DNA from: Calycina herbarum
Lineage: Eukaryota > Ascomycota > Leotiomycetes > Helotiales > Pezizellaceae
DNA length: 64,000 nt
Reading direction: 5' to 3'
Assembly: GCA_001414485.1 (NCBI GenBank)
Contig: LLEY01000220.1
Location: 22,573-86,572 of the forward strand
Below the pieces are notes generated by a model. It searched no databases. It was given only the letters and a program-made list of their open reading frames with translations, and was not told where the DNA came from. The stretch's first letter is position 1, and every line of letters starts with the position of its first letter. Shown in pieces: positions 1-64,000 of the stretch. Made by a program: the position numbers and the translations under genes.

Positions 1-235
1 CTGCACTTCTTGCTTTTCCATGTCGTTTCGATCTTGTTTTTGATGAACGTCTAGGCGAATGGTGGGCGATTGTGCTGGACTTGGAAGAGGCGTAATTCGA
101 ATTGGCTTGTTCCATCTTGTGGATGAAGAGGCTGTGAGATCTGGGAAGATCAACGATGTGGTGATTGAATAATTGGATAACTTTCTCATCGACTCCTGCA
201 CTGATAATTTTATAGACAATATTGGCTAACACCAT
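1..235 (-). CDS. Partial hypothetical protein running off the left edge
   Basis: On the minus strand an ATG (bases 235-233) opens a frame that stays open for 78 codons to the window edge. The predicted start is MVLANIVYKI; the middle is moderately hydrophobic (DEKVIQLFNHHIVDLP) and the visible C-terminal part is rich in Ser, Arg and Lys (HHSPRRSSKTRSKRHGK), like a disordered basic tail. The same frame is open for about 20 more codons upstream before an in-frame TGA, so the true start or a preceding exon could lie further right. A second in-frame ATG lies at 115. I do not recognise the family. Being open to the edge with natural-looking residue use is the only support. Confidence 0.42.
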   Translation of the reverse strand, partial: MVLANIVYKIISAGVDEKVIQLFNHHIVDLPRSHSLFIHKMEQANSNYASSKSSTIAHHSPRRSSKTRSKRHGKARSA

Positions 236-999
236 CTTTTTATCTCCCAGAATCCTCACTGTGTCACCTCCCAAATTCGAATCGTCAATTGAATTTCGTC
301 ATCACCCAAAATTCAAAGCGGCTCATGGCATCAAAAAAAAAAACGCATGTCAGAACGCTTCGGAAGCTCCCCATTTCGAAAAACCCAACAACTGACTTTT
401 ATCAATGGACGAATTCTGATAGCTCGCTATCTCAACAACCAACATTGAACAAGGAAATCCTCCCGGGCGCTGTTATAGGTCAGCAGTCATGAGAGATCTA
501 TTGCTGCAGTGAGGTAGCCACCGTTCCAGAATCAGGATGCAGCAACATGGCCAATCCAAGATAGAATATTACCTTATCATGCCATTACCCTTCCCGCAAC
601 CCCACCCCGCAAGTCGTATCGTGATGCTCCGATGACGGCCAAAGGCGTGTTTGTTGTACATAACGAGTCGTGTGTGGTACTTGCCCCCCACGGATTGGGA
701 GGGTGGATATCCTTCCTCACCACACGAACTCCTTCTGATTTGCCAAAGGGGACCATAAGAAGATACGAGGACCCCTCTTTTTTAGGAGTATCGCGGAAGC
801 GGGCATTGCTGTTTTGGAGCCTGCATGAAATGGTACCCTTCGGCCAAGTGAGGGGTGGGCATCGAACGATGGAGAAGGGTTCTGGATTTCTTTATAAAGA
901 TCCAATGGGACCCATCCTGTGAAACGGAATCCACAGTATCGGGACCGACGAGATGGGTTTTCTGGTCACAATGGAAGAGAATTTTACACCTCGACACGC

Positions 1000-1152
1000 A
1001 GTAACACCCGCAAAATCCTGGAGGCTTTTACGTCGGGGAACGGGGACGGTATCAGGACTCTAGTCACGAAGGACAGCGAGAGAAGGGAGTAACACCCGCA
1101 AGACCTTGGATATTTTCAGCAGCGGGGAAGGGGAATGGTGACATCCTGATCC
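1000..1152. repeat. Imperfect 88-bp tandem duplication
   Basis: The 14-mer AGTAACACCCGCAA occurs exactly at 1000 and again at 1088. The following 50 bases of each copy are similar (GC-rich with GGGGAA runs, then a CAGGACT or CCTGATC segment). This is two diverged copies of one roughly 88-bp unit. Confidence 0.7.
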
Positions 1153-1988
1153 TTCTTGTGCTCCAGTACCCTCGAAACACGACATTTTCTGGGAACTAGA
1201 ATGTTTGCGGGTAGGCCTGTTGATTTGATTGGGATGAGATGGGTTGTACAATGAGGGATAGGTGCGTTATCGTTGATGCCCAAAATATAGGTTTGCTCGG
1301 GAGCGAATTTCTTGTTTGGGAAAGGGTTTGCGTTTCTCCACGAGGTCAGCTTGTGGTCAGAAGGCCAATTTTTTTGGTGATACAAGAGAGTGTGCTCCCA
1401 TATTTTCCGGGAGAGATGCCGGCGTTATCTTTACTGTTTTTTCTGGTTCTTGGCGGGGGTGTTGATGTGGGACTTGGAAAACAGCAAACTTGCCGACGTC
1501 GACTTAGATTAGGATTGACCTCGATGGGACATTGAATATTAGTTTCCAACAACGGAGAAGAGGGCAGCAAAACACTTTTGATGTGACAGTCAGAGGAGCA
1601 GTCCATCTAGGCCGGGATTCGAACATGGAACTTCAAGTTTGGCCTGGACTGGATATTGAACGTTCACTTCCAACAAGCGAGAGAAGGAAAGAAAAAACCC
1701 AATGCCATTTGACGCTAACGACAGATACATAGAATCGAACGAGTACAAGAACCGAAAGAGAGAGTACATTCCCATGCCTAGTGAACGATAGGTACGAAGT
1801 ACAGAAGAACAAACCGAAGAAATCATACGAGAACCTCCGTGTACAGTACCTCCCGCCCAGTCATGACTCCAACATAACAACCTCCATTTTGCAATTTTAT
1901 CCTCTGGGTATCTATCCATCTTACACTTTCCCAATCCCACCTTCAATACGCCGATAGCTGATCCGATATCAGAGTACCTCGCCACACC

Positions 1989-2020
1989 GGAAAAAAGAAG
2001 GGAAAAAAGAAGGGAAAAAA
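1989..2020. repeat. 12-bp purine microsatellite
   Basis: Two full copies and one partial copy of GGAAAAAAGAAG in tandem; simple-sequence repeat. Confidence 0.85.
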
Positions 2021-5000
2021 CAGAATGCTCCGTCGGCTGTGGAGGACAGCGCGATATAAAACAACACGTTCGAAGGCCGTTATCAAAAAACCACCCATGA
2101 AACGAAAGGAGATCCCCTGAAACGACAGTGGAAATATAGAATGTCGCTTGCTCCATGGAGTACCGAAAAGAAAAAAGGGTTGATAGTTCCGTCGAGTCCA
2201 TTCAGGGGTACCGAAAAAGGAGAGAAGACAAGCCCTGCAACGACGGTTTGGCAAAATAACAGTCAAAAAGCACTTTTCATGGTCCGTTCTGTGGCGCCGG
2301 TTTTGTTGGAAGTACCTCTGAGGTCTCCCGTCTGTCGATATTTACCCGCATCGTGGGGCTTGTTTGTTTGGTACACCATTTCCATTCGAAATCCCATAGC
2401 TTCTATCTTTGGCCTCCTCAAGATAGCGGATCCGGGCTGCCATATCTTCCTCGCTGTCTCCTCTGAGATGGGGAAACAGCTCACGGAGAGTTGATGATGT
2501 GAGTACGTTCTCTCCCCCTCGAGGGATCGCCTCGATGCCGCATCTCTGTGCCCCGTTTGGATTTCTTGAAGCCATGCTTGGATCTGGGGTGTTTGGTTAG
2601 GTTCCTGGTTGAGTTCTTGATCGGCGACGAGGTCTCCGCCTTCTCCTTGGCCTTGGGCGTCTGTTGTGAGGATTGACCTGCTGTAGGAGGGATGACGATG
2701 ATGGATGTTGTGAATGAGAGTTGGAAGTAGGTGAGTAAGGATGATCGCTGGGGAAAACGCTGTTAGAAACTTTTTAACACACCTGTTATAGTGGGACGAT
2801 CTTACCCTTTAACATTCAATGAGGCGGCTACTTGTTCCCTAGAGGATACCCCGCGACCATTCCCTCCTTGCTCAAGGCTGTCACTTTGACTCGAGATATT
2901 CTCGGCTTTGGCTCGGCGTTATAGAGGGGGTGGTAATTGGTTCTCGTCAATACGCATCCAACTATCCAAGGATTGTCGTCTTTGGATTCCATACTCGATT
3001 GAGGTTTAGGCATCGAGAGATGTTATGTTAGGCAGCAATTGATGTCGGGTCTCCCTTGAAAATTATATTGTCGAATTGGATGGAGGAGGGTTTTAGCTGG
3101 AAGAAGACGGGCTGCGCCTTGATTATATGGGCCGACGGTAGTACACGAATCACTTGCCAGGGCGATTCCATCCCAAAGTTTGAACATAAGAGGTCCATTT
3201 GCCTTCATGTGCTCGCGCGATGACCACGAGGAAACATGGGATTGTGCCAGTCATTTGGTATGTGCCCCCGTCTGATTGATTGTTGTCAAAAGTCACGCTG
3301 TCCTAAGATATCAAACGGGGCGGGTTTGAAGCAAGGAATGCAAACTGACTCCCTTCTAGAAGTCTGAATAATAAAACCCATAACCATCGAGGTCCAACCG
3401 AATTTTAGTGCTCGCCCTGTCAATCGCCTTGCGGTCGTTATCGTACACCTGGACCGGCCGCTCTATTTCCCACAACGCGTATACAGTATCCTTTGCAATG
3501 CATTTAAGACTCACCCAGAGCACCCCTTTCCTTTTGTACGTTAAAAGGAAGTTTGCCAAAGGACCCTGAAGATCCAGAGGTCCAGATCTTGCCAACATTT
3601 CCCAAGGATGACAGGCAGAGACGGGTGGCTTGCGGAAAGCCAGGGTCGATTTCCCCGCCAAAAGAAATTATATCCAGCACACACAGTCGCATCACGAGCG
3701 TGACGCCTCCAAGAAGCAGAGATACCCAATCCACGGAAAACTTTCTGTGCCGTATCTGCCTTGGGAAGCTTCGCCCTTTGATCATCTGAAAATTGTCATC
3801 TTCGGACCAGACGAAAGATATTGCATATGTTTTTGAAACGGGACGAACGTCAGCGAGTACCAGTAACCAGCAGCCCCAACGAGGCACATTCTCACCACCT
3901 ACCGCCATTGCACCGCAAAAAGCGAGATGGATCGATTAGCATAACTCCTCGGAGACCTAGAGCTCAATTACCAGATTCATCAAGTACGGAAAAGATTGCA
4001 AACCATGACGATCTCACCAGGCAAATCAGGCAACAGCAGGGGATTTGAGATGGTGTAGTACCTAAACTATATCCTCACCGAAATCCATCCCGGATTCTCC
4101 TGAAATGCCTCACCGAATTGAACTTTCCTGGCCCGACCGAAAGAATGCCTTCGGGTGAAAGGGACGGGTTCCGTTGATCATTGAGGAGATGTTGGTAAGA
4201 TACTGAAGGTGTGGGGTGTGGTATCGCCCGAAAATGCGAATGCTGTGCCGCATGTGGTCGTGGTGTCTATTCGGCCCCCCTGATGGTAACTTTGTATTGT
4301 GGCTGAATAATGGTCGTGTGGCTGACACCAAAATAAGGCTCGAGTACGCCTATTCCAGGCAAAACCATAGGCATATTTTACTCCGAGTTAAATTTGGGTT
4401 TTTGGTAATGAAAGGGGAAATAATTGACGGACTTGGGGGTTTTTTGGTGCTGCTGCCTTGCCTGCATTGAAATGGCACGGTAAATTGAGGTAAGGTAGAT
4501 TGATTTTTGGCAGTGGCTTTTAGTCGATTATCTACTAAAAATCGTCGCATTTTGCAAATTATGCAGGTCAATCCAAGATAGGTGAGTGGCTATTCTAATG
4601 CTGGCTGCCCTGGTCTAATCAACGAATTACTTCATCACAAACTGAGATTATGGATATTTTCCTATGGAAAGATCAGTCACGTTTTATTCACGTGACTATA
4701 TCCCTCAGATATTGATTCTTCGGATAGTGACAGAGTCTTATGAAGAACTGTTTATCAACAATCAGAACCTTCGCCTGGAACATTCTGGTGTCCCTGTTAG
4801 CTACCACAAAAAAACTCCACACAATACTCATTTTGGTCACCCCTTTTACAGCCGAGAGTCCGCCGGTGGCCGAAATTTGCCATGCATTTTCTTGTTACGA
4901 TTTGGCGGTTTCTTTCCCCATTCCCACAGTATTTGGCAAAAATTTGTTTTTTTCTCAAGGCTGGTTCTTGGATTGTGTTTCTGGACATACTTTCTGGTAT

Positions 5001-5277
5001 GTCTCTCAACTTGTACCGTTTTCACACAAAAAACGTAGCATATTAGAATATCATTTAAAACATTATACTCCAGAATACAACTCAGATATTTAATATCCAT
5101 TCTCCGAAGAACATACTGAGGTAGCACTATATTAACTAACTCACTCAATCCTTACCACCATCCCGACACCCTAAACACGTGCTAAAAACAAAACACAACC
5201 CCAATATGAATGGAATATTAGCAACAGAGAAGGAGAATAGACAAGGAGGAAAAGAAGTTGTTCATTGGAGGGTGGTC

Positions 5278-5410
5278 GGCTTACTCGAAAAATGTTTAGC
5301 TTACTTGGAAAATGTTAGCTTACTCGTATCTTCTATTTTAGTCCCCAAAATCTTCTTTTGGGCTCCAAACTTGTTGGTAGCTTACTCGTGGATTACTTGT
5401 AGCTTACTCG
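5278..5410. repeat. Interspersed short direct repeat, five copies of RGCTTACTYG
   Basis: A 10-mer of the form AGCTTACTCG occurs at 5278, 5298, 5317, 5379 and 5401 (one copy begins with G, one ends TTGG). Spacings are 20, 19, 62 and 22 bases. It lies directly upstream of the truncated 2EXR relic. Either a short decayed minisatellite or clustered protein-binding sites. Confidence 0.7.
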
Positions 5411-5468
5411 CAACATTTATTTCAGTCTCCCAAACCTAATATTGACTTGTTAAAAAAATAAGAAATAG

Positions 5469-6101
5469 GATTATCGCTCATCTCCGACGAACAACAATTT
5501 CCAGCCAGGCATTCAGCTCGTGTGCCGGGAAGCACGCCAAGCCTTTCTGGAGTTGCTCACTATGCTTTTTGGCAACGGAAAGGACAAGGAGGACAAGAAA
5601 GATATTAGTAAGAATATGAGTAGAGTCAACCTTAAGAGAGACACGCTGTTCTTCGACTCGACCATTTTCCTCGATCAATTGGAGGAACTCGCTGCTGGAA
5701 TGGAACCGGAATTGAGAGGAAAGGTGAGATTCATATGCAAGTGGCATCCGAATAGCGGTTCTTTCCGATGGCGGTATTTATCTGGGGCCGAAGAGGACTC
5801 TACCAAGTGCAGAATAATCTTCAAGTTGTTTCCCAACCTAGAGAAAGTCAGCCTAGTCCCAAATGACGAGATACGTTGCGTCGGCCGGTGGACCAGAGGA
5901 ACACAGCCATATGAGCAAATGAGAGAACTTCAAGGAAGAGCTGCATCACGCAAGGAAATTCTTCGAAAATCGGCTTTGGAAGTTCTGAGCTCTTGCTGGA
6001 AGCAGAACTTTCAAGAGATTTGCGAGGCTGGGGATGAACCTGGCAATCGATGTCCTACGGTGGAGATTGTGAGCTACGATAGGTTTTACTTTACACTATA
6101 G
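5469..6101 (+). pseudogene. 5'-truncated 2EXR-like protein relic
   Basis: The open frame starts just after an in-frame TAG at 5466 and has no ATG before the conserved region. It reads NNNFQPGIQLVCREARQAF, then SRVNLKRDTLFFDSTIF and a C-terminus ending VSYDRFYFTL. The same order occurs in the neighbouring gene at 7357 (NNPQPGIESVCREAR, GRVNLNKDTLIFW, and the detached end KMKYIQFY). In 2EXR (PF20150) proteins the VCREAR-type segment and the NxxxDTL strand follow an N-terminal F-P-x-L-P-E segment. That N-terminal part is missing here, so this is half a gene: about 210 codons without start or promoter. The two genes are probably diverged tandem duplicates. Family assignment is from motif recognition. 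Confidence 0.6.
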
Positions 6102-6140
6102 ACCGTTGTGGATGATTGATAAAGATGCACTCAAAAAAAA

Positions 6141-6159
6141 CCCCCCAGGGGAAGGGGGG
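6141..6159. other. C6/G6 hairpin downstream of the 2EXR relic
   Basis: Six C, a short AGGGGAA spacer and six G, preceded by eight A. It can form a short, very stable stem about 40 bases past the relic's stop codon. It may mark the old 3' untranslated region. No function can be assigned. Confidence 0.4.
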
Positions 6160-6398
6160 TATCATGAGTGAGAGAATAGAAGACAAATACAAGTTTGTTC
6201 CTCAAGTCATACAGTTTTCTCATTTCTTTTCCCGTGAAATGGTGTTGAAGTGGTGTTGTTGTATCTGATTTTAAGAAAGCTCTAGTGTGGTCTATTCACT
6301 ATTTATACCAAATTCGCCACCGGTGAAGTCTTCACGCTCTCAAGGCCAAGTGCTATCCGTCGACCGCAACATTACAGCATCAATCTCATAACTTTTTC

Positions 6399-7036
6399 GG
6401 GCCTGTTTAGCTCGCAGATTCGATTCGCGAGTTACTATTAAAAAGTCGAATTAAGTTAGCGTGATTTAACTCGATTCGTAAATTAAAGGTTATTGTTTGA
6501 ATTAAATAGCATAATTTAATAATTTAACTTTTAACTTAAGCCTTAGTACTCCTAAATCGAATCTCTTTATATAAAAAGTGGTGATTTATAAAAAGAGCTA
6601 GAAAGATATATATGTAAAATAAGCCTCTACTTGATTCGCGACCTTAATACTATAATATAGCTATTCCTTAACCAGTCTAGTAAAAGCGAGTAGGTATCCT
6701 TAATCGTAAAGGTCCCGTCTTTAAAGGGTTACTGAATTTAGCTGCAATAACTACTTCTATAGCTGGCTTAAAGTTGTTCTTAGACATTATCCCTTCGTCA
6801 TCTTTATATATATATATAATCGAATCAGCTATCTTACTATCCGCCTACTTCGTAGCCTACTTTTGTAGCGCCTTTTCCTTTGACTTTATACAATTCACTA
6901 AAAATATTCAATTTACGCAAAAGGAGCCAAACGACGATTAGGATATATCGATTCAATACTCGAGGGAGTCGAGTGGTACGTGCGCAGTGCTTTTTACGAC
7001 TGAAATTTAGGGTCTAAACTGGGAGCCAAACAGGCC
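6399..7036. mobile_element. Non-autonomous TIR element (hAT/MULE-like ends), 638 bp
   Basis: The left end GGCCTGTTTAGCTC is matched in inverted orientation by the right end GAGCCAAACAGGCC (13 of 14). The interior is AT-rich, has no coding capacity and differs in composition from its flanks, as expected of a mutated non-autonomous element. No clear target duplication is visible at the assumed ends, so the superfamily is uncertain; GGCCTGTTTGG-type ends recall hAT or MULE miniature elements. It sits between the two 2EXR loci. Confidence 0.6.
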
Positions 7037-7356
7037 TTAAGTTAACCTTCCTCTAATATCGAAAACTGCTCCACTTTCAGCAGCACCACGACGCGCAGAC
7101 ATCAAGCTCTTATGAAATAGAGACGTGTCGCGATTTGTACGCCGACGAAAACTGAGGTGAATTCCTTCCCCCGATTAGTCCTCAACCTGGCTTCACATCT
7201 TGCAAACACACAACTAACAATAGCTGCAGATCTTTCTCTCATCGTCTATAGTCTTTATCTAGAATAGAGAAACAACCATCCACGCTATATGGCAATACCT
7301 ACCCTCGAGTTTGCGAAATTGAAGCCCAGGTTGTGGCACCTACCGGCTCATCTCAA

Positions 7357-8613
7357 ATGGGGAAGACACTCAAAGATAGCGAAAGTAAAGACCATCAGCC
7401 TAAGACGACCGATCTTACTATCGAGACCGTTCCTGATAACAACGACATGTCAAACTTCGAAAGTGATCACTTCAATGAAGCCGAAGCTCAACTACAGCCC
7501 TCACCAATCACAACCAGCACCTTTGAAGACCTCGAGCCATCTTCCACTGATATTAAAGCCACTCCCACCATTCCTGGCGCCCACGAATTTAATGTTCATT
7601 CACTAGTCAATAACACTATTTCCGAAACGCATTCCCAATCACTGAACCCCACAGTTACCCCTCAGGTAGCTTCATCCAAAGACGGCAACGAAGAAAGGTC
7701 ATCCTCTGATCCAGTCGAAGAGCCCAATCCTCTCACCGAGTTCCCCGTATTCTCGAACCTCCCACTCGAAATACAGAGGGAAATCTGGGCTTGGGCCATC
7801 GAAGCTTCACCGGGTCGTGCTTACGAAATCCGAGAAAAGGTTTACAATGAGCCCGAGTCCGAAGAAGACGAAAATGAGGAAATGGATAGCAAATATGAGA
7901 TGAATGATGAGGAACCAGAGGGTCATGAGTCTCCAGAAAAATCCAAGAAACCAAACAAGCAAGAATTACAGAATGAAACAGAGGAGGATGTGAAACAGGA
8001 AGGACTCGAAGGGGACACCGTTGATTATGAGACCGGTGATGATTTGGACTCGGATTCGGGCTCATCTGATACTCAAGAATCAAGCCAATACTATGTCCAT
8101 GATAACAACCCTCAACCTGGTATTGAATCTGTATGTCGCGAGGCACGCTCGGTTTTCCTTGCATCACTCACGTTGATATTCAAAGGAGACTCAGCGAATG
8201 TTAGTGGCAAAACTGGCAGAGTTAATCTGAACAAAGATACCCTGATTTTTTGGAGTGATAACAGCCTCCAAGATTTGAAAGCCATTGGAGAGGAAATGGG
8301 TTACGACACGAAACCAAAAGTTCGACACATTGCAAAATTGGTCTGTGGTGATAATGATTTTTTATGGTACTATTTCCAGCCAGATCCGGTCCAATTACCC
8401 AATTACCCTCTGAACTACGGTATTTCCACTATTTTCGAGGTTTTCCCAAAGCTGGAGAGAATCGGTTTGATTTGGAGGGAAGGGAATGGAATTGGCTTCC
8501 AAAAAAAGCGTCTTAGGAAAGATTATACGAAGTCAACATTGGCACAAGTCAAAAATCACTCAGGGTATGAGTATCTAGGCCCACCAAATGAACTATATGA
8601 AAGACACTTTTGA
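7357..8613 (+). CDS. 2EXR-domain protein with C-terminus altered by an insertion
   Basis: Intronless frame of 418 codons from the ATG at 7357; an earlier ATG at 7289 is in another frame. Residues 1-120 are disordered and Ser/Thr/Pro/Glu-rich. The 2EXR-type start follows (FPVFSNLPLEIQREIWAWAI, about residues 128-147). A long acidic insert (about 165-245) comes next, then VCREAR (about 259), the GRVNLNKDTLIFW strand (about 287-299) and a conserved FPKLERIGLIW strand. 2EXR proteins are common in Helotiales and have no established biochemical role. The last 13 codons and the stop lie inside a small transposon (8576-8954). The ancestral C-terminus survives in frame downstream at 8955-9098. The intact ancestor would have had about 450 residues. 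Whether the truncated form is expressed is unknown. Confidence 0.68.
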   Translation: MGKTLKDSESKDHQPKTTDLTIETVPDNNDMSNFESDHFNEAEAQLQPSPITTSTFEDLEPSSTDIKATPTIPGAHEFNVHSLVNNTISETHSQSLNPTVTPQVASSKDGNEERSSSDPVEEPNPLTEFPVFSNLPLEIQREIWAWAIEASPGRAYEIREKVYNEPESEEDENEEMDSKYEMNDEEPEGHESPEKSKKPNKQELQNETEEDVKQEGLEGDTVDYETGDDLDSDSGSSDTQESSQYYVHDNNPQPGIESVCREARSVFLASLTLIFKGDSANVSGKTGRVNLNKDTLIFWSDNSLQDLKAIGEEMGYDTKPKVRHIAKLVCGDNDFLWYYFQPDPVQLPNYPLNYGISTIFEVFPKLERIGLIWREGNGIGFQKKRLRKDYTKSTLAQVKNHSGYEYLGPPNELYERHF

Positions 8614-8954
8614 ATTCACGATTCGTTTCTTATATATATTGGATAATTCATTTCATAGAGTATAATTAGTATAACTTCATGAAACGTTTCATGAAATTCA
8701 TATAAAATAATTCGGCCCGGATTGATAATTATCCGAGTCACGTGCGAGGCACGTGTAAGCCTAAACTCATTTACCCCTTAAAACCTACCCCAACTATCAC
8801 GTGCCCAAATATATGGAATATATGAAAAGTCATGAAATTCATATATATCTTGGTTTCATTTCAACTAGTTCACGAAAATAAATCGAGCCTTGAATTCAAT
8901 TCAAGTACACCTTGTTTCGTGAATTTTCACTATTTCAAGTTCTTTTGGGAGCCC
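8576..8954. mobile_element. MITE-like insertion with 10-bp target duplication
   Basis: A 379-bp AT-rich, non-coding segment is flanked by exact direct copies of TATGAGTATC (8566-8575 and 8955-8964). Its ends are imperfect inverted repeats: CCAAATGAACT on the left and, inverted, CCAAAAGAACT on the right. A second matching block reads GAATTCACGA on the left and AATTCACGAAAC on the right in inverse orientation. A 9-10 bp duplication suits the Mutator superfamily. Removing the element plus one TSD copy restores a continuous 2EXR frame, which is independent support for the insertion. Confidence 0.72.
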
Positions 8955-9098
8955 TATGAGTATCGGCGCTTCCAGGATGCGAAAATCACTTTGATGGATG
9001 CCTGGGATGAATACGTAAAGGAGCAGTCCTGTATGTTTGATACAGGAGACCTAAAATTCCCAAAGATTGTCAAGATGAAATACATACAGTTCTACTAA
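8955..9098 (+). pseudogene. Detached C-terminal exon of the 2EXR gene
   Basis: Beginning at the right copy of the target duplication, the frame reads YEYRRFQDAKITLMDAWDEY and ends KMKYIQFY. Composition and order match the C-terminus of the relic at 5469-6101 (PYEQMRELQ..., VSYDRFYFTL). It is in phase with the upstream gene if the insertion is skipped. It has no start codon of its own. An intron is less likely because no donor/acceptor pair with good consensus keeps the frame. Confidence 0.65.
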
Positions 9099-9524
9099 GT
9101 ACGACAAGCCACATGGGAAATTTGCAGGAAGAGAACTATTGGGCGTTCTAGGGATGAAAGGAAGAAGCATGGGAATCCTGTACAGAAAGGTGGTACAGTA
9201 AGGGAGGATAATGTTGTGACTCTTAGTGCAATACAAGTTTATGTTTCCTCAGGCTGGGCTGAAGGGAAATTTTTATTTCCATACTCTTAACAAAACTATG
9301 CACAAGTTTGCTCCTGTATTGTAAATACTGAGATCAATAAACCTCCCTCTAGCCAACAGCGACCTAACAGTTCTTCACTGTCTCATCACTCCACACTTTC
9401 TAATGAATTTCAGGGCGTTTTAAAGATACAAATAGAAATCATTCTTTGGGAACTGAATGTTCAGCCTCTTATCATTTTAGAAATCAGACAGACATACTCG
9501 CTAAGCAATTGAATCCTCGCCCTT

Positions 9525-9548
9525 CCACAGCACCACAGCACCACAGCA
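9525..9548. repeat. CCACAGCA microsatellite, three copies
   Basis: Three perfect tandem CCACAGCA octamers followed by a partial fourth, in an otherwise featureless stretch (9099-9681) downstream of the 2EXR gene. Confidence 0.85.
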
Positions 9549-9681
9549 CCACTGTATCAATAACTCAGTTAGGGTTTAAATGATTTGACTCAGGCACCTC
9601 CTTTTCGTCTCTGCCCTGTCACCACTGAAGAAACATTCACGTAATCTAATCGATTTACTCTTACAAGCACTCTACCAATTA

Positions 9682-10351
9682 CGGCATCCTGAATGCACCA
9701 AACTCCAAAAAACGACTAAATCGCAAATCGTAAATCGTAGAACGTAAAAAGAGGTGAGAATATATTAAAGCTGCTAGTTAAATCGACCTAAACTTACTAC
9801 CTCTCTCTACTACTCTATCTTCTCTCTTATCCTTGTACTCTACTCCTTTTCCCTTCTCTTCCTTACTTCTATTTAAGCAAATTAGAAGAAGGAACAAGGG
9901 GGAGGGCGGGCTAAAGGTAGAGAAATATGTTTGCTTCTCGCTTATTCCAGCCCTTCCCTAAAGAGGTAGGAGGGTAACATTATGACGTGACCATTAATTG
10001 TTTGCTAGCCCGCTGCCCCGCTGCCCCGCTGCCCCCTTGCCCCCCTCCAGCCTCCTTCTTTTCTATAATAGTATAAGCTGCTTTTATTCTTCTTCTTCTT
10101 CTATACTATACGAGAGGGCATAAGAGTAATAAAAACGGGGGCAAAGACGAGGCGTGCGATAGTACTCAGTAAGAGTGGGGCAGTGAAGGTGCGGCAGTGA
10201 GATAGCCTACGATAGGTACAAAAGCGAGAGCAAGAGAGAAATAATATAAGATTATTACTCTATTTCCTACCTTGAAAAGTGATACTTTGCGATTTGCGAT
10301 TTTCGATTTGCGATTTAGTCGTTTTTGAAGTTTGGTGTGTTCAGGATGCCG
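9682..10351. mobile_element. Tc1/mariner-type MITE, 670 bp, TA target
   Basis: The left end CGGCATCCTGAATGCACCAA is mirrored by the inverted right end CGGCATCCTGAACACACCAA. The similarity continues through CTAAATCGCAAATCG, giving TIRs of about 50 bp. TA flanks both ends (9680-9681 and 10352-10353). The sub-terminal regions carry short CGCAAAT/CGTAAAT repeats. The centre has a CCGCTGCC-type pyrimidine repeat near 10010-10055. There is no transposase frame, so it would need a transposase supplied in trans. Confidence 0.75.
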
Positions 10352-10813
10352 TACCAATCCATGCCGGGAAAATTTCTCTGGCACAAATCCCAATTACATT
10401 CCTTATATCATATTTCGCAAAATCAAAAACCTAAGAAGTAAATACTAGCAAAACAAGCCCTATTCAACATATTCCCTTTTTTCTTCTAGCGGTAAGTCGC
10501 TGGCAGCACGTGAAACACAAGCGCCAACCGTAAAATCCTTGTATCTATATCTTCATGTACAGCGATAAGCCAGAGAAGCCACGGAGGATTTCTGGCTGCT
10601 CATAATACCCCCACTGAAGAAAAGAGAGAGGTTGGGGGTGGCTGGGTTGTTTTTGGGAGGTGTGGTGGAAGGAAAGAGGGGAAAGGGTATTTACCCAACC
10701 AATCATGAACCAAAAAGAGTGAGGTGCATATTTTGTTGCATTTCGCGTTTTTGGCTGTGGTAGTCGGGCTACTGATACTGTATGAGGTTTTGGGAATTGG
10801 ACTCCCACTGAAT

Positions 10814-11320
10814 TCAATTGCTAGTTGTTCCAATTTTCTCCTGGGTTCTCCTGAGCGATTGAACGTTACTATCTTGAGACTGGTTTCCGAGTGGACCCGA
10901 TGAAGACATTTGTGCGTTGTCGTCTTGGGATAGAGTTTCGTGAGTGGGGTGAAGTTCGGAATCTGTGTTGTGGATTATGTCGTCAATCTCAGTATAAGTT
11001 GAGTCTGTCCCAGCCGCAGCTCTCTTGATGTCTGAACCAATTTCGTGAAGCGTATTGGTAGTTATGGAGATGGAGGGCTGTGCTGGAATCTCGAAACCAT
11101 TCGTAGCGACAACACCAGTTTTGGAAGGCGAGCTGTGGGTGTCAATGGGAGTCGTCTCGTTCTCTGTCAACTCGGGCGCAAGTCGTGACTTTTCATTCTC
11201 GGAGGAAGAGTTTCATTTTTCGGCTTCGGAGATAGCGAGTGACGAATCATCCTCTCGTGCTTCAACTTTGAAAGCCTGGTCATTACTGCGGCCATCTGGC
11301 ACTGTTGAGTCGTTCTCCAT
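10814..11320 (-). pseudogene. Short Ser/Thr/Glu-rich hypothetical frame with an in-frame stop
   Basis: From the ATG at 11320 the frame reads MENDSTVPDGRSNDQAFKVE, reaches TGA at codon 36 (11215-11213), and then continues open in the same frame to 10814. The downstream part is low-complexity (TENETTPIDTHSSPSKTG..., ending TQEKIGTTSN). Composition is the same on both sides of the stop, and no GT-AG intron removes it cleanly. The reading could be one decayed 168-codon gene or a chance frame. No domain is recognised. Confidence 0.3.
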
Positions 11321-11524
11321 AGCGTACTAAGATGGTGAAGATGAGTTGTAGACCTGTGGAAAGAGGGAATTGGGGTTTTGGTGCAAGAAGAAAGATCGAA
11401 GGAAGCAAGCCAGGAGTAAAGCTTACATCGATCTATTGCATATGGTACATACAAATTGCTTCGTCTTTGAAGATGATGTGATGGTCCTCGTAATATCGCT
11501 ACTGCAGGTCCAAGGATGACAATA

Positions 11525-11689
11525 CGAAAAGGTGAGTTTTTGGGTGGTTGTATGTTCAAGAAGTAAAGCTGAAACTGGAGAAGCTTGATGGTTGATGAGT
11601 GGAAAGTCTTGGGAGAGGAAAGCTGCGTTGTCGAAGAACTTCTTGCAAAAGCGAAAAGGTGAGGTTTTGGGTAGTTGTATTTTCAAGAA
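11525..11689. repeat. 38-bp imperfect direct repeat, 127 bp apart
   Basis: The 38 bases from 11525 and those from 11652 share 35 identities (CGAAAAGGTGAG...GGGT..TTGTAT.TTCAAGAA). Surrounding bases are less similar. The interval 11690-12232 beyond it shows no gene; it is A-rich near the polygalacturonase 3' end. Confidence 0.75.
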
Positions 11690-12232
11690 TGGAAGTTGGA
11701 GGCAAGAGCTGTGGAAGGTGACGATTGGGGTGATGAGGGGGGGTTTCTTGACAATAATAAGCGAGGTCAACAACAACCCCCTCCAACAAGCCCACCCCCC
11801 ACTACCACAATAGTATGTGGGCCATCCCTCACCTTTGAGATCTCTACAGCCTAAGCCTTCCTATCTCGTTGTCAAGACCTTCAAAGACCAACCCCTACCT
11901 AACCATCCCACAAACACCAGTTCGCATGCCCGAATTTGGTGTATGTCCAAACACCGAATGCTTTACACAATCTCTACACACCACGAAAGCCTCCCAAAAT
12001 GAGAAAGAGGAATAAAGTAATTCAGCATTAAAAAATAAATAAATGAAGGTCTAAGGTTTACCAGCACCAAAAAAGTATCAGAAAGTGCTCCAATATCCAC
12101 CCAAGAATCGAAGAGACAAAAAAAGTGAAAAAGTAAAAAGAAGAAGAGAAGAGACAGTCCTGTTGCACCCCACTATCCCACCATTTTTCACCGTATCCAC
12201 TCCTCCACAACAACCATCAAACCTCATCCATC

Positions 12233-13471
12233 CTAAGCAGGACACCCACTAGCAGGATAGTTACAACTACTAGCCTCCCCACCCCCAGTAATCCTCACAT
12301 TTTCAAACGAAACATTCTTACAACTTCCCTCTCCACATAACACATAATAATTCGTCCCCTTAGCCGTCGCGGTCCCGGAGATATTTTGGAACTTGATATT
12401 CTCAATAATAACACCATTGGAAGGGGACCCAGTAGGTCCTCCATTAAGGTAATCCTGTTGAATATCAATTCCGTAATCGGAGATACCTTTGAGTTGGATG
12501 TTGGAGTATGTGATGTTTGCGATGTAGCCGGTGGTGTTGAAGTTTGATTTGATGCGAGCGCCGTTTGTGGAGTTGATGATTTGGGAGTTGGTGAACTTTA
12601 TAGAGGGGTTAGTAGAGATGAAAGGGGAAGAGGAAATGCGGGGGGGGGACAACGTACGAGGACATTGGTAACGTTGTTATCGCTTTTTCCTCCTATGGAT
12701 CCAATGCTTAAACCATGACTTCCTTGACAATACATTCCATCAACGGTGATTTTGTCTCCGCTCGTCACAGCTACACAGTCATCTTGATTATAAACTTTGT
12801 TATTCTTGATCAAGATGTTGGAGCTTGATTTGACACCGAAGGCATCGGAGTTGTGGGCAGCTGCCAGTTTACCACTTGGGTTATTTGGAGTTTCTCCTGC
12901 TCGGTTGTCGAGGACCATGTCTTTTAAGACGACATCTGACGAACCGGTGACGGAGAAAAGATGGACGGGCCAGTTGACGATGTTCAGATTTGAGATTGTG
13001 GAGTTTGCAGTCATCTTCTTGACAGTGATGAAAGTATTTGGCCTACGGTCATCTGTTAGCTAATTCATTCATGCATTATCTTGCAAGTGAAACTTACTTC
13101 GGTACCCCACCGTTCGACCCCAACCCATCCCAATAAAGCGGCCCGTTCCCATCAATCACCGCCCCAGTATCAGACGTAATAGTAACATTCTTGCCCCCAA
13201 AGATCATCGGACTGAAATCGCTACTATTCGTAAAAGCAAAAGTGGTTTTGCCCTGGAAGGTAACAACTGCATTATCCTTCAATTTGGCCAAATCGATAGT
13301 ACTATTCGTCGGCGCCGCAACATCCTTCAAATTGATTTTCGTACACGTAGATACCGCATTCTTGATTTGATCGTATTGAGTAACCGTACACGCATCCTGT
13401 CTCTCTTCAATCGGTGACGCAGAAACAATAGCGGCGAAAACAGACACAAGAAGTAAAGAATGGTACATCAT
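12233..13471 (-). CDS. Endopolygalacturonase (GH28), secreted
   Basis: Three exons on the minus strand: 13471-13098, 13042-12658 and 12595-12233. Introns of 55 and 62 bp have GTAAGT/GTACGT donors, CTAAC branch sites and TAG/AAG acceptors. The product has 373 residues, usual for fungal endo-PGs. Residues 1-18 form a signal peptide (MMYHSLLLVSVFAAIVSA), followed by a short pro-segment ending EER. GH28 catalytic motifs are complete: NSDAF (Asp191), QDDC (Asp212, Asp213), SHGLS (His234) and ARIKS (Arg267, Lys269). Their mutual spacing equals that of Aspergillus niger PGII, shifted by 11. The C-terminus has the usual Cys pair (SSCNYPASGC). The enzyme cleaves alpha-1,4 bonds in homogalacturonan outside the cell. 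Departures from common forms are NSD instead of NTD and SHG instead of GHG; both occur in active fungal PGs. Confidence 0.95.
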
Positions 13472-13620
13472 AGAATAAATAAAATAAGCGAGATCCAACT
13501 AGGGATCAACGAAAGACTTTTGCGAGAATAAAGGATAGTATATCAGCAACAGCACCGACCGGAAAACCCCGCTCCAGAAAATGGGAGAGAACCCTTCTTA
13601 TACCAATACCTACCTAACCC
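13472..13620 (-). promoter_or_regulatory. Upstream region of the polygalacturonase
   Basis: Upstream of the start there is a weak TATA-like GATATACTAT (about 13535-13545) and one GCGGGG (complement of 13567-13572) that fits the SYGGRG site of the carbon-repressor CreA/Cre1. One such hexamer is weak evidence. Carbon repression is usual for fungal pectinase genes. Confidence 0.22.
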
Positions 13621-14814
13621 AACCCCACAAAAGGTAATTACCCATCTCAAAGAGTGGAGATCCAGAGCCTCTTCTCTCATCTCTAAACCGTCCAAGAAGT
13701 CAGCGACGCTAAACATGATCTCATCTCTGAACATGTTTCGGGAAAACTTTTTTTTCGAACCCAACGGATCAGTTATTTGCATCGCATCCAGTGGAACGAA
13801 TACCAGGGCATAATCGTCTGATGCTTGTCGATCTTGAAACAGGCATCTTATTGGTCAAGTCCCTAAAATTCATGCGGTGGAATTCATCTTTTAAGCTTTG
13901 TCCGACCGGAATCTTCGCAAATTAAGGAGGGGAACCCCGCAAGATGCAGGCGATCCGGTTCGAGGCCACAAAACACAAGACGATGGAGAAATTTCAGAGA
14001 TGAGAACGTTTCTCCTCTCAATGTGGCATCTTGTGAGCTATGCGCCCGTTTGTAAGGCGAGACGATGTAGAAACGGAGGAAATCTGGACGTAGCTTGGCT
14101 TTTGGATATGGACTTGACTGGACGTTATATGTTCCACAAGTAGGATTTGGGATGGATAGATGGGTTAAATTGTTGGGATGAATGGGAGACGGAAGATGTG
14201 ATGCCGGATGAAGTTTTGGAAGGTGAGCGGTCCCGATGCGACGATGCCAGTGGCTGGGAAGATGGGATTGTGGAAACGTGACAGAGAGGTGACATATATA
14301 CTCGGATCTTTTGAGAGAATAAGAACTTGTATTGACATCCCATCAAATCAGGGTTATTTTCCGGATTATACGAGTAAGAACTCGTTCAAGAAGAGAAACG
14401 GCTTTGAGAGGAGACGATGAGTGACACGTGATCTGCCACTTATTCTGAATCCCGGGCCTGGAAACTAATACCTGGGACTGGTACAAACAGAGTGTCAAGA
14501 ATACCAAATTGATGGATGCAAACAAATTGGGCGCATAAGTACTCAAATACTCTCACACTCTCAGGAAATTGAGAAATCCGCGATAAACAAGCTACCTACC
14601 CAGCAACCCGGGGTACTTGCAAATTTTGCGGTTGTGCCTTCCTCACGTTCTTCCATATGTCTTCACTCACGCAATACCCGCTCAACTTTCTTTCGTGATA
14701 CCTTCCATATTAGAAGATCAACTAAGAACTTTTGTATTAGTTGCTCTTTTCTCACACCCCGTGTTGGACACCTTCGCACTTGCCTTGGATAGTTGTTTAT
14801 TAGTACTAGACCTT
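13621..14814. other. Intergenic, no gene seen
   Basis: Short open frames only, none with recognisable domains or matching context. Composition is normal up to the abrupt AT-rich boundary near 14.86 kb. Confidence 0.5.
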
Positions 14815-16130
14815 ATTTATTTATTTATTTATTTCTATTTAACGTCAAGCGAAGTCTAGCTCGCGTGGGCTAGGTTCTAAAAGAGTCCCAGTTTTAGGCA
14901 AATGACGCTAGGGGGGTGCCCTAAGCTACAGGGGGTGTAAATGAAAGAACGCTAATTTATAAGAGACAGTTTAAAGAGAAGCTCTACTTCGAAGCAGCTC
15001 TTATTCTGAATTAGTATGAAAACTAGAGTAGAATAAGAAAACAGTATATAATAATAGAGAATAGAGAATAGAAAGGGTTATAGAGTAGAAGAGAGAGAGA
15101 TTTCTCTATCGAGGACAGATCTTAGTATAAAACTTTGTCTTATAGTAGACCTTGTAAAATAGCTTCTTATAGTATAAGCTGAAAAGTAGTTAAGAGTTCT
15201 TCTTAGCTTCTATAAGTAGTCTAGGAGCTACTTTGTTTATAAGTCTACAAAAGAGTAGATAGAATTAAGTCTTCTCCTTTCTATACTTATACTCCTCTAA
15301 GGTAAGTAGTATATTAAGGTAAAGAAAGCGAAGATAGTACGTAGTAAAGTCTCCGTAGCTAGAGCGAGTAGTAATTAAGCGAGCTAGAACCTCTCTTAGT
15401 AAGCGAAGTAACCTAGGTTTTAAGAACTAGTTATCGAGCTCTAGATTCTTATATAACCTAGGAGGTGTAGCTTTCTATAGCTTCTTTATAAGCTGTACCC
15501 CTGTTTCTTTAACCTCTCTCTTAAGTGTAGTAGTATAGAGTAAGAGAAGAGAGTTTAAAGAGAGTAGCTAAGCGCCTCTCTCTATAGCTCTATCTACTAT
15601 CTTATTATCTTAGATATCTATATAGCTAGAATACTATATAGTTTAAACTTTTCTAAAGTATAGTAGAGCTAACTTATTAACTCTATTAAAAGTCTCTTAT
15701 AAAGTGTTATAAGATCGGTAGGTTAGTTATAGTATAGCTTCGAGGTTATTAAGACAGATCTAGTACTTCTTAGTTAATAACTAGAAAGAGGAAGCTAGGG
15801 CTAATTCGAGACTATATAAAGCTACTCTAGCCTTAGCGTCGTATATCTCTAGTACTAGTAAAAGATATATATTTATTATATCTTATAGTTTAATAAGTAC
15901 TTCTTTATTATTTAGTTTAGGTTTTATTTAAATATATAGTAAAGTTAGAGTATATTCTCTCTACGCTAGAACCTTTATAACGCTTTTCTCTTATATTTCG
16001 TCTTCTAAGTTTAAGAGAAAGAGGAGAATAAATTCTCTTTCTCTACGTCTCTTCTATAGTTTACTTCTTAAGTCTACGATTACTAACTAGCTAACTACTT
16101 TCTACGTACTCTTCGTAGACTAATAAGAAA
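14815..16130 (-). mobile_element. 5'-truncated LINE (Tad1-like) 3' fragment, RIP-mutated
   Basis: Read on the minus strand, the segment carries an RNase H domain with stops of RIP type. DAKARVALYSLELALASSF (about 15835-15780) fits the RNase H DAEA...L motif, and NKIVDRAI fits the GNExVDRxA motif. The region then reads TTRSSYGDFTTYYLRF, which corresponds to the RSGHGDFAxYHxRF segment at the C-terminus of fungal LINEs. The left end is a TTTA-repeat tract (14815-14838), which is an A-rich tail on the element's own strand. The reverse transcriptase and endonuclease are absent, the normal outcome of 5' truncation. Class from motif recognition; the clade is tentative. Confidence 0.65.
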
Positions 16131-16277
16131 TAATTAGATTAGATTAGATTAATAATCTATAATTAATCTAATTATAAATTAATAAGATTCTAATTATTAA
16201 TTAGATTAATTAAAAGTTATTAATTAGATTATTAATTAATATTATATATAACCGGCCTAGAGATATCGAAGGCCGGG
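16131..16277. repeat. TTAGAT/TTAATTA simple repeat and GC-rich palindrome
   Basis: A TTAGAT/ATTAAT-type low-complexity tract is followed by an inverted pair CCGGCCT...AGGCCGG (16252-16276) abutting the E1 LTR. The palindrome is the only GC-rich block for kilobases. Confidence 0.6.
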
Positions 16278-16725
16278 TGTTACGAATCACGTTATACGTA
16301 GTAAGTAGTCTAGACAGCGCTCTAATAGAACAAGGCACGATATCTAGGAAATAGAAGGTAATATAGAAGAGAATTAGTAATATAGAAGGTATTTAGGAAT
16401 TCTAGGATCTTACTATTAGATAACCGTTAGAAGTTATATAATAGATTCTATTAGATCTTATAAGAGATCTATAGAGATCTAGAGATCTATACTTTTATAG
16501 GGATCTAGATAGTACGAAGGGTTCTATATAGAACTAGTACGTCTACTATTAGATAGGAGCTATATACTTAACTTTAGTTATTAATCTTATTATCTTATTT
16601 AATATCTTTGATATAAGTAACGAGTTTACTTCTAAGTAAACAACCTATCGCGTCTATACTTCTTACTTATATACTAATATTCGAGACTTAGTTACTTTTA
16701 TTTAGTTCGTTTAAGTTTTATTATA
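16278..16725 (+). repeat. E1 5' LTR
   Basis: 448 bp, TGTTACG...TTATA. It is followed directly by CTTTAAGTACCTGCTTAG, the same internal start as in E2 and E3. Confidence 0.85.
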
Positions 16726-16759
16726 CTTTAAGTACCTGCTTAGAAGTACTACTAATACG

Positions 16760-19700
16760 ATGTTAAAAACTATACTATTCTTAGGATTAACCTCTATACT
16801 ACTACTAGTACTAATAATACTAGTAGTACTAGTTACTACTATTAGAGAGGAAGTAAAGTTACTAGTACTAAGAATATTCAACATCTCTCTAGAGAAACTT
16901 ACTAAGTTTATTATAAAAGCCTTAATATACTTAAACTTTTACTTAGTATAGTTCGCTTATAAAACAGATTAAGTTATATAGCTTACTATCTATCTTAAGA
17001 GAGCGGTATATAACTAGATAAAACCGTACTTAGAGGATTTTTAGAAGAATAAAACGTTAAACGGAAAAGTATTAAACCTTATAAGTAAAAGTACTTAGGG
17101 ATTGTTTTTAACTATTACTAGATTTAAGAAAGGAATTAATCAAGTATTTATAGATATAGATTTAAAGAAAAAAGCAGTATAAGCTTTATATAGCCTTCGG
17201 TAGAAAGACTTAGCTACTAAGTATATATTAATATTCTAGTAGTATTCTACACGTCTTAGTTAGAATAACAAAGCTTTATATAAGCAGTTCTATAGAGGAT
17301 TAAAGAATAGTATTAAAGACGAATTAGTATAAGACGACTCCTTAGATATACTTAACGAATTAACTAATAATATAATCAAAATCGATAATCGGAATTATAA
17401 GCGAAGTCTAGAGAAGAAAGGTAGTTATAGATATTAATAGAGAAAAGGTAGAAAGAAGAACTATAGAGATTCTATAGAAATTAATACTACTTAGAAACGC
17501 TAGGTCTTAAAGAAAGAGACTTAAGAAAAAAATCTACTAAAAAGAGGACTTTCCTAAGAGAAGCGAAATCGTCGACGTAAGTAGAACTTATATTATAACT
17601 ATAGCCTCTTTAGCTATAGAGTAAATAAGTATAGTAAGAAGAAAGACTCTAAAGAGAAGAAATAGGCTAATACTACTATTTAAAAAGAAGTAGCTTTATT
17701 AAAAAGATTTAAACTTATAGATAAGAAACTCGAAGCTAGAGGTTATAGTACGTAGATTAAAACAGATGCCTCGGATATAATAGTAGACGTTATATATCTA
17801 TAGCTAAATAAAGAAACTAAGTTATAAGTTAGTAAGATAACGTGTATATATAGCGAACCGGCTAAATAAGCGAACCGGCTAAAATTTTCTACGCTCGCGA
17901 TTAAAATTATAGTAACTCTACTATAACGCTTCTAATTAATTAAAACTACTTAGAAATCTCTTTCTTAGATACTTCTTTTATAATATTATAAGTACGTATA
18001 TTATAACTAGTCTCTCTGTAGTTACTATAGTATTATATATATAATTCTTCTCTTAGCTTCTAACTACTACTTCTCTTTATTTCTTATATTACCTGCTTAC
18101 TAATATCTCTATTATCCTATAGGTCCTACGCTTCCTATTAGCTAAGTGATTCTTCTTACTATAAGCGTGTTTTTTTAGCTCTATAGCGCTTACTTAGTAC
18201 TTTATTTACTTATTAAAGTCTCTAGTTCTTAGCTTTTAATAGTATTATCTAGTATATTACTTTTAATATACCTTTTATAAACTAGTTAATAGCTTTGTAA
18301 ATAGAGATTAGAGAGCTACTTTAGTAGTAGGAAATTTAATCTTTAATAAATATAGTCTATAATAAGGCTTTAGTAGAGTTATTTAGTATCTAGGAAACCT
18401 AAGACTAAGCGGAACACGAGGGGGAGTTTAGAGACGTTAACGTCTTTAGCTTAAGATTAAGTATAGAAATCACACTTTCTAGGTCGAATAAAAGAAGCCT
18501 AGCTTCTTAGAACTCTTCTTAGATATTACTTTCTATTATTATAATATTAAATATAGTATAGAAAGTAGAAAAGAAATCATTCTTAATAATATAGATAATC
18601 TAAGCCTATATTATATCTTTAATTTACTAACTATATATCTTTTTTAAATAGCTAAAACAGCTAATATTAAGTAGCTAGAGTATATAAGAAGAATAAGCAG
18701 GTATATAAAGAGTAATAATATTATTTTCCTTATAATATTTCTTAAACTCGTTAGAGTAGTAGCTTTTATAGCTGTCGAGAACTAATAAGTAATAACTACT
18801 AATAGATTAAAACTTAGTATACTTCTTAAAATATTAAATCTAATCTATATCTTTCTTATTTATTATCTAACTATTTTTAATAATAGTAACTACCTAGTTA
18901 GATAGAAATCTACTATTTTAGTACTAAGAAGTGAAATGATTTTTTATAGTAATAATTATAAATAGTAGAATACTCTAGCCTTAGATATTAACCTCTTAGA
19001 TTACTATAACCTATTCCCGATTACTAGGCTATACTCTTTTTACTCTTATATATCCTTCTAAGCTTATAATAACTATTATAGTTAAGATAACGTCTGTTAT
19101 AAACCTAGTCTTATTAAAGTTATAGATATCTATATCGTAGATTCTATACTTTACTACTATACTTTATATAAGCTTAAACCAGCTACGAATAACTTCTAGG
19201 TCTTCGTACTTAGCTCTCTAGTAGTTATATTTTCGTTAAAAGCGTATCTAGAGTTCTAGACAATGCTTAATAAAGTTAGAAGCCTAACACGTTCTAATAT
19301 ATAGTACGTCACGTGCTTTAAGAAGTCGATTTACTATATTCTTAACTATAGATATCTATAGAGGAAATCCTTTTATAGCTAGGTTAAGAATATATTAAAT
19401 AAGTACTAATTCCTCTAGCTTAGTTATTTTCTATAAATTAGCTAGAATATTATATTATAAAGGTATACTAAGTAAACGTTAACCTAGCTTCTAGTAATCT
19501 ATAGAATAGGTTCTTATAGTAGCTTAAGTACGTAAATTTAGGTCTTTTTACATAGCCTAGATAGCTAAGACTAACCGGCTTTTGTTATTTTTCTAAGATA
19601 TCGTTTATTATAGAGAAATTTAATATTTAGTAGAGGTATAGTAGAGAAGCGGTGTTTTAGCCAGTTCGCTTGTTTAGCTGATTTGCTATATATATACGTT

Positions 19701-22599
19701 ATAAGATACTAATAATAGTAGAAATCTACTTCTTAAAGAATATTATAATATATAGTTAGAAATAGAATATAAATTACCTCTTTAAGTAGAATATAAGTTA
19801 CTACTATTAATAAGTTTATTAAAGTTATTAGAATCGGAATCTAACTCGTTAGAAATAGATCTAAGAATATATAAGCCTAAACTAGGTAAGATATAAGTAT
19901 TTATTAGAACCTTCGAAAGAGAGAATAGATAGGTATATATAGAAAATTAGAAACCTAATTTTTAAAGTCTATATTCTATATAAGGAATTAACTCTATAGT
20001 TTTAACTACTTATATAATAGTTTAGAACGAATAAGACAGAGTAATAATAGTAAGCTTTATTACTAGAAGGAAAACTATCGAACTTAAGAAACCTAGACCT
20101 AAGTAGACAGTATCTAATAAGCTATCTAGTTAGCCTAAGATAGAAGATAGATAGATAGTCGTAGACCTCTAAGAAGAAACTAGTTTATAGTAATAGCAGG
20201 GTTCTAAGAACTTTATAAGTTAACTGAAATCTAGTTTCCTAGATACGCTATCTAAGGAAACAATACTAGAAATAGGAGGCTAGTATACTATAGTCGTCTT
20301 AGTTAGAACAGTTAGAGTAATATTTTAGGAATTTAGAACTAGAAAGTTATTTAGTATAATCTTTTAAGAAATAAACAAATATAATATTAACTAAGAAACG
20401 GAAATAATATAAGAACTCTACTATCTAATAATTAGAGAGATAAATACTATCTCTGGAGAAAATCAGTTAGTAGTAAATATAAAAATATAAGAAAAGGAAC
20501 TCTAAGTTATAATCAACTCTAGAGTAATAGATAACTTTCTTTCTCTAATAGCTTTAGAAAAGCTAAACGTTCTAATTAAAAATATAAAGCTATACTACCT
20601 AGAGGTAGTTAATAGAATAGATATTACCTACTAAGATAGAATTATTAATTAATAAACTATTCTAATAAAAGTTAATATTAAAGAATACTACTTAGATATA
20701 TAATTCGATATTATTAAAATAGAGAGTAAGAAAGTAATACTTAGTATACTATAGATTTAAGAATATAATCTAGATATTAACTAGAAGGCTTAAACTATAA
20801 CCTTTAGTTAATATAATTACATAGGTTTATAATTATAACTATAAGCCTAGAACGAGGTTAGCGCTATCTCTTCTAATATACTAGAACACCTCGCTTAGAG
20901 TTCTTTATAGGTTAGCTAGCTAGCTAATAATAAAATACCTATATAGTATAGAGAATTTAAGACTTTATTTAAAAACTCGAAAGATTTATAAGCTTTACTA
21001 GAATATTACTTATAAGATTATAAGATTAAATTAAAAGAGAGTTATTACCTCTTAAAGTAGAAGCTTTAGTTATATAACTAGAAAAGCTTATAGAGAATAG
21101 AAAATTATATAAGAGAAGGTATTAAGAAGATATATATTAAGAAATCTAAGTTACTAATTACCTTAAATATACTTATTATTAAGAAGAAAGACAACCTAGG
21201 AAGAAGAGTATATATTAATTACTAAGAAGTAAATTATACTATAGTTAAAGACGCTTATCTACTACTACCTAGCTAATACTTATAAGATAAGTTAAGTAAA
21301 GTAGTACGATTTATAAAACTAGATTAATAAAATACTTATAAACTTATATAAATAAAAGTTAGAGACAAATAGAAAACAGTATTCGCTTTACTATTAAGCT
21401 TTTATAAATATATAGTTATAATATTTAGACTATATAATATACTAGCTATATACTAGAGATAAAAAAATAATATTTTAAGAGATCTTCTAAGAGTAATAGT
21501 AATCTATTACCTAGATAATATCTTAATCTTCTTAGAAAAAGAAGAAGAATATAAGAGATATATTAAAGAAGTTTTATAACAACTTATAGAAGTAAACTCT
21601 CGACTAAAACTCTCGAAATATAAATTTAGAGTAACTTAGACACTTTTCTTAGAATAGGTATTTAACTTAGAGAAAATAGAAATAGATCTAATAAAGATCT
21701 AGAATATCTTAAATTAGAAGTTACTAGAGAATATTAAGAATATATAATCCTTCTTTAGATTTATAAACTTCTATCGTCTATTTATCTAAGACTATATAAA
21801 GATTACTAAACTAATATTAGTACTAGTAAAAAAGGCTATTAACTTTATTTAGAATAAATAAGCTAAGAACGCTTTTTAGAAAATCAAAGTAAGGTTTATA
21901 GAAAAACCTATTCTATATAATTTTAATATAAATAAACCTAGTATAATTAAAATAGATACCTTAGATATAGTAGTAAGTATGATTTACTTATAACTAAATA
22001 ATAAAAAGAAACTTATATCTATTATATATTTTTCTAAAATATTTAACCTAGTATAATAAAACTATAGTATCTTTAATAAAGAATTACTTACTATAGTATT
22101 AGCTTTAGAATACTAGAGAATCTATTTATAGCTAGTAAAGTAGTAAGTTACGGTTTTATTTAACTATAAGAACCTTAGAGCGTTTATAATAACTAAGGAA
22201 CTTATAACTAGATAATTAGCTAGATAGTTAGAGATATTAGAAGAGTTTAATATTATTATTTATTATATAAAAGAAACGTTAAACACTTAAGCTAATACTC
22301 TTAGTTAGAAACCTAGATATAAGAGAAATAAGAAGTTTAAGAAGATTATAATCTTAAAAACTCTTAAGAATAAGAATTTAGCCTCTATAATTTATAAGAT
22401 TACTACTATAAAAAATAATAATCTATAGTAAGAAAAGATATAGTAGACGTAGAAGAAGAATTAGCTAGAGTTAGCTAAATAGGAAGATATACTATCTAAT
22501 CTAGTCTAGAGAAGAGATTTTACTAATATCTACTATACTATAAATAAGCGTAATAATAAAGAAAGACATAAAAATAGAAAGTTATAGGTTCTAGATTTA
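16760..22599 (+). pseudogene. E1 gag-pol remnant, interrupted by P1
   Basis: Plus-strand reading full of TAA and TAG codons. A gag zinc knuckle lies at about 17590-17632: YNYSLFSYRVNKYSKK fits CX2CX4HX4C with Cys changed to Tyr by G-to-A. The protease is near 20520 (INSRVIDNF for IDSGATGNF). The reverse transcriptase YLDN (21508-21519) stands for YLDD. RNase H lies around 21930-22140, followed by ANTLS at the RNase H/integrase linker. Every damaged signature is explained by C-to-T or G-to-A. The frame is split by P1 at 17840-19699 and ends at P2. It cannot encode active protein. Confidence 0.8.
17840..19699 (-). mobile_element. pogo/Fot1-type transposon P1, 1860 bp
   Basis: TIR starts ACGTGTATATAT and then has two tandem 17-mers of the form AGCGAACCGGCTAAATA. 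The right end is the inverse with RIP changes. TA flanks both ends (17838-17839 and 19700-19701). The transposase reads on the minus strand and is collinear with P2 (same family, 1859 bp without E2). It is inactivated by many stop codons and inserted in the gag/protease part of E1. Confidence 0.85.
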
Positions 22600-23699
22600 A
22601 CGTATATATATAGCGAACCGGCTAAATAAGCGAACTAGCTAAAACCCCGCGCCTCTACTACACCTCTACTAAATATTAAATTTCTCTATAACGAACGATA
22701 TCTTAGAAAAATAACAAAAGCCAGTTAGTCTTAGCTATCTAAGCTATGTAAAAAGACCTAAATTTACGTAGTTAAGCTACTATAAGAACCTATTCTATAG
22801 ATTACTAGAAGCTAGGTTAACGTTTACTTAATATACTTTTATAATACGATATTCTAGCTAATTTATAGAAAATAACTAAGCTAGAGGAATTAGTACTTAT
22901 TTAATATATCCTTAACCTAGCTATAAAAGGATTTCCTCTATAGATATCTATAGTTAAGAATATAGTAAATCGACTTCTTAAAGTATATAATACGCTATAT
23001 ATTAGAACGTATTAGGCTTCTAACTTTATTAAGTACTGTCTAGAACTCTAGATACGCTTCTAATAAAAATACGACTACTAGAGAGCTAAGTACGAAGACC
23101 TAGAAGTTATTCGTAGCTGGTTTAAGCTTATATAACGTATAGTAGTAAAGTATAGAATCTATAATATAAATATCTATAACTTTAATAAGACTAGGTTTAT
23201 AATAGGTATTATCTTAACTATAATAGTTATTATAAGCTTAGAAGGATATATAAGAGTAAAAAAAGTATAGCCTAGTAATTAGAAATAAGTTATAGTAATC
23301 TAGAGTATTAATACCTAAGGCTAGAGTATTCTACTATTTATAATTATTACTATAAAAAATTATCTTACTTCTTAGTACTAAAACAGTAGACTTCTACCTA
23401 ACTAGGTAATTACTATTATTAAAAATAGTTAGATAATAAATAAGAAAGATATAGATTAGATTTAATATTTTAAGAAGTATACTAAGTTTTAATCTATTAG
23501 TAGTTATCGTCTATTAGTTCTCGACGACTATAAAAGCTACTACTCTAATAAGTTTAAGGAATATTATAAGTAAAATAATATTATTACTCTTTATATACCT
23601 GCTTATTCTTCTTATATACTCTAGCTACTCGACGTTAGCTGTTTTAGCTCTTTAAAAAAGGTATATAGTTAGTAAATTAAAGATATAATACGGGCTTAG

Positions 23700-24153
23700 T
23701 ATAACGAAACTTAAACGAACTAAACAAAGATAACTAAGTCTCGAAGGTTAGTATACAGGTAAGAAGTATATATACGCTAGATTATTCACTTAGAAGTGAA
23801 CTCGTTACTTATATCAAAGATATTAAATAAGATAATAAGATTAATAACTAAAGTTAAGTACGAAGCTTCTATCTAATAGCAGACGTGCTAGTCTTATATA
23901 GAACCTTTATCCTAATTACATCGCTTATATCGCTCGCGTCGCTCGCGATTAAGGCGATCAGAGCGATATAGGCGATTACGTTACATAACTATATATAACT
24001 TCTAATATTACTATAATAGTAAAATCCTAAAATCCCTAAATACCCTTCGTATTACTAATTTCCTCCTATATTACCTTCTATTCCTAGATGTTATACCTTA
24101 TCTTATTAGAACACTATCTAGACTACTTACTATATATACTGTGATTCGTAATA
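23700..24153 (-). repeat. E2 3' LTR
   Basis: 454 bp. Contains two copies of the 9-bp unit TCGCTCGCG, where the partner LTR has three. Confidence 0.88.
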
Positions 24154-24242
24154 CTATCCCCTTCTTAGACTAGCGTATCCCTACGCTTAAGTATAGCCTA
24201 AGAAATATCGTTAAGAGACTAGCAGCCTCCCTAGTTTCTATT

Positions 24243-24806
24243 ATACTATTAACACCTCTCCTAAAAGATAAGCTTAAATAATATAGAACTCTTAACACTC
24301 TTTAAATTAAACGTTTAAGATATGAAATAATCCCTTATACTTGCTATATAAATACGAAAACCAGCTGTTAATACATTAGCGTTCCTAGTAGTTCTAAGTA
24401 CTCCGAGTACACTAGGAAGGGCAAATCTTACGATGTCGAGTTATAAAACCGAATACTCTTAATTTTTAAGTAGGAATCTATTAATACTTAGAAGCAGCGG
24501 TTATAATAGGAGGAAGAAGTAGCTTATAAGATTTAAGAAGAAGCTATATAGAAGATCCTTCGCCTATAAAAACAATAACGCTTCCTTATAGAGCAGGAGT
24601 AAGAGATGCTCCGTCGTAGTCTTACTAACCTACAAGAGCTTAATAAAGCTAATAAGAAAGAAAGAGCAGAGAAGGAGAAAGAAGAGAGGGAATTAGAGAT
24701 CGCTTAGCTAGTAGCCCCTTCTTCTTCTAGTAACCCTACTTTTATTAATAAGCTAACTCTTAATTTAGCTTTCCTTAAAGCTTTTCCTTCTAACTACGAG
24801 ATATAG
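24243..24806 (+). pseudogene. Convergent accessory frame of E2
   Basis: Plus-strand frame, opposite to gag-pol, between pol and the 3' LTR. It aligns with the E3 copy: start ATA in place of ATG, a Glu/Lys-rich middle (RRSLTNLQELNKANKKERAE) and the conserved end LAFLKAFPSNYEI. It has stops at former CAA, CAG and TGG codons. Its stop overlaps the end of pol by 17 bases, tail to tail. Function unknown. Confidence 0.7.
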
Positions 24807-27800
24807 GTAACCCTAGGTTTTAGTAGTAGAACTTCTAAAGTTCCTCTAAGTAATAGTTAAGATTACTTTTTAGCTCCTAAGTATTTTCTAAGTATAAGTA
24901 ATCTAACTATTTAATTAAATACTTTATCTTACCTTTAACGATCTTATAATTAAGAATTCTTTTAATCTTATAATTAGCGTTTAGATTAACTAGTTAAATT
25001 TCTATAAATAGGGCTAGTAGTACTCCTAGTAGTACTAGTTTAAGTAGGGATATATAGAATACTAAGTAGATGTTTATTATTTTTAGTAATACTAATTTAT
25101 AATTTAAAGGTCTCTTAACTTATTTAATCCTAAATAGTCTAAGTTTTTTATAATCTAGTTTATTACTTAGTCTTTTTATATTAATATTTTTCTATACTAA
25201 GTAGACTTTATCTCTCTCTTTTAACGTTAGCTTCTAACTACGTCGTTTATTATAGTAGTATATATTTCTTTCTACTATAAATTATAGGTCCTTTATAAGT
25301 TCCTTATATAGACTCTTAATTTTTAAGACATAAACACGAGTAAGTTAGTTATTAATAGTTATAGATAATAGTTCTCGATATACTAATAATTTATATCTAA
25401 AGTTAGTATAGAATAGTATAATAAGTATTATTTCTATTACTAAACTATTATAGGTAAACTATACTAAAAGCAGTAGCTCTACCTAGTTATCTTACTAGTA
25501 GTTTATATAATAATAAAGGTATGTTTTAACTACTTAATTTATCCTTTTATTTCCTCTATTTATTTAAAGGTAGAAAGCTATAGAGAGCTTTCTTTTTATA
25601 CCTTATTATTCTATAAGAGTAATCTAAAATTTTAAGGTAAAGAGCTTGTCTCTATCTAAGAGTATCTCTTTAAGTAGTCTATATCTTAAGACTACTTCCC
25701 TAAGGAATATAAATACTAATTTCTTAGCTATACTTAACTCTATATATACTATAAGAATTATATACTTTATAAGTCGTTCTATAATAACTAAGATTATATT
25801 ATATTTAACTCTTATTATTAGATCTTTAGATTTTAGTAGTTTAATAATAAAATCTATAAATATTAATTTCTAAGATATCTATAGTATTAGAGTAGTATTT
25901 ATCTATCTATAAAGAGTATAGTAGGAAGCTTTATTCCTAGTATAAGTATTATATTCTACTATTACTTTCTTAACTATCGTAGATAATCGATTAATATAGT
26001 AGTATTATCTTATCTTCTAGAGGGTTCTACGAATTCCTTAGTAGCCGTAAGTAGGCGTAGTATAGTATTCTTATATAAATTCTTTTATATATAAGCTAGG
26101 GACCTATAATTTCCCTTTTACGTACTAGTTATATCCTTTATATATATTCTAGATCTTATCTATCTAGATATTATTTATTATTATAATTTTATATATAGTA
26201 GGTACTAAGTCTCCGTTCTTAAGAGTTTTTAAGATTATAATCTTCTTATACTCTTTGTTTCCCTTATACCTAGGTTTTCGGCTAAGAGTATTAGCTTAAG
26301 TATTTAACGTTCCCTTTACGTATTAAATAATAATATTAAATCCTTCTAATATTTCTAACTATCTAGCTAATTATCTAGTTATAAGTTCCTTAGTTATTAT
26401 AAATGTCCTAAGATTCTTATAGTTAGATAAAACCGTAACTAGGTATTTTACTAACTATAAATAAATTCTCTAGTATTCTAAAGCTAATACTATAGTAAGT
26501 AATTCCTTATTAAATATACTATAGTTTTATTATACTAGGTTAAATGTTTTAGAATAATATATAATAGATATAAGTTTTCCTTTTTTATTTAGTTATAGGT
26601 GAATTATATCTATAGATATATCTAAGACATCTATTTCGATTATACTTAGCTTTTCTATATCAAAGTTATATAAGATAGGTTTTTCTATAAACCTTGCTTT
26701 AATTTTTTAAAAAGTATTCTTAGCTTATTTATTCTAAATAAATTTAATAGCTTTCTTAACTAGTACTAATATTAGTTTAGTAATCTTTATATAGTCTTAT
26801 ATAAATAGATAGTAAAAGTTTATAAATCTAAGGAAGGACTGTATATCTTTTATATTCTCTAGTAATTTCTAGTTTAAGATGTCTTAGATCTTTGCTAGAT
26901 CTATTTCTATTTTTCCTAGGCTAAATACCTATCCTAGGAAAAGTATCTAAGTTACTCTAAACTTATATTTCAAGAGTTTTAACTAAGAGTTTACTTTTAT
27001 AAGTTATTATAAAACTTCTAAAAGATCTCTTAAAATATTATTATTTTATCTCTAATATATAGCTAGTATATTATAAAGTCTAAATAGTATAACTATATAT
27101 TTATAAAGGCCTAATAGTAAGGCAAATACTATCTTCTATTTATCTCTAACTTTTATCTATATAAGTTTATAGGTGTTTTATTAATCTAATTTCGTAAATC
27201 GTACTACCTTATCTAACTTATCCTATAAGTATTAGCTAGGTAGTAGTAGATAAGCGTTCTTAACTATAACGTGATTTACTTCTTAGTAATTAATATATAC
27301 TCTCCTTTCTAAGTTATCTTTTTTCTTAATAATAAGTATATTTAAGGTAATTAGTAACTTAGATCTTCTAATATATCCCTTCTTAATACCTTCCTTTATA
27401 TAACTTTCTATTCTCTATAGGCTTTTCTAGTTATATAACTAAAGCTTCTACTTTAAGAAGTAATAACCCTCTTTTAATTTAATCTTATAATCCTATAAGC
27501 AATGTTCTAGTAAGGCTTATAAGTCTTCTAGGTTTTTAAACAAAGCTCTAAATTCTCTATACTATATAGGTATTTCGTTATTAGCTTTCTTACTAACCTA
27601 TAGAGGACCTTAGGTAAGGTGTTCTAGTGTTTTAGAAGAGGTGGCGCTAACCTCGTTCTAGCCTTATAGTTATAAACGCAAACCCTTATATTTATATTAA
27701 CTAAAAGTTATTTTCCTAGCTTTCTAGTCAATTTCTAGATTATGTTTCTAAATCTATAATATACTAAGTATTACTTTCTTACTTTCTATTTTATTAATAT

Positions 27801-30306
27801 TAAATTATATATCTAAGTAGTATTCTTCGATATTAATTTTTATTAGAATAGTTTACTAATTAATAATCCTATTTTAATATATAACATCTATTCTATTAAC
27901 TACCCTTAGACGATATAGTCTTATCTCTTTAATTAGGATGTTTAGCTTCTCTCAAGCTATTAGAGAAATAAAGTTACCTATTACTCTTAAGTCTATTATA
28001 ACTTATAACTTCTTTCCTTCTATTTCTATAGTTATTACTAACTATCTTTCTCCTAAAGTAGCGTCTAACTTTACTTTAATATATTAGACTTTAAAAGATC
28101 GATTTTTATAATTATAATTTCGTCTTTCCTTATCCTTATACTATAGAAAGAATCTTATACTTTCCTTATTAGCATATACTACCTTATATACTAATCTATA
28201 TTCTAGGATTCCTATTATCCTAGGAACTCCTTCTATAAATCGTTTTAGTATCTATCTATAATTATATTAGATCTATTTATAACTAGTTTCTATAATAGCT
28301 TCTATAAACCATAGCTCTCCTATATATAGATAATCTAAAGTAGCCTCTAGTATACTTATCTCTAGTTTTATATAGTAAACTTTAAATATATAGTCTCTTA
28401 AATTCTTTTCTCTAACAGCTTAAATCTATAACTAAGGAAAGAATACTACTCCTTCTTTATCTAATAATACTACTTCGTATATCTAATAATATTCTACTAT
28501 TCTAGTAGGCTCTAGTAACATTCCTTTAAATCGTTTCTATAATAACTAATCTAAAGTCAGACTTAGTTTATATTATATCTATTATACTATTATTTCCTAA
28601 ACTGTTTCTATAAACCATAGTTCTCCTACTAATAGATAGTATAATTCCTCTAGTTCTATCTTAGCCTACCTAGTTATATCAAGCTCCTTTTACTTCTAGA
28701 ATAGTATACTAAATAGTTATTATAAGTTATATTTTCTAAATACTAACCTATCGTTTCTAATTAATATAATAATAATATATTACTTAAATTCCTTTAGTAT
28801 AACATCTTTAGATAGTATCCTAAGAAAAGAGGTTTTAATTTATCTCTTAAATTCTATTAGAACTTACTATATCTATATACTAATTTTATCTAACATATTA
28901 TATATTTTCTATATATTCCCTACTTTAGGGTAGCTAGGTTTTTTAACTAGTTATCGTTCCTATTCTAGTTCCTTCTCTTTAATAGTTTTCTATCTAGTAA
29001 TTAAGCTAACTAGAGTTATCGTTTTAGAGTTATTACTTATAACTATATACGTTGTTAAGATAGTTAGGTTAACTCCTTATATTATATAAGAACTCTAGAA
29101 ATCTAGTTTCTAATTATTAATATATACTTATCGATTTCCTTATTTAAAGGTTCTAAGGAAAGCCTAAGTTTCTCTAACTTTAGAGTCTTTATTCTTTATC
29201 TCTCCTTCTAAACTAGAAGATAAGTCTAATATCTCTAAAGAACTAGTTAATAGTAGTAATTCGTATTCCTCTTAAAAAGGTTACTTAGGTTCTATTACTA
29301 ATTATATATTATAATATTCTTTAAGAAGTAGATCTCTATTATTATTAGTATCTTATATACTACTAATTCCTTCATTATTTTTAATCTAGGTTCTATATCC
29401 TTATACTTTAAGCTCCTTATCTATAAGTTTAATACGATTAGTTAAAGCTACTTATTATTAAATAGTAGTATTAATTTGTTTCTTTCTCTTAGAGTCTTTC
29501 TTCTTACTATACTTATTTACTCTATAACCTAGTTAGCTATAATTATAATATAAGTTCTACTCGCGTCGACGATTTCGCTCTTCCTAGGAAAGTCCTCCTT
29601 TTTTTAGAAAGGTTTTCTTCTATATAGCGTTTACCTCCTTACTATACTTATTAGTATAAGAGTACTTCTACTTCTCTAACCCTTTACTCTTTTCTCTATA
29701 CCTAGGGTTACTCTTTCTAAATTTATATAGACGGTTATCTAATTAGACAACTTCCTCGATTATATCTATAATAGTTAAGAATTATATATTCTACTTAGCT
29801 ATTTCCTTATAAATATATATCTTTAATCCTTAGTAAAAGAGTTTTATAAGAGTAATCGTATTCTATTCTAACTTTATTCTATAATATTAAAATTTATTAG
29901 TATAATCTATTACTAATCCGGTCTAGTATAATTCTAAAAGCTTATATATAGCTGTTTAGATTATATTAAAGTCTTTAAAGACTTTTCTAATAGTTGCTTT
30001 AAATCCTCTCTAAGATTTAAATATAATCTTAGTTAATTCTATCTTTCTATCTTTATTCTTATTTTTAAAGAAGTCTTCTAAGTATAGCTATACCTATTCT
30101 AATACTAATCCTCTAAAGTAGAAGATAGTAAAGATAGTTCGTAAGTTATAATTACCTTCGAACTTATTAGAATTAAAGTTAAAGTAAATGTCTATTTAGA
30201 GAAGAAATAAGTCGAGTTTCTTTCGCTTTCTATAATATATATCTAGTATCTTAACTTTAATAGATTCAAGTACTTTAACCTTATAGAGCTCGAGGGCGTC
30301 TAGTAT
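24790..30306 (-). pseudogene. E2 gag-pol remnant with in-frame RT deletion
   Basis: Between the former gag start (now ATA at 30306) and the pol stop (24792-24790) lie 5517 bases. That is exactly 78 fewer than E3's 5595, so the only net length difference is a deletion at 27019/27020. The lost 26 codons include the RT YLDD box. The gag zinc knuckle lies near 29525-29565 (LYYNYS-type, Cys to Tyr). The frame is closed by RIP-type stops. RNase H, integrase and chromodomain follow as in E3. Confidence 0.8.
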
Positions 30307-30469
30307 ACTAATATTATCGTCGTTCCTAGTTAACTATATACTAGTAAGTATTCTTCCAGTCGTATTTCTAGATATTCCTATAACGTTAGTTCAACTAGTA
30401 TTTAAGCTAGCTACTACAGTAGAAGTTGCTAGAGCTATAGTAACTAAACTTCTAAGCAGGTGCTTAAAG

Positions 30470-30932
30470 TATAACGAAACTTAAATAAACTAAACAAAGA
30501 TAACTAAGTCTCGAAGGTTAGTATATAAGTAAGAAGTACAGATATACTAAATTATTTACTTAGAAGTAAACTCGTTACTTATATTAAAGATATTAAATAA
30601 GATAATAAGATTAATAACTAAAGTTAAGCACGAAGCTCCTATCTAATAACAGACGTACTAGTCTTATATAGAACCTTTATCCTAATTATATTACTTACAT
30701 CGCTCGCGTCGCTCGCGTCGCTCGCGATTAAGACGATCAGAGTAATATAGACGATCACGTTACATAACCACACGTAACTTCTAATATTACTATAACAGTA
30801 AAATCCTAAAATCTCTAAATACTCTTTATATTACTGATTTCCTCCTATATTACCTTCTATTCCTAGATGTTATACCTTGTCCTATTAGAACACCGTCTAG
30901 ACTACTTACTACGTATACCGTGATTCGTAACA
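30470..30932 (-). repeat. E2 5' LTR
   Basis: 463 bp, with three copies of TCGCTCGCG. The 9-bp difference from the 3' LTR equals one repeat unit. Confidence 0.88.
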
Positions 30933-31807
30933 CTTAGATTATCTATATTACTAAGGATAATTTCTTTCCTATCTTCTACGCTATATTTAATATTATAATA
31001 ATAGAAAGTAATATCCGAGGAGGGTTCTAAGAGGCTAGGCTTCTTTTATTCGACCTGGAAAGTATAATTTCTACACTTGATCTTAAGCTAAAGACGCTAA
31101 TGCCTCTAAACTCCCTCTCGTGTTCTACTTAGCCTTAGGTTTCCTAGATACTAAATAACTCTACTAAAGCCTTATTATAGACTATATTTATTAAAGATCG
31201 AATTTCCTACTACTAAAGTAGCTCTCTAACCCCTATTTACAAGGCTATTAACTAGTTTATAAAAGGTGTATTAAAAGTAATATACTAGATAGTACTATTA
31301 AAAGCTGAGAACTAGAGACTTCGACAAGCAAATAAAGCACTAAGTAAGCGCTATAGAGCTAAAAAAACACGTCTATAGTAAGGAGAATTACTTAGCTAAT
31401 AGGAAGCGTAGGACCTATAGGATAATAGAGACGTTAGTAAGTAGATAATATAGAAATAAAGAGAAGTAGTAGTCGGAAGCTAAGAGAAGAATCACGTGTA
31501 CGGCGCTGTAGTAACTGTGGAGAGACTGGTTATAATACGCGTACCTGTAATATTATAGAAGAAGTATCTAAGAAAGAGATTTCTAAGTAGTTTTAATTAA
31601 TTAGAGGCGTTGTAGTAGAGTTACTATAATTTTAATCGCGAGCGTGGAAAATTTTAGCCGGTTCGCTTGTTTAGCCGGTTCGCTATATATACACGTTAAT
31701 TAAATAGTTAGATTACTTATATTTAGAAAATACTTAAGAGCTAAAAAGCAACTTTAACTACTACCTAGTAGAACTTTAAGAATTCTACTAATAAAACCTA
31801 GGTTTAC

Positions 31808-32370
31808 TTATATCTTATAGTTAGAAGGAAAAGTCTTAAGAAAGGCTAGGTTAAGACTTAGCTTAGACTAGAAGCTAATAGGAATAGACAGAGCTATTAG
31901 ATATATAACCTCTACCTCTTACTACTCTTTCTCTTTTCTTTCGCTTTTCTTCTTCTCTTTCTTTTCTACCTTCTTAGTAGTATCGAGTTTATTAAGAAAA
32001 CGAAGTCTTTTATAAGATATTTTATACTATCTTTCTTTTAGAAAAGCCTTCTACTTCTATAACTATAGAATTCTTACTATCGCTTTCTTCTTCTCTCTTT
32101 TAAGCTTCTTCTCTTACTTTTTAATAGAAGCCTAGTTACTAGCTTAAGAAACGTTCTTTTCCTAGACGTTATTAGTTTTATTATATTTTAGCTTTAACTA
32201 AATATATTTAGAATATTAAGAAGACTATAAAGAATTAATAAAACATTTACACTTCTAAGAAGCGTAGTAGAAGTATAGTAATATTTTATTATAAACTATT
32301 TTAATCCTTTTTATAAGTAGTATTTATTCTTCTTTCTTCTTCTATATAGAGTAGAATATAATAAAAAGGA
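31808..32370 (-). pseudogene. Convergent accessory frame of E1 (approximate start)
   Basis: On the minus strand, opposite to E1's coding strand, the frame ends PFLKTFPSNYKI followed by TAA (31810-31808). This matches the E2 and E3 accessory frames. The upstream part is eroded by RIP and the start cannot be fixed. Confidence 0.5.
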
Positions 32371-32449
32371 AAGGATACTACTAGTATCTTAACTAAGTTT
32401 CTTAGCTTATACTTAAGCGTAAGAACATACTAAGCTAAGAAGAGAATAG

Positions 32450-32895
32450 TGTTATAAATTACGTTATATATAATAAGTAGTCTAGACAGTACTCTAATAG
32501 AATAAGATATAATATCTAGAAAATAGAAGGTAATACTAGAGAGAATTAGTAATATAAAGGTATTTAGGTATTCTAGGATCTTACTATTAGATAACTGTTA
32601 GAAGTTACGTAGTAGATTCTATTAGATCTCTTAAAAGATCTAAAGAGATCTAGAGATCTAGGCTTATATAGAGATCTAGGTAGTATAAGAGGTTCTATAT
32701 ATACTAGTACGTCTACTATTAGATAGAAGCTTCGTACTTAACTTTAGTTATTAATCTTATTATCTTATTTAATATCTTTAATATAAGTAACGAGTTTACT
32801 TCTAAGTAAACAACCCGTCGCGTCTATACTTCTTACTTATATACTAACCTTCGAGACTTAGTTACCTTTATTTAGTCTGTTTAAGTTTCGTTACA
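32450..32895 (+). repeat. E1 3' LTR
   Basis: 446 bp, preceded by the purine tract AAGAAGAGAATAG, ends GTTTCGTTACA. Confidence 0.85.
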
Positions 32896-34791
32896 CTAGT
32901 CTTCTTAGAAGACTAAGTAGCAGGAGTAGATTAGATAACCTTTTTAGCTTTTAGCTCTATAGAGATATATTTATAGTATACGTATATATCTACTTCTTAA
33001 GAGATAGATCTAGTATTAACTTCGAGGTAGTAGACCTTATCTATAAAGGTAGTTATCGTCTAAAGGATTTATTATAAGGTATTATTAACTAAAAGAGAAG
33101 GAGGTAACTTAAACTTTACTACTATAGAAGAGCTAGTAGTAGCTTTACTAGTAGGTAGAGGTAGTAGTACTATAGTATAACGAAACTTAAATAAACTTAA
33201 ATAAAGGTAACTAAGTCTCGATAGTTAGTATATAGGTAAGAAGTATAGATACGCTAGTTTATTTACTTAGAAGTGAACTCGTTACTTATATTAAAGATAT
33301 TTAATAAGATAATAAGATTAATAACTAAAGTTAAGTACGAAGCTTCTATCTAATAGTAGACGTGCTAGTCTTATATAGAACCTTTGTCTCTTCTAAGTAG
33401 ATAGAATCGCTTATTATCTTAGTTAACTAGGTTACCTAGGTCGCTAGTTAACCTAGGTAATCCTTTATATTATATAACCTCTAACGTGCTTCTAATAGTA
33501 AGATCTTAGAATCTCTAAATACCTCTATATTATAGATTCTCTTCTATATTACCTTCTATTTCCTAGACGTTATATCTTATTCTATTAGAGCGCTATCTAG
33601 ACTACTTACTATATAAAACGTGATTTGTAATATATAGCTTAGAAAGAGGTCTTAGTCTTTTAAGAGCTAGTATTAATAGTAGATAGTAAGAATAAAGGTA
33701 AAGGCTCTTTAGCTAATAGCTTATTAAGCTAGCTAAGAGAGAAGCGTCGAAGCTTATTACCGCGTACGAAGGGATTTATTATAAGATAAATATATATATT
33801 TTCGTTTATAAATAGTATTATTAGTTTTAGGATATTCGTATACCTTCTTAGGCGAGAGTAAGAGTTTAGTTTTAGTATAACGGCTTTCTATAAATATACT
33901 AAAAGAAGTGCTTATAGAATAGTATCTATATTCGAAGAAAACTAAACTAAAGAGAGAAGAGAAGAGTTAGTACGCTCTGTCTCTATTTATATATACTAAG
34001 CGAGACTTCAGTAGAACCTCGGCACGTGATCCAGTCGTATATAACTGGGACTGTTATATAAGCTAAGAAAGTACTATATAAAGAGCGAGGTTCTAGAATC
34101 TAAGAATAGAGCTTTATTTCTAGTTTTAATCTTAGATTCTAAGATAAAAGCAGAGAGACTTATTAGAGTTAAACTTAAATCAGGCTTTATAATAGATATA
34201 AAGAGAGGTTTAGAAGAAGATTATAAGTTATAAGTAACTTTCTTTCTTATATATATATATATATATACTAACTTTAGAATAGTTTTAAAAGAGAGCTTAT
34301 AAATACCGGTTTACTTATAAACGAAGCTCGAGCTTAAGCTTTAACTAATAGAGACTACGAACTAGATAATATATATAGAGAATAGACGTATAAGAAGAAG
34401 GCTAGAATACTTAGAAATAGGGAAAACTATATAGAAGAGGTAGAAGAGAAGGAAGTAGTAGATAAGTTTACTCGCTACTTTGAAGAAAAGAGGACTAAGA
34501 GAGATATAAGTATCTTTATATATATAATATATATAAATATTCTATACTAACTAAGTTTTATAGTTCTCTTCTTTAAGCTAGTAGAAACAGAATAGATATA
34601 ACTATCTGATTTTGTCTATATTAGCTAGGAAGTATCTATAAACTACTGCTACGTTAGCTCTAAGCGAGAGACCTTTAAGGCTATTACTAGCTTAAAGAGC
34701 TAGAGGTTCTATATAGAGGAGAAGATAGAGAAAGAGAAGAAAGAGAGAGTAAAGAAGGAAGAAGAAGAGAAGAAGAAGAGAAGAAGAAGAG
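32896..34791 (+). pseudogene. Unidentified decayed coding-like sequence hosting a solo LTR and E3
   Basis: Stretches before and after the solo LTR, and a short tail after E3 (42045-42130), form one pre-insertion locus. A plus-strand reading is protein-like once RIP-type stops are ignored. It includes NFTTIEELVVALLVGRGSST near 33130, a Lys/Glu-rich end (KEKKERVKKEEEEKKKRRRR near 34730-34790), and a segment (34373-34440) homologous to the minus strand at 52591-52657. I do not recognise the protein. Confidence 0.4.
33176..33632 (-). repeat. Solo Ty3 LTR
   Basis: 457-bp LTR of the E2/E3 type without internal region, flanked by TATAG on both sides (33171-33175 and 33633-33637). The product of LTR-LTR recombination. 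Strongly RIP-mutated: the ends read TATAACG...GTAATA for TGTAACG...GTAACA. Confidence 0.88.
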
Positions 34792-35224
34792 TGTAACGAA
34801 ACTTAAACGAACTAAACAAAGATGACTAAGTCTCGAAGGTTGGTATGTAAGTAAGAAGTATAGATGTGCTGGGTTGTTTACTTAGAAGTGAACTCGTTAC
34901 TTGTATTAAAGATGTTAAATAAGATGATAAGATTGATAACTAAAGTTAAGCACGAAGCTCCTATCTAGATAGTAGACGTGCTAGTATATATAGAACCTCC
35001 GTTTCCCCTAAGTAGCTAACTCGCTCGTCGAGCTAGCGATCCAACGAGCTGGTTCGCCTAGCGATCTAGCGGTCCCTCTCGTTACGTGATTGTTGTAATG
35101 AAATCCTTAGATCGCTTAGCTAACCTAACCGATCCCTAACTACTATAAGAGTATTCCGATAGTGCTTAACCTGTCAGGACGCTGCCTAGTCTTTACTTAT
35201 CATATGTATATATGATTCGTGACA
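34792..35224 (-). repeat. E3 3' LTR
   Basis: 433 bp. Still has the canonical TG...CA ends (TGTAACG...GTGACA as written on the plus strand). Confidence 0.92.
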
Positions 35225-35313
35225 CTATCCCCTTCTTAGCTTAGCGTGTCCCTACGCTTAAGTACGACCTAAGAAATATCGTCAGAAGGCTAACAGCCTT
35301 CTTCTCTTTCACT

Positions 35314-35865
35314 ATGCCACCCGATCGTTTAGTGAAACGTACTGAGTATATCGCTCTTAGAAAAGAAATCAACTTATCTAAAATAAAAATGGCGTTCTAT
35401 ACTCGATGTTTAAAAGCTGGTTTTATAAATAAATGTATTGCCTCTTAAGATAAAAATCTAAATCGCTACGGTCGTTATATAAAGAATAGTAAGACTTATA
35501 ACGTTCGCGAGGTAAACCATATACTAACTATTTAAGATTAGGAGTCTGTAGATGCGTAGATCTAACGACTAGAGGACGAGGCTGATGAGGCTATAGCGAA
35601 AGTCCTTTGGGTTAATAAGTAGAAGAAGCTGCTTTATGCCTGGAAGCAGAGAATGATAGCGGCTAGTCTTAACTCTCTTAAGGAGCTAGATACTACTGAA
35701 GAATTAGAAAGAAAAGAAAAGGAGAAGGAGGAAGAAAAGAAGCGGATGGAAGAAGAGGCTGCTAGGCTAGCCGCCCTTCCTACGCCCGACGTTTCCGATC
35801 CTGCCCTTGCTCTAGGCCTCGACCTAGCCTTTCTTAAGTCCTTTCCTACTAACTACGTAATGTAG
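35314..35865 (+). pseudogene. Convergent accessory frame of E3
   Basis: ATG at 35314 opens 184 codons (MPPDRLVKRTEYIALRKEIN... to ...DLAFLKSFPTNYVM) interrupted by TAA/TAG codons. Each sits where CAA, CAG or TGG would be expected, so RIP alone explains the breaks. The centre has aromatic and basic residues. Residues about 120-150 are a Lys/Glu coiled-coil-like stretch, then AARLAALPTPDVSDPALALG. It lies antisense to the element, between pol and the 3' LTR, and overlaps the end of pol by 17 bases. Homologous frames occur in E1 and E2. No known domain is recognised; an early step of the element cycle, an RNA-binding role or an antisense regulatory role are all speculation. Confidence 0.72.
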
Positions 35866-38800
35866 GTAGACTTAGGTTTCGACGGTGGAACTCCTAAAGT
35901 TCCTCCGAGTACTAGCTAATGTTCTTTCTAGGTTCCTAAGTGTTTTCTAAATGTAGGTAATCTAACTATTTTATTAAATACTTAACCTGTCCTCTAATAA
36001 GTCTATAGTTAAGAATCCTCTTAACTTTATACTTAGCGTTTAGGTTTACTGGTTGAATTTCTATAAGTGGGGCTGGTGGTGCTCCTGGTAGTGCTGGTTC
36101 GAGTAGGGATATATGGAATACTAGGTAGATGTTTATTATTCTTAGTAGTACTAATTTATAATTTAAAGATCTCTTAATATGTTTAATTTTAAACGGTCTA
36201 AGTTTTTTATAATCTAGTTTATTACTTAGTCTTTTTGTGTTGATGTTCTTTCGTACTAAGTAGACTTTATCCCCCTCTTTTAGCGTTGGCTCTTAACTAC
36301 GTTGTTTATTATAGTAGTGTATATTTCTTTCTGCTATAAATTGTAGGTCTTCTATAAGTTCCTTGTATAGACTCTTGATTTTCGAGACTTGAACACGAGC
36401 AAGTTGGTTATTAATAGTCGTAGATAATAGTTCTTAATATACTGATAATTTATACCTAAAATTGGTGTAAAATAGTATAATAAGTGTTATTTCTGTTACT
36501 GAACTGTTATAGGCAAACTGTGCTAAGGGTAGCAGTTCTACCTAGTTATCTTACTAGTAGTTTATATAATAATAAAGGTATGTTTTAACTACTTAATTCA
36601 TTTGTTCGTTTCCTCTATTTGTTTAAGAGTGGAAAGCTATAGAGAGCTTTCTTTTTATACCTAATCGTTCTATAAGAGCGATCTAAAATTTTAAGGTGAA
36701 GAGCTTATCTCTATCTAAGAGTATTTCTTTAGGTAGTCTATATCTTAAGACTACTTCTTTAAGGAATGCGAATACTAGTTCCTTAGCTATACTTAACTCT
36801 ATATATATTATAAGAATTATATACTTTATAAGTTGTTCTATAATAACTAGGATTATATTATATTCAACTCTTATTATTAGGTCTTTAGATTTTAGTAGTT
36901 TAATAATAAAATCTATAGATATTGATTTCTAAGGTATCTATAGTATTAGAGTAGTGTTTATCTATTTATAAGGAGTATAGTGGGAAGCCTTATTCCTAGT
37001 ATAGGTATTATATTCTGCTATTACTTCCTTAACTATTACAGATAACTGATTAACATAGTAGTATTGTCTTATTCTTTAGAGGGTTCTACGAATTCCTTAA
37101 TGTCTATAAGTAGGTATAGTATAGTATTCCTATATAAATTCCTTAGCGTATAAGCTAGGAACCTATAATTTCCCTTTTACGTACTAGTTGTAACCTTTGT
37201 ATATTTTCTAAATTTTATCTATCTAGATGTCGTTCGTTGCTACTATCTCGTATATAGTAGGTACTAAGTCTCTATTCTTAAGAGTTTTTAAGATCGTAAT
37301 CTTCTTATACTCCTTATTTCCCTCGTATCTGGGTTTCTAGCTAAGAGTATTAGCTTAAGTATTTAACGTTCCTTTTACATGTCGAATAATAATGTCAAAT
37401 CCTCCTAATATCTCTAACTATCTAGCTAATTGTCTTATTATAAGTTCCTTAGTTATTATAAACGTCCTAAGGTTCTCGTAGTCGGATAAAACTATAACTA
37501 GGTATTTTACTAGCTATAAATAAATTCTCTAGTATTCTAAAGCTAATACTATAGTAAGCAGTTCTTTATCGAAGATGCTATAGTTTTATTATACTAGGTT
37601 AAATGTTTTTAAATAATATATAATAGGTATAAGTTTTCCCTTATTATTTAGTTATAGGTGAATCGCACCTACTACTATGTCTAAGGCGTCTATTTCAATC
37701 GTACTAGGTTTGTCTATATTAAAATCATATAGAATAGGTTTTTCTATAAACTTTACTTTAATTTTCTAAAAAGCATTCTTCGTCTGTTTATCCTATATAA
37801 ACTTAGCAGCTTTCTTAACTAGTACTAACATTGGTTTAGCAATTTTTATATAGTCTTATATAAATGGACAGCAAAAGTTTACGAATCTAAGGAAGGACTG
37901 TATATCTTTTATATTCTCTAGTAATTTCTAGTTTAAGATGTCTTAGATCTTTGCTAGATCTATTTCTATTTTTCTTAGGCTAAATACCTATCTTAGGAAA
38001 AGTGTCTAAGTTACTCTAAACTTGTATTTTAAGAGTTTTAACTAAGAGTTTACTTTTATAAGTTATTATAAAACTTCTTTAATATGTCCTTTATATTCTT
38101 CTTCTTTTTCTAAGAAGATTAGGATATTATCTAGATAATAAATTACTATTACCCCTAGAAGATCTCCTAAAATGTTATTATTTTATCTCTAACATATAGC
38201 TAGTACGTTATAGAGTCTAAATAGTATAACTATGTATTCGTAGAGGCCTGATAGTAAGGCAAATACTATCTTCTATTCGTCTCTGACTTTTATTTATATA
38301 AGTCTATAAGCGTTTTATTAATCTAATTTTATAAATCGTACTACCTTATCTAACTTATCTTATAAGTATTAGCTAGATAGTAGTAGATAAGCGTCCTTAA
38401 TTATAGTATGATTTACTTCTTAATAATCAACATATACTCTCCTATCTAGGTTGTCTTTCTTCTTAATAATAAGTATATTTAAGGTAATTAGTAACTTAGA
38501 TCTTCTAATATATCTCTTCTTAATATATTCCTTTATATAACTTTCTATTCTCTATAGGCTTTTCTAGTTATATAACCAAAGCTTCTGCTTTAAGAGGTAA
38601 TAACCCTCTTTTAATTTAATCTTATAATCCTATAAGCGATGTTTTAATAAGGCTCGCAAGTCTTCTAGGTTTTTAAACAAAGCCTTAAATTTTCTATACT
38701 ACATAGGTATTTCGTTATTAGCTTTCTTACTAACCTATGGAGGACCCTAGGCAAGGTGTCCTAGTACTTTAGAAGAGGTAGCGCTAACCTCGTTCTAGCC

Positions 38801-41443
38801 TTGAAGTTATAAATACAAACCTACATATTTATATTAACTAAAGGTTATTATTCTAGCCTTCTAGTCGATTTCTAGATTATGTTCTTAAATCTATAGTATA
38901 CTAAGTATTACTTCCTTACTTCCTATTTTAACAATATCGAATTATATATCTAAACAATATTCTTCGATATTGATCTCTATTAGAATAGTTTACTAATTAA
39001 TAATCCCGTTTTAGTATATAACATCCGTTCTATTAACTACTCCTAGTTAATATAGTCTTATTTCCTTAATTAGGACGTTTAGCTTCTCTTAAGCTGTTAG
39101 GGAAATAAAGTTGCCTATTACTCCCGAGTCTATTATAACTTATAACTTCTTCCCTTTTACTTCTATAGTTATTACTAACTGTTTTTCTCCTAAAGTAGCG
39201 TCTAATTTTACTTTAACATATCAGACTTCGAAAGATCGATTTTCTTAATTATACTTCTTTCTTTCTTCGTCCTTATATTATAGAAAGAACCTTACTCTTT
39301 CCTTATTAGTATATACTACCTTATATATTAATCTATATTCTACGATTCCTATAGTTTTAGGAATTTCCCCTATAAATTGCTTTAGTATTTGTTTATAGTT
39401 ATATTAGATCTATTTATAACTGGTTTCTAAAATAGCTTCTATAGACTATAGTTCTCCTATATATAGATAATCTAAAGTAGCCTCTATTATACTTATCTCT
39501 AGTTTTATATAGTAAACTTTAAATGTATAATCCCTTAAATTCTTTTCTTTAATAGCTCTAATCTAGGACTAAGGAAAGAATACTACTCCTTCTTCATCTG
39601 ATGATACTACTTCATATATCTAATAATATTCTACTATTCTAGTAGGCTCTAGTAATATTCCTTTGAATCGCTTCTATAATAACTAGTCTAAAGTCGGACT
39701 TGGTTTATATTATATCTATTATACTATTGTTTCTTAAACTGTTTCTACGAACCATAGTTCTCCTGCTAATAGATAGTATAATTCCTCTGGTTCTGTCTTA
39801 GCCTACTTAGTTATATCGAGCTCCCTTTACTTCTAGTATAATATACTAAATAATTATTATAAGTTGTATTTTCTAAATACTAACCTATTATTTCTAATTA
39901 ATATAATAATAATATATTACTTAAATTCCTTTAGTATAACATCTTCGAGTAGTGTCCTAAGAAAAGGAGTTTTAATTCGTCTTTTAAATCCTATTAGAAC
40001 TTACTATATCTATATACTAATTTTATCTAATATATTATATATTTTCTATATATCCCCTACTTTAAGGTAGCTAGGTTTTTTAATTAGTTAGCGTTTCTAT
40101 TCTAGTTCCTTTTCTTTAATAGTTTTCTGTTTAGTAATTAGGCTAACTAGAGTTATTATTTTAGGGTTATTACTTATAACTATATACGTTGTTAAGATAG
40201 TTAGGTTAACCCCTTATATTATATAAGAACTCTAGAAATCTAGTTTCTAATTATCGATATATGCCTATCGATTTCCTTATTTAAAAGTTCTAAGGAAAGC
40301 CTAAGTTTCTCTAACTTCTAGGTCTTCATTCTTCATTTCTCCTTCTAAACTAGAAGATGAACCCGATGTCTCTAAAGAACTAGTCGATAGTAGTGATTTG
40401 TATTCTACTTAAAGAGGTTGCTTAGATTCTATTACTAATTATATATTATAATATTCCCTAAAGAGTAGATCCTTATTATTATTAGTATCTTATACTCTAC
40501 TAATTCCTTCGTTATCTTTAATCTAGGTTCTATATCCTTATACTTTAAGCTCCTTATCTATAAGTTTAATATAATTAGTTAAAGCTACCTATTATTAAAT
40601 AGTAGTATTGATTTATTTCTTTCCCTTAGAATCTTTCTTCTTACTATACTTATTTACTCTATAGCCTAGTTAGCTATAATTATAACATAAGTTCTACTTA
40701 CGTTAATGATTTCGTTCTTCCTAGGAAAGTCCTCCTTTCTTTAGAAAGGTTTTCTTTTATATAGCGTTTACCTCTTTACTATACTTACTAGTATAAGAGT
40801 GCTTCTACTTTCCTAACCCTTTGCTCTTTTCCCCGTATCTAGGATTACTCTTCCTAAATTTATATAGACGGTTGTCTAGCTAGACAACTTCCTTAATTAT
40901 ACCTATAATAGTTAAGAACTATATATTCTACTTAGCTATTTCCTTATAAATATATACCTTTAATCCTCTATAAAAGAGTTCTATAAGAGTAATAATATCC
41001 TATCCTAACTTCGTTCTATAACGTTAAAATTTATTAGTATAATCTATTACTAATCTAGTCTAGTATAATTCTAAAAGCTTATATATAGCTATTTAAATTA
41101 TATTAAAGTCTCTAAAGACTTTTCTAATAGTTACTTTAAATCCTCTCTAAGATTTAAACATAATCTTAGTTAATTCTATCTTTCTATTTTTATTCTTATT
41201 TTTAAAGAAGTCCTCTAAGTATAGCTAGGCTTATTCTAGTACTAATCCTCTAAGGTAGGAGATAGCAAAGATAGTTTATAAGTTATAATTACCTTCGAAC
41301 TTATCAGAATTAAAGTTAAAGTAGATGTCTATTTAGAGAAGGAATAAGTCGAGTTCCTTTCGCTTCCTATAATACGTATCTAGTATCTTAACTTTAATAG
41401 ACTTAAGTGCTTTAACCTTATAGGGCTCGGGGGCGTCTAGCAT
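35849..41443 (-). pseudogene. E3 gag-pol remnant (chromovirus)
   Basis: From ATG at 41443 (MLDAPEPYKVKALKSIKVK) to TAG at 35851-35849 is 5595 bases, a whole number of codons. The gag region shows the retrotransposon capsid pattern (TMFKS-type F-KSWRxF near 41150). Next are a zinc knuckle (about 40665-40700, Cys lost), protease, and reverse transcriptase with YLDN for YLDD at 38126-38137, in frame with the start. RNase H and integrase follow, then KLDYKKLRPFKIKHIKRSLN and VFHISLLEP, typical of the Ty3 integrase C-terminus. A chromodomain ends the frame (about 36045-35880: ENT-EPRKN and EFHRRN). In-frame stops are of the CAA/CAG/TGG type. The chromodomain of such elements binds methylated histone H3 and guides insertion into heterochromatin. 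Confidence 0.85.
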
Positions 41444-41606
41444 ATTAACATTGTCGTCGTTCCTAGTTAACTATATACTAGTAGGTGTCCTCCCGATTAC
41501 ACCTCTAGATGTTCCGGCGACGTTGACTCAACTAGTATTCAGGCTAGCTACTATAGCAGGGGTTACTAGGGCTATAGCAACTGAACTTCTAAGCAAGTAC
41601 TTAAAG

Positions 41607-42039
41607 TATAACAAAACTTAAACAAACTAAACAAAGATGACTAAGTCTCAAAGGTTAGTATATAAGTAAGAAGTACAGATGTGCCAGGTTGTTTACTTAG
41701 AAGTAAACTCGTTACTTATATCAAAGATGTTAAATAAGATAATAAGATTAATAACTAAAGTTAAGTACGAAGCTCCTATCTAGATAGCAGACGTGCTAGT
41801 ATATATAGAACCTCCGTTTCCCCTGGGTAGCTAACTCGCTTGTCGAGCTAGCGATCTAACGAGCTGGTTCGCCTAGCGATCCAGCGGTCCCTCTCGTCAC
41901 GTGATTGTCGTAATGAAATCCTTAGATCGCTTAGCTAACCTAACCGATCCCTAACTACTATAAGAGTATTCCGATAGTGCTTAACCTGTCAGGACGCCGC
42001 CTGGTCTTCACTTATCACGTGTGCACGTGATTCGTGACA
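41607..42039 (-). repeat. E3 5' LTR
   Basis: 433 bp, same length as the partner. TATAACA replaces TGTAACG at the inner end by RIP-type changes. Confidence 0.92.
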
Positions 42040-42491
42040 AAGAGAAAGAAGAAGCTTAAATTTAAGAATAATTACTTTATTATTAATTAGTATATATACT
42101 ATATATATACTATATATACTATATTAATTATAACGTGTTTTACAAGCGAGCTAGCTATATAAGCGAGCTGGCTACTTTTTAAACTTTATAATAATTATTA
42201 ACTTCTAGTTATATTATCTCTACTAAACAACGTCTAAATATCTTCTAACGAAAATAAGATTAACTAAGCTATTTAAGTACTTGAAAACGACGTGTTAATT
42301 ATCTAACGAAGCGCTACGAAGGCCTATAATACCTCTTAATCTACTATTTTAAGCCGACGCACTAGAATCTAACTAAGACGCGATTATAAGCCTAATTCGA
42401 AGAAACTTACGAAGCTAGAAAAGGAGGCGATAATTAGATATATATTAAAGCAGGATTCGAGAGGGTTTTCGCCTATAAAGGATATAGTACG

Positions 42492-42661
42492 TGTCGTTAT
42501 ATAGGTGAATAAGCCTCTGACTTATATCTATCCACGTAACTAGCACGCTCGTACTACGCTAGCATAAGTATAAATAGTCGTACTTCGAGTACCTAGAATA
42601 GTTATAGAGAATATAATACGTATATATAACTAGATAGATTTATAACTAAGTTATACTAATA
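42492..42661 (+). repeat. E4 5' LTR
   Basis: 170 bp, TGTCGTTATATAGG...TTATACTAATA. The partner differs mostly by G/A and C/T. Confidence 0.9.
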
Positions 42662-45600
42662 CTAATTAGTATCGCGTATAGATTAGATTACTTAGTTATA
42701 AGCTCACTTATACTTACTATAGTTAAGTGTCTTTAGCTAACTAAACGTTGAGAGTAGTACTATTATACGCCGTAGCCTACTACTACGTATAATCCTCTAA
42801 CCTTGTTTAGATTTGATTATATAAGTATACTATCCTACGCTTCGCCCTAGGATTTGTATAACGTATAACCTTTAAGACGAATCTACTTTATATTAAGATT
42901 ACAGACTTAGAATCGCTTATTACTTTAACTTCTTTATATTTACTTATAAACTAAGTCTTATAGATTCACTTATATTAACTTATTAAGTAAATCACTTATA
43001 CCTCCGATTTACTAAAAAGAAGTAGAAGGAATCTAGTTACCTAAAACACTACTTTAAACCTTTAAGAAAGTCGACTACTAGCTATTATTTAAGCTATCTA
43101 ACCTTTTATAGCGGGATTCTATAAAGTATCCTAGGAAGCACGATTATTAGACCTTTCCTATCCTGATTACGTTTAGTACTAGGATTATACTACTATTAAC
43201 ACCTGATAATACTATAGTAACTAAAGGAACCGGAACAGAAGAAGGCTGTTAGAAGCCTGATTTGAAAACCGTAGACAGCGATACTTTTAACACTTACGTA
43301 CGAGATTATATAGACGAATACTAAGTAGGAAAGGAATATAACGCTGCTTTATAGAAGGCTTTTCGAGAAGACTTCGAAGGATAGAACCTTAAACACTTTA
43401 AGATAATTATATCTACTCGATATACCAGCGGTCTTCGAAGAACTCTCTAATTAAGAGGTGTATATATAGAAGATCTTTATAGAAGAGAAAGCAGTAGAGT
43501 AGCATAGGCTTTATATAACATCTTAATAGAGGAGGAGAAGACGCTAGTACCTTATAAGGAACTTAAGAAGATTAAGTCTAAGAGAGAGGTTCTATCTAAG
43601 GAATTAAGATAGCGCTTAAAGAATCCTTATAAGAATCCTCTGAATATTAAGGAATTTGTTAACAAAGGAGACACTATTATACTATTACCTAGTAAGTTAA
43701 GAAAGATAAGTAAATCAGTTCTTCTAGTAATACTATTAAAGTCTTTAAAGATACTAGTAAAGAAGGCACTAGTAACTCTAGCTCCTAAGATAATATCTAA
43801 ATCGACACTGTCTAAGACCTCTTCTAAGACCTCTTCTAAATTAAGTAATAAATTAATAATAAAGAAGTTACTTTTAGAGGCACTTAAGAGAGCTAAGCGA
43901 GAAAAGAAGAAGAGTAAATCGTTAAAGTATAACCTAGAATCTTTTAACGATTCTTCTTCTTCTTCTTTTAAAAGCTCTTCTGATAAATTAGACTACGAGG
44001 ATCTAGATAATAACGAAGAGAGCGATTTAGACGATGATAGAGATAATAGAAGTGATAGAGAAGACGGAGATGTTAATAAAAGATAAAAGAGGAAAGGAGA
44101 TTAATACGCTCTTAGAAACCTTATAAGAGTATATATATCTAATAATATTAAGTTTAGAAGCTAGGAAGAAAATCTCAACCTTAAGCTAGTAGTGTTTATA
44201 GATAAATACTAGATATGTGGACTTTAAAAGAAGGTGTATAAGAAGGCTTTTTCTATAATACTTAAGAGAGACGCCTAGGAATTTTATTATATAGAAGTTA
44301 TTAATATTATCAACGAACTTACTTTTAAAGCACTTTGTAGTAAATTTAAGAAGCGATACTAGGACCTTAATTACATCTAGAACACCTTAATAGAATAGAA
44401 TAATACTATATTTAAGAAATATAAGAGAAAGTATCTAGATAAGCCTATCTTTAAAGTCTTTAAAAAGATATATAGAAGACTATAATAGATTAAGTATAGA
44501 CTTCTAAAACATATATATAAGGAAGAGGAATTCGCTAATAAGCTTCTTCTAGCTTATTATAGATACGAAGAGGTATCTTATATAGTATTAAAACTACTAA
44601 AGAAGCTAAAGCTTTCACTTATAACCTATTTTATTAAATCAGTACTTAGTATATAGTAGAACCTATATCTAAAAGTAGAAGTATTTATAGCTAAAGATAA
44701 TAAAGAAGATAACGATACTAATATAAATCTTATAGACCGAATATTATAAACAAATATAGGATTAAAAGAGAATAACTTCTATAGAGGATTCCATAGATCT
44801 ATAAATCAGTCTATACTAAGTACGTTAAATATAAATACTCGACTAGTAAATACTTTACCTGATTTAAAGTATAGAATATATATAAAACCTAATTATTAGT
44901 TTACGAATCACTCTAAGCTAAGTTAGAACAAATAGGAGAATAAGTAGAAGTCTAGATATACTAAGAGATATAGAAAGCTACTCTCTTATTATAGATATAG
45001 ATAGTATCTTATAGGATACGAAGGCACTAAGCTAGATAAGGATATATTTAAAGAGATCGCTATAATAATTCTTAAAGATAATATAGACGATATTATTAAG
45101 AATTATATTACTAAGTATAGAGAGATCGTTATCTTAGAAGCTTAATATATTATAGATAACTTAACTAGCTCTATATACGAATACGCTAGTAGTAGATTAC
45201 TACTACTTCTATATAAGGAAATCTTAACTTCAGTTCCTAGTACTAAGAGATATTATTATAATAAGTTCTTTAGTATTATAATCGATATAGAAGCTATAAA
45301 GAAGTCTACTATCGGTTATAACTAGTATCTTATATTTAATACTATTAAAAAGACCTCTATTTATAATAGCTAGAAGATTAATATCAAATTCAGCGTTAGA
45401 ATAGGCACTTTAATCAGCTTAATATTCGTAGATATACTAATCAGTTTAATTAAATTCTATATACTATATATAGACACGCTATTTCTACTTTGCCTTAACG
45501 ACATAGATACGCTAGGAGTTATATTTAATAACCTTAGTAATACTCTTATAATAAGTAATAGATACAAAGTCTTAGTTATATAACGATTTAGTTATCCTTT

Positions 45601-48600
45601 TATAATATAGGATAATACTTTGTCTACTATAATTTAAGAGTTTTCTTATCTTTTAAGTAAGTAAGAGTTACGTCGTTTATATAAGCGATTCGGATATCTA
45701 TCTATACTAAAATTATAGACACTTCTTAAGTATACCGGCTACGACGTTAATATCGACATTCTATAACACCTTATAAAGTACTATAAGCTATACTAGAAGT
45801 ATAGAAAGTCTCTAGAACGCTTTCGATTTACTTTATATAATAATATTATATTTAACTTTTAGATATACGTTAATATATTCTTTATAAACGAAGAAGTAGT
45901 TCTATATATTATAGACGAAGCTACTCGCTTTTAAGCTAGTAGATAGATAAAGACTATAAAGGTAAAGCACGTCTAGGATAAGTTAAAGGAATACTAGATA
46001 GACGTCTATTTAGGACCTCTAGATATTATTACTACAGATACTAGAACTAACTTCGTAAGCAAGGAATTCAACGAATACGTAAGAGCTGCGGGAAGTATAG
46101 TAGAAAGTATTCTAGTAGAAGTATACTAATTAGTTAGAATCGTCGAATAATACTATAGACTAGTATAACGAGTATATTAAGTAATATACAAAGACTATCT
46201 AGATCTTATAAAAGAGATAGCTCTTTAGATAGTATTTAAGACTATCAACGACATAGCTAGACCGAATAGATTAGTTCCTACTATACTAGTATTTAGAGCT
46301 TACCCTCGAATAACTTAATAAGACACCTCTTCTTCTAATAATATTAGACGAGCTAATATAGTTAAGCAAGCTTCTTAAGAAGTTACGAAGTACCGCGCTA
46401 AGAGACAAGTCAACGACGCTCTTAATACTTATAACAGACTATTAAATCACCTAAAGGATACACCTCTTAGATCTAATATATAGGTCTAGAGAGAGATACT
46501 AAATAAGAAGAGTAAATAGATAAGACTATATCAGCTTTTAAGTATCGAAAATAAGGATATTATTATTATACTAAATAGTAGTATAAGATTCTAATCTATA
46601 GTAGTAAAGCCTCGATTCAGTAAAATTATCAAAGAGCTAGAGCTCTTAATTCTAGAAACATTATAAAGTAATAGTTAAGACTAGGGTTAAGACTAGGATA
46701 CTAATCTAAGAGAAAGACTTATAGAATTACTACTAAAGAGAGAACGTAGAAGACCTCGAAAGAAGCTAGCTAAAGAAGAAGAAGCTAAAGTATACGTTAT
46801 CGACATATATAGTATTTCTTAAGATTACTAGCAACTTAACGATTTTAGAGACTTTAATATTAAGATATTTATATTAATTAATAGTATAGTTTATATAAAT
46901 TATACTAATTTCTATAGACTAGAGATTAACAGATTAATCAAAAGAGGTATAATAAAGTTTATTACTCTAGACAAGTTACTAGATAGCGCTAATCTTTTTA
47001 ATTTACGATTTATCGACTAAGTTAAATTCTATAGTATAGATAAAGCCTTTAAAAAGTTATAATTTATAGTATATATATAGAACGATTTAGCTAAGAAGAC
47101 AGTACTTACTTAGTCGCCTATAATTTAATATATAAGTATAAGAATCATCCTTATTATTATAGCTTTATATCTATATCTTAACCTTCTTTTATATAATATT
47201 ATCTAAGTATATACTTAGTCTAAGAGTAAGCTATAACTACACCGTCGAAAGTTTATATAACTACTAAAGAATATACTAGAATAGATTAGATTATTAATCG
47301 AGATATTACTACTATTATATAGTATTCTAGAAGCTAGATTATACTGGTTTACTACTTACTATAAATTCCTTCTTAAATTCCTTAGAATAACCTAATTAAT
47401 ATTTAATTCTTATCTACTATTAGTTAATAAAACTAGATACTTTAAGATTATTAGATTATAAACTAATAATATACTTATCTTAGGAGATAGTACCTTTATT
47501 AAGAAAGAAGATACTAAGAGAAAGGAAGCCAAGTTCGACGCTAAGGAAAGAGAAGAGCTTATAGTCTATTACGCTTTAAAATTCAATAGAGGTATTATTA
47601 TATACTAGAAAGACAGATTAATACTTTTGACCTAGGATTATACTAAGGACCTTAAGCTAGTAAGTACTAAATCGATCGAATTAAAAAGCTCTTATAAGGA
47701 TATATACTACAACGTTACTATAAGAGATTAATTTATTATATAACAAGCTCGAGGAGCCTACCTTATAACTATATTATAACCAGAAGCAGCCTTTATACTA
47801 TCTTTTACTACCTAGTTAACTAATCCACTTCTAAAAGACGTTAAAGCTTTAAACAAGGTTCTATAGTAGTAAATAGAGAATATAGAACGTAGACTTAAGT
47901 TTATTACTTTAGATTATTTCTTACTTAAGCTTATACTTTTTACCGATTCCTTCTTTATAAATAACAACAATTATACTTCCTAGATTAGATAGGTAATTAT
48001 ATTAGCCAACGCTACTAATAATAGTAACATTGTCTATTAGTCCTCTACTAAGTATAAGAGAGTTACTAGAAGTATTCTAGTAGCTAAATTATACGCTTTA
48101 AGTAACGGTTTTAATATAGCAGGAGTTATTAAATCTATAATAGAATCGATACTTAAGATTAAGATTCTACTCGTTATTTGTACCGACTCTAAGAGTGTTT
48201 ATAAGTGTCTAGTAAAGCTTGGCACTACTAAGAAGAAGCGTTTAATAATCGATATTATATATCTAAGACAAGTATATAAAAAGCGTAAGATATCGGAAGT
48301 TAAATAGATTAATAGAGATAGTAATCCTATAGACGCTATAACTAAAGCTACAGCTTATAATACTTTAACCCAGCTAATTAATATAAACAAGATTACTATT
48401 AAAGTCACGGAATAGGTTAAGAGAGACGAAGTAGTTATAGAAGATATTAACAACGGTAGTAGTAGTAGAAGTAAAGAGAATTTATTACTAGAATAAGACG
48501 CTAGATAGAGCGCTCTTATTAGTTAGAGATATAAAGAGAGGATTTTAATTAGTTAGATTATAGATAGATTAATATAACTGATTTAAGCACTACGCTCTCG

Positions 48601-48635
48601 TTATAGAGGACTACTACTTTTTAGGAAGTTACTAG
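42662..48635 (+). pseudogene. E4 gag-pol remnant
   Basis: Plus-strand reading with many RIP-type stops. Gag lies at about 43100-45000, with a knuckle-like YYRYR-YLIGYEG. The protease is near 45280. The GAG-pre-integrase zinc region reads LRRLYKRFGYLSILKLQTLL (near 45670). The integrase has the order YVNIFF, DEATRFQASR, GPLDIITTD and VEVYQLVRIVEQYY (about 45870-46150). Reverse transcriptase (about 46900-47750) has LQTNNILIL for LQTDDxLIL. RNase H has TRSILVAKLYALSNGFNIA (near 48060). These match the widespread ascomycete Copia polyprotein. No intact domain remains. Confidence 0.8.
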
Positions 48636-48805
48636 TATCGTTGTATAGATGAATAAGCCTCTGACTTATATCTATCCACGTGACTAGTACGCTAGTACCA
48701 CGCTAGCACAAGTATAAATAGTCGTACTTCGAGTACTTAGAATAGTTATAGAGAATATAATACGTATATATAACTAGACAGATTTATAACTAAGTTATAC
48801 TAATA
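48636..48805 (+). repeat. E4 3' LTR
   Basis: 170 bp, equal in length to the 5' LTR; followed by the GTACG duplication. Confidence 0.9.
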
Positions 48806-49578
48806 GTACGAGATATAGCTAATAACTTACTAAAGAAGCGTAATAGGTAGCCTGTAGATAGAAACTAGCTAGACAACTTTATTCGGCGTATATCTAAGCT
48901 AAAAACTCGATAGAGTTATTCTTATAATTATTAATAAGCTTTAACTAAAGATCCGCGGATTATTAGCTTATAGTTTACACTTATATAGTTATTTAAGAAC
49001 AAATATAGTATTATAGACGAGAATATATATAATTTTAACGAGACTGGTTTTATAATAGGTGTTATATTATCTTAGCTTATTATTATAAGTTTAGAGATAT
49101 ATAGAAGACGTAAAAAAGTTTAGCTAGGTAATCGCGAATAGGTTATAGTTATTTAAGAAGTTAATATAATAGGTTAGATAATAGTATTAATATAGAAAGA
49201 AATCACAGATCTTCGTAAGATAACTAAGCGTAAGAGTTATAAAAGGAAATATATTTAGAGTTAAGAGATATTAATAGTAGAGGAGGTAATTAGTTTAATT
49301 ACTTCTATAGAAAATAGCGATTAGAAGAGTAGTAGAGAGATAAAAAAGAAGGTTCAGATAGAGAGGTATTATAGACGTTATAGTAAAATTAGATATAATT
49401 CTCGTACTTATTAAATAGAAATAGTAGATACTAAAGATAGTAACAACTCTGAATAATCTTATAGTATCTTATATAATATAATAGCTTATTCTAGTATTAA
49501 GTAATTTATATTTAAAAATAAGTTATTTAGAAAAGTAGCTAGCTCGCTTATATAGCTAGCTCGCTTATAAAACACGTT

Positions 49579-49898
49579 ATTAATTAATTAATTAATTTAT
49601 ACTTATACTAATACTTTATAGTATAAGCTAGTATATAGAACTAAAAGAATACTATTAAATACTATATTAAACTAGAAGTAAAGTATAAATAGATATACTA
49701 TAATATAGTATTATCTATTATAATAAGTTAATCTTTTCTTTTATATTTAGTTTTAAACTATTTTTTTAATAGTATAGCTAATTTTAACTAGAATAGATTT
49801 CTCTAGTAATAATAGTATAATATAGAAAAGATATTACTATTAAAGTATATTATATTATAATATAAAAAATAAATAGAATAAGTATATAAATAAATAAA
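49579..49898. other. AT-rich spacer between P3 and P4
   Basis: About 90 percent A+T by eye, with TTAA-type tracts. No frame, TIR or LTR recognised. Probably the continuation of the decayed host sequence left of P3. Confidence 0.5.
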
Positions 49899-49900
49899 TA

Positions 49901-51745
49901 ACGTGGTTTATTAGAACTCTACGTATATTAGAACCCTGCGTACTTTTGCCGACTCTTCTACTTTATTATTTTAATACACGTTTTTCACTCTTTCTAATAA
50001 AGGTATAAACTTAAGAAGCACGTATTATTTTAGCTATTAAAGCTATTTAAACCTCTAAAAGAAAACTAAGTCGTTGAAAAGCTATAAAAATCTATAAAGT
50101 TTCTAAATCTATACTTCGCTTTAGAATAAACAGCTATACTCTACTCTTCGATCGTCGGCTAGTAAATTCTAATTTAACTAAATTAGAGAAGAAGGTTATT
50201 ATTTAATATATACTTGATATAGATATAAGAGGCTTTACGCCCCGTCTAGCTAGTATAGAAGATATAGCGAATTATATCCTCGAATCGTAGAAAGAGAGAC
50301 GTATTAGAAAGCTCTAAGCGTATCGATTTATACAACGACAACCAGCTTTAAAGACGTGTTTTAATCGCGTTTACGACTTCTAAAGAGTCTTATACGAAGA
50401 TCCTAAGCTTATTAGTACGTAGTTTCGACTAGTAGAGAATATAAGAGTAAAATATAGTATTCTAGACTACGATTTTTAGAATTTTAACGAAACTAGCTTT
50501 ATAATAGACATAATTACTTCTTCTATAGTTGTTACACGTATAGATCGACGTAGTAGAGATAAAGTAGTTTAGCTAGGTAATTGAGAATAGGCTACTGTAA
50601 TTACTTATATTAACAGCGAAAGTAGGAGTATTCCTCTGTTTTTAGTAGTAAAAGAGAGATACTACCTCTTAAGTTAGTATACTAAGAGCGGCCTTCTATA
50701 TAACTAGGTTATTAAACTAATAAGTAATAACTAGACGAATAATAAAACAGGTCTAGAATAGCTTAAGCACTTCGATAAGTATACTTCTACTTAAGTAAAG
50801 AGTCTATATTAAATACTTGTTCTTAATAGATATAAGAGTTATAAATCGGCTGAATTCTAAGAGTACTATAAGGTATATAATATTATTACTCTTAGACTAT
50901 CTTCTCACTCTTCTTATTTAACCTAGCTACTCGATATTAGATGTTTTAGTATCTTAAAACAGGTATATAGTCGATAAATTAAGACTTTTATTAAAGCTTA
51001 TATTAACTATATTACTAAGGTCGAGTTCTTTCTCGCTTTTAAAGCAGCGTATATAGAATTAATAACAGCCTAAAACGCTTAAGCTAGATTCTATAGAGCT
51101 GGCTTAGTACCTTTTAATCTATAAGCTATGATTTTAAAGCTTAATATAAATTTATAAACACTAACCTCTACTAAGCCCCCCTCTACTAACGCTAACCCTT
51201 AGGTCTCTTAGACTTCTTATAACCTCGCCGAAGCTCTTTTATAAACAACTCTTATTAAGAACCGGATTACTAGTTACTAAGGAAGCTTACTAACACCTAT
51301 TTTCTAGACAGTTGTTATATTAGCAAAAGGTATAGAGTAATTAGCTTATAAAGTAACTCTTTTAACCGCTGAGATACGTATACTTCGAGTAGTAAATAAA
51401 GCCCTTAGTAAGCGTCGCAGAGCTAGGAAGACTTATATACGTTAAGGTAGTATACTTACTATAAAGGATATATAGGATGTTCTAGCGTAGAAAGACATAG
51501 ATAAACAGGTTCGACGCGATATACGTATAGAGAGGATTAGTCGGAAGGTAAGGTAATTAACTAGTAGGCGCTGTAGTACTTATAGAAAAGCTGGTTATAA
51601 TACGTAAACTTGTTAAGTAGATATAGATATGTCTAGTTTATTAGATTCTTAGTAGTTTTAGTTAAATTTATATATTATAGTTGTTTAATTATATTTTAAA
51701 GTAGTAGAGAAGAGTAAAAGTACGTAGAGTTCTAATAAACTACGT
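49901..51745 (+). mobile_element. pogo/Fot1-type transposon P4, 1845 bp
   Basis: TIR begins ACGTGGTT and then has two tandem 17-mers (TATTAGAACTCTACGTA and TATTAGAACCCTGCGTA). The right end is the inverse, with TA at 49899-49900 and 51746-51747. The plus-strand transposase shows NFNETSF (near 50485), GN-E-ATVI, LNRYKS for LDGHxS (near 50825) and LLDIRCF (near 50935), plus a C-terminal knuckle (near 51580). Full length for the class but closed by RIP-type stops. Confidence 0.87.
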
Positions 51746-51849
51746 TAGTATTTAATAGTAATTTTATATTTAGAGTTAGGAAATATAAGAGAGATAAGAA
51801 GAGAATAAGAGATCTTAAGATTATTACTAAGTATAGTAGCTAAGTACGA

Positions 51850-52478
51850 AGGTCTTTAGTAATAGTTACGATAATAGCTCTCTTAAAATTTTAAGTGCTT
51901 TCTCTAAAATCTCGCTCTATATTCTCTAAAATTTTTAACTTTACTTAATAAGTACTAAACTAATTAAATAGATATTAAATTTTAGACTTTAGATTTAGGT
52001 TTCTTATAATATAAAGCCTCTTTTAGCTACTTTACTATAGAATTTAGAAAAAGTGTTTTAAGTTCTTCTCTCTAAAAAGAGTCGAGTTCTTCGATCGTAT
52101 ACTAAGTTATATAATAAATACTCTTTATTTTAAACTTTTATATTTTATATTTAATTATTAAGTAGAGACTAGTATAGTCTCTCTCTAAGATATATCTTAA
52201 ATAAAGTTTTATTTTTATATATATATATTTTTATAGAGTTTATAGCTTACGTATAGCTTAGTTAGTAGCTTATACTTAAATAGATTTTTCTAAAAAAAAA
52301 TTAAAATTATAAAGTTATATTTAGTAGAATATTCTAATAGGAGCCTTACTTTAAGTAAGAATATTTAATATTTTAATTAAATTTATTATTTAGTTAAGAT
52401 AGGCAGATATCGCTAAAATTTTAGAGGAAGCACTTAAAATTTTAAGAGAGCTATTGTCGTAACTGTTGCTAACGACCT
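51850..52478. mobile_element. 629-bp long-TIR element (MITE-like)
   Basis: About 65 bases at each end form an inverted repeat centred on ATAGCTCTCTTAAAATTTTA and AGTGCTT.CTCTAAAAT. The left copy carries T where the right (inverted) copy has C at several sites, a RIP pattern. The interior is AT-rich without a transposase. It marks the right border of the RIP-mutated block. No convincing target duplication was found. Confidence 0.72.
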
Positions 52479-52527
52479 CTATATCATAGCTCGAATTTGG
52501 AGTCTAGATTCCAACAAATTCCCTTGC

Positions 52528-52861
52528 CTATTTTTTGGTAGACTTGGTACTCGGTGTGCTCCATGATATTTTGCAACTTGACAGCCGTCGCCTCTTCCGT
52601 GTAGTTTTCCCTATTTTCAAGTCTTCTGGCCTTCTCCTTATGCGTCTATTCCCTATATTCCTCGCGCTTCTTGTTCGGGTTCGTGTCAGGATACTTCTCG
52701 TGTGGTTTGAATACAAGGCCCTCCGGTATGGAATCATATTCTAAACACACTTGTATTTGAATCTGCCACTCCGCAAACATGGTATTTAAGAAATACAATG
52801 CTCCATCCAATTGTCCGATACCGTTCGACAGCCGTGGCTTATTCCGTGTAGATTTTCCCAT
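52528..52861 (-). pseudogene. Unidentified coding-like relic at the block border
   Basis: Minus-strand reading MGKSTRNKPRLSNGIGQLDG ... HEKYPDTNPNKKREEYRE, then TAG, then THKEKARRLENRENYTEEAT. Highly charged, no domain recognised. The segment 52591-52657 is homologous to the plus strand at 34373-34440 inside the RIP block, including the TAG at the same place. The reading may be a relic or part of a larger element truncated by the 629-bp TIR element next door. Confidence 0.35.
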
Positions 52862-52935
52862 TCCCGAACGCCGTGCCTCCTCATTGAGTCTATCTTTTGG
52901 CGTATAGCCCGTATTCCTTGTGCCTGTTCGTTCGC
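52578..52935. repeat. Direct repeat, two diverged copies about 248 bp apart
   Basis: GACAGCCGTCGCCTCTTCCG at 52580 recurs as GACAGCCGTGGCTTATTCCG at 52828. The next roughly 80 bases continue collinear (GTGTAG.TTTCCC, ...TCTATT/TCTATC..., ...GTTCGGGTTCGTG/GTTCGCGTTCTG). Confidence 0.65.
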
Positions 52936-53149
52936 GTTCTGATCTCGATGAATCTCGTGTGCTTTCGAGGGAGATGTTTGTATTTTGCCTGGTACTCGTT
53001 CGAGTTAGCGGTGATCGTGTGCTTTTGAGAGAGGAGACATCACCTTACTGGCCACCGTGGAGAACTACTGCCAACCGCTATCTATCTAAGAGTTGAGGTA
53101 CCTTCCTGTATGGAGAGAATGAGGGGGTCGTTGTTCGACTGACAGGACT

Positions 53150-53443
53150 TCAAGCTGGAGATTTCAACGTATGGCAAGCTCGACCGGTCAATCGGCTAGC
53201 GAATTGAGGTACTGATGGACTTGCATATGATGCAAGTGCCGAAGTGTTGCGATGGTTCGTGGGAAATGAGAATGAAAAGGAACCGAAGAACGCAATTCCG
53301 TATCGAATTATGACTGAGAGAGTATCGACGAGAAAGAGGAAGTCTTTTGAAGGAGGAGGTTCTGGTTTCGCTGTCACGATCCTTACTTCTGTTGTTGTCA
53401 CTTGAAGATTTTGCAAGGTTCCATGTACTTTCTGTCGCTCCAT
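53150..53443 (-). CDS. Small hypothetical protein, 97 aa
   Basis: ATG at 53443, frame to TGA at 53150. N-terminus MERQKVHGTLQNLQVTTTEV, then a short hydrophobic stretch (SVIIRYGIAFFGSFSFSF). No domain recognised and a second frame overlaps on the same strand, so this may be a chance frame. Confidence 0.22.
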   Translation of the reverse strand: MERQKVHGTLQNLQVTTTEVRIVTAKPEPPPSKDFLFLVDTLSVIIRYGIAFFGSFSFSFPTNHRNTSALASYASPSVPQFASRLTGRACHTLKSPA

Positions 53444-55900
53444 TCTTCCAAATCAATGAAATGAAGCTATAATCAGTTCTCCCTATCCTCGATCGCTCTT
53501 CGAAGCCTGGGATAGCTTTGTTTTGAGCTCATGTTGTTTCATCACGTACACACAATTTTGAAAATACAGCACTTGGATCTTGCAAGTTCAACAAGCGTTC
53601 AATAGCCCTACAAGAATTCATCACTTCTACACAACTACTGAAGCAAATTCTGAATAGCCATTAATAGCCAAGTACTCTATCCTCTCTTGCACTTTGCAAG
53701 AACGACCACCAAGCCTCACTGCCTCGGGTTGACTCTGTAGGCAGCCCAACCTCCTCTATTTTTGCCTTGTCCCCAGGGCTGCTATCGTGAAACGCTAGCA
53801 AAAAAACTTTTCACACTGATAGACAGGGATCAGAACCTGCTGGAGAGCTAGCGGCTTTCTGAATGCTTAAAAGCAGCATTGCAATGCCGGAAGTTGCCGG
53901 CTGGACGCGTTTATGTCTGTTCTGCTCGCTGCAAGTCTTGCCGAACGGTGGTTCTTTCTGGAAACGCTTTGGGGAAGTGAATTGATTCTTGCTGGAAGGT
54001 TCTGGGAAGAGAGAAACAATTGGAAGAGAACTGATCTAGAAAACTTGCGGGGATACTCTTTTTTCAGTGAAGTGCTGTTTGCTGCTCTTTAAGCTTTGTC
54101 TACTTGTGAATTTAGGATCTTTTGTTTAGGTCTTTTTAGACAACTAAATAATTACCTCATTTGGTTTCGTTTAGGTCTTCTTGGCTTTATGGAGTAGTAA
54201 GATTGAGAAGCTAGAAAATGCACTATGAAACATAAATAACACGTCGAGATCTAAAGCTAAAATAGATCTTTTACACAAGAGAGATTGAGAATTCATTAGC
54301 TTCATAAAGTATTCATCTGAATTTCTACTCTATTAAAGCTACTTGGATTTTGATAAACCACTAATAGAGCTGGACTAGCAGAACATAGACGCTAGGTAAG
54401 CTAATTTTGAACTAAAAACCAAAAGATATAACCTAATTCCTCGCTTAAATAATCCGCTCTCTTCTCCAATAGTAGCTTCAAAGCTGGCGAAGAGATTCTA
54501 ATTTGAGCCAATGAGAAGACGAATGAACCCTAAAATACTGGTAGGGTTCACTGAAATTACCGAGCTATAACCAGATAGCGGCTTCATCTGATTTTACTAA
54601 GTATTAAATATTACCACAATGGTTAGCATATAGGTCTCACTAGCCTCTCCATACTTGGATTCGAATTTCGCTTTCATTCCCCAAGGAAAAAAAACTATTA
54701 TTAATGTTGAATAACTATTTATTAAGGGAAGCATGCTAAATATCCTACCTTTGCGCACATTTGGGAAGTGGGCTGTAAAGTGTGGATTTTGGATGTCACC
54801 AAACTCTTTGCTGTACCAACCTTCTCTCGTACTGGACAGTAAAGACTTATAGGTACACCAGAATTGTAGCTCTGATTATTACGCCTGTTTTGAAAAATTC
54901 AAGTGATTATCTTAAAAACTTGGAACGATTTAAAATATTTACCTAGATATTTGGAAAACTTGACCTTTATTGTTCTAAACTATCTAGGTCAATACTTGGG
55001 ACAACGAGAGATGAAAATTATTTACTGCCGCTTTGTGGCTTTTGTTGTCCATCAGCAGCTACCCCAGTGCCCAAAGTGGATCAAAGAAATACCAATTTAC
55101 TAAAGGTGTACACAGGTACTCTGGAACGGAAAGGGTAAAGATATAAATTAATTAAGAGGAAATGCTTAAATAATTAATCTACGAAATCTAGTTTTCTAAT
55201 CACCGAATTATGGACGAGAAATAAAAATAAAGCTAGTATTGAAAAAGATATTACTTTCAAGTGAGAATATCAGATATACGGAATCGCCTCGGAATATTTG
55301 AAATATACTAGAGCTTCTTTCTAGGAGTCTAAGAACTAGCTTAAGATAGATATAGTTAAAGTGGATCCTTTTGGCTAAGAATAATCTCCTCGAGATAATT
55401 CATAGGGGTGCTCTCGCTTAGGTAAGCCATGTATATGTAAATTCGTTTTGGCCTAGAATAAGCTCTAGATCATCGATTTAAATTCAGTAAAAAATATATT
55501 TACGACCAGGTCTATGTACTTTACGAAACCCGAGAAGGAAATCAAACAATCTAAAGAGTAGTATTTTCAAAATATTAATTCTATCTCCTATGTTCTCACT
55601 TCAATTAAACCTCTATGTTTTAGATATTTTGAGGCTATTTTAAATACTTTTCTCACAGTAGATCTATTAAGAAGCTGTCTCACATTCATCTATTCAAAGC
55701 TGAAAGCTGACTAGACCTCATTTGGCTGATAAAATGGCATTTATGTTCAGCTTTCAACATCAAAATCTCTCTATTCACTTCCTCATCGCCAAGTATAACG
55801 CCATGAATCAGGCCATCTGACTATTGTACCACGTGTAGCTATTGTTCAGACGGCATAGCCTCTTTTTTCTTGGCGTGTCTGCTTCTCTAGTCTTGGCTCT
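53444..55900. other. Gene-poor intergenic region
   Basis: Normal to moderately AT-rich sequence with no frame over about 70 codons, no LTR and no TIR pair that I could find. A tRNA-like patch lies near 54.6 kb. The motif GTTTAGGTCTT occurs twice (54126 and 54169). Confidence 0.45.
54614..54683 (+). other. Degenerate tRNA-Glu-like patch
   Basis: TGGTTAGCAT, as in the A box of fungal tRNA-Glu, is followed by GTCTCAC (as in a Glu anticodon arm) and GGATTCGAATT at B-box distance. The stems do not pair, so it is not a working tRNA. It may be a tRNA relic or the head of a tRNA-derived SINE. Confidence 0.25.
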
Positions 55901-55913
55901 ATGCCTATTTGGG

Positions 55914-55921
55914 TATAAAAA
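55914..55921 (+). promoter_or_regulatory. TATA box candidate
   Basis: TATAAAAA followed by a pyrimidine-rich stretch, 84 bases upstream of the ATG at 56005. Plausible core promoter; no other support. Confidence 0.35.
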
Positions 55922-55999
55922 CAGGTTCCTTGCCCTCAAGATCAACCTTCTTTTACTCAATTGTCCATATCTCAAACCAATAGGGATTGTGCCTCACTT

Positions 56000-56164
56000 G
56001 AGCCATGGAAGAGCTGCTTCAAGCAATAAGCCTTCAGCTCTTCCATGGCTCTTCCATGACATTCTCTCGAGATATTGGCTGGGTTGTGCCTCAATCCAAG
56101 CATAGGCGCAACACTCAGGCGCAACCCAGCCAGCCGTTTCATGGCTCTTCCATGGAATTCTCTC
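56000..56164. repeat. Nested palindrome and direct-repeat cluster
   Basis: A perfect 17-bp inverted repeat, GAGCCATGGAAGAGCTG (56000-56016) and its complement (56035-56051), has an 18-base loop. A second inverted pair, GGCTGGGTTGTGC near 56069 and GCGCAACCCAGCC near 56120, lies inside a direct repeat of CATGGCTCTTCCATG (56044 and 56140). Strong cruciform or RNA-hairpin potential. Confidence 0.75.
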
Positions 56165-56340
56165 AGGGAGAAAAGGAATGCTTCAATCCCTTGGCTTCTG
56201 GACTTCAAGCCATGTCCAAAAGCCAAGAGTCCACTCTTCTATCGGCAACTCGGCTTAGCGAAGCACGAGATTACTTCACAGCTACCACGCTAGCTCAGTA
56301 TAAGGCAGCAGCCGGTTGCTTCCTTCCGCTCCGTCAGTGA
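56005..56340 (+). CDS. Possible small protein over a palindrome cluster, 111 aa
   Basis: ATG-initiated frame 84 bases past a TATA-like box. FHGSSM occurs twice because the DNA carries direct and inverted repeats here, so the frame may be a by-product of repeat structure. No signal peptide or domain. Confidence 0.22.
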   Translation: MEELLQAISLQLFHGSSMTFSRDIGWVVPQSKHRRNTQAQPSQPFHGSSMEFSQGEKECFNPLASGLQAMSKSQESTLLSATRLSEARDYFTATTLAQYKAAAGCFLPLRQ

Positions 56341-56739
56341 ACGCAATTTCGCACCTCACCAATCATCAGTAAGCGAGAAGATTCTTTCCCAGCACTGCCT
56401 ATTTGGGCAAAGTAGGTTTGCAAAACACAGCAGTTCTTGCAGTCTTGCTGCAAAAGTAGGTAGAAAAACAGTTTATCTCTTCTGAATTATCAAGCATTGC
56501 TAACACCTTCTTGCAGCCTTTGCATTCTTCATTTCACCAGCTTGTTGTTGGGGTGTGCAAGAGCCTTGACGCGTCAATCGGCTATTGTTTCTTTCTTAAC
56601 TTCCCGCTGCTTTTACTAGCACCAGTAAGTTCATCTCCCCTTATCAATGATTGAACCCAGCTTGAACTAATTTCCCTCTCACCCCAGCCCCTCGCACCCC
56701 ACAGGATAGCACTAGCGCCTTTCTTGCACTCCCGCCGTC

Positions 56740-56747
56740 TATAAAAG
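56740..56747 (+). promoter_or_regulatory. TATA box of the long-leader gene
   Basis: TATAAAAG in a GC-rich context, followed by a CT-rich tract (CCTTCTCCAACCTCCTCC) typical of fungal transcription starts. A strong donor GTAAGC at 57056 and an acceptor at 59688 could join this start to the coding frame at 59705. Confidence 0.5.
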
Positions 56748-57945
56748 ACCCCTCAGTCTGTTCCTCAACCTTCCATTCTCCATCCTTCTCCAACCTCCTC
56801 CACAACTCGTCCCAACCCTCTTTCCTCGAGCATCATTTCCAGAACAACAGTCCTCTTGCACCTCGAAGCCTTTTTTCTCCAATCGCTCTTGCCATAGTCC
56901 TCGTCGCTCTTTCTGCCAGTCTCATCGCAGTCCTATCGCAGAGTCGCGACGCGAATTGGTAAACTCAGTTCTTTCTCCCTCCTTTAAAGGCCACGCTGAC
57001 CAAGTCTCTCGTAGTCCCCCCTCATATCGGCAGACACTTCAAAGCTGTCGCATCGGTAAGCTCAATTCCTCGTCGTCCAGCCTATACACCACTGCCTATA
57101 CTTCCAACTTCGTTTTGGTATACCTCCTTCCTCTTCATCGACTTCTCTTCAAGTCTCAAGTCAAATACGCGTCCTACCTACTTCAATTTTCTCTCTCATG
57201 CCTTTCTACCTCGACCTTCTTTTGTCTCTACCCACACACTTCGTTCCAAAGACCTTCTTTTATACTATCACTTGTCATTGGCACCATCTACAAGTTGCTT
57301 CTTCTCTCTCTTCCTCTCTGAAGAAAAAAAAGAAGTAATGGTGTTGGTGATACCATGTACTGGTGATGCTTCAAGTATTTCATCAGTGGCGCATACCATC
57401 ACAACCTTCTTGTACTCTCTTACTTCAATCATATCCTTACTTTTTCTTCCTTCGTCCAACCATGTCATGCATCACTTCCCTTGTATGTCGTCACAGTACT
57501 TTGTCTTTTCCTCATCACTTGATAGTGTCTTGTGGTGTTGACTTGATTGGTGTTGGTTGTCATCACAATGCTTAGTGTTCTTCAACAGTGCCCCATGGTG
57601 CTGGGCTTCTTACTGTTGCTGGACCCCCTTATAATGCTTTGTATTCTCTTCATCACTTGATAATGTCATCTGGTGTTGACCTTACTATTGCTATCACACA
57701 CTACCCAAACACTTTATACATTTATCAAGCATGTTGCATATCCATCATTCCTTTCCTATCCATGTTGAAGTTTCTTCAGAGGGTCCACATTGCATGGAGT
57801 GATGTTGAGGTAAAGCTCTCATTGCTTTCAACTTATTCATGCTTTGGCATTGTCTTATCATCCTTCATGGTCCCTTTCATCAAGGTTAGTATGATGTTCG
57901 ATGTACCTCCCAAGGTCATCATGCTTCATATTATCCTTCATCCTT

Positions 57946-58800
57946 TCAAAGGTCGATGTTCTTTCATTTTCTCGAAACACTGTTGGAGATTATGTCGAGC
58001 CATGATGTACCTCGAGTAAGGTCGTTGAATGTTTCATACTTCTTGCCTTCTAAGTTATCTATTCTCTCGTTCCCTTTGAACAGTGTTCAAGATAAGATTG
58101 AATTACGATGAACTTTCGCATAGCAATACACTCCTCCTCTGTCGTTCTGCTTTCAAAGTTTTATGTCCTCTCATGTTCTTCGAACTATGTTCTAGAACTT
58201 GATGAAGTTACAATAAAAGCTTGAGTAGCATTGTTCGATCATTGCCCGCTTTGCTTTCTAAGGTCTACTTTGTCTCATATTCTTCAAACAGTGTTTGAAG
58301 ATTGGGTTGAGTTACTATGACCCTTTGACTGCTATCACCACCTTCATCATTCCATCTACACCTGAACAGCTCCTTTATCCCATCGGTGGAAACATTCTTC
58401 GAAAAGAGAATACTTTTACAAGTCACATCGGATTGGTATTCTTTTCTTAAATCATCTTTCCGCCTTCGATGATTTTTGTTATCTCATCTTTGGAAACATT
58501 CTTTATTAAAAGGATGGTTTTACGAGTAACATCGGATAACTATTCTTTTCTTGAATTATCTTCTACTTGCGATGATTTCAATTTTCCCATCTCTGGAAAC
58601 ATTCCTGGTTAAAAGAATGATTTTACTATTAACATCCCATTACTATTCTTTTATTCGGCAATATGTCTACATTCCATCATCTCAATTATCTGGATTGTTT
58701 TGAAACATTCTCAAATGATTGAATGGTTATGCGACAAAGAGACGAGTAACTCTGTTTCATTCACCATACCTCTCTCATCTGAACAACTCTGTTTCTTCTC
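57946..58800. repeat. Diverged tandem array, period 103-106 bp
   Basis: Homologous positions recur at 57971, 58074, 58179, 58282, 58388, 58492, 58595 and 58701. Early units share CTTTCWAAGGT...TTCTTCGAACAGTGTTC...GAGTTAC; later ones share GGAAACATTC...TTTTACGAGTAACATC. The roughly 104-bp spacing stays constant while the sequence drifts. Confidence 0.7.
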
Positions 58801-58891
58801 TTTTTCGAACATCTCTGATATAACGAACCCTTATCCGACGATGTTTCAATTATTACAACTTCGTTCGTTTCGTGATTCCGTCGTCATTACC

Positions 58892-59460
58892 CCCGAATTT
58901 CTAAATTATCTATTTTCGATAGGAGATTTTTAGATAATAGGGGTACTTTGCGATGATATTCAGTTCACCAGTGGTTTATTCGTTTTCCAATTTCTTTGAT
59001 ACTACTCTCGAGTTTCTTGGTTATCTCTTTTCAACAGGAGATTTTTAAAAATTCAGAGTATTTTACGAGGCACTCCAAATCACAGCAGTTTTATTCAAGT
59101 TTTCCTTTTGTTGCTACTATTCTCGAGTTTCTTTATTATACTTTTTCGATGGGATATTTTTGGAAAATCGAAGTATTTTACTGCGAAATTCAAATTGCCA
59201 GTGGTTTATTCGTTTTCTCATTTCGTTGGTACTATTCTCGAACTTTTCAATTATTCCTTTTTGATAGGAGATTATTCAGAAACCATAGCATTTTACGTGA
59301 ATATTCACATTACAACAGCTTCATCCGTTTTCATGTTCTTTTGAAACTATTCTCAGACTTTTCAGTTATCTCATTTACTTGGAGATTCTCAAAAGGTGGG
59401 ATTATTATCCGGTGATCCTGGAATTGTGGTTGTTTTATTACTGTTCTCGGTTTAAAGTTA
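58892..59460. repeat. Tandem array, exact 115-bp period, about five units
   Basis: CTCGAGTTTC or its variants fall at 58892, 59007, 59122, 59237 and 59352. Each is followed by a GGAGATTTTT-like block and a TTTTAC / CAGTGGTTTATTC block. The period is constant to the base while the units differ by about a third, so indels have been avoided. Confidence 0.78.
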
Positions 59461-59704
59461 CTGGTTTTGAACTTCCCAATTACCTTCTCTTACTAGGATA
59501 TTTTTGATGAAATGAGTTGTTTTGCGACGATATTCTCATTACCTGATTTCCATCTTTTGTGATTTTTCAAGTAATATGTTATTTTCAACCCATTTCATTT
59601 ATTTCTTTGACTTATTCTTTAAAAATGGGCGTATTTTCGAATAACGCTCTATTTTATTTGCATCAATAACTAACATTTATGGTACTAGGTCCTGATTTTC
59701 TACG

Positions 59705-61698
59705 ATGGTTGTTAGGGGTTCGGGCCCCTTCGCGGGCTGGGATCTCGAAGATCCAGCGGAAATCCGCCAGTTGATTCTGGCGTTGGATTTCATGCTTTCC
59801 ACGCCCCCCAGTGGAAGAATTCGCAGCCGCCCTGCGATTAGGCGATGCAGTGACGTCCAATTTACCTCCGTAGAGGTTTTAGCAGGAATGAGCGAGAGAT
59901 CTATCATGTTTAGACAAGCCGTGGACAGCTTTATCGCGACAGAGGAGGATAACACTGCCATCCTCGTGAGAGCCGCTCAGGATTTGGCCGTTGCTGCTAC
60001 CACGGGAAGTCATAACGCAGACCTAGCACCAAGAAACGAGGCGGGTAACCGTCCTACGGGTTCAGTCCCTGGAAACGGTGCAGCTGTTTGTTCCCCTATT
60101 CTCCGTTTTCATTACAGAAAACTGCTAACATCTTTTCACAGTTGTATCCGCCTCCTGTCAGCAGACCATTGAGAGGAAATACCAATCATGAATCTATAAT
60201 GAGTCGACAGGTCCTTTCGAGCATGGCAATGGCCCCAGAGGAGGAAGATAGTCCACCCCGAGGTTCTCGTTCTTCCCCCAGAAGACCAGCTGGACCACCT
60301 GTAATTCCGCTGCGTGGAACCAGCCGTACTAATCGTCCTATGCGTCCTTCTTCGTCAGCAATTCCAATCACGCCAAGTCCTCTTGGTCAAAACTCTTACG
60401 CCCCCAGAGGAGCTCCTCGCACTGCTCCAAATCGAGCAACCAGACAGCATATGGGCATGTATAGTGCTCCTCCCGCTGGCGTAACAGGCTATCAAATACC
60501 TGGCCAGCCGGGTTTTGGCGGGCAGAGACCTCTGATGCCCCGCCCTGGACCTCCCCTTGGCACCTCTGGCAATACTCAAGGTTATGAAAGCCAGGAGGAT
60601 GATGATGACGAGGATGAAGACGATTATGAGGATACGCCGTCGAATGGGCCTGCTTCGTCAAAACCACAGGCAAGTATCCCTATTTTTCCCACAAAACAAC
60701 GTTCATATGCTAATTTCATACTTCAGAAGAAGCCTGGCAGCCATGCTAAGCACAAACCTCGCAAACCTCGTAATGAGAAACCAATAGATGAGGGCATTGA
60801 TAAGAAAAACGCGGTTGTGGGTGAGCAGGACAACTCCAAATTGAAAATCAACTTCTACACTCGTAGAAAGGACGGCACCCGCGGCGAAATTGTGCTAAAT
60901 AAATACCCCCACAAGGTCGACTTTCAATCTCGCGAGTCGGTAAAGAAACTCAATGCGTGGCGCAGCCAGATTATCTCTCGCAATTTCAACCCCATAAAAA
61001 AGAAACGTGAGTACTGGCTGGTGTCCGAACGAGAAAACGTCATGAAGTTGATCCGCGAACAATTGGCGAATCGGTCAGCATTGAAATGGGCGAAATTGGC
61101 CAATGACTACAATACCAATTATCATGGGCATGTTCAACCAGCGGGCTCGCGCCTTCTACATACCCAAAAGAGAGTTCGGACACACCTTCCTGCCAATCGT
61201 CCCACACCATGGCGCACACGTGCGTCAATTGAGCATGCCGCCGCCAAATGGGATGAATTAATCAATCTAATGGCGCAAAAGAAGGCTGATGTCGCCGAAG
61301 GGGTTAGAACGGATAATTCTGAGAGTTTCGATGATAATGCGTCGGCAAAATTCTCGGATGACGAGGTGGAATTGCCAGATCCCAATCCAACGCCAACAGC
61401 AACAGCAACAGCAACAGCAAACTCAATGACCAACGCCGCGACCCCGACTCCTGCAGCCGCCCAAGGTGGTCGTCGACCGAGAAAGAAGCCTCCAGGACGA
61501 CCGATGAAGAAACCAATCGATCGGAAGCGCGCCCGCAGTACATCCACGGTGTCCGACGAGACGGAATCCGACCACGAGAGCAGCCCGGAGCCTGAGCCTA
61601 AGCGCAAGAAACCCAATCCGAAGGGCGGCAAGAAGGGTGGAGACAATGATGATGGTCCAACTTTTCCAAATTTGCAGCCAAAGAAGCCAGCTCCATGA
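59705..61698 (+). CDS. Basic disordered nuclear-type protein with AT-hook, unknown function
   Basis: Three exons: 59705-60085, 60142-60669 and 60727-61698, giving 626 residues. ATG at 59705 is the first after an in-frame TGA. Intron 1 (56 bp) has donor GTTTGT, branch CTGCTAAC and acceptor CACAG. Intron 2 (57 bp) has the rare donor GC (CAG|GCAAGT), branch GCTAAT and TTCAG; it has no stop and is a multiple of three, so it could also be retained (645 aa). Residues 1-125 are a folded-looking helical part (DPAEIRQLILALDFML). Pro/Gly/Ser-rich disorder follows, an acidic run (EDDDDEDEDDYED) ends exon 2, and a possibly conserved core (KINFYTRRKDGTRGEIVLNK ... REYWLVSERENVMKLI) comes after. The basic C-terminus (about 550-572) has an AT-hook-like RPRKKPPGRPMKK. 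Likely nuclear, chromatin or DNA associated; this is inference from composition. Confidence 0.75.
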
Positions 61699-64000
61699 GG
61701 TGTTGGTTGTTTTATGCTTAAGGATGATGGGTCACGATGGGTGATGAGCGAAAACTGGCGTTGATTCTTTTTCTTTTTTCTTTTTCTACATTTTTTGCCT
61801 TATGATGGTCGTTGATGAGTTCCTCAATTTCTTGGGGGTACATTATTGGATTACGATACTTAGTTTGGCTTGTCTGTTTGCCTTCTTTGCCTTCGTTTTC
61901 CTTTCGGTCATTAAGGGAAACATTTATCAACGCTGCTTGGGCTTTTGCCGGTGTTGCTGGGGTTTGTTTTTTGAGCGTTGGAGTTGGGTGTTTGCTTTGA
62001 GCGTTGGGCTTGGGAGTTTGCTTTTTGCATGGACGGTGGCACAAAAATACCCTTTCTTTTCTTTTCCTCATCGTTGCTGTTTTTTTTCCTTAGGTCCCCG
62101 ATTTGGGCCTCGCGCTTGCTTGTGATCTGGTTTCTTTACTATTTTATTTCCTTGACAAAATTGGAGCAGAAGTTTGTAAGATAGTCGTTACTTTAAAACC
62201 AGAAATACCCCAAAAAAGTATAAATAACATCATGTTCCATTGCGTGACTTGGTGTTTTGTGAAATAAGCTTCATTTTTGCTTTACCGAAAAGGGGGTGGC
62301 TGGTGGGTGTGGCTGAGCAGGGATTGAATGCGGGATTCCTCGAAGAGTAATTGCAACCCCAAAGGTTTAGCATCGTGAGAGAAGTAGAAGGAGTATTGGA
62401 GAAGATATGACAGTGACAAGAAACATGGTGACATGCCAGATTGGAAATCTCAAGTGGACAAATCGTGAAAGCTCATTAAAAAAGCGGGGTTGTCTCCTAC
62501 CAATCACCCATTCATCAAAAATTCATTCTTGAAATAACAACAACAAGATCATAGGAGAACAAAGGAGCATTAGAAACATCTTGACATTACGCGAAATAAC
62601 AGAAACCCTCCGACAAGGTAACGTATCAAAATCTCAAAATTGACTCCCCAGTTACAATAACCCATTTCTTTTAGTGTATAAAGAAGACGATTCAAAGACA
62701 AAAGACACCCCGAAACCCAAACAACCAACAAAACTTCAACGGCGAAACTGAAATTACCCATCCATCCAGGCATCTAACCCAAGCCATCCCTAATACTCCT
62801 CCCCTGAATTTTCACGAAACCCAACAACGAGAAATACGAACCAACTCATATCTACACTTCAAGTTAACAACCTCACACCTCGAGGAAATGGCTCAAAATG
62901 TGGCACCTAAGCAGAAAACAACCAACAGGTAGCACCAGAAAAGAAGTACAAAACAGCAAACTTCACGAGCGAGCAGCAATCCAACCTCAAGCCAATATAA
63001 CAAACAGCGCCCAGACCCAAAGCCAATTGTATACTCAAGAGAGGCGTCATGGCGAGGATATCTTGGCGCAGAAAGATTAAGATCAATATCCCAACGGTGA
63101 AAAATGACAAGCACGAGAAAACTCAAGAACTCCAGCTGAATTCTCCAAAACCCCCCTCGCAGAACTTCATTGCGAGAGAGAAGGACAACTTTAAAAACCC
63201 TACCAGGTTCTCAACTTTCAAAATGCAACATAACATCAAATTTACTGAAGCCTAAGACGACACAAGATGGAAGAACTCAAAAGTCATGGTAAGCCTTTCT
63301 TAGAAGTCCGAAAGACAAGCCCGCCAATTCAACACTTCTCTCCTCACCCTTCAGCTCCTCATAAAAACTCCAACACTGACACTGAGAGACTTCCCCTCAG
63401 ATACAGTATCACAGTATCCTCCTATACCATCACTAGCACCCTGAGAAAAGCACACGCATACCGCAAAGCAACCACAAAGCAGCAATTCAATCATTCAATC
63501 CACTATTCACTCACTCCAACTTCCCAGCAATTCATCACAATTCGACGGAACGCCTGTAGATAGCGTAAAGAAATTCTTGCAACATAAATGGTAAGCCCAA
63601 ATCAAGAAGTCCAAGGACAGAAATTGATCGAGAGGTTATTTGGATTCTGGAATTTGGGGAAAAGTAAAAGAGATGGAGGAGGTCAAGCAAGGAAGAGTAC
63701 CCAGTTGTTCGGCTTCCATTTAGAGAGAGCACTTTGTTTAGTGACTTGTGACTTCCAAAGACGACCATCCATCAACAACCAAGGTAGAAGGAGTAGATGA
63801 GTACCCCAAGGTTGTAAGACTCTGGTCACAGAAAGGATACCATGTCAAGCAGAGTCCCGGATTTCGGGAAGGCGAAGAAGACAAAAGGAAGTTTTTTAAA
63901 TTCTACATCTAATCGTAACATAATATTACAAGCACAAATACATAATTTCATACAAGCCCTCCCCCCAGTTTATTCCCATCCCACCCATCCCACCCAAGCC
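61699..64000. other. Right flank without a supported gene
   Basis: Several frames of 60-117 codons occur on both strands but none has a recognisable domain, and most reflect low-complexity sequence. A short ATG frame at 63267 runs into a GTAAGC donor-like site at 63289. It could be the first exon of a gene, but no downstream exon was recognised. Confidence 0.4.
61969..62027. repeat. 27-bp direct repeat
   Basis: TTTTGAGCGTTGGAGTTGGG and TTTGAGCGTTGGGCTTGGG lie 27 bases apart, with shared TTTGCTTT between. Short decayed minisatellite in the 3' flank of the AT-hook gene. Confidence 0.55.

What the first reader, a model, noticed from the sequence alone, without database searches (positions are those of the whole stretch)
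34792..42039. Ty3 chromovirus with a conserved convergent (antisense) accessory ORF between pol and the 3' LTR
All three Ty3 copies carry a second frame on the strand opposite to gag-pol. It is 184 codons in E3 (35314-35865), 188 in E2 (24243-24806), and eroded but recognisable in E1 (ending at 31808). The three share the C-terminal pattern LAFLK/PFLK-x-FPxNY-x and a Lys/Glu-rich helix. In E2 and E3 the stop overlaps the pol stop by exactly 17 bases, tail to tail. E2 and E3 differ widely outside this pattern, so the frame has been kept under selection through divergence. Its stops are only at former CAA, CAG or TGG. A protein-coding antisense gene inside a chromovirus is unusual. Extra genes near the LTR have been described in some Botrytis gypsy elements, which I recall but could not check.
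Basis: partly seen in the sequence, partly recalled or inferred. Interest (0 to 1): 0.78.

Follow-up and report, generated by a model that had tools for sequence, protein, structure and literature searches.

The report
Antisense zinc-cluster gene in fungal retrotransposon
A fungal retrotransposon carries a backwards gene that looks like a DNA-binding regulator, and the DNA-binding half of that gene changes together with a block of short repeated sites in the element's own promoter, as if each version of the element carried its own private switch.

Summary
The convergent frame is real and protein-coding in its relatives; in this window every copy is broken by RIP-type mutations. It belongs to the BRTN family, a published antisense gene of Botrytis Boty elements without known function. 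The family shows a Gal4-type (Zn2Cys6-like) cluster, a long coiled coil and an acidic tail.

The new observation: among 64 copies from the same genome, nearly identical in pol and in part of the LTR (transversions only), the DNA-binding half of the antisense gene falls into seven types. A block of about 90 bp beside the gag-pol TATA box, mostly built of iterated short motifs, falls into matching types (64 of 64). The LTR stretch between the two does not follow them. Best reading: a self-specific DNA-binding regulator with its sites in its own LTR, protein and sites inherited as a pair. Binding and the sign of regulation are untested, and the pattern was found and tested on the same data. Nearest analogues: plant VANC in action, retroviral HBZ in layout.

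The parts
34792..35224 (-). E3 3' LTR (gag-pol strand; TG...CA)
   Evidence: 92.6% identical to 41605-42039 over 435 bp; TGTAAC at 34792 and GTGACA ending at 35224
34985..34993 (-). TATA box read as that of gag-pol (CTATATATA on the minus strand)
   Evidence: position; function inferred from position
34994..35085 (.). Type A array block: GAGCT-GCGATC / CTCGCTCG-like repeats, proposed binding sites
   Evidence: iteration against shuffles weak for type A (p 0.06 here, 0.14 in L031)
35143..35151 (+). CTATAAGAG, TATA-like, candidate for the antisense promoter
   Evidence: present with up to 2 changes in 30 of 33 A, 16 of 16 B, 2 of 2 C1, 1 of 1 F, 1 of 2 D, 1 of 8 C2, 0 of 1 E, 0 of 1 G; function inferred
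35225..35313 (+). Leader between LTR and antisense gene (89 nt)
35314..35919 (+). E3 antisense gene (BRTN family, type A), 201 codons plus stop by homology, seven internal stops
35398..35499 (+). Region of the six-Cys (Zn2Cys6-like) cluster; in this copy only two of the six positions still read Cys
   Evidence: (alignment with L031)
35536..35733 (+). Coiled-coil region (approximate)
   Evidence: AlphaFold2 model of homologue P0004, helices 62-116 and 121-153
35780..35919 (.). Overlap of the antisense gene with the pol tail (about 140 nt)
35966..36289 (-). Pol fragment with SH3_Tf2-1 domain
   Evidence: Pfam E 1.9e-9
41605..42039 (-). E3 5' LTR, also with a type A array (from 41809)
23698..24155 (-). 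E2 3' LTR; partner 30468-30934
   Evidence: 88.9% identical over 467 columns
23902..23993 (.). Type E array block (ATCGC/GCGAT repeats); same type in the partner LTR from 30672
   Evidence: iteration p 0.004
24243..24860 (+). E2 antisense gene (type E), broken; start uncertain
31754..32359 (-). E1 antisense gene (type D), broken; no pol match directly beyond it
32603..32694 (.). E1 type D array block (GATCT repeats; GGATCC in relative L032); a like array stands in the LTR at 16277-16727
   Evidence: iteration p 0.003

Best explanation
The antisense frame is a BRTN-family gene for a self-specific DNA-binding regulator. Its N-terminal two thirds, a Zn2Cys6-like cluster followed by a coiled coil, would bind the iterated sites beside the gag-pol TATA box in the element's own LTR. 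Its acidic, Trp-containing tail would be the effector, more likely to activate or to counter silencing than to repress. The array lies between the gag-pol TATA box and the antisense gene, so in the 3' LTR one set of sites could serve both promoters. Protein and sites travel as a matched cassette on a common element backbone and exist in several types. Shown here: homology to BRTN, cysteine pattern, gene layout, third-position excess of transversions in several comparisons, iterated blocks in most types, matching of types. Inferred: binding, dimer formation, promoter use, sign of regulation and the reason for the diversity.
For: BRTN homology, E 4.3e-44. Six-Cys pattern in 96 of 120 listed homologues, canonical Zn2Cys6 spacing in 84; each Cys kept in 55 or 56 of 56 aligned. 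Weak but agreeing matches to Zn2Cys6 domains: Pfam Zn_clus in 29 of 56 at E up to 0.1, GAL4 first in the PDB profile search at E 0.16, all 5 Foldseek matches, 12 of 14 second-look rows. Acidic, Trp-bearing C-terminal 45 residues in 99% and 96% of 92 homologues. Convergent pol piece in 30 of 32 loci. Array types nest in aORF-N types in 64 of 64 copies; A versus B: array 21.8%, aORF-N 21.7%, intervening U3 0.2%, leader 1.6%, pol 0.5% transversions. Class-level exact Mantel, array against aORF-N r 0.57, p 0.006, no other segment significant by that measure. C1 and C2 share the aORF-N type and the CCTAGG/GTCGAC motif although their intervening U3 differs by 12.9%.
Confidence: 0.65

Rival explanations
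1. Linkage only: array and aORF-N both come from older, recombined element lineages and stay together because they lie within a few hundred bp. The protein acts elsewhere, for example on host genes or in nuclear entry of the cDNA.
For: Short distance; few classes; the leader also correlates with the array by k-mer distance; aORF-N types are old, with better matches in other named genera for 5 of 7.
Against: The U3 stretch lying between array and gene is shared by A, B, C1 and F and differs from that of C2, D, E and G, so it has been exchanged independently; array against that stretch r -0.02. Linkage alone does not explain why the block beside the TATA box is iterated and differs by type while its neighbours do not.
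Confidence: 0.2
2. The protein is a repressor: resident copies shut off their own type (copy-number control, like phage immunity), and new types spread because they escape.
For: Matched types on one backbone; array beside the TATA box; the layout would allow self-regulation.
Against: The acidic Trp-bearing tail looks more like an activation region, by recalled resemblance; most resident copies are broken, 148 of the 150 scored places having stops, so little repressor may be made.
Confidence: 0.2
3. The antisense transcript, not the protein, matters (double-stranded RNA, silencing or small RNAs as discussed for other antisense ORFs).
For: Such roles are discussed in PMC7264820 (parts 1 and 2 read); Boty-type elements make small RNAs in Botrytis (PMC8365987, passages).
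Against: Third-position excess of transversions and conserved Cys across 56 homologues point to a selected protein.
Confidence: 0.08
4. Chance open frame kept only because it lies opposite the pol end.
For: The last 46 codons do overlap pol.
Against: The N-terminal two thirds lie outside pol and have homologues in seven named genera; 2 of 150 scored own-genome places are free of stops.
Confidence: 0.01

Closest known systems
BRTN, antisense gene of Boty-like Ty3/gypsy elements (Zhao et al. 2011, seen only as a citation; PMC7264820 parts 1-2 read; PMC8365987 passages)
   Different: I could not compare Boty LTRs; the Zn2Cys6-like reading and the matching LTR arrays appear in none of the papers I saw.
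VANC proteins of Arabidopsis VANDAL transposons (PMC5735166 abstract and section 9; PMC10398659 abstract)
   Same: Element-encoded, sequence-specific factor; targets are tandem repeats in the element's own non-coding DNA that change fast between related elements, along with the protein.
   Different: DNA transposon, sense gene, unrelated protein (DUF1985/DUF287); binding and anti-silencing are shown there and only inferred here.
HBZ of HTLV-1 (abstract starts in the search listing)
   Same: Antisense gene read from the 3' LTR side; nuclear regulator acting on the LTR.
   Different: bZIP protein, human retrovirus; no type-matched arrays known to me; no homology.
Gal4-type Zn2Cys6 transcription factors of fungi
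   Same: Six-Cys spacing, Arg/Lys before the third Cys, coiled coil after the cluster, acidic tail.
   Different: Carried by a retrotransposon, about 200 aa, no middle homology region; Pfam score under cut-off in the members printed.
Lambdoid phage repressor/operator immunity types (recalled, no call)
   Same: Matched regulator and site exchanged as a cassette on a shared backbone.
   Different: Phage helix-turn-helix repressor; repression unproven here.
Antisense ORFs of plant elements (Grande gene23, RIRE2, Retand, PvRetro13; PMC7264820)
   Same: Antisense ORF between pol and 3' LTR; nuclear location reported for Grande.
   Different: No homology tested here; no matched LTR arrays described in the parts read.

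Membership tests
BRTN (Boty antisense gene) | Sequence homology to BRTN | tested here: met
   P0016 'Putative BRTN', E 4.3e-44 with a profile of four related proteins
BRTN (Boty antisense gene) | Antisense, between pol and 3' LTR of a Ty3/gypsy element | tested here: met
   Convergent pol piece in 30 of 32 loci; LTR upstream in E3
BRTN (Boty antisense gene) | Transcribed antisense gene | not testable with these tools
   No RNA data
Zn2Cys6 (Gal4-type) DNA-binding domain | C-x2-C-x6-C-x5..12-C-x2-C-x6..8-C | tested here: met
   84 of 120 listed homologues and L032. Type A, that of E3, has 8 residues in the second gap, so it departs from the strict spacing
Zn2Cys6 (Gal4-type) DNA-binding domain | Pfam PF00172 curated cut-off (21 bits) | tested here: not met
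   13.6, 15.3 and 13.6 bits in the members printed; L031 none; hence 'Zn2Cys6-like'
Zn2Cys6 (Gal4-type) DNA-binding domain | Fold of the binuclear cluster | tested here: inconclusive
Zn2Cys6 (Gal4-type) DNA-binding domain | Zinc and DNA binding | not testable with these tools
   Needs protein
VANC-type self-specific system | Iterated targets in the element's own non-coding DNA, differing with the protein between relatives | tested here: inconclusive
   Types match in 64 of 64, Mantel p 0.006, but no targets are proven and type A is weakly iterated
VANC-type self-specific system | Homology to VANC (DUF1985, DUF287) | tested here: not met
   Neither is among the Pfam matches at E up to 10 for L031 and L032
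VANC-type self-specific system | Anti-silencing | not testable with these tools
   No chromatin or expression data
HBZ | bZIP domain | tested here: not met
   No bZIP among the Pfam matches; a Cys cluster instead
Ty3/gypsy chromovirus (host element) | Reverse transcriptase, integrase, chromodomain | tested here: met
   RVT_1 2.2e-9, rve 6.7e-4 (under its curated cut-off), SH3_Tf2-1 1e-12, Chromo 3e-9 in relative L032; SH3_Tf2-1 1.9e-9 in E3 itself

The most novel reading that the evidence does not exclude
Fungal chromoviruses carry a modular private-control system: an antisense gene for a Zn2Cys6-like protein and its own LTR operator array. Several old specificity types, shared between genera, are swapped as matched protein-plus-site cassettes onto one spreading element backbone. 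This would be a retrotransposon counterpart of phage immunity types or of VANC anti-silencing.
Probability: 0.42. Interest if true: 0.87.

Novelty: new variant of a known kind. Interest (0 to 1): 0.73.

Why it matters
Antisense accessory genes of LTR retrotransposons have no known function according to the review read here (PMC7264820), which covers plants and Boty. If this reading holds, one large family of them gains a concrete, testable role: type-specific control of the element's own promoter. It would show DNA-binding specificity and target sites evolving as exchangeable pairs in retrotransposons, supply a natural set of matched DNA-binding domains and sites, and help to explain how one element backbone supports several co-existing types in a genome that destroys repeats by RIP.

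Tried and rejected

Rows left out: 8 of 72 copies lacked an anchor (L016, L027, L028, L053, L055, L056, L072, L074). By eye, five of these (L016, L027, L053, L055, L072) show a C2-like array, and their best aORF match is a type C protein. L028, L056 and L074 could not be judged. For L028 only its second, E2-like frame was taken; for L068 its second frame replaced the first. L027 was also left out of class C. About 80 of the 150 scored own-genome places were never fetched, and 568 of 718 candidates were never scored by the tool. Cluster cut-offs (0.10 and 0.12) were my choice.
Full report
WHAT IS IN THE WINDOW. The window lies in an unnamed 68.8-Mb, 379-contig assembly. Its part from about 16 to 52 kb has 23-36% GC, as expected of RIP-altered repeats. 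E3 is a 7.2-kb element with LTRs at 34790-35224 and 41605-42039 (TG at 34792) and gag-pol on the minus strand. Pol pieces give SH3_Tf2-1 in E3, and RVT_1, rve (under its cut-off), SH3_Tf2-1 and Chromo in relative L032, so the chromovirus label stands.

END OF THE GENE. All three window copies have a TAG where open relatives have Trp, 18 codons before a common end ('GGTPEVPPSTG' and the like). By homology the frames end at 35919 (E3), 24860 (E2) and 31754 (E1). In 30 of 30 loci with a pol match the antisense stop lies 20 nt beyond the same point of the chromodomain; in L031 the pol tail, after its first stop, stays open for 51 codons. The last 46 codons of the antisense gene are thus partly held by pol.

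WHO IT IS. The E3 frame (X at stops) finds two Hymenoscyphus albidus proteins, E 7.3e-35 and 4.8e-29. A four-protein profile finds 150 proteins at E up to 1 among the 7,993 candidates scored, 120 of them listed: 'Putative BRTN' of Botrytis cinerea (E 4.3e-44) and proteins of Hymenoscyphus, Cadophora, Lachnellula, Rutstroemia, Sclerotinia and Pseudogymnoascus. BRTN is the antisense gene of Boty-like elements; the original paper I saw only as a citation, and a review says the function of such antisense ORFs is not known (PMC7264820, parts 1 and 2 of 3 read). In the genome of the window 718 candidate places were found and 150 scored; all 150 match, and 2 have no stop.

IS IT UNDER SELECTION? RIP makes only transitions, so I counted transversions by codon position outside the pol overlap: L032/E1 1,0,9 (p 0.0007); L001/L005 4,3,12 (p 0.02); L001/L006 3,2,11 (p 0.01; not independent of the last); L031/L015 22,18,40 (p 0.006); L031/L066 35,23,43 (p 0.05); L031/L001 29,24,42 (p 0.07). 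Not skewed: L015/L001 31,26,42 (p 0.13), L066/E2 17,11,20 (p 0.27). Columns within class: A 16,10,12, B 0,0,3, C2 2,4,10 (6 of 8 copies). The most distant pairs even show a first-position excess. This fits constraint while elements were active, saturation at large distance and neutral noise after death.

THE UNEXPECTED PART. Along pairs of copies, pol differs by 0-2% in transversions between subfamilies while the first two thirds of the antisense gene differ by 16-35%, as does an LTR block about 200-400 bp upstream (L001 against L005 is the exception, 1-7% in the gene). Reading that block shows that it lies directly upstream of the gag-pol TATA box and in most types consists of iterated short motifs that differ by type: D GGATCC (in E1 AGATCT), E ATCGC/GCGAT, B GCTAGAC with AGGTCGC, C ACCTAGG and GTCGAC, F AGTCGC. 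In 12 copies tested, repeats exceed dinucleotide shuffles at p 0.01 or less in nine (types B, C2, D, E, F, G), at 0.038 in C1, and not in type A (0.06, 0.14); of 48 control segments six reached 0.05. Over all 64 copies the mean z of the array is 1.96 (A), 3.83 (B), 2.81 (C) and 3.4-6.6 (D to G), against -1.3 to 1.3 for adjoining U3 and 1.1-2.7 for R/U5.

CO-VARIATION. Sixty-four of 72 copies had all anchors. Clustered by purine/pyrimidine (RIP-proof) distances, the N-terminal part (aORF-N) gives seven types (A 33, B 16, C 10, D 2, E, F, G 1 each), and array clusters nest in them without exception, C dividing into C1 (2) and C2 (8). The U3 stretch between array and gene forms two clusters (52 and 12), the leader one of 60, pol one of 63; the C-terminal non-overlap part forms seven, largest 49. 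A and B differ by 21.8% in the array and 21.7% in aORF-N, but by 0.2% in the intervening U3, 1.6% in the leader and 0.5% in pol. Pol differs by 0.5-3.2% between types other than D; the 11-12% for D comes from E1, which has no pol beside its gene (L032 against L031: 0-1%). The intervening U3 has been reshuffled: A, B, C1 and F have one form, C2, D, E and G the other. The two pairs closest in aORF-N are the two closest in the array (C1/C2 4.4 and 12.4%; E/F 12.9 and 13.0%). At class level the exact Mantel test gives r 0.57, p 0.006 for array against aORF-N and no significant value for the other 12 pairs tested, uncorrected. It holds with C merged (p 0.007). With k-mer distances it is p 0.016-0.036, but there the leader correlates about as well (p 0.024-0.073). 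The test was suggested by the same data. I tried to fetch a hold-out, and the server did not answer.

IN THE WINDOW. E3 has type A arrays in both LTRs. E2 has type E in both, one with an extra unit. The LTRs at 16.5 and 32.7 kb, which I take as those of E1, both carry type D by eye. A lone LTR near 33.2-33.6 kb looks like type C2.

AGE OF THE TYPES. The N-terminal parts of A and B are closer to a Cadophora gregata protein (58%) than to each other (47%) or to any other own type; C1 and G are closer to Lachnellula, and D to Botrytis BRTN, than to other own types. F is barely closer to an unnamed outside protein than to E, and E is closest to F. So five of seven types have a better match in a named genus than in their own genome; the window's genus is not known, so at most one of those three genera could be its own. 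Old types on a nearly identical backbone call for exchange of the cassette by recombination.

HOW IT MOST LIKELY WORKS. The protein binds its own array, probably as a dimer. In the 5' LTR this would set gag-pol transcription; in the 3' LTR it would also reach the antisense promoter, for which CTATAAGAG at 35143 is a candidate, frequent in types A, B, C1 and F. One effector tail with a changing binding half suggests one action with a changing address, most simply activation or anti-silencing. VANC in Arabidopsis is a demonstrated precedent for a self-specific element-encoded factor with fast-changing tandem targets (PMC5735166, abstract and section 9; PMC10398659, abstract). HBZ is a precedent for an antisense gene that acts on the LTR (search listing). 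Diversity could be favoured because dead copies titrate the factor, because silencing follows the old sites or, if the factor represses, because new types escape. None of this is tested here.

VERDICT. Its probable nature as a Zn2Cys6-like regulator and the matched LTR arrays appear in none of the papers I found (searches).

Noticed in passing
window 16277-32897: Nested insertions: E2 (about 23698-30934) interrupts a minus-oriented fragment (22598-23699 plus 30933-31698), which in turn seems to interrupt E1, whose LTRs lie at 16277-16727 and 32449-32897; E1's antisense gene has no pol directly beside it.
   Followed up: partly
window 23902 and 30672: The two LTR arrays of E2 differ by one GTCGCTCGC unit, so the arrays change in repeat number.
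   Followed up: no
L001-L032 and E2; pol just after 'SENT': The conserved Trp position of the chromodomain reads as a stop in 30 of 30 loci, while another Trp nearby is a stop in 26 of 30. RIP is the likely cause, but a real early stop is not excluded.
   Followed up: no
P0111 (Pseudogymnoascus destructans, 337 aa): A BRTN-like zinc-cluster and coil part joined to a protein that carries Pfam PF11917, possibly another mobile-element gene.
   Followed up: no
L068: Two antisense genes of different type lie about 1.3 kb apart in one direction.
   Followed up: no
L056: A further array-like block with AGAGTC/GACTCT repeats, 529 bp upstream of its antisense gene; pairing unclear.
   Followed up: no
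window 33175-33641: A lone LTR with a type C2-like array.
   Followed up: no
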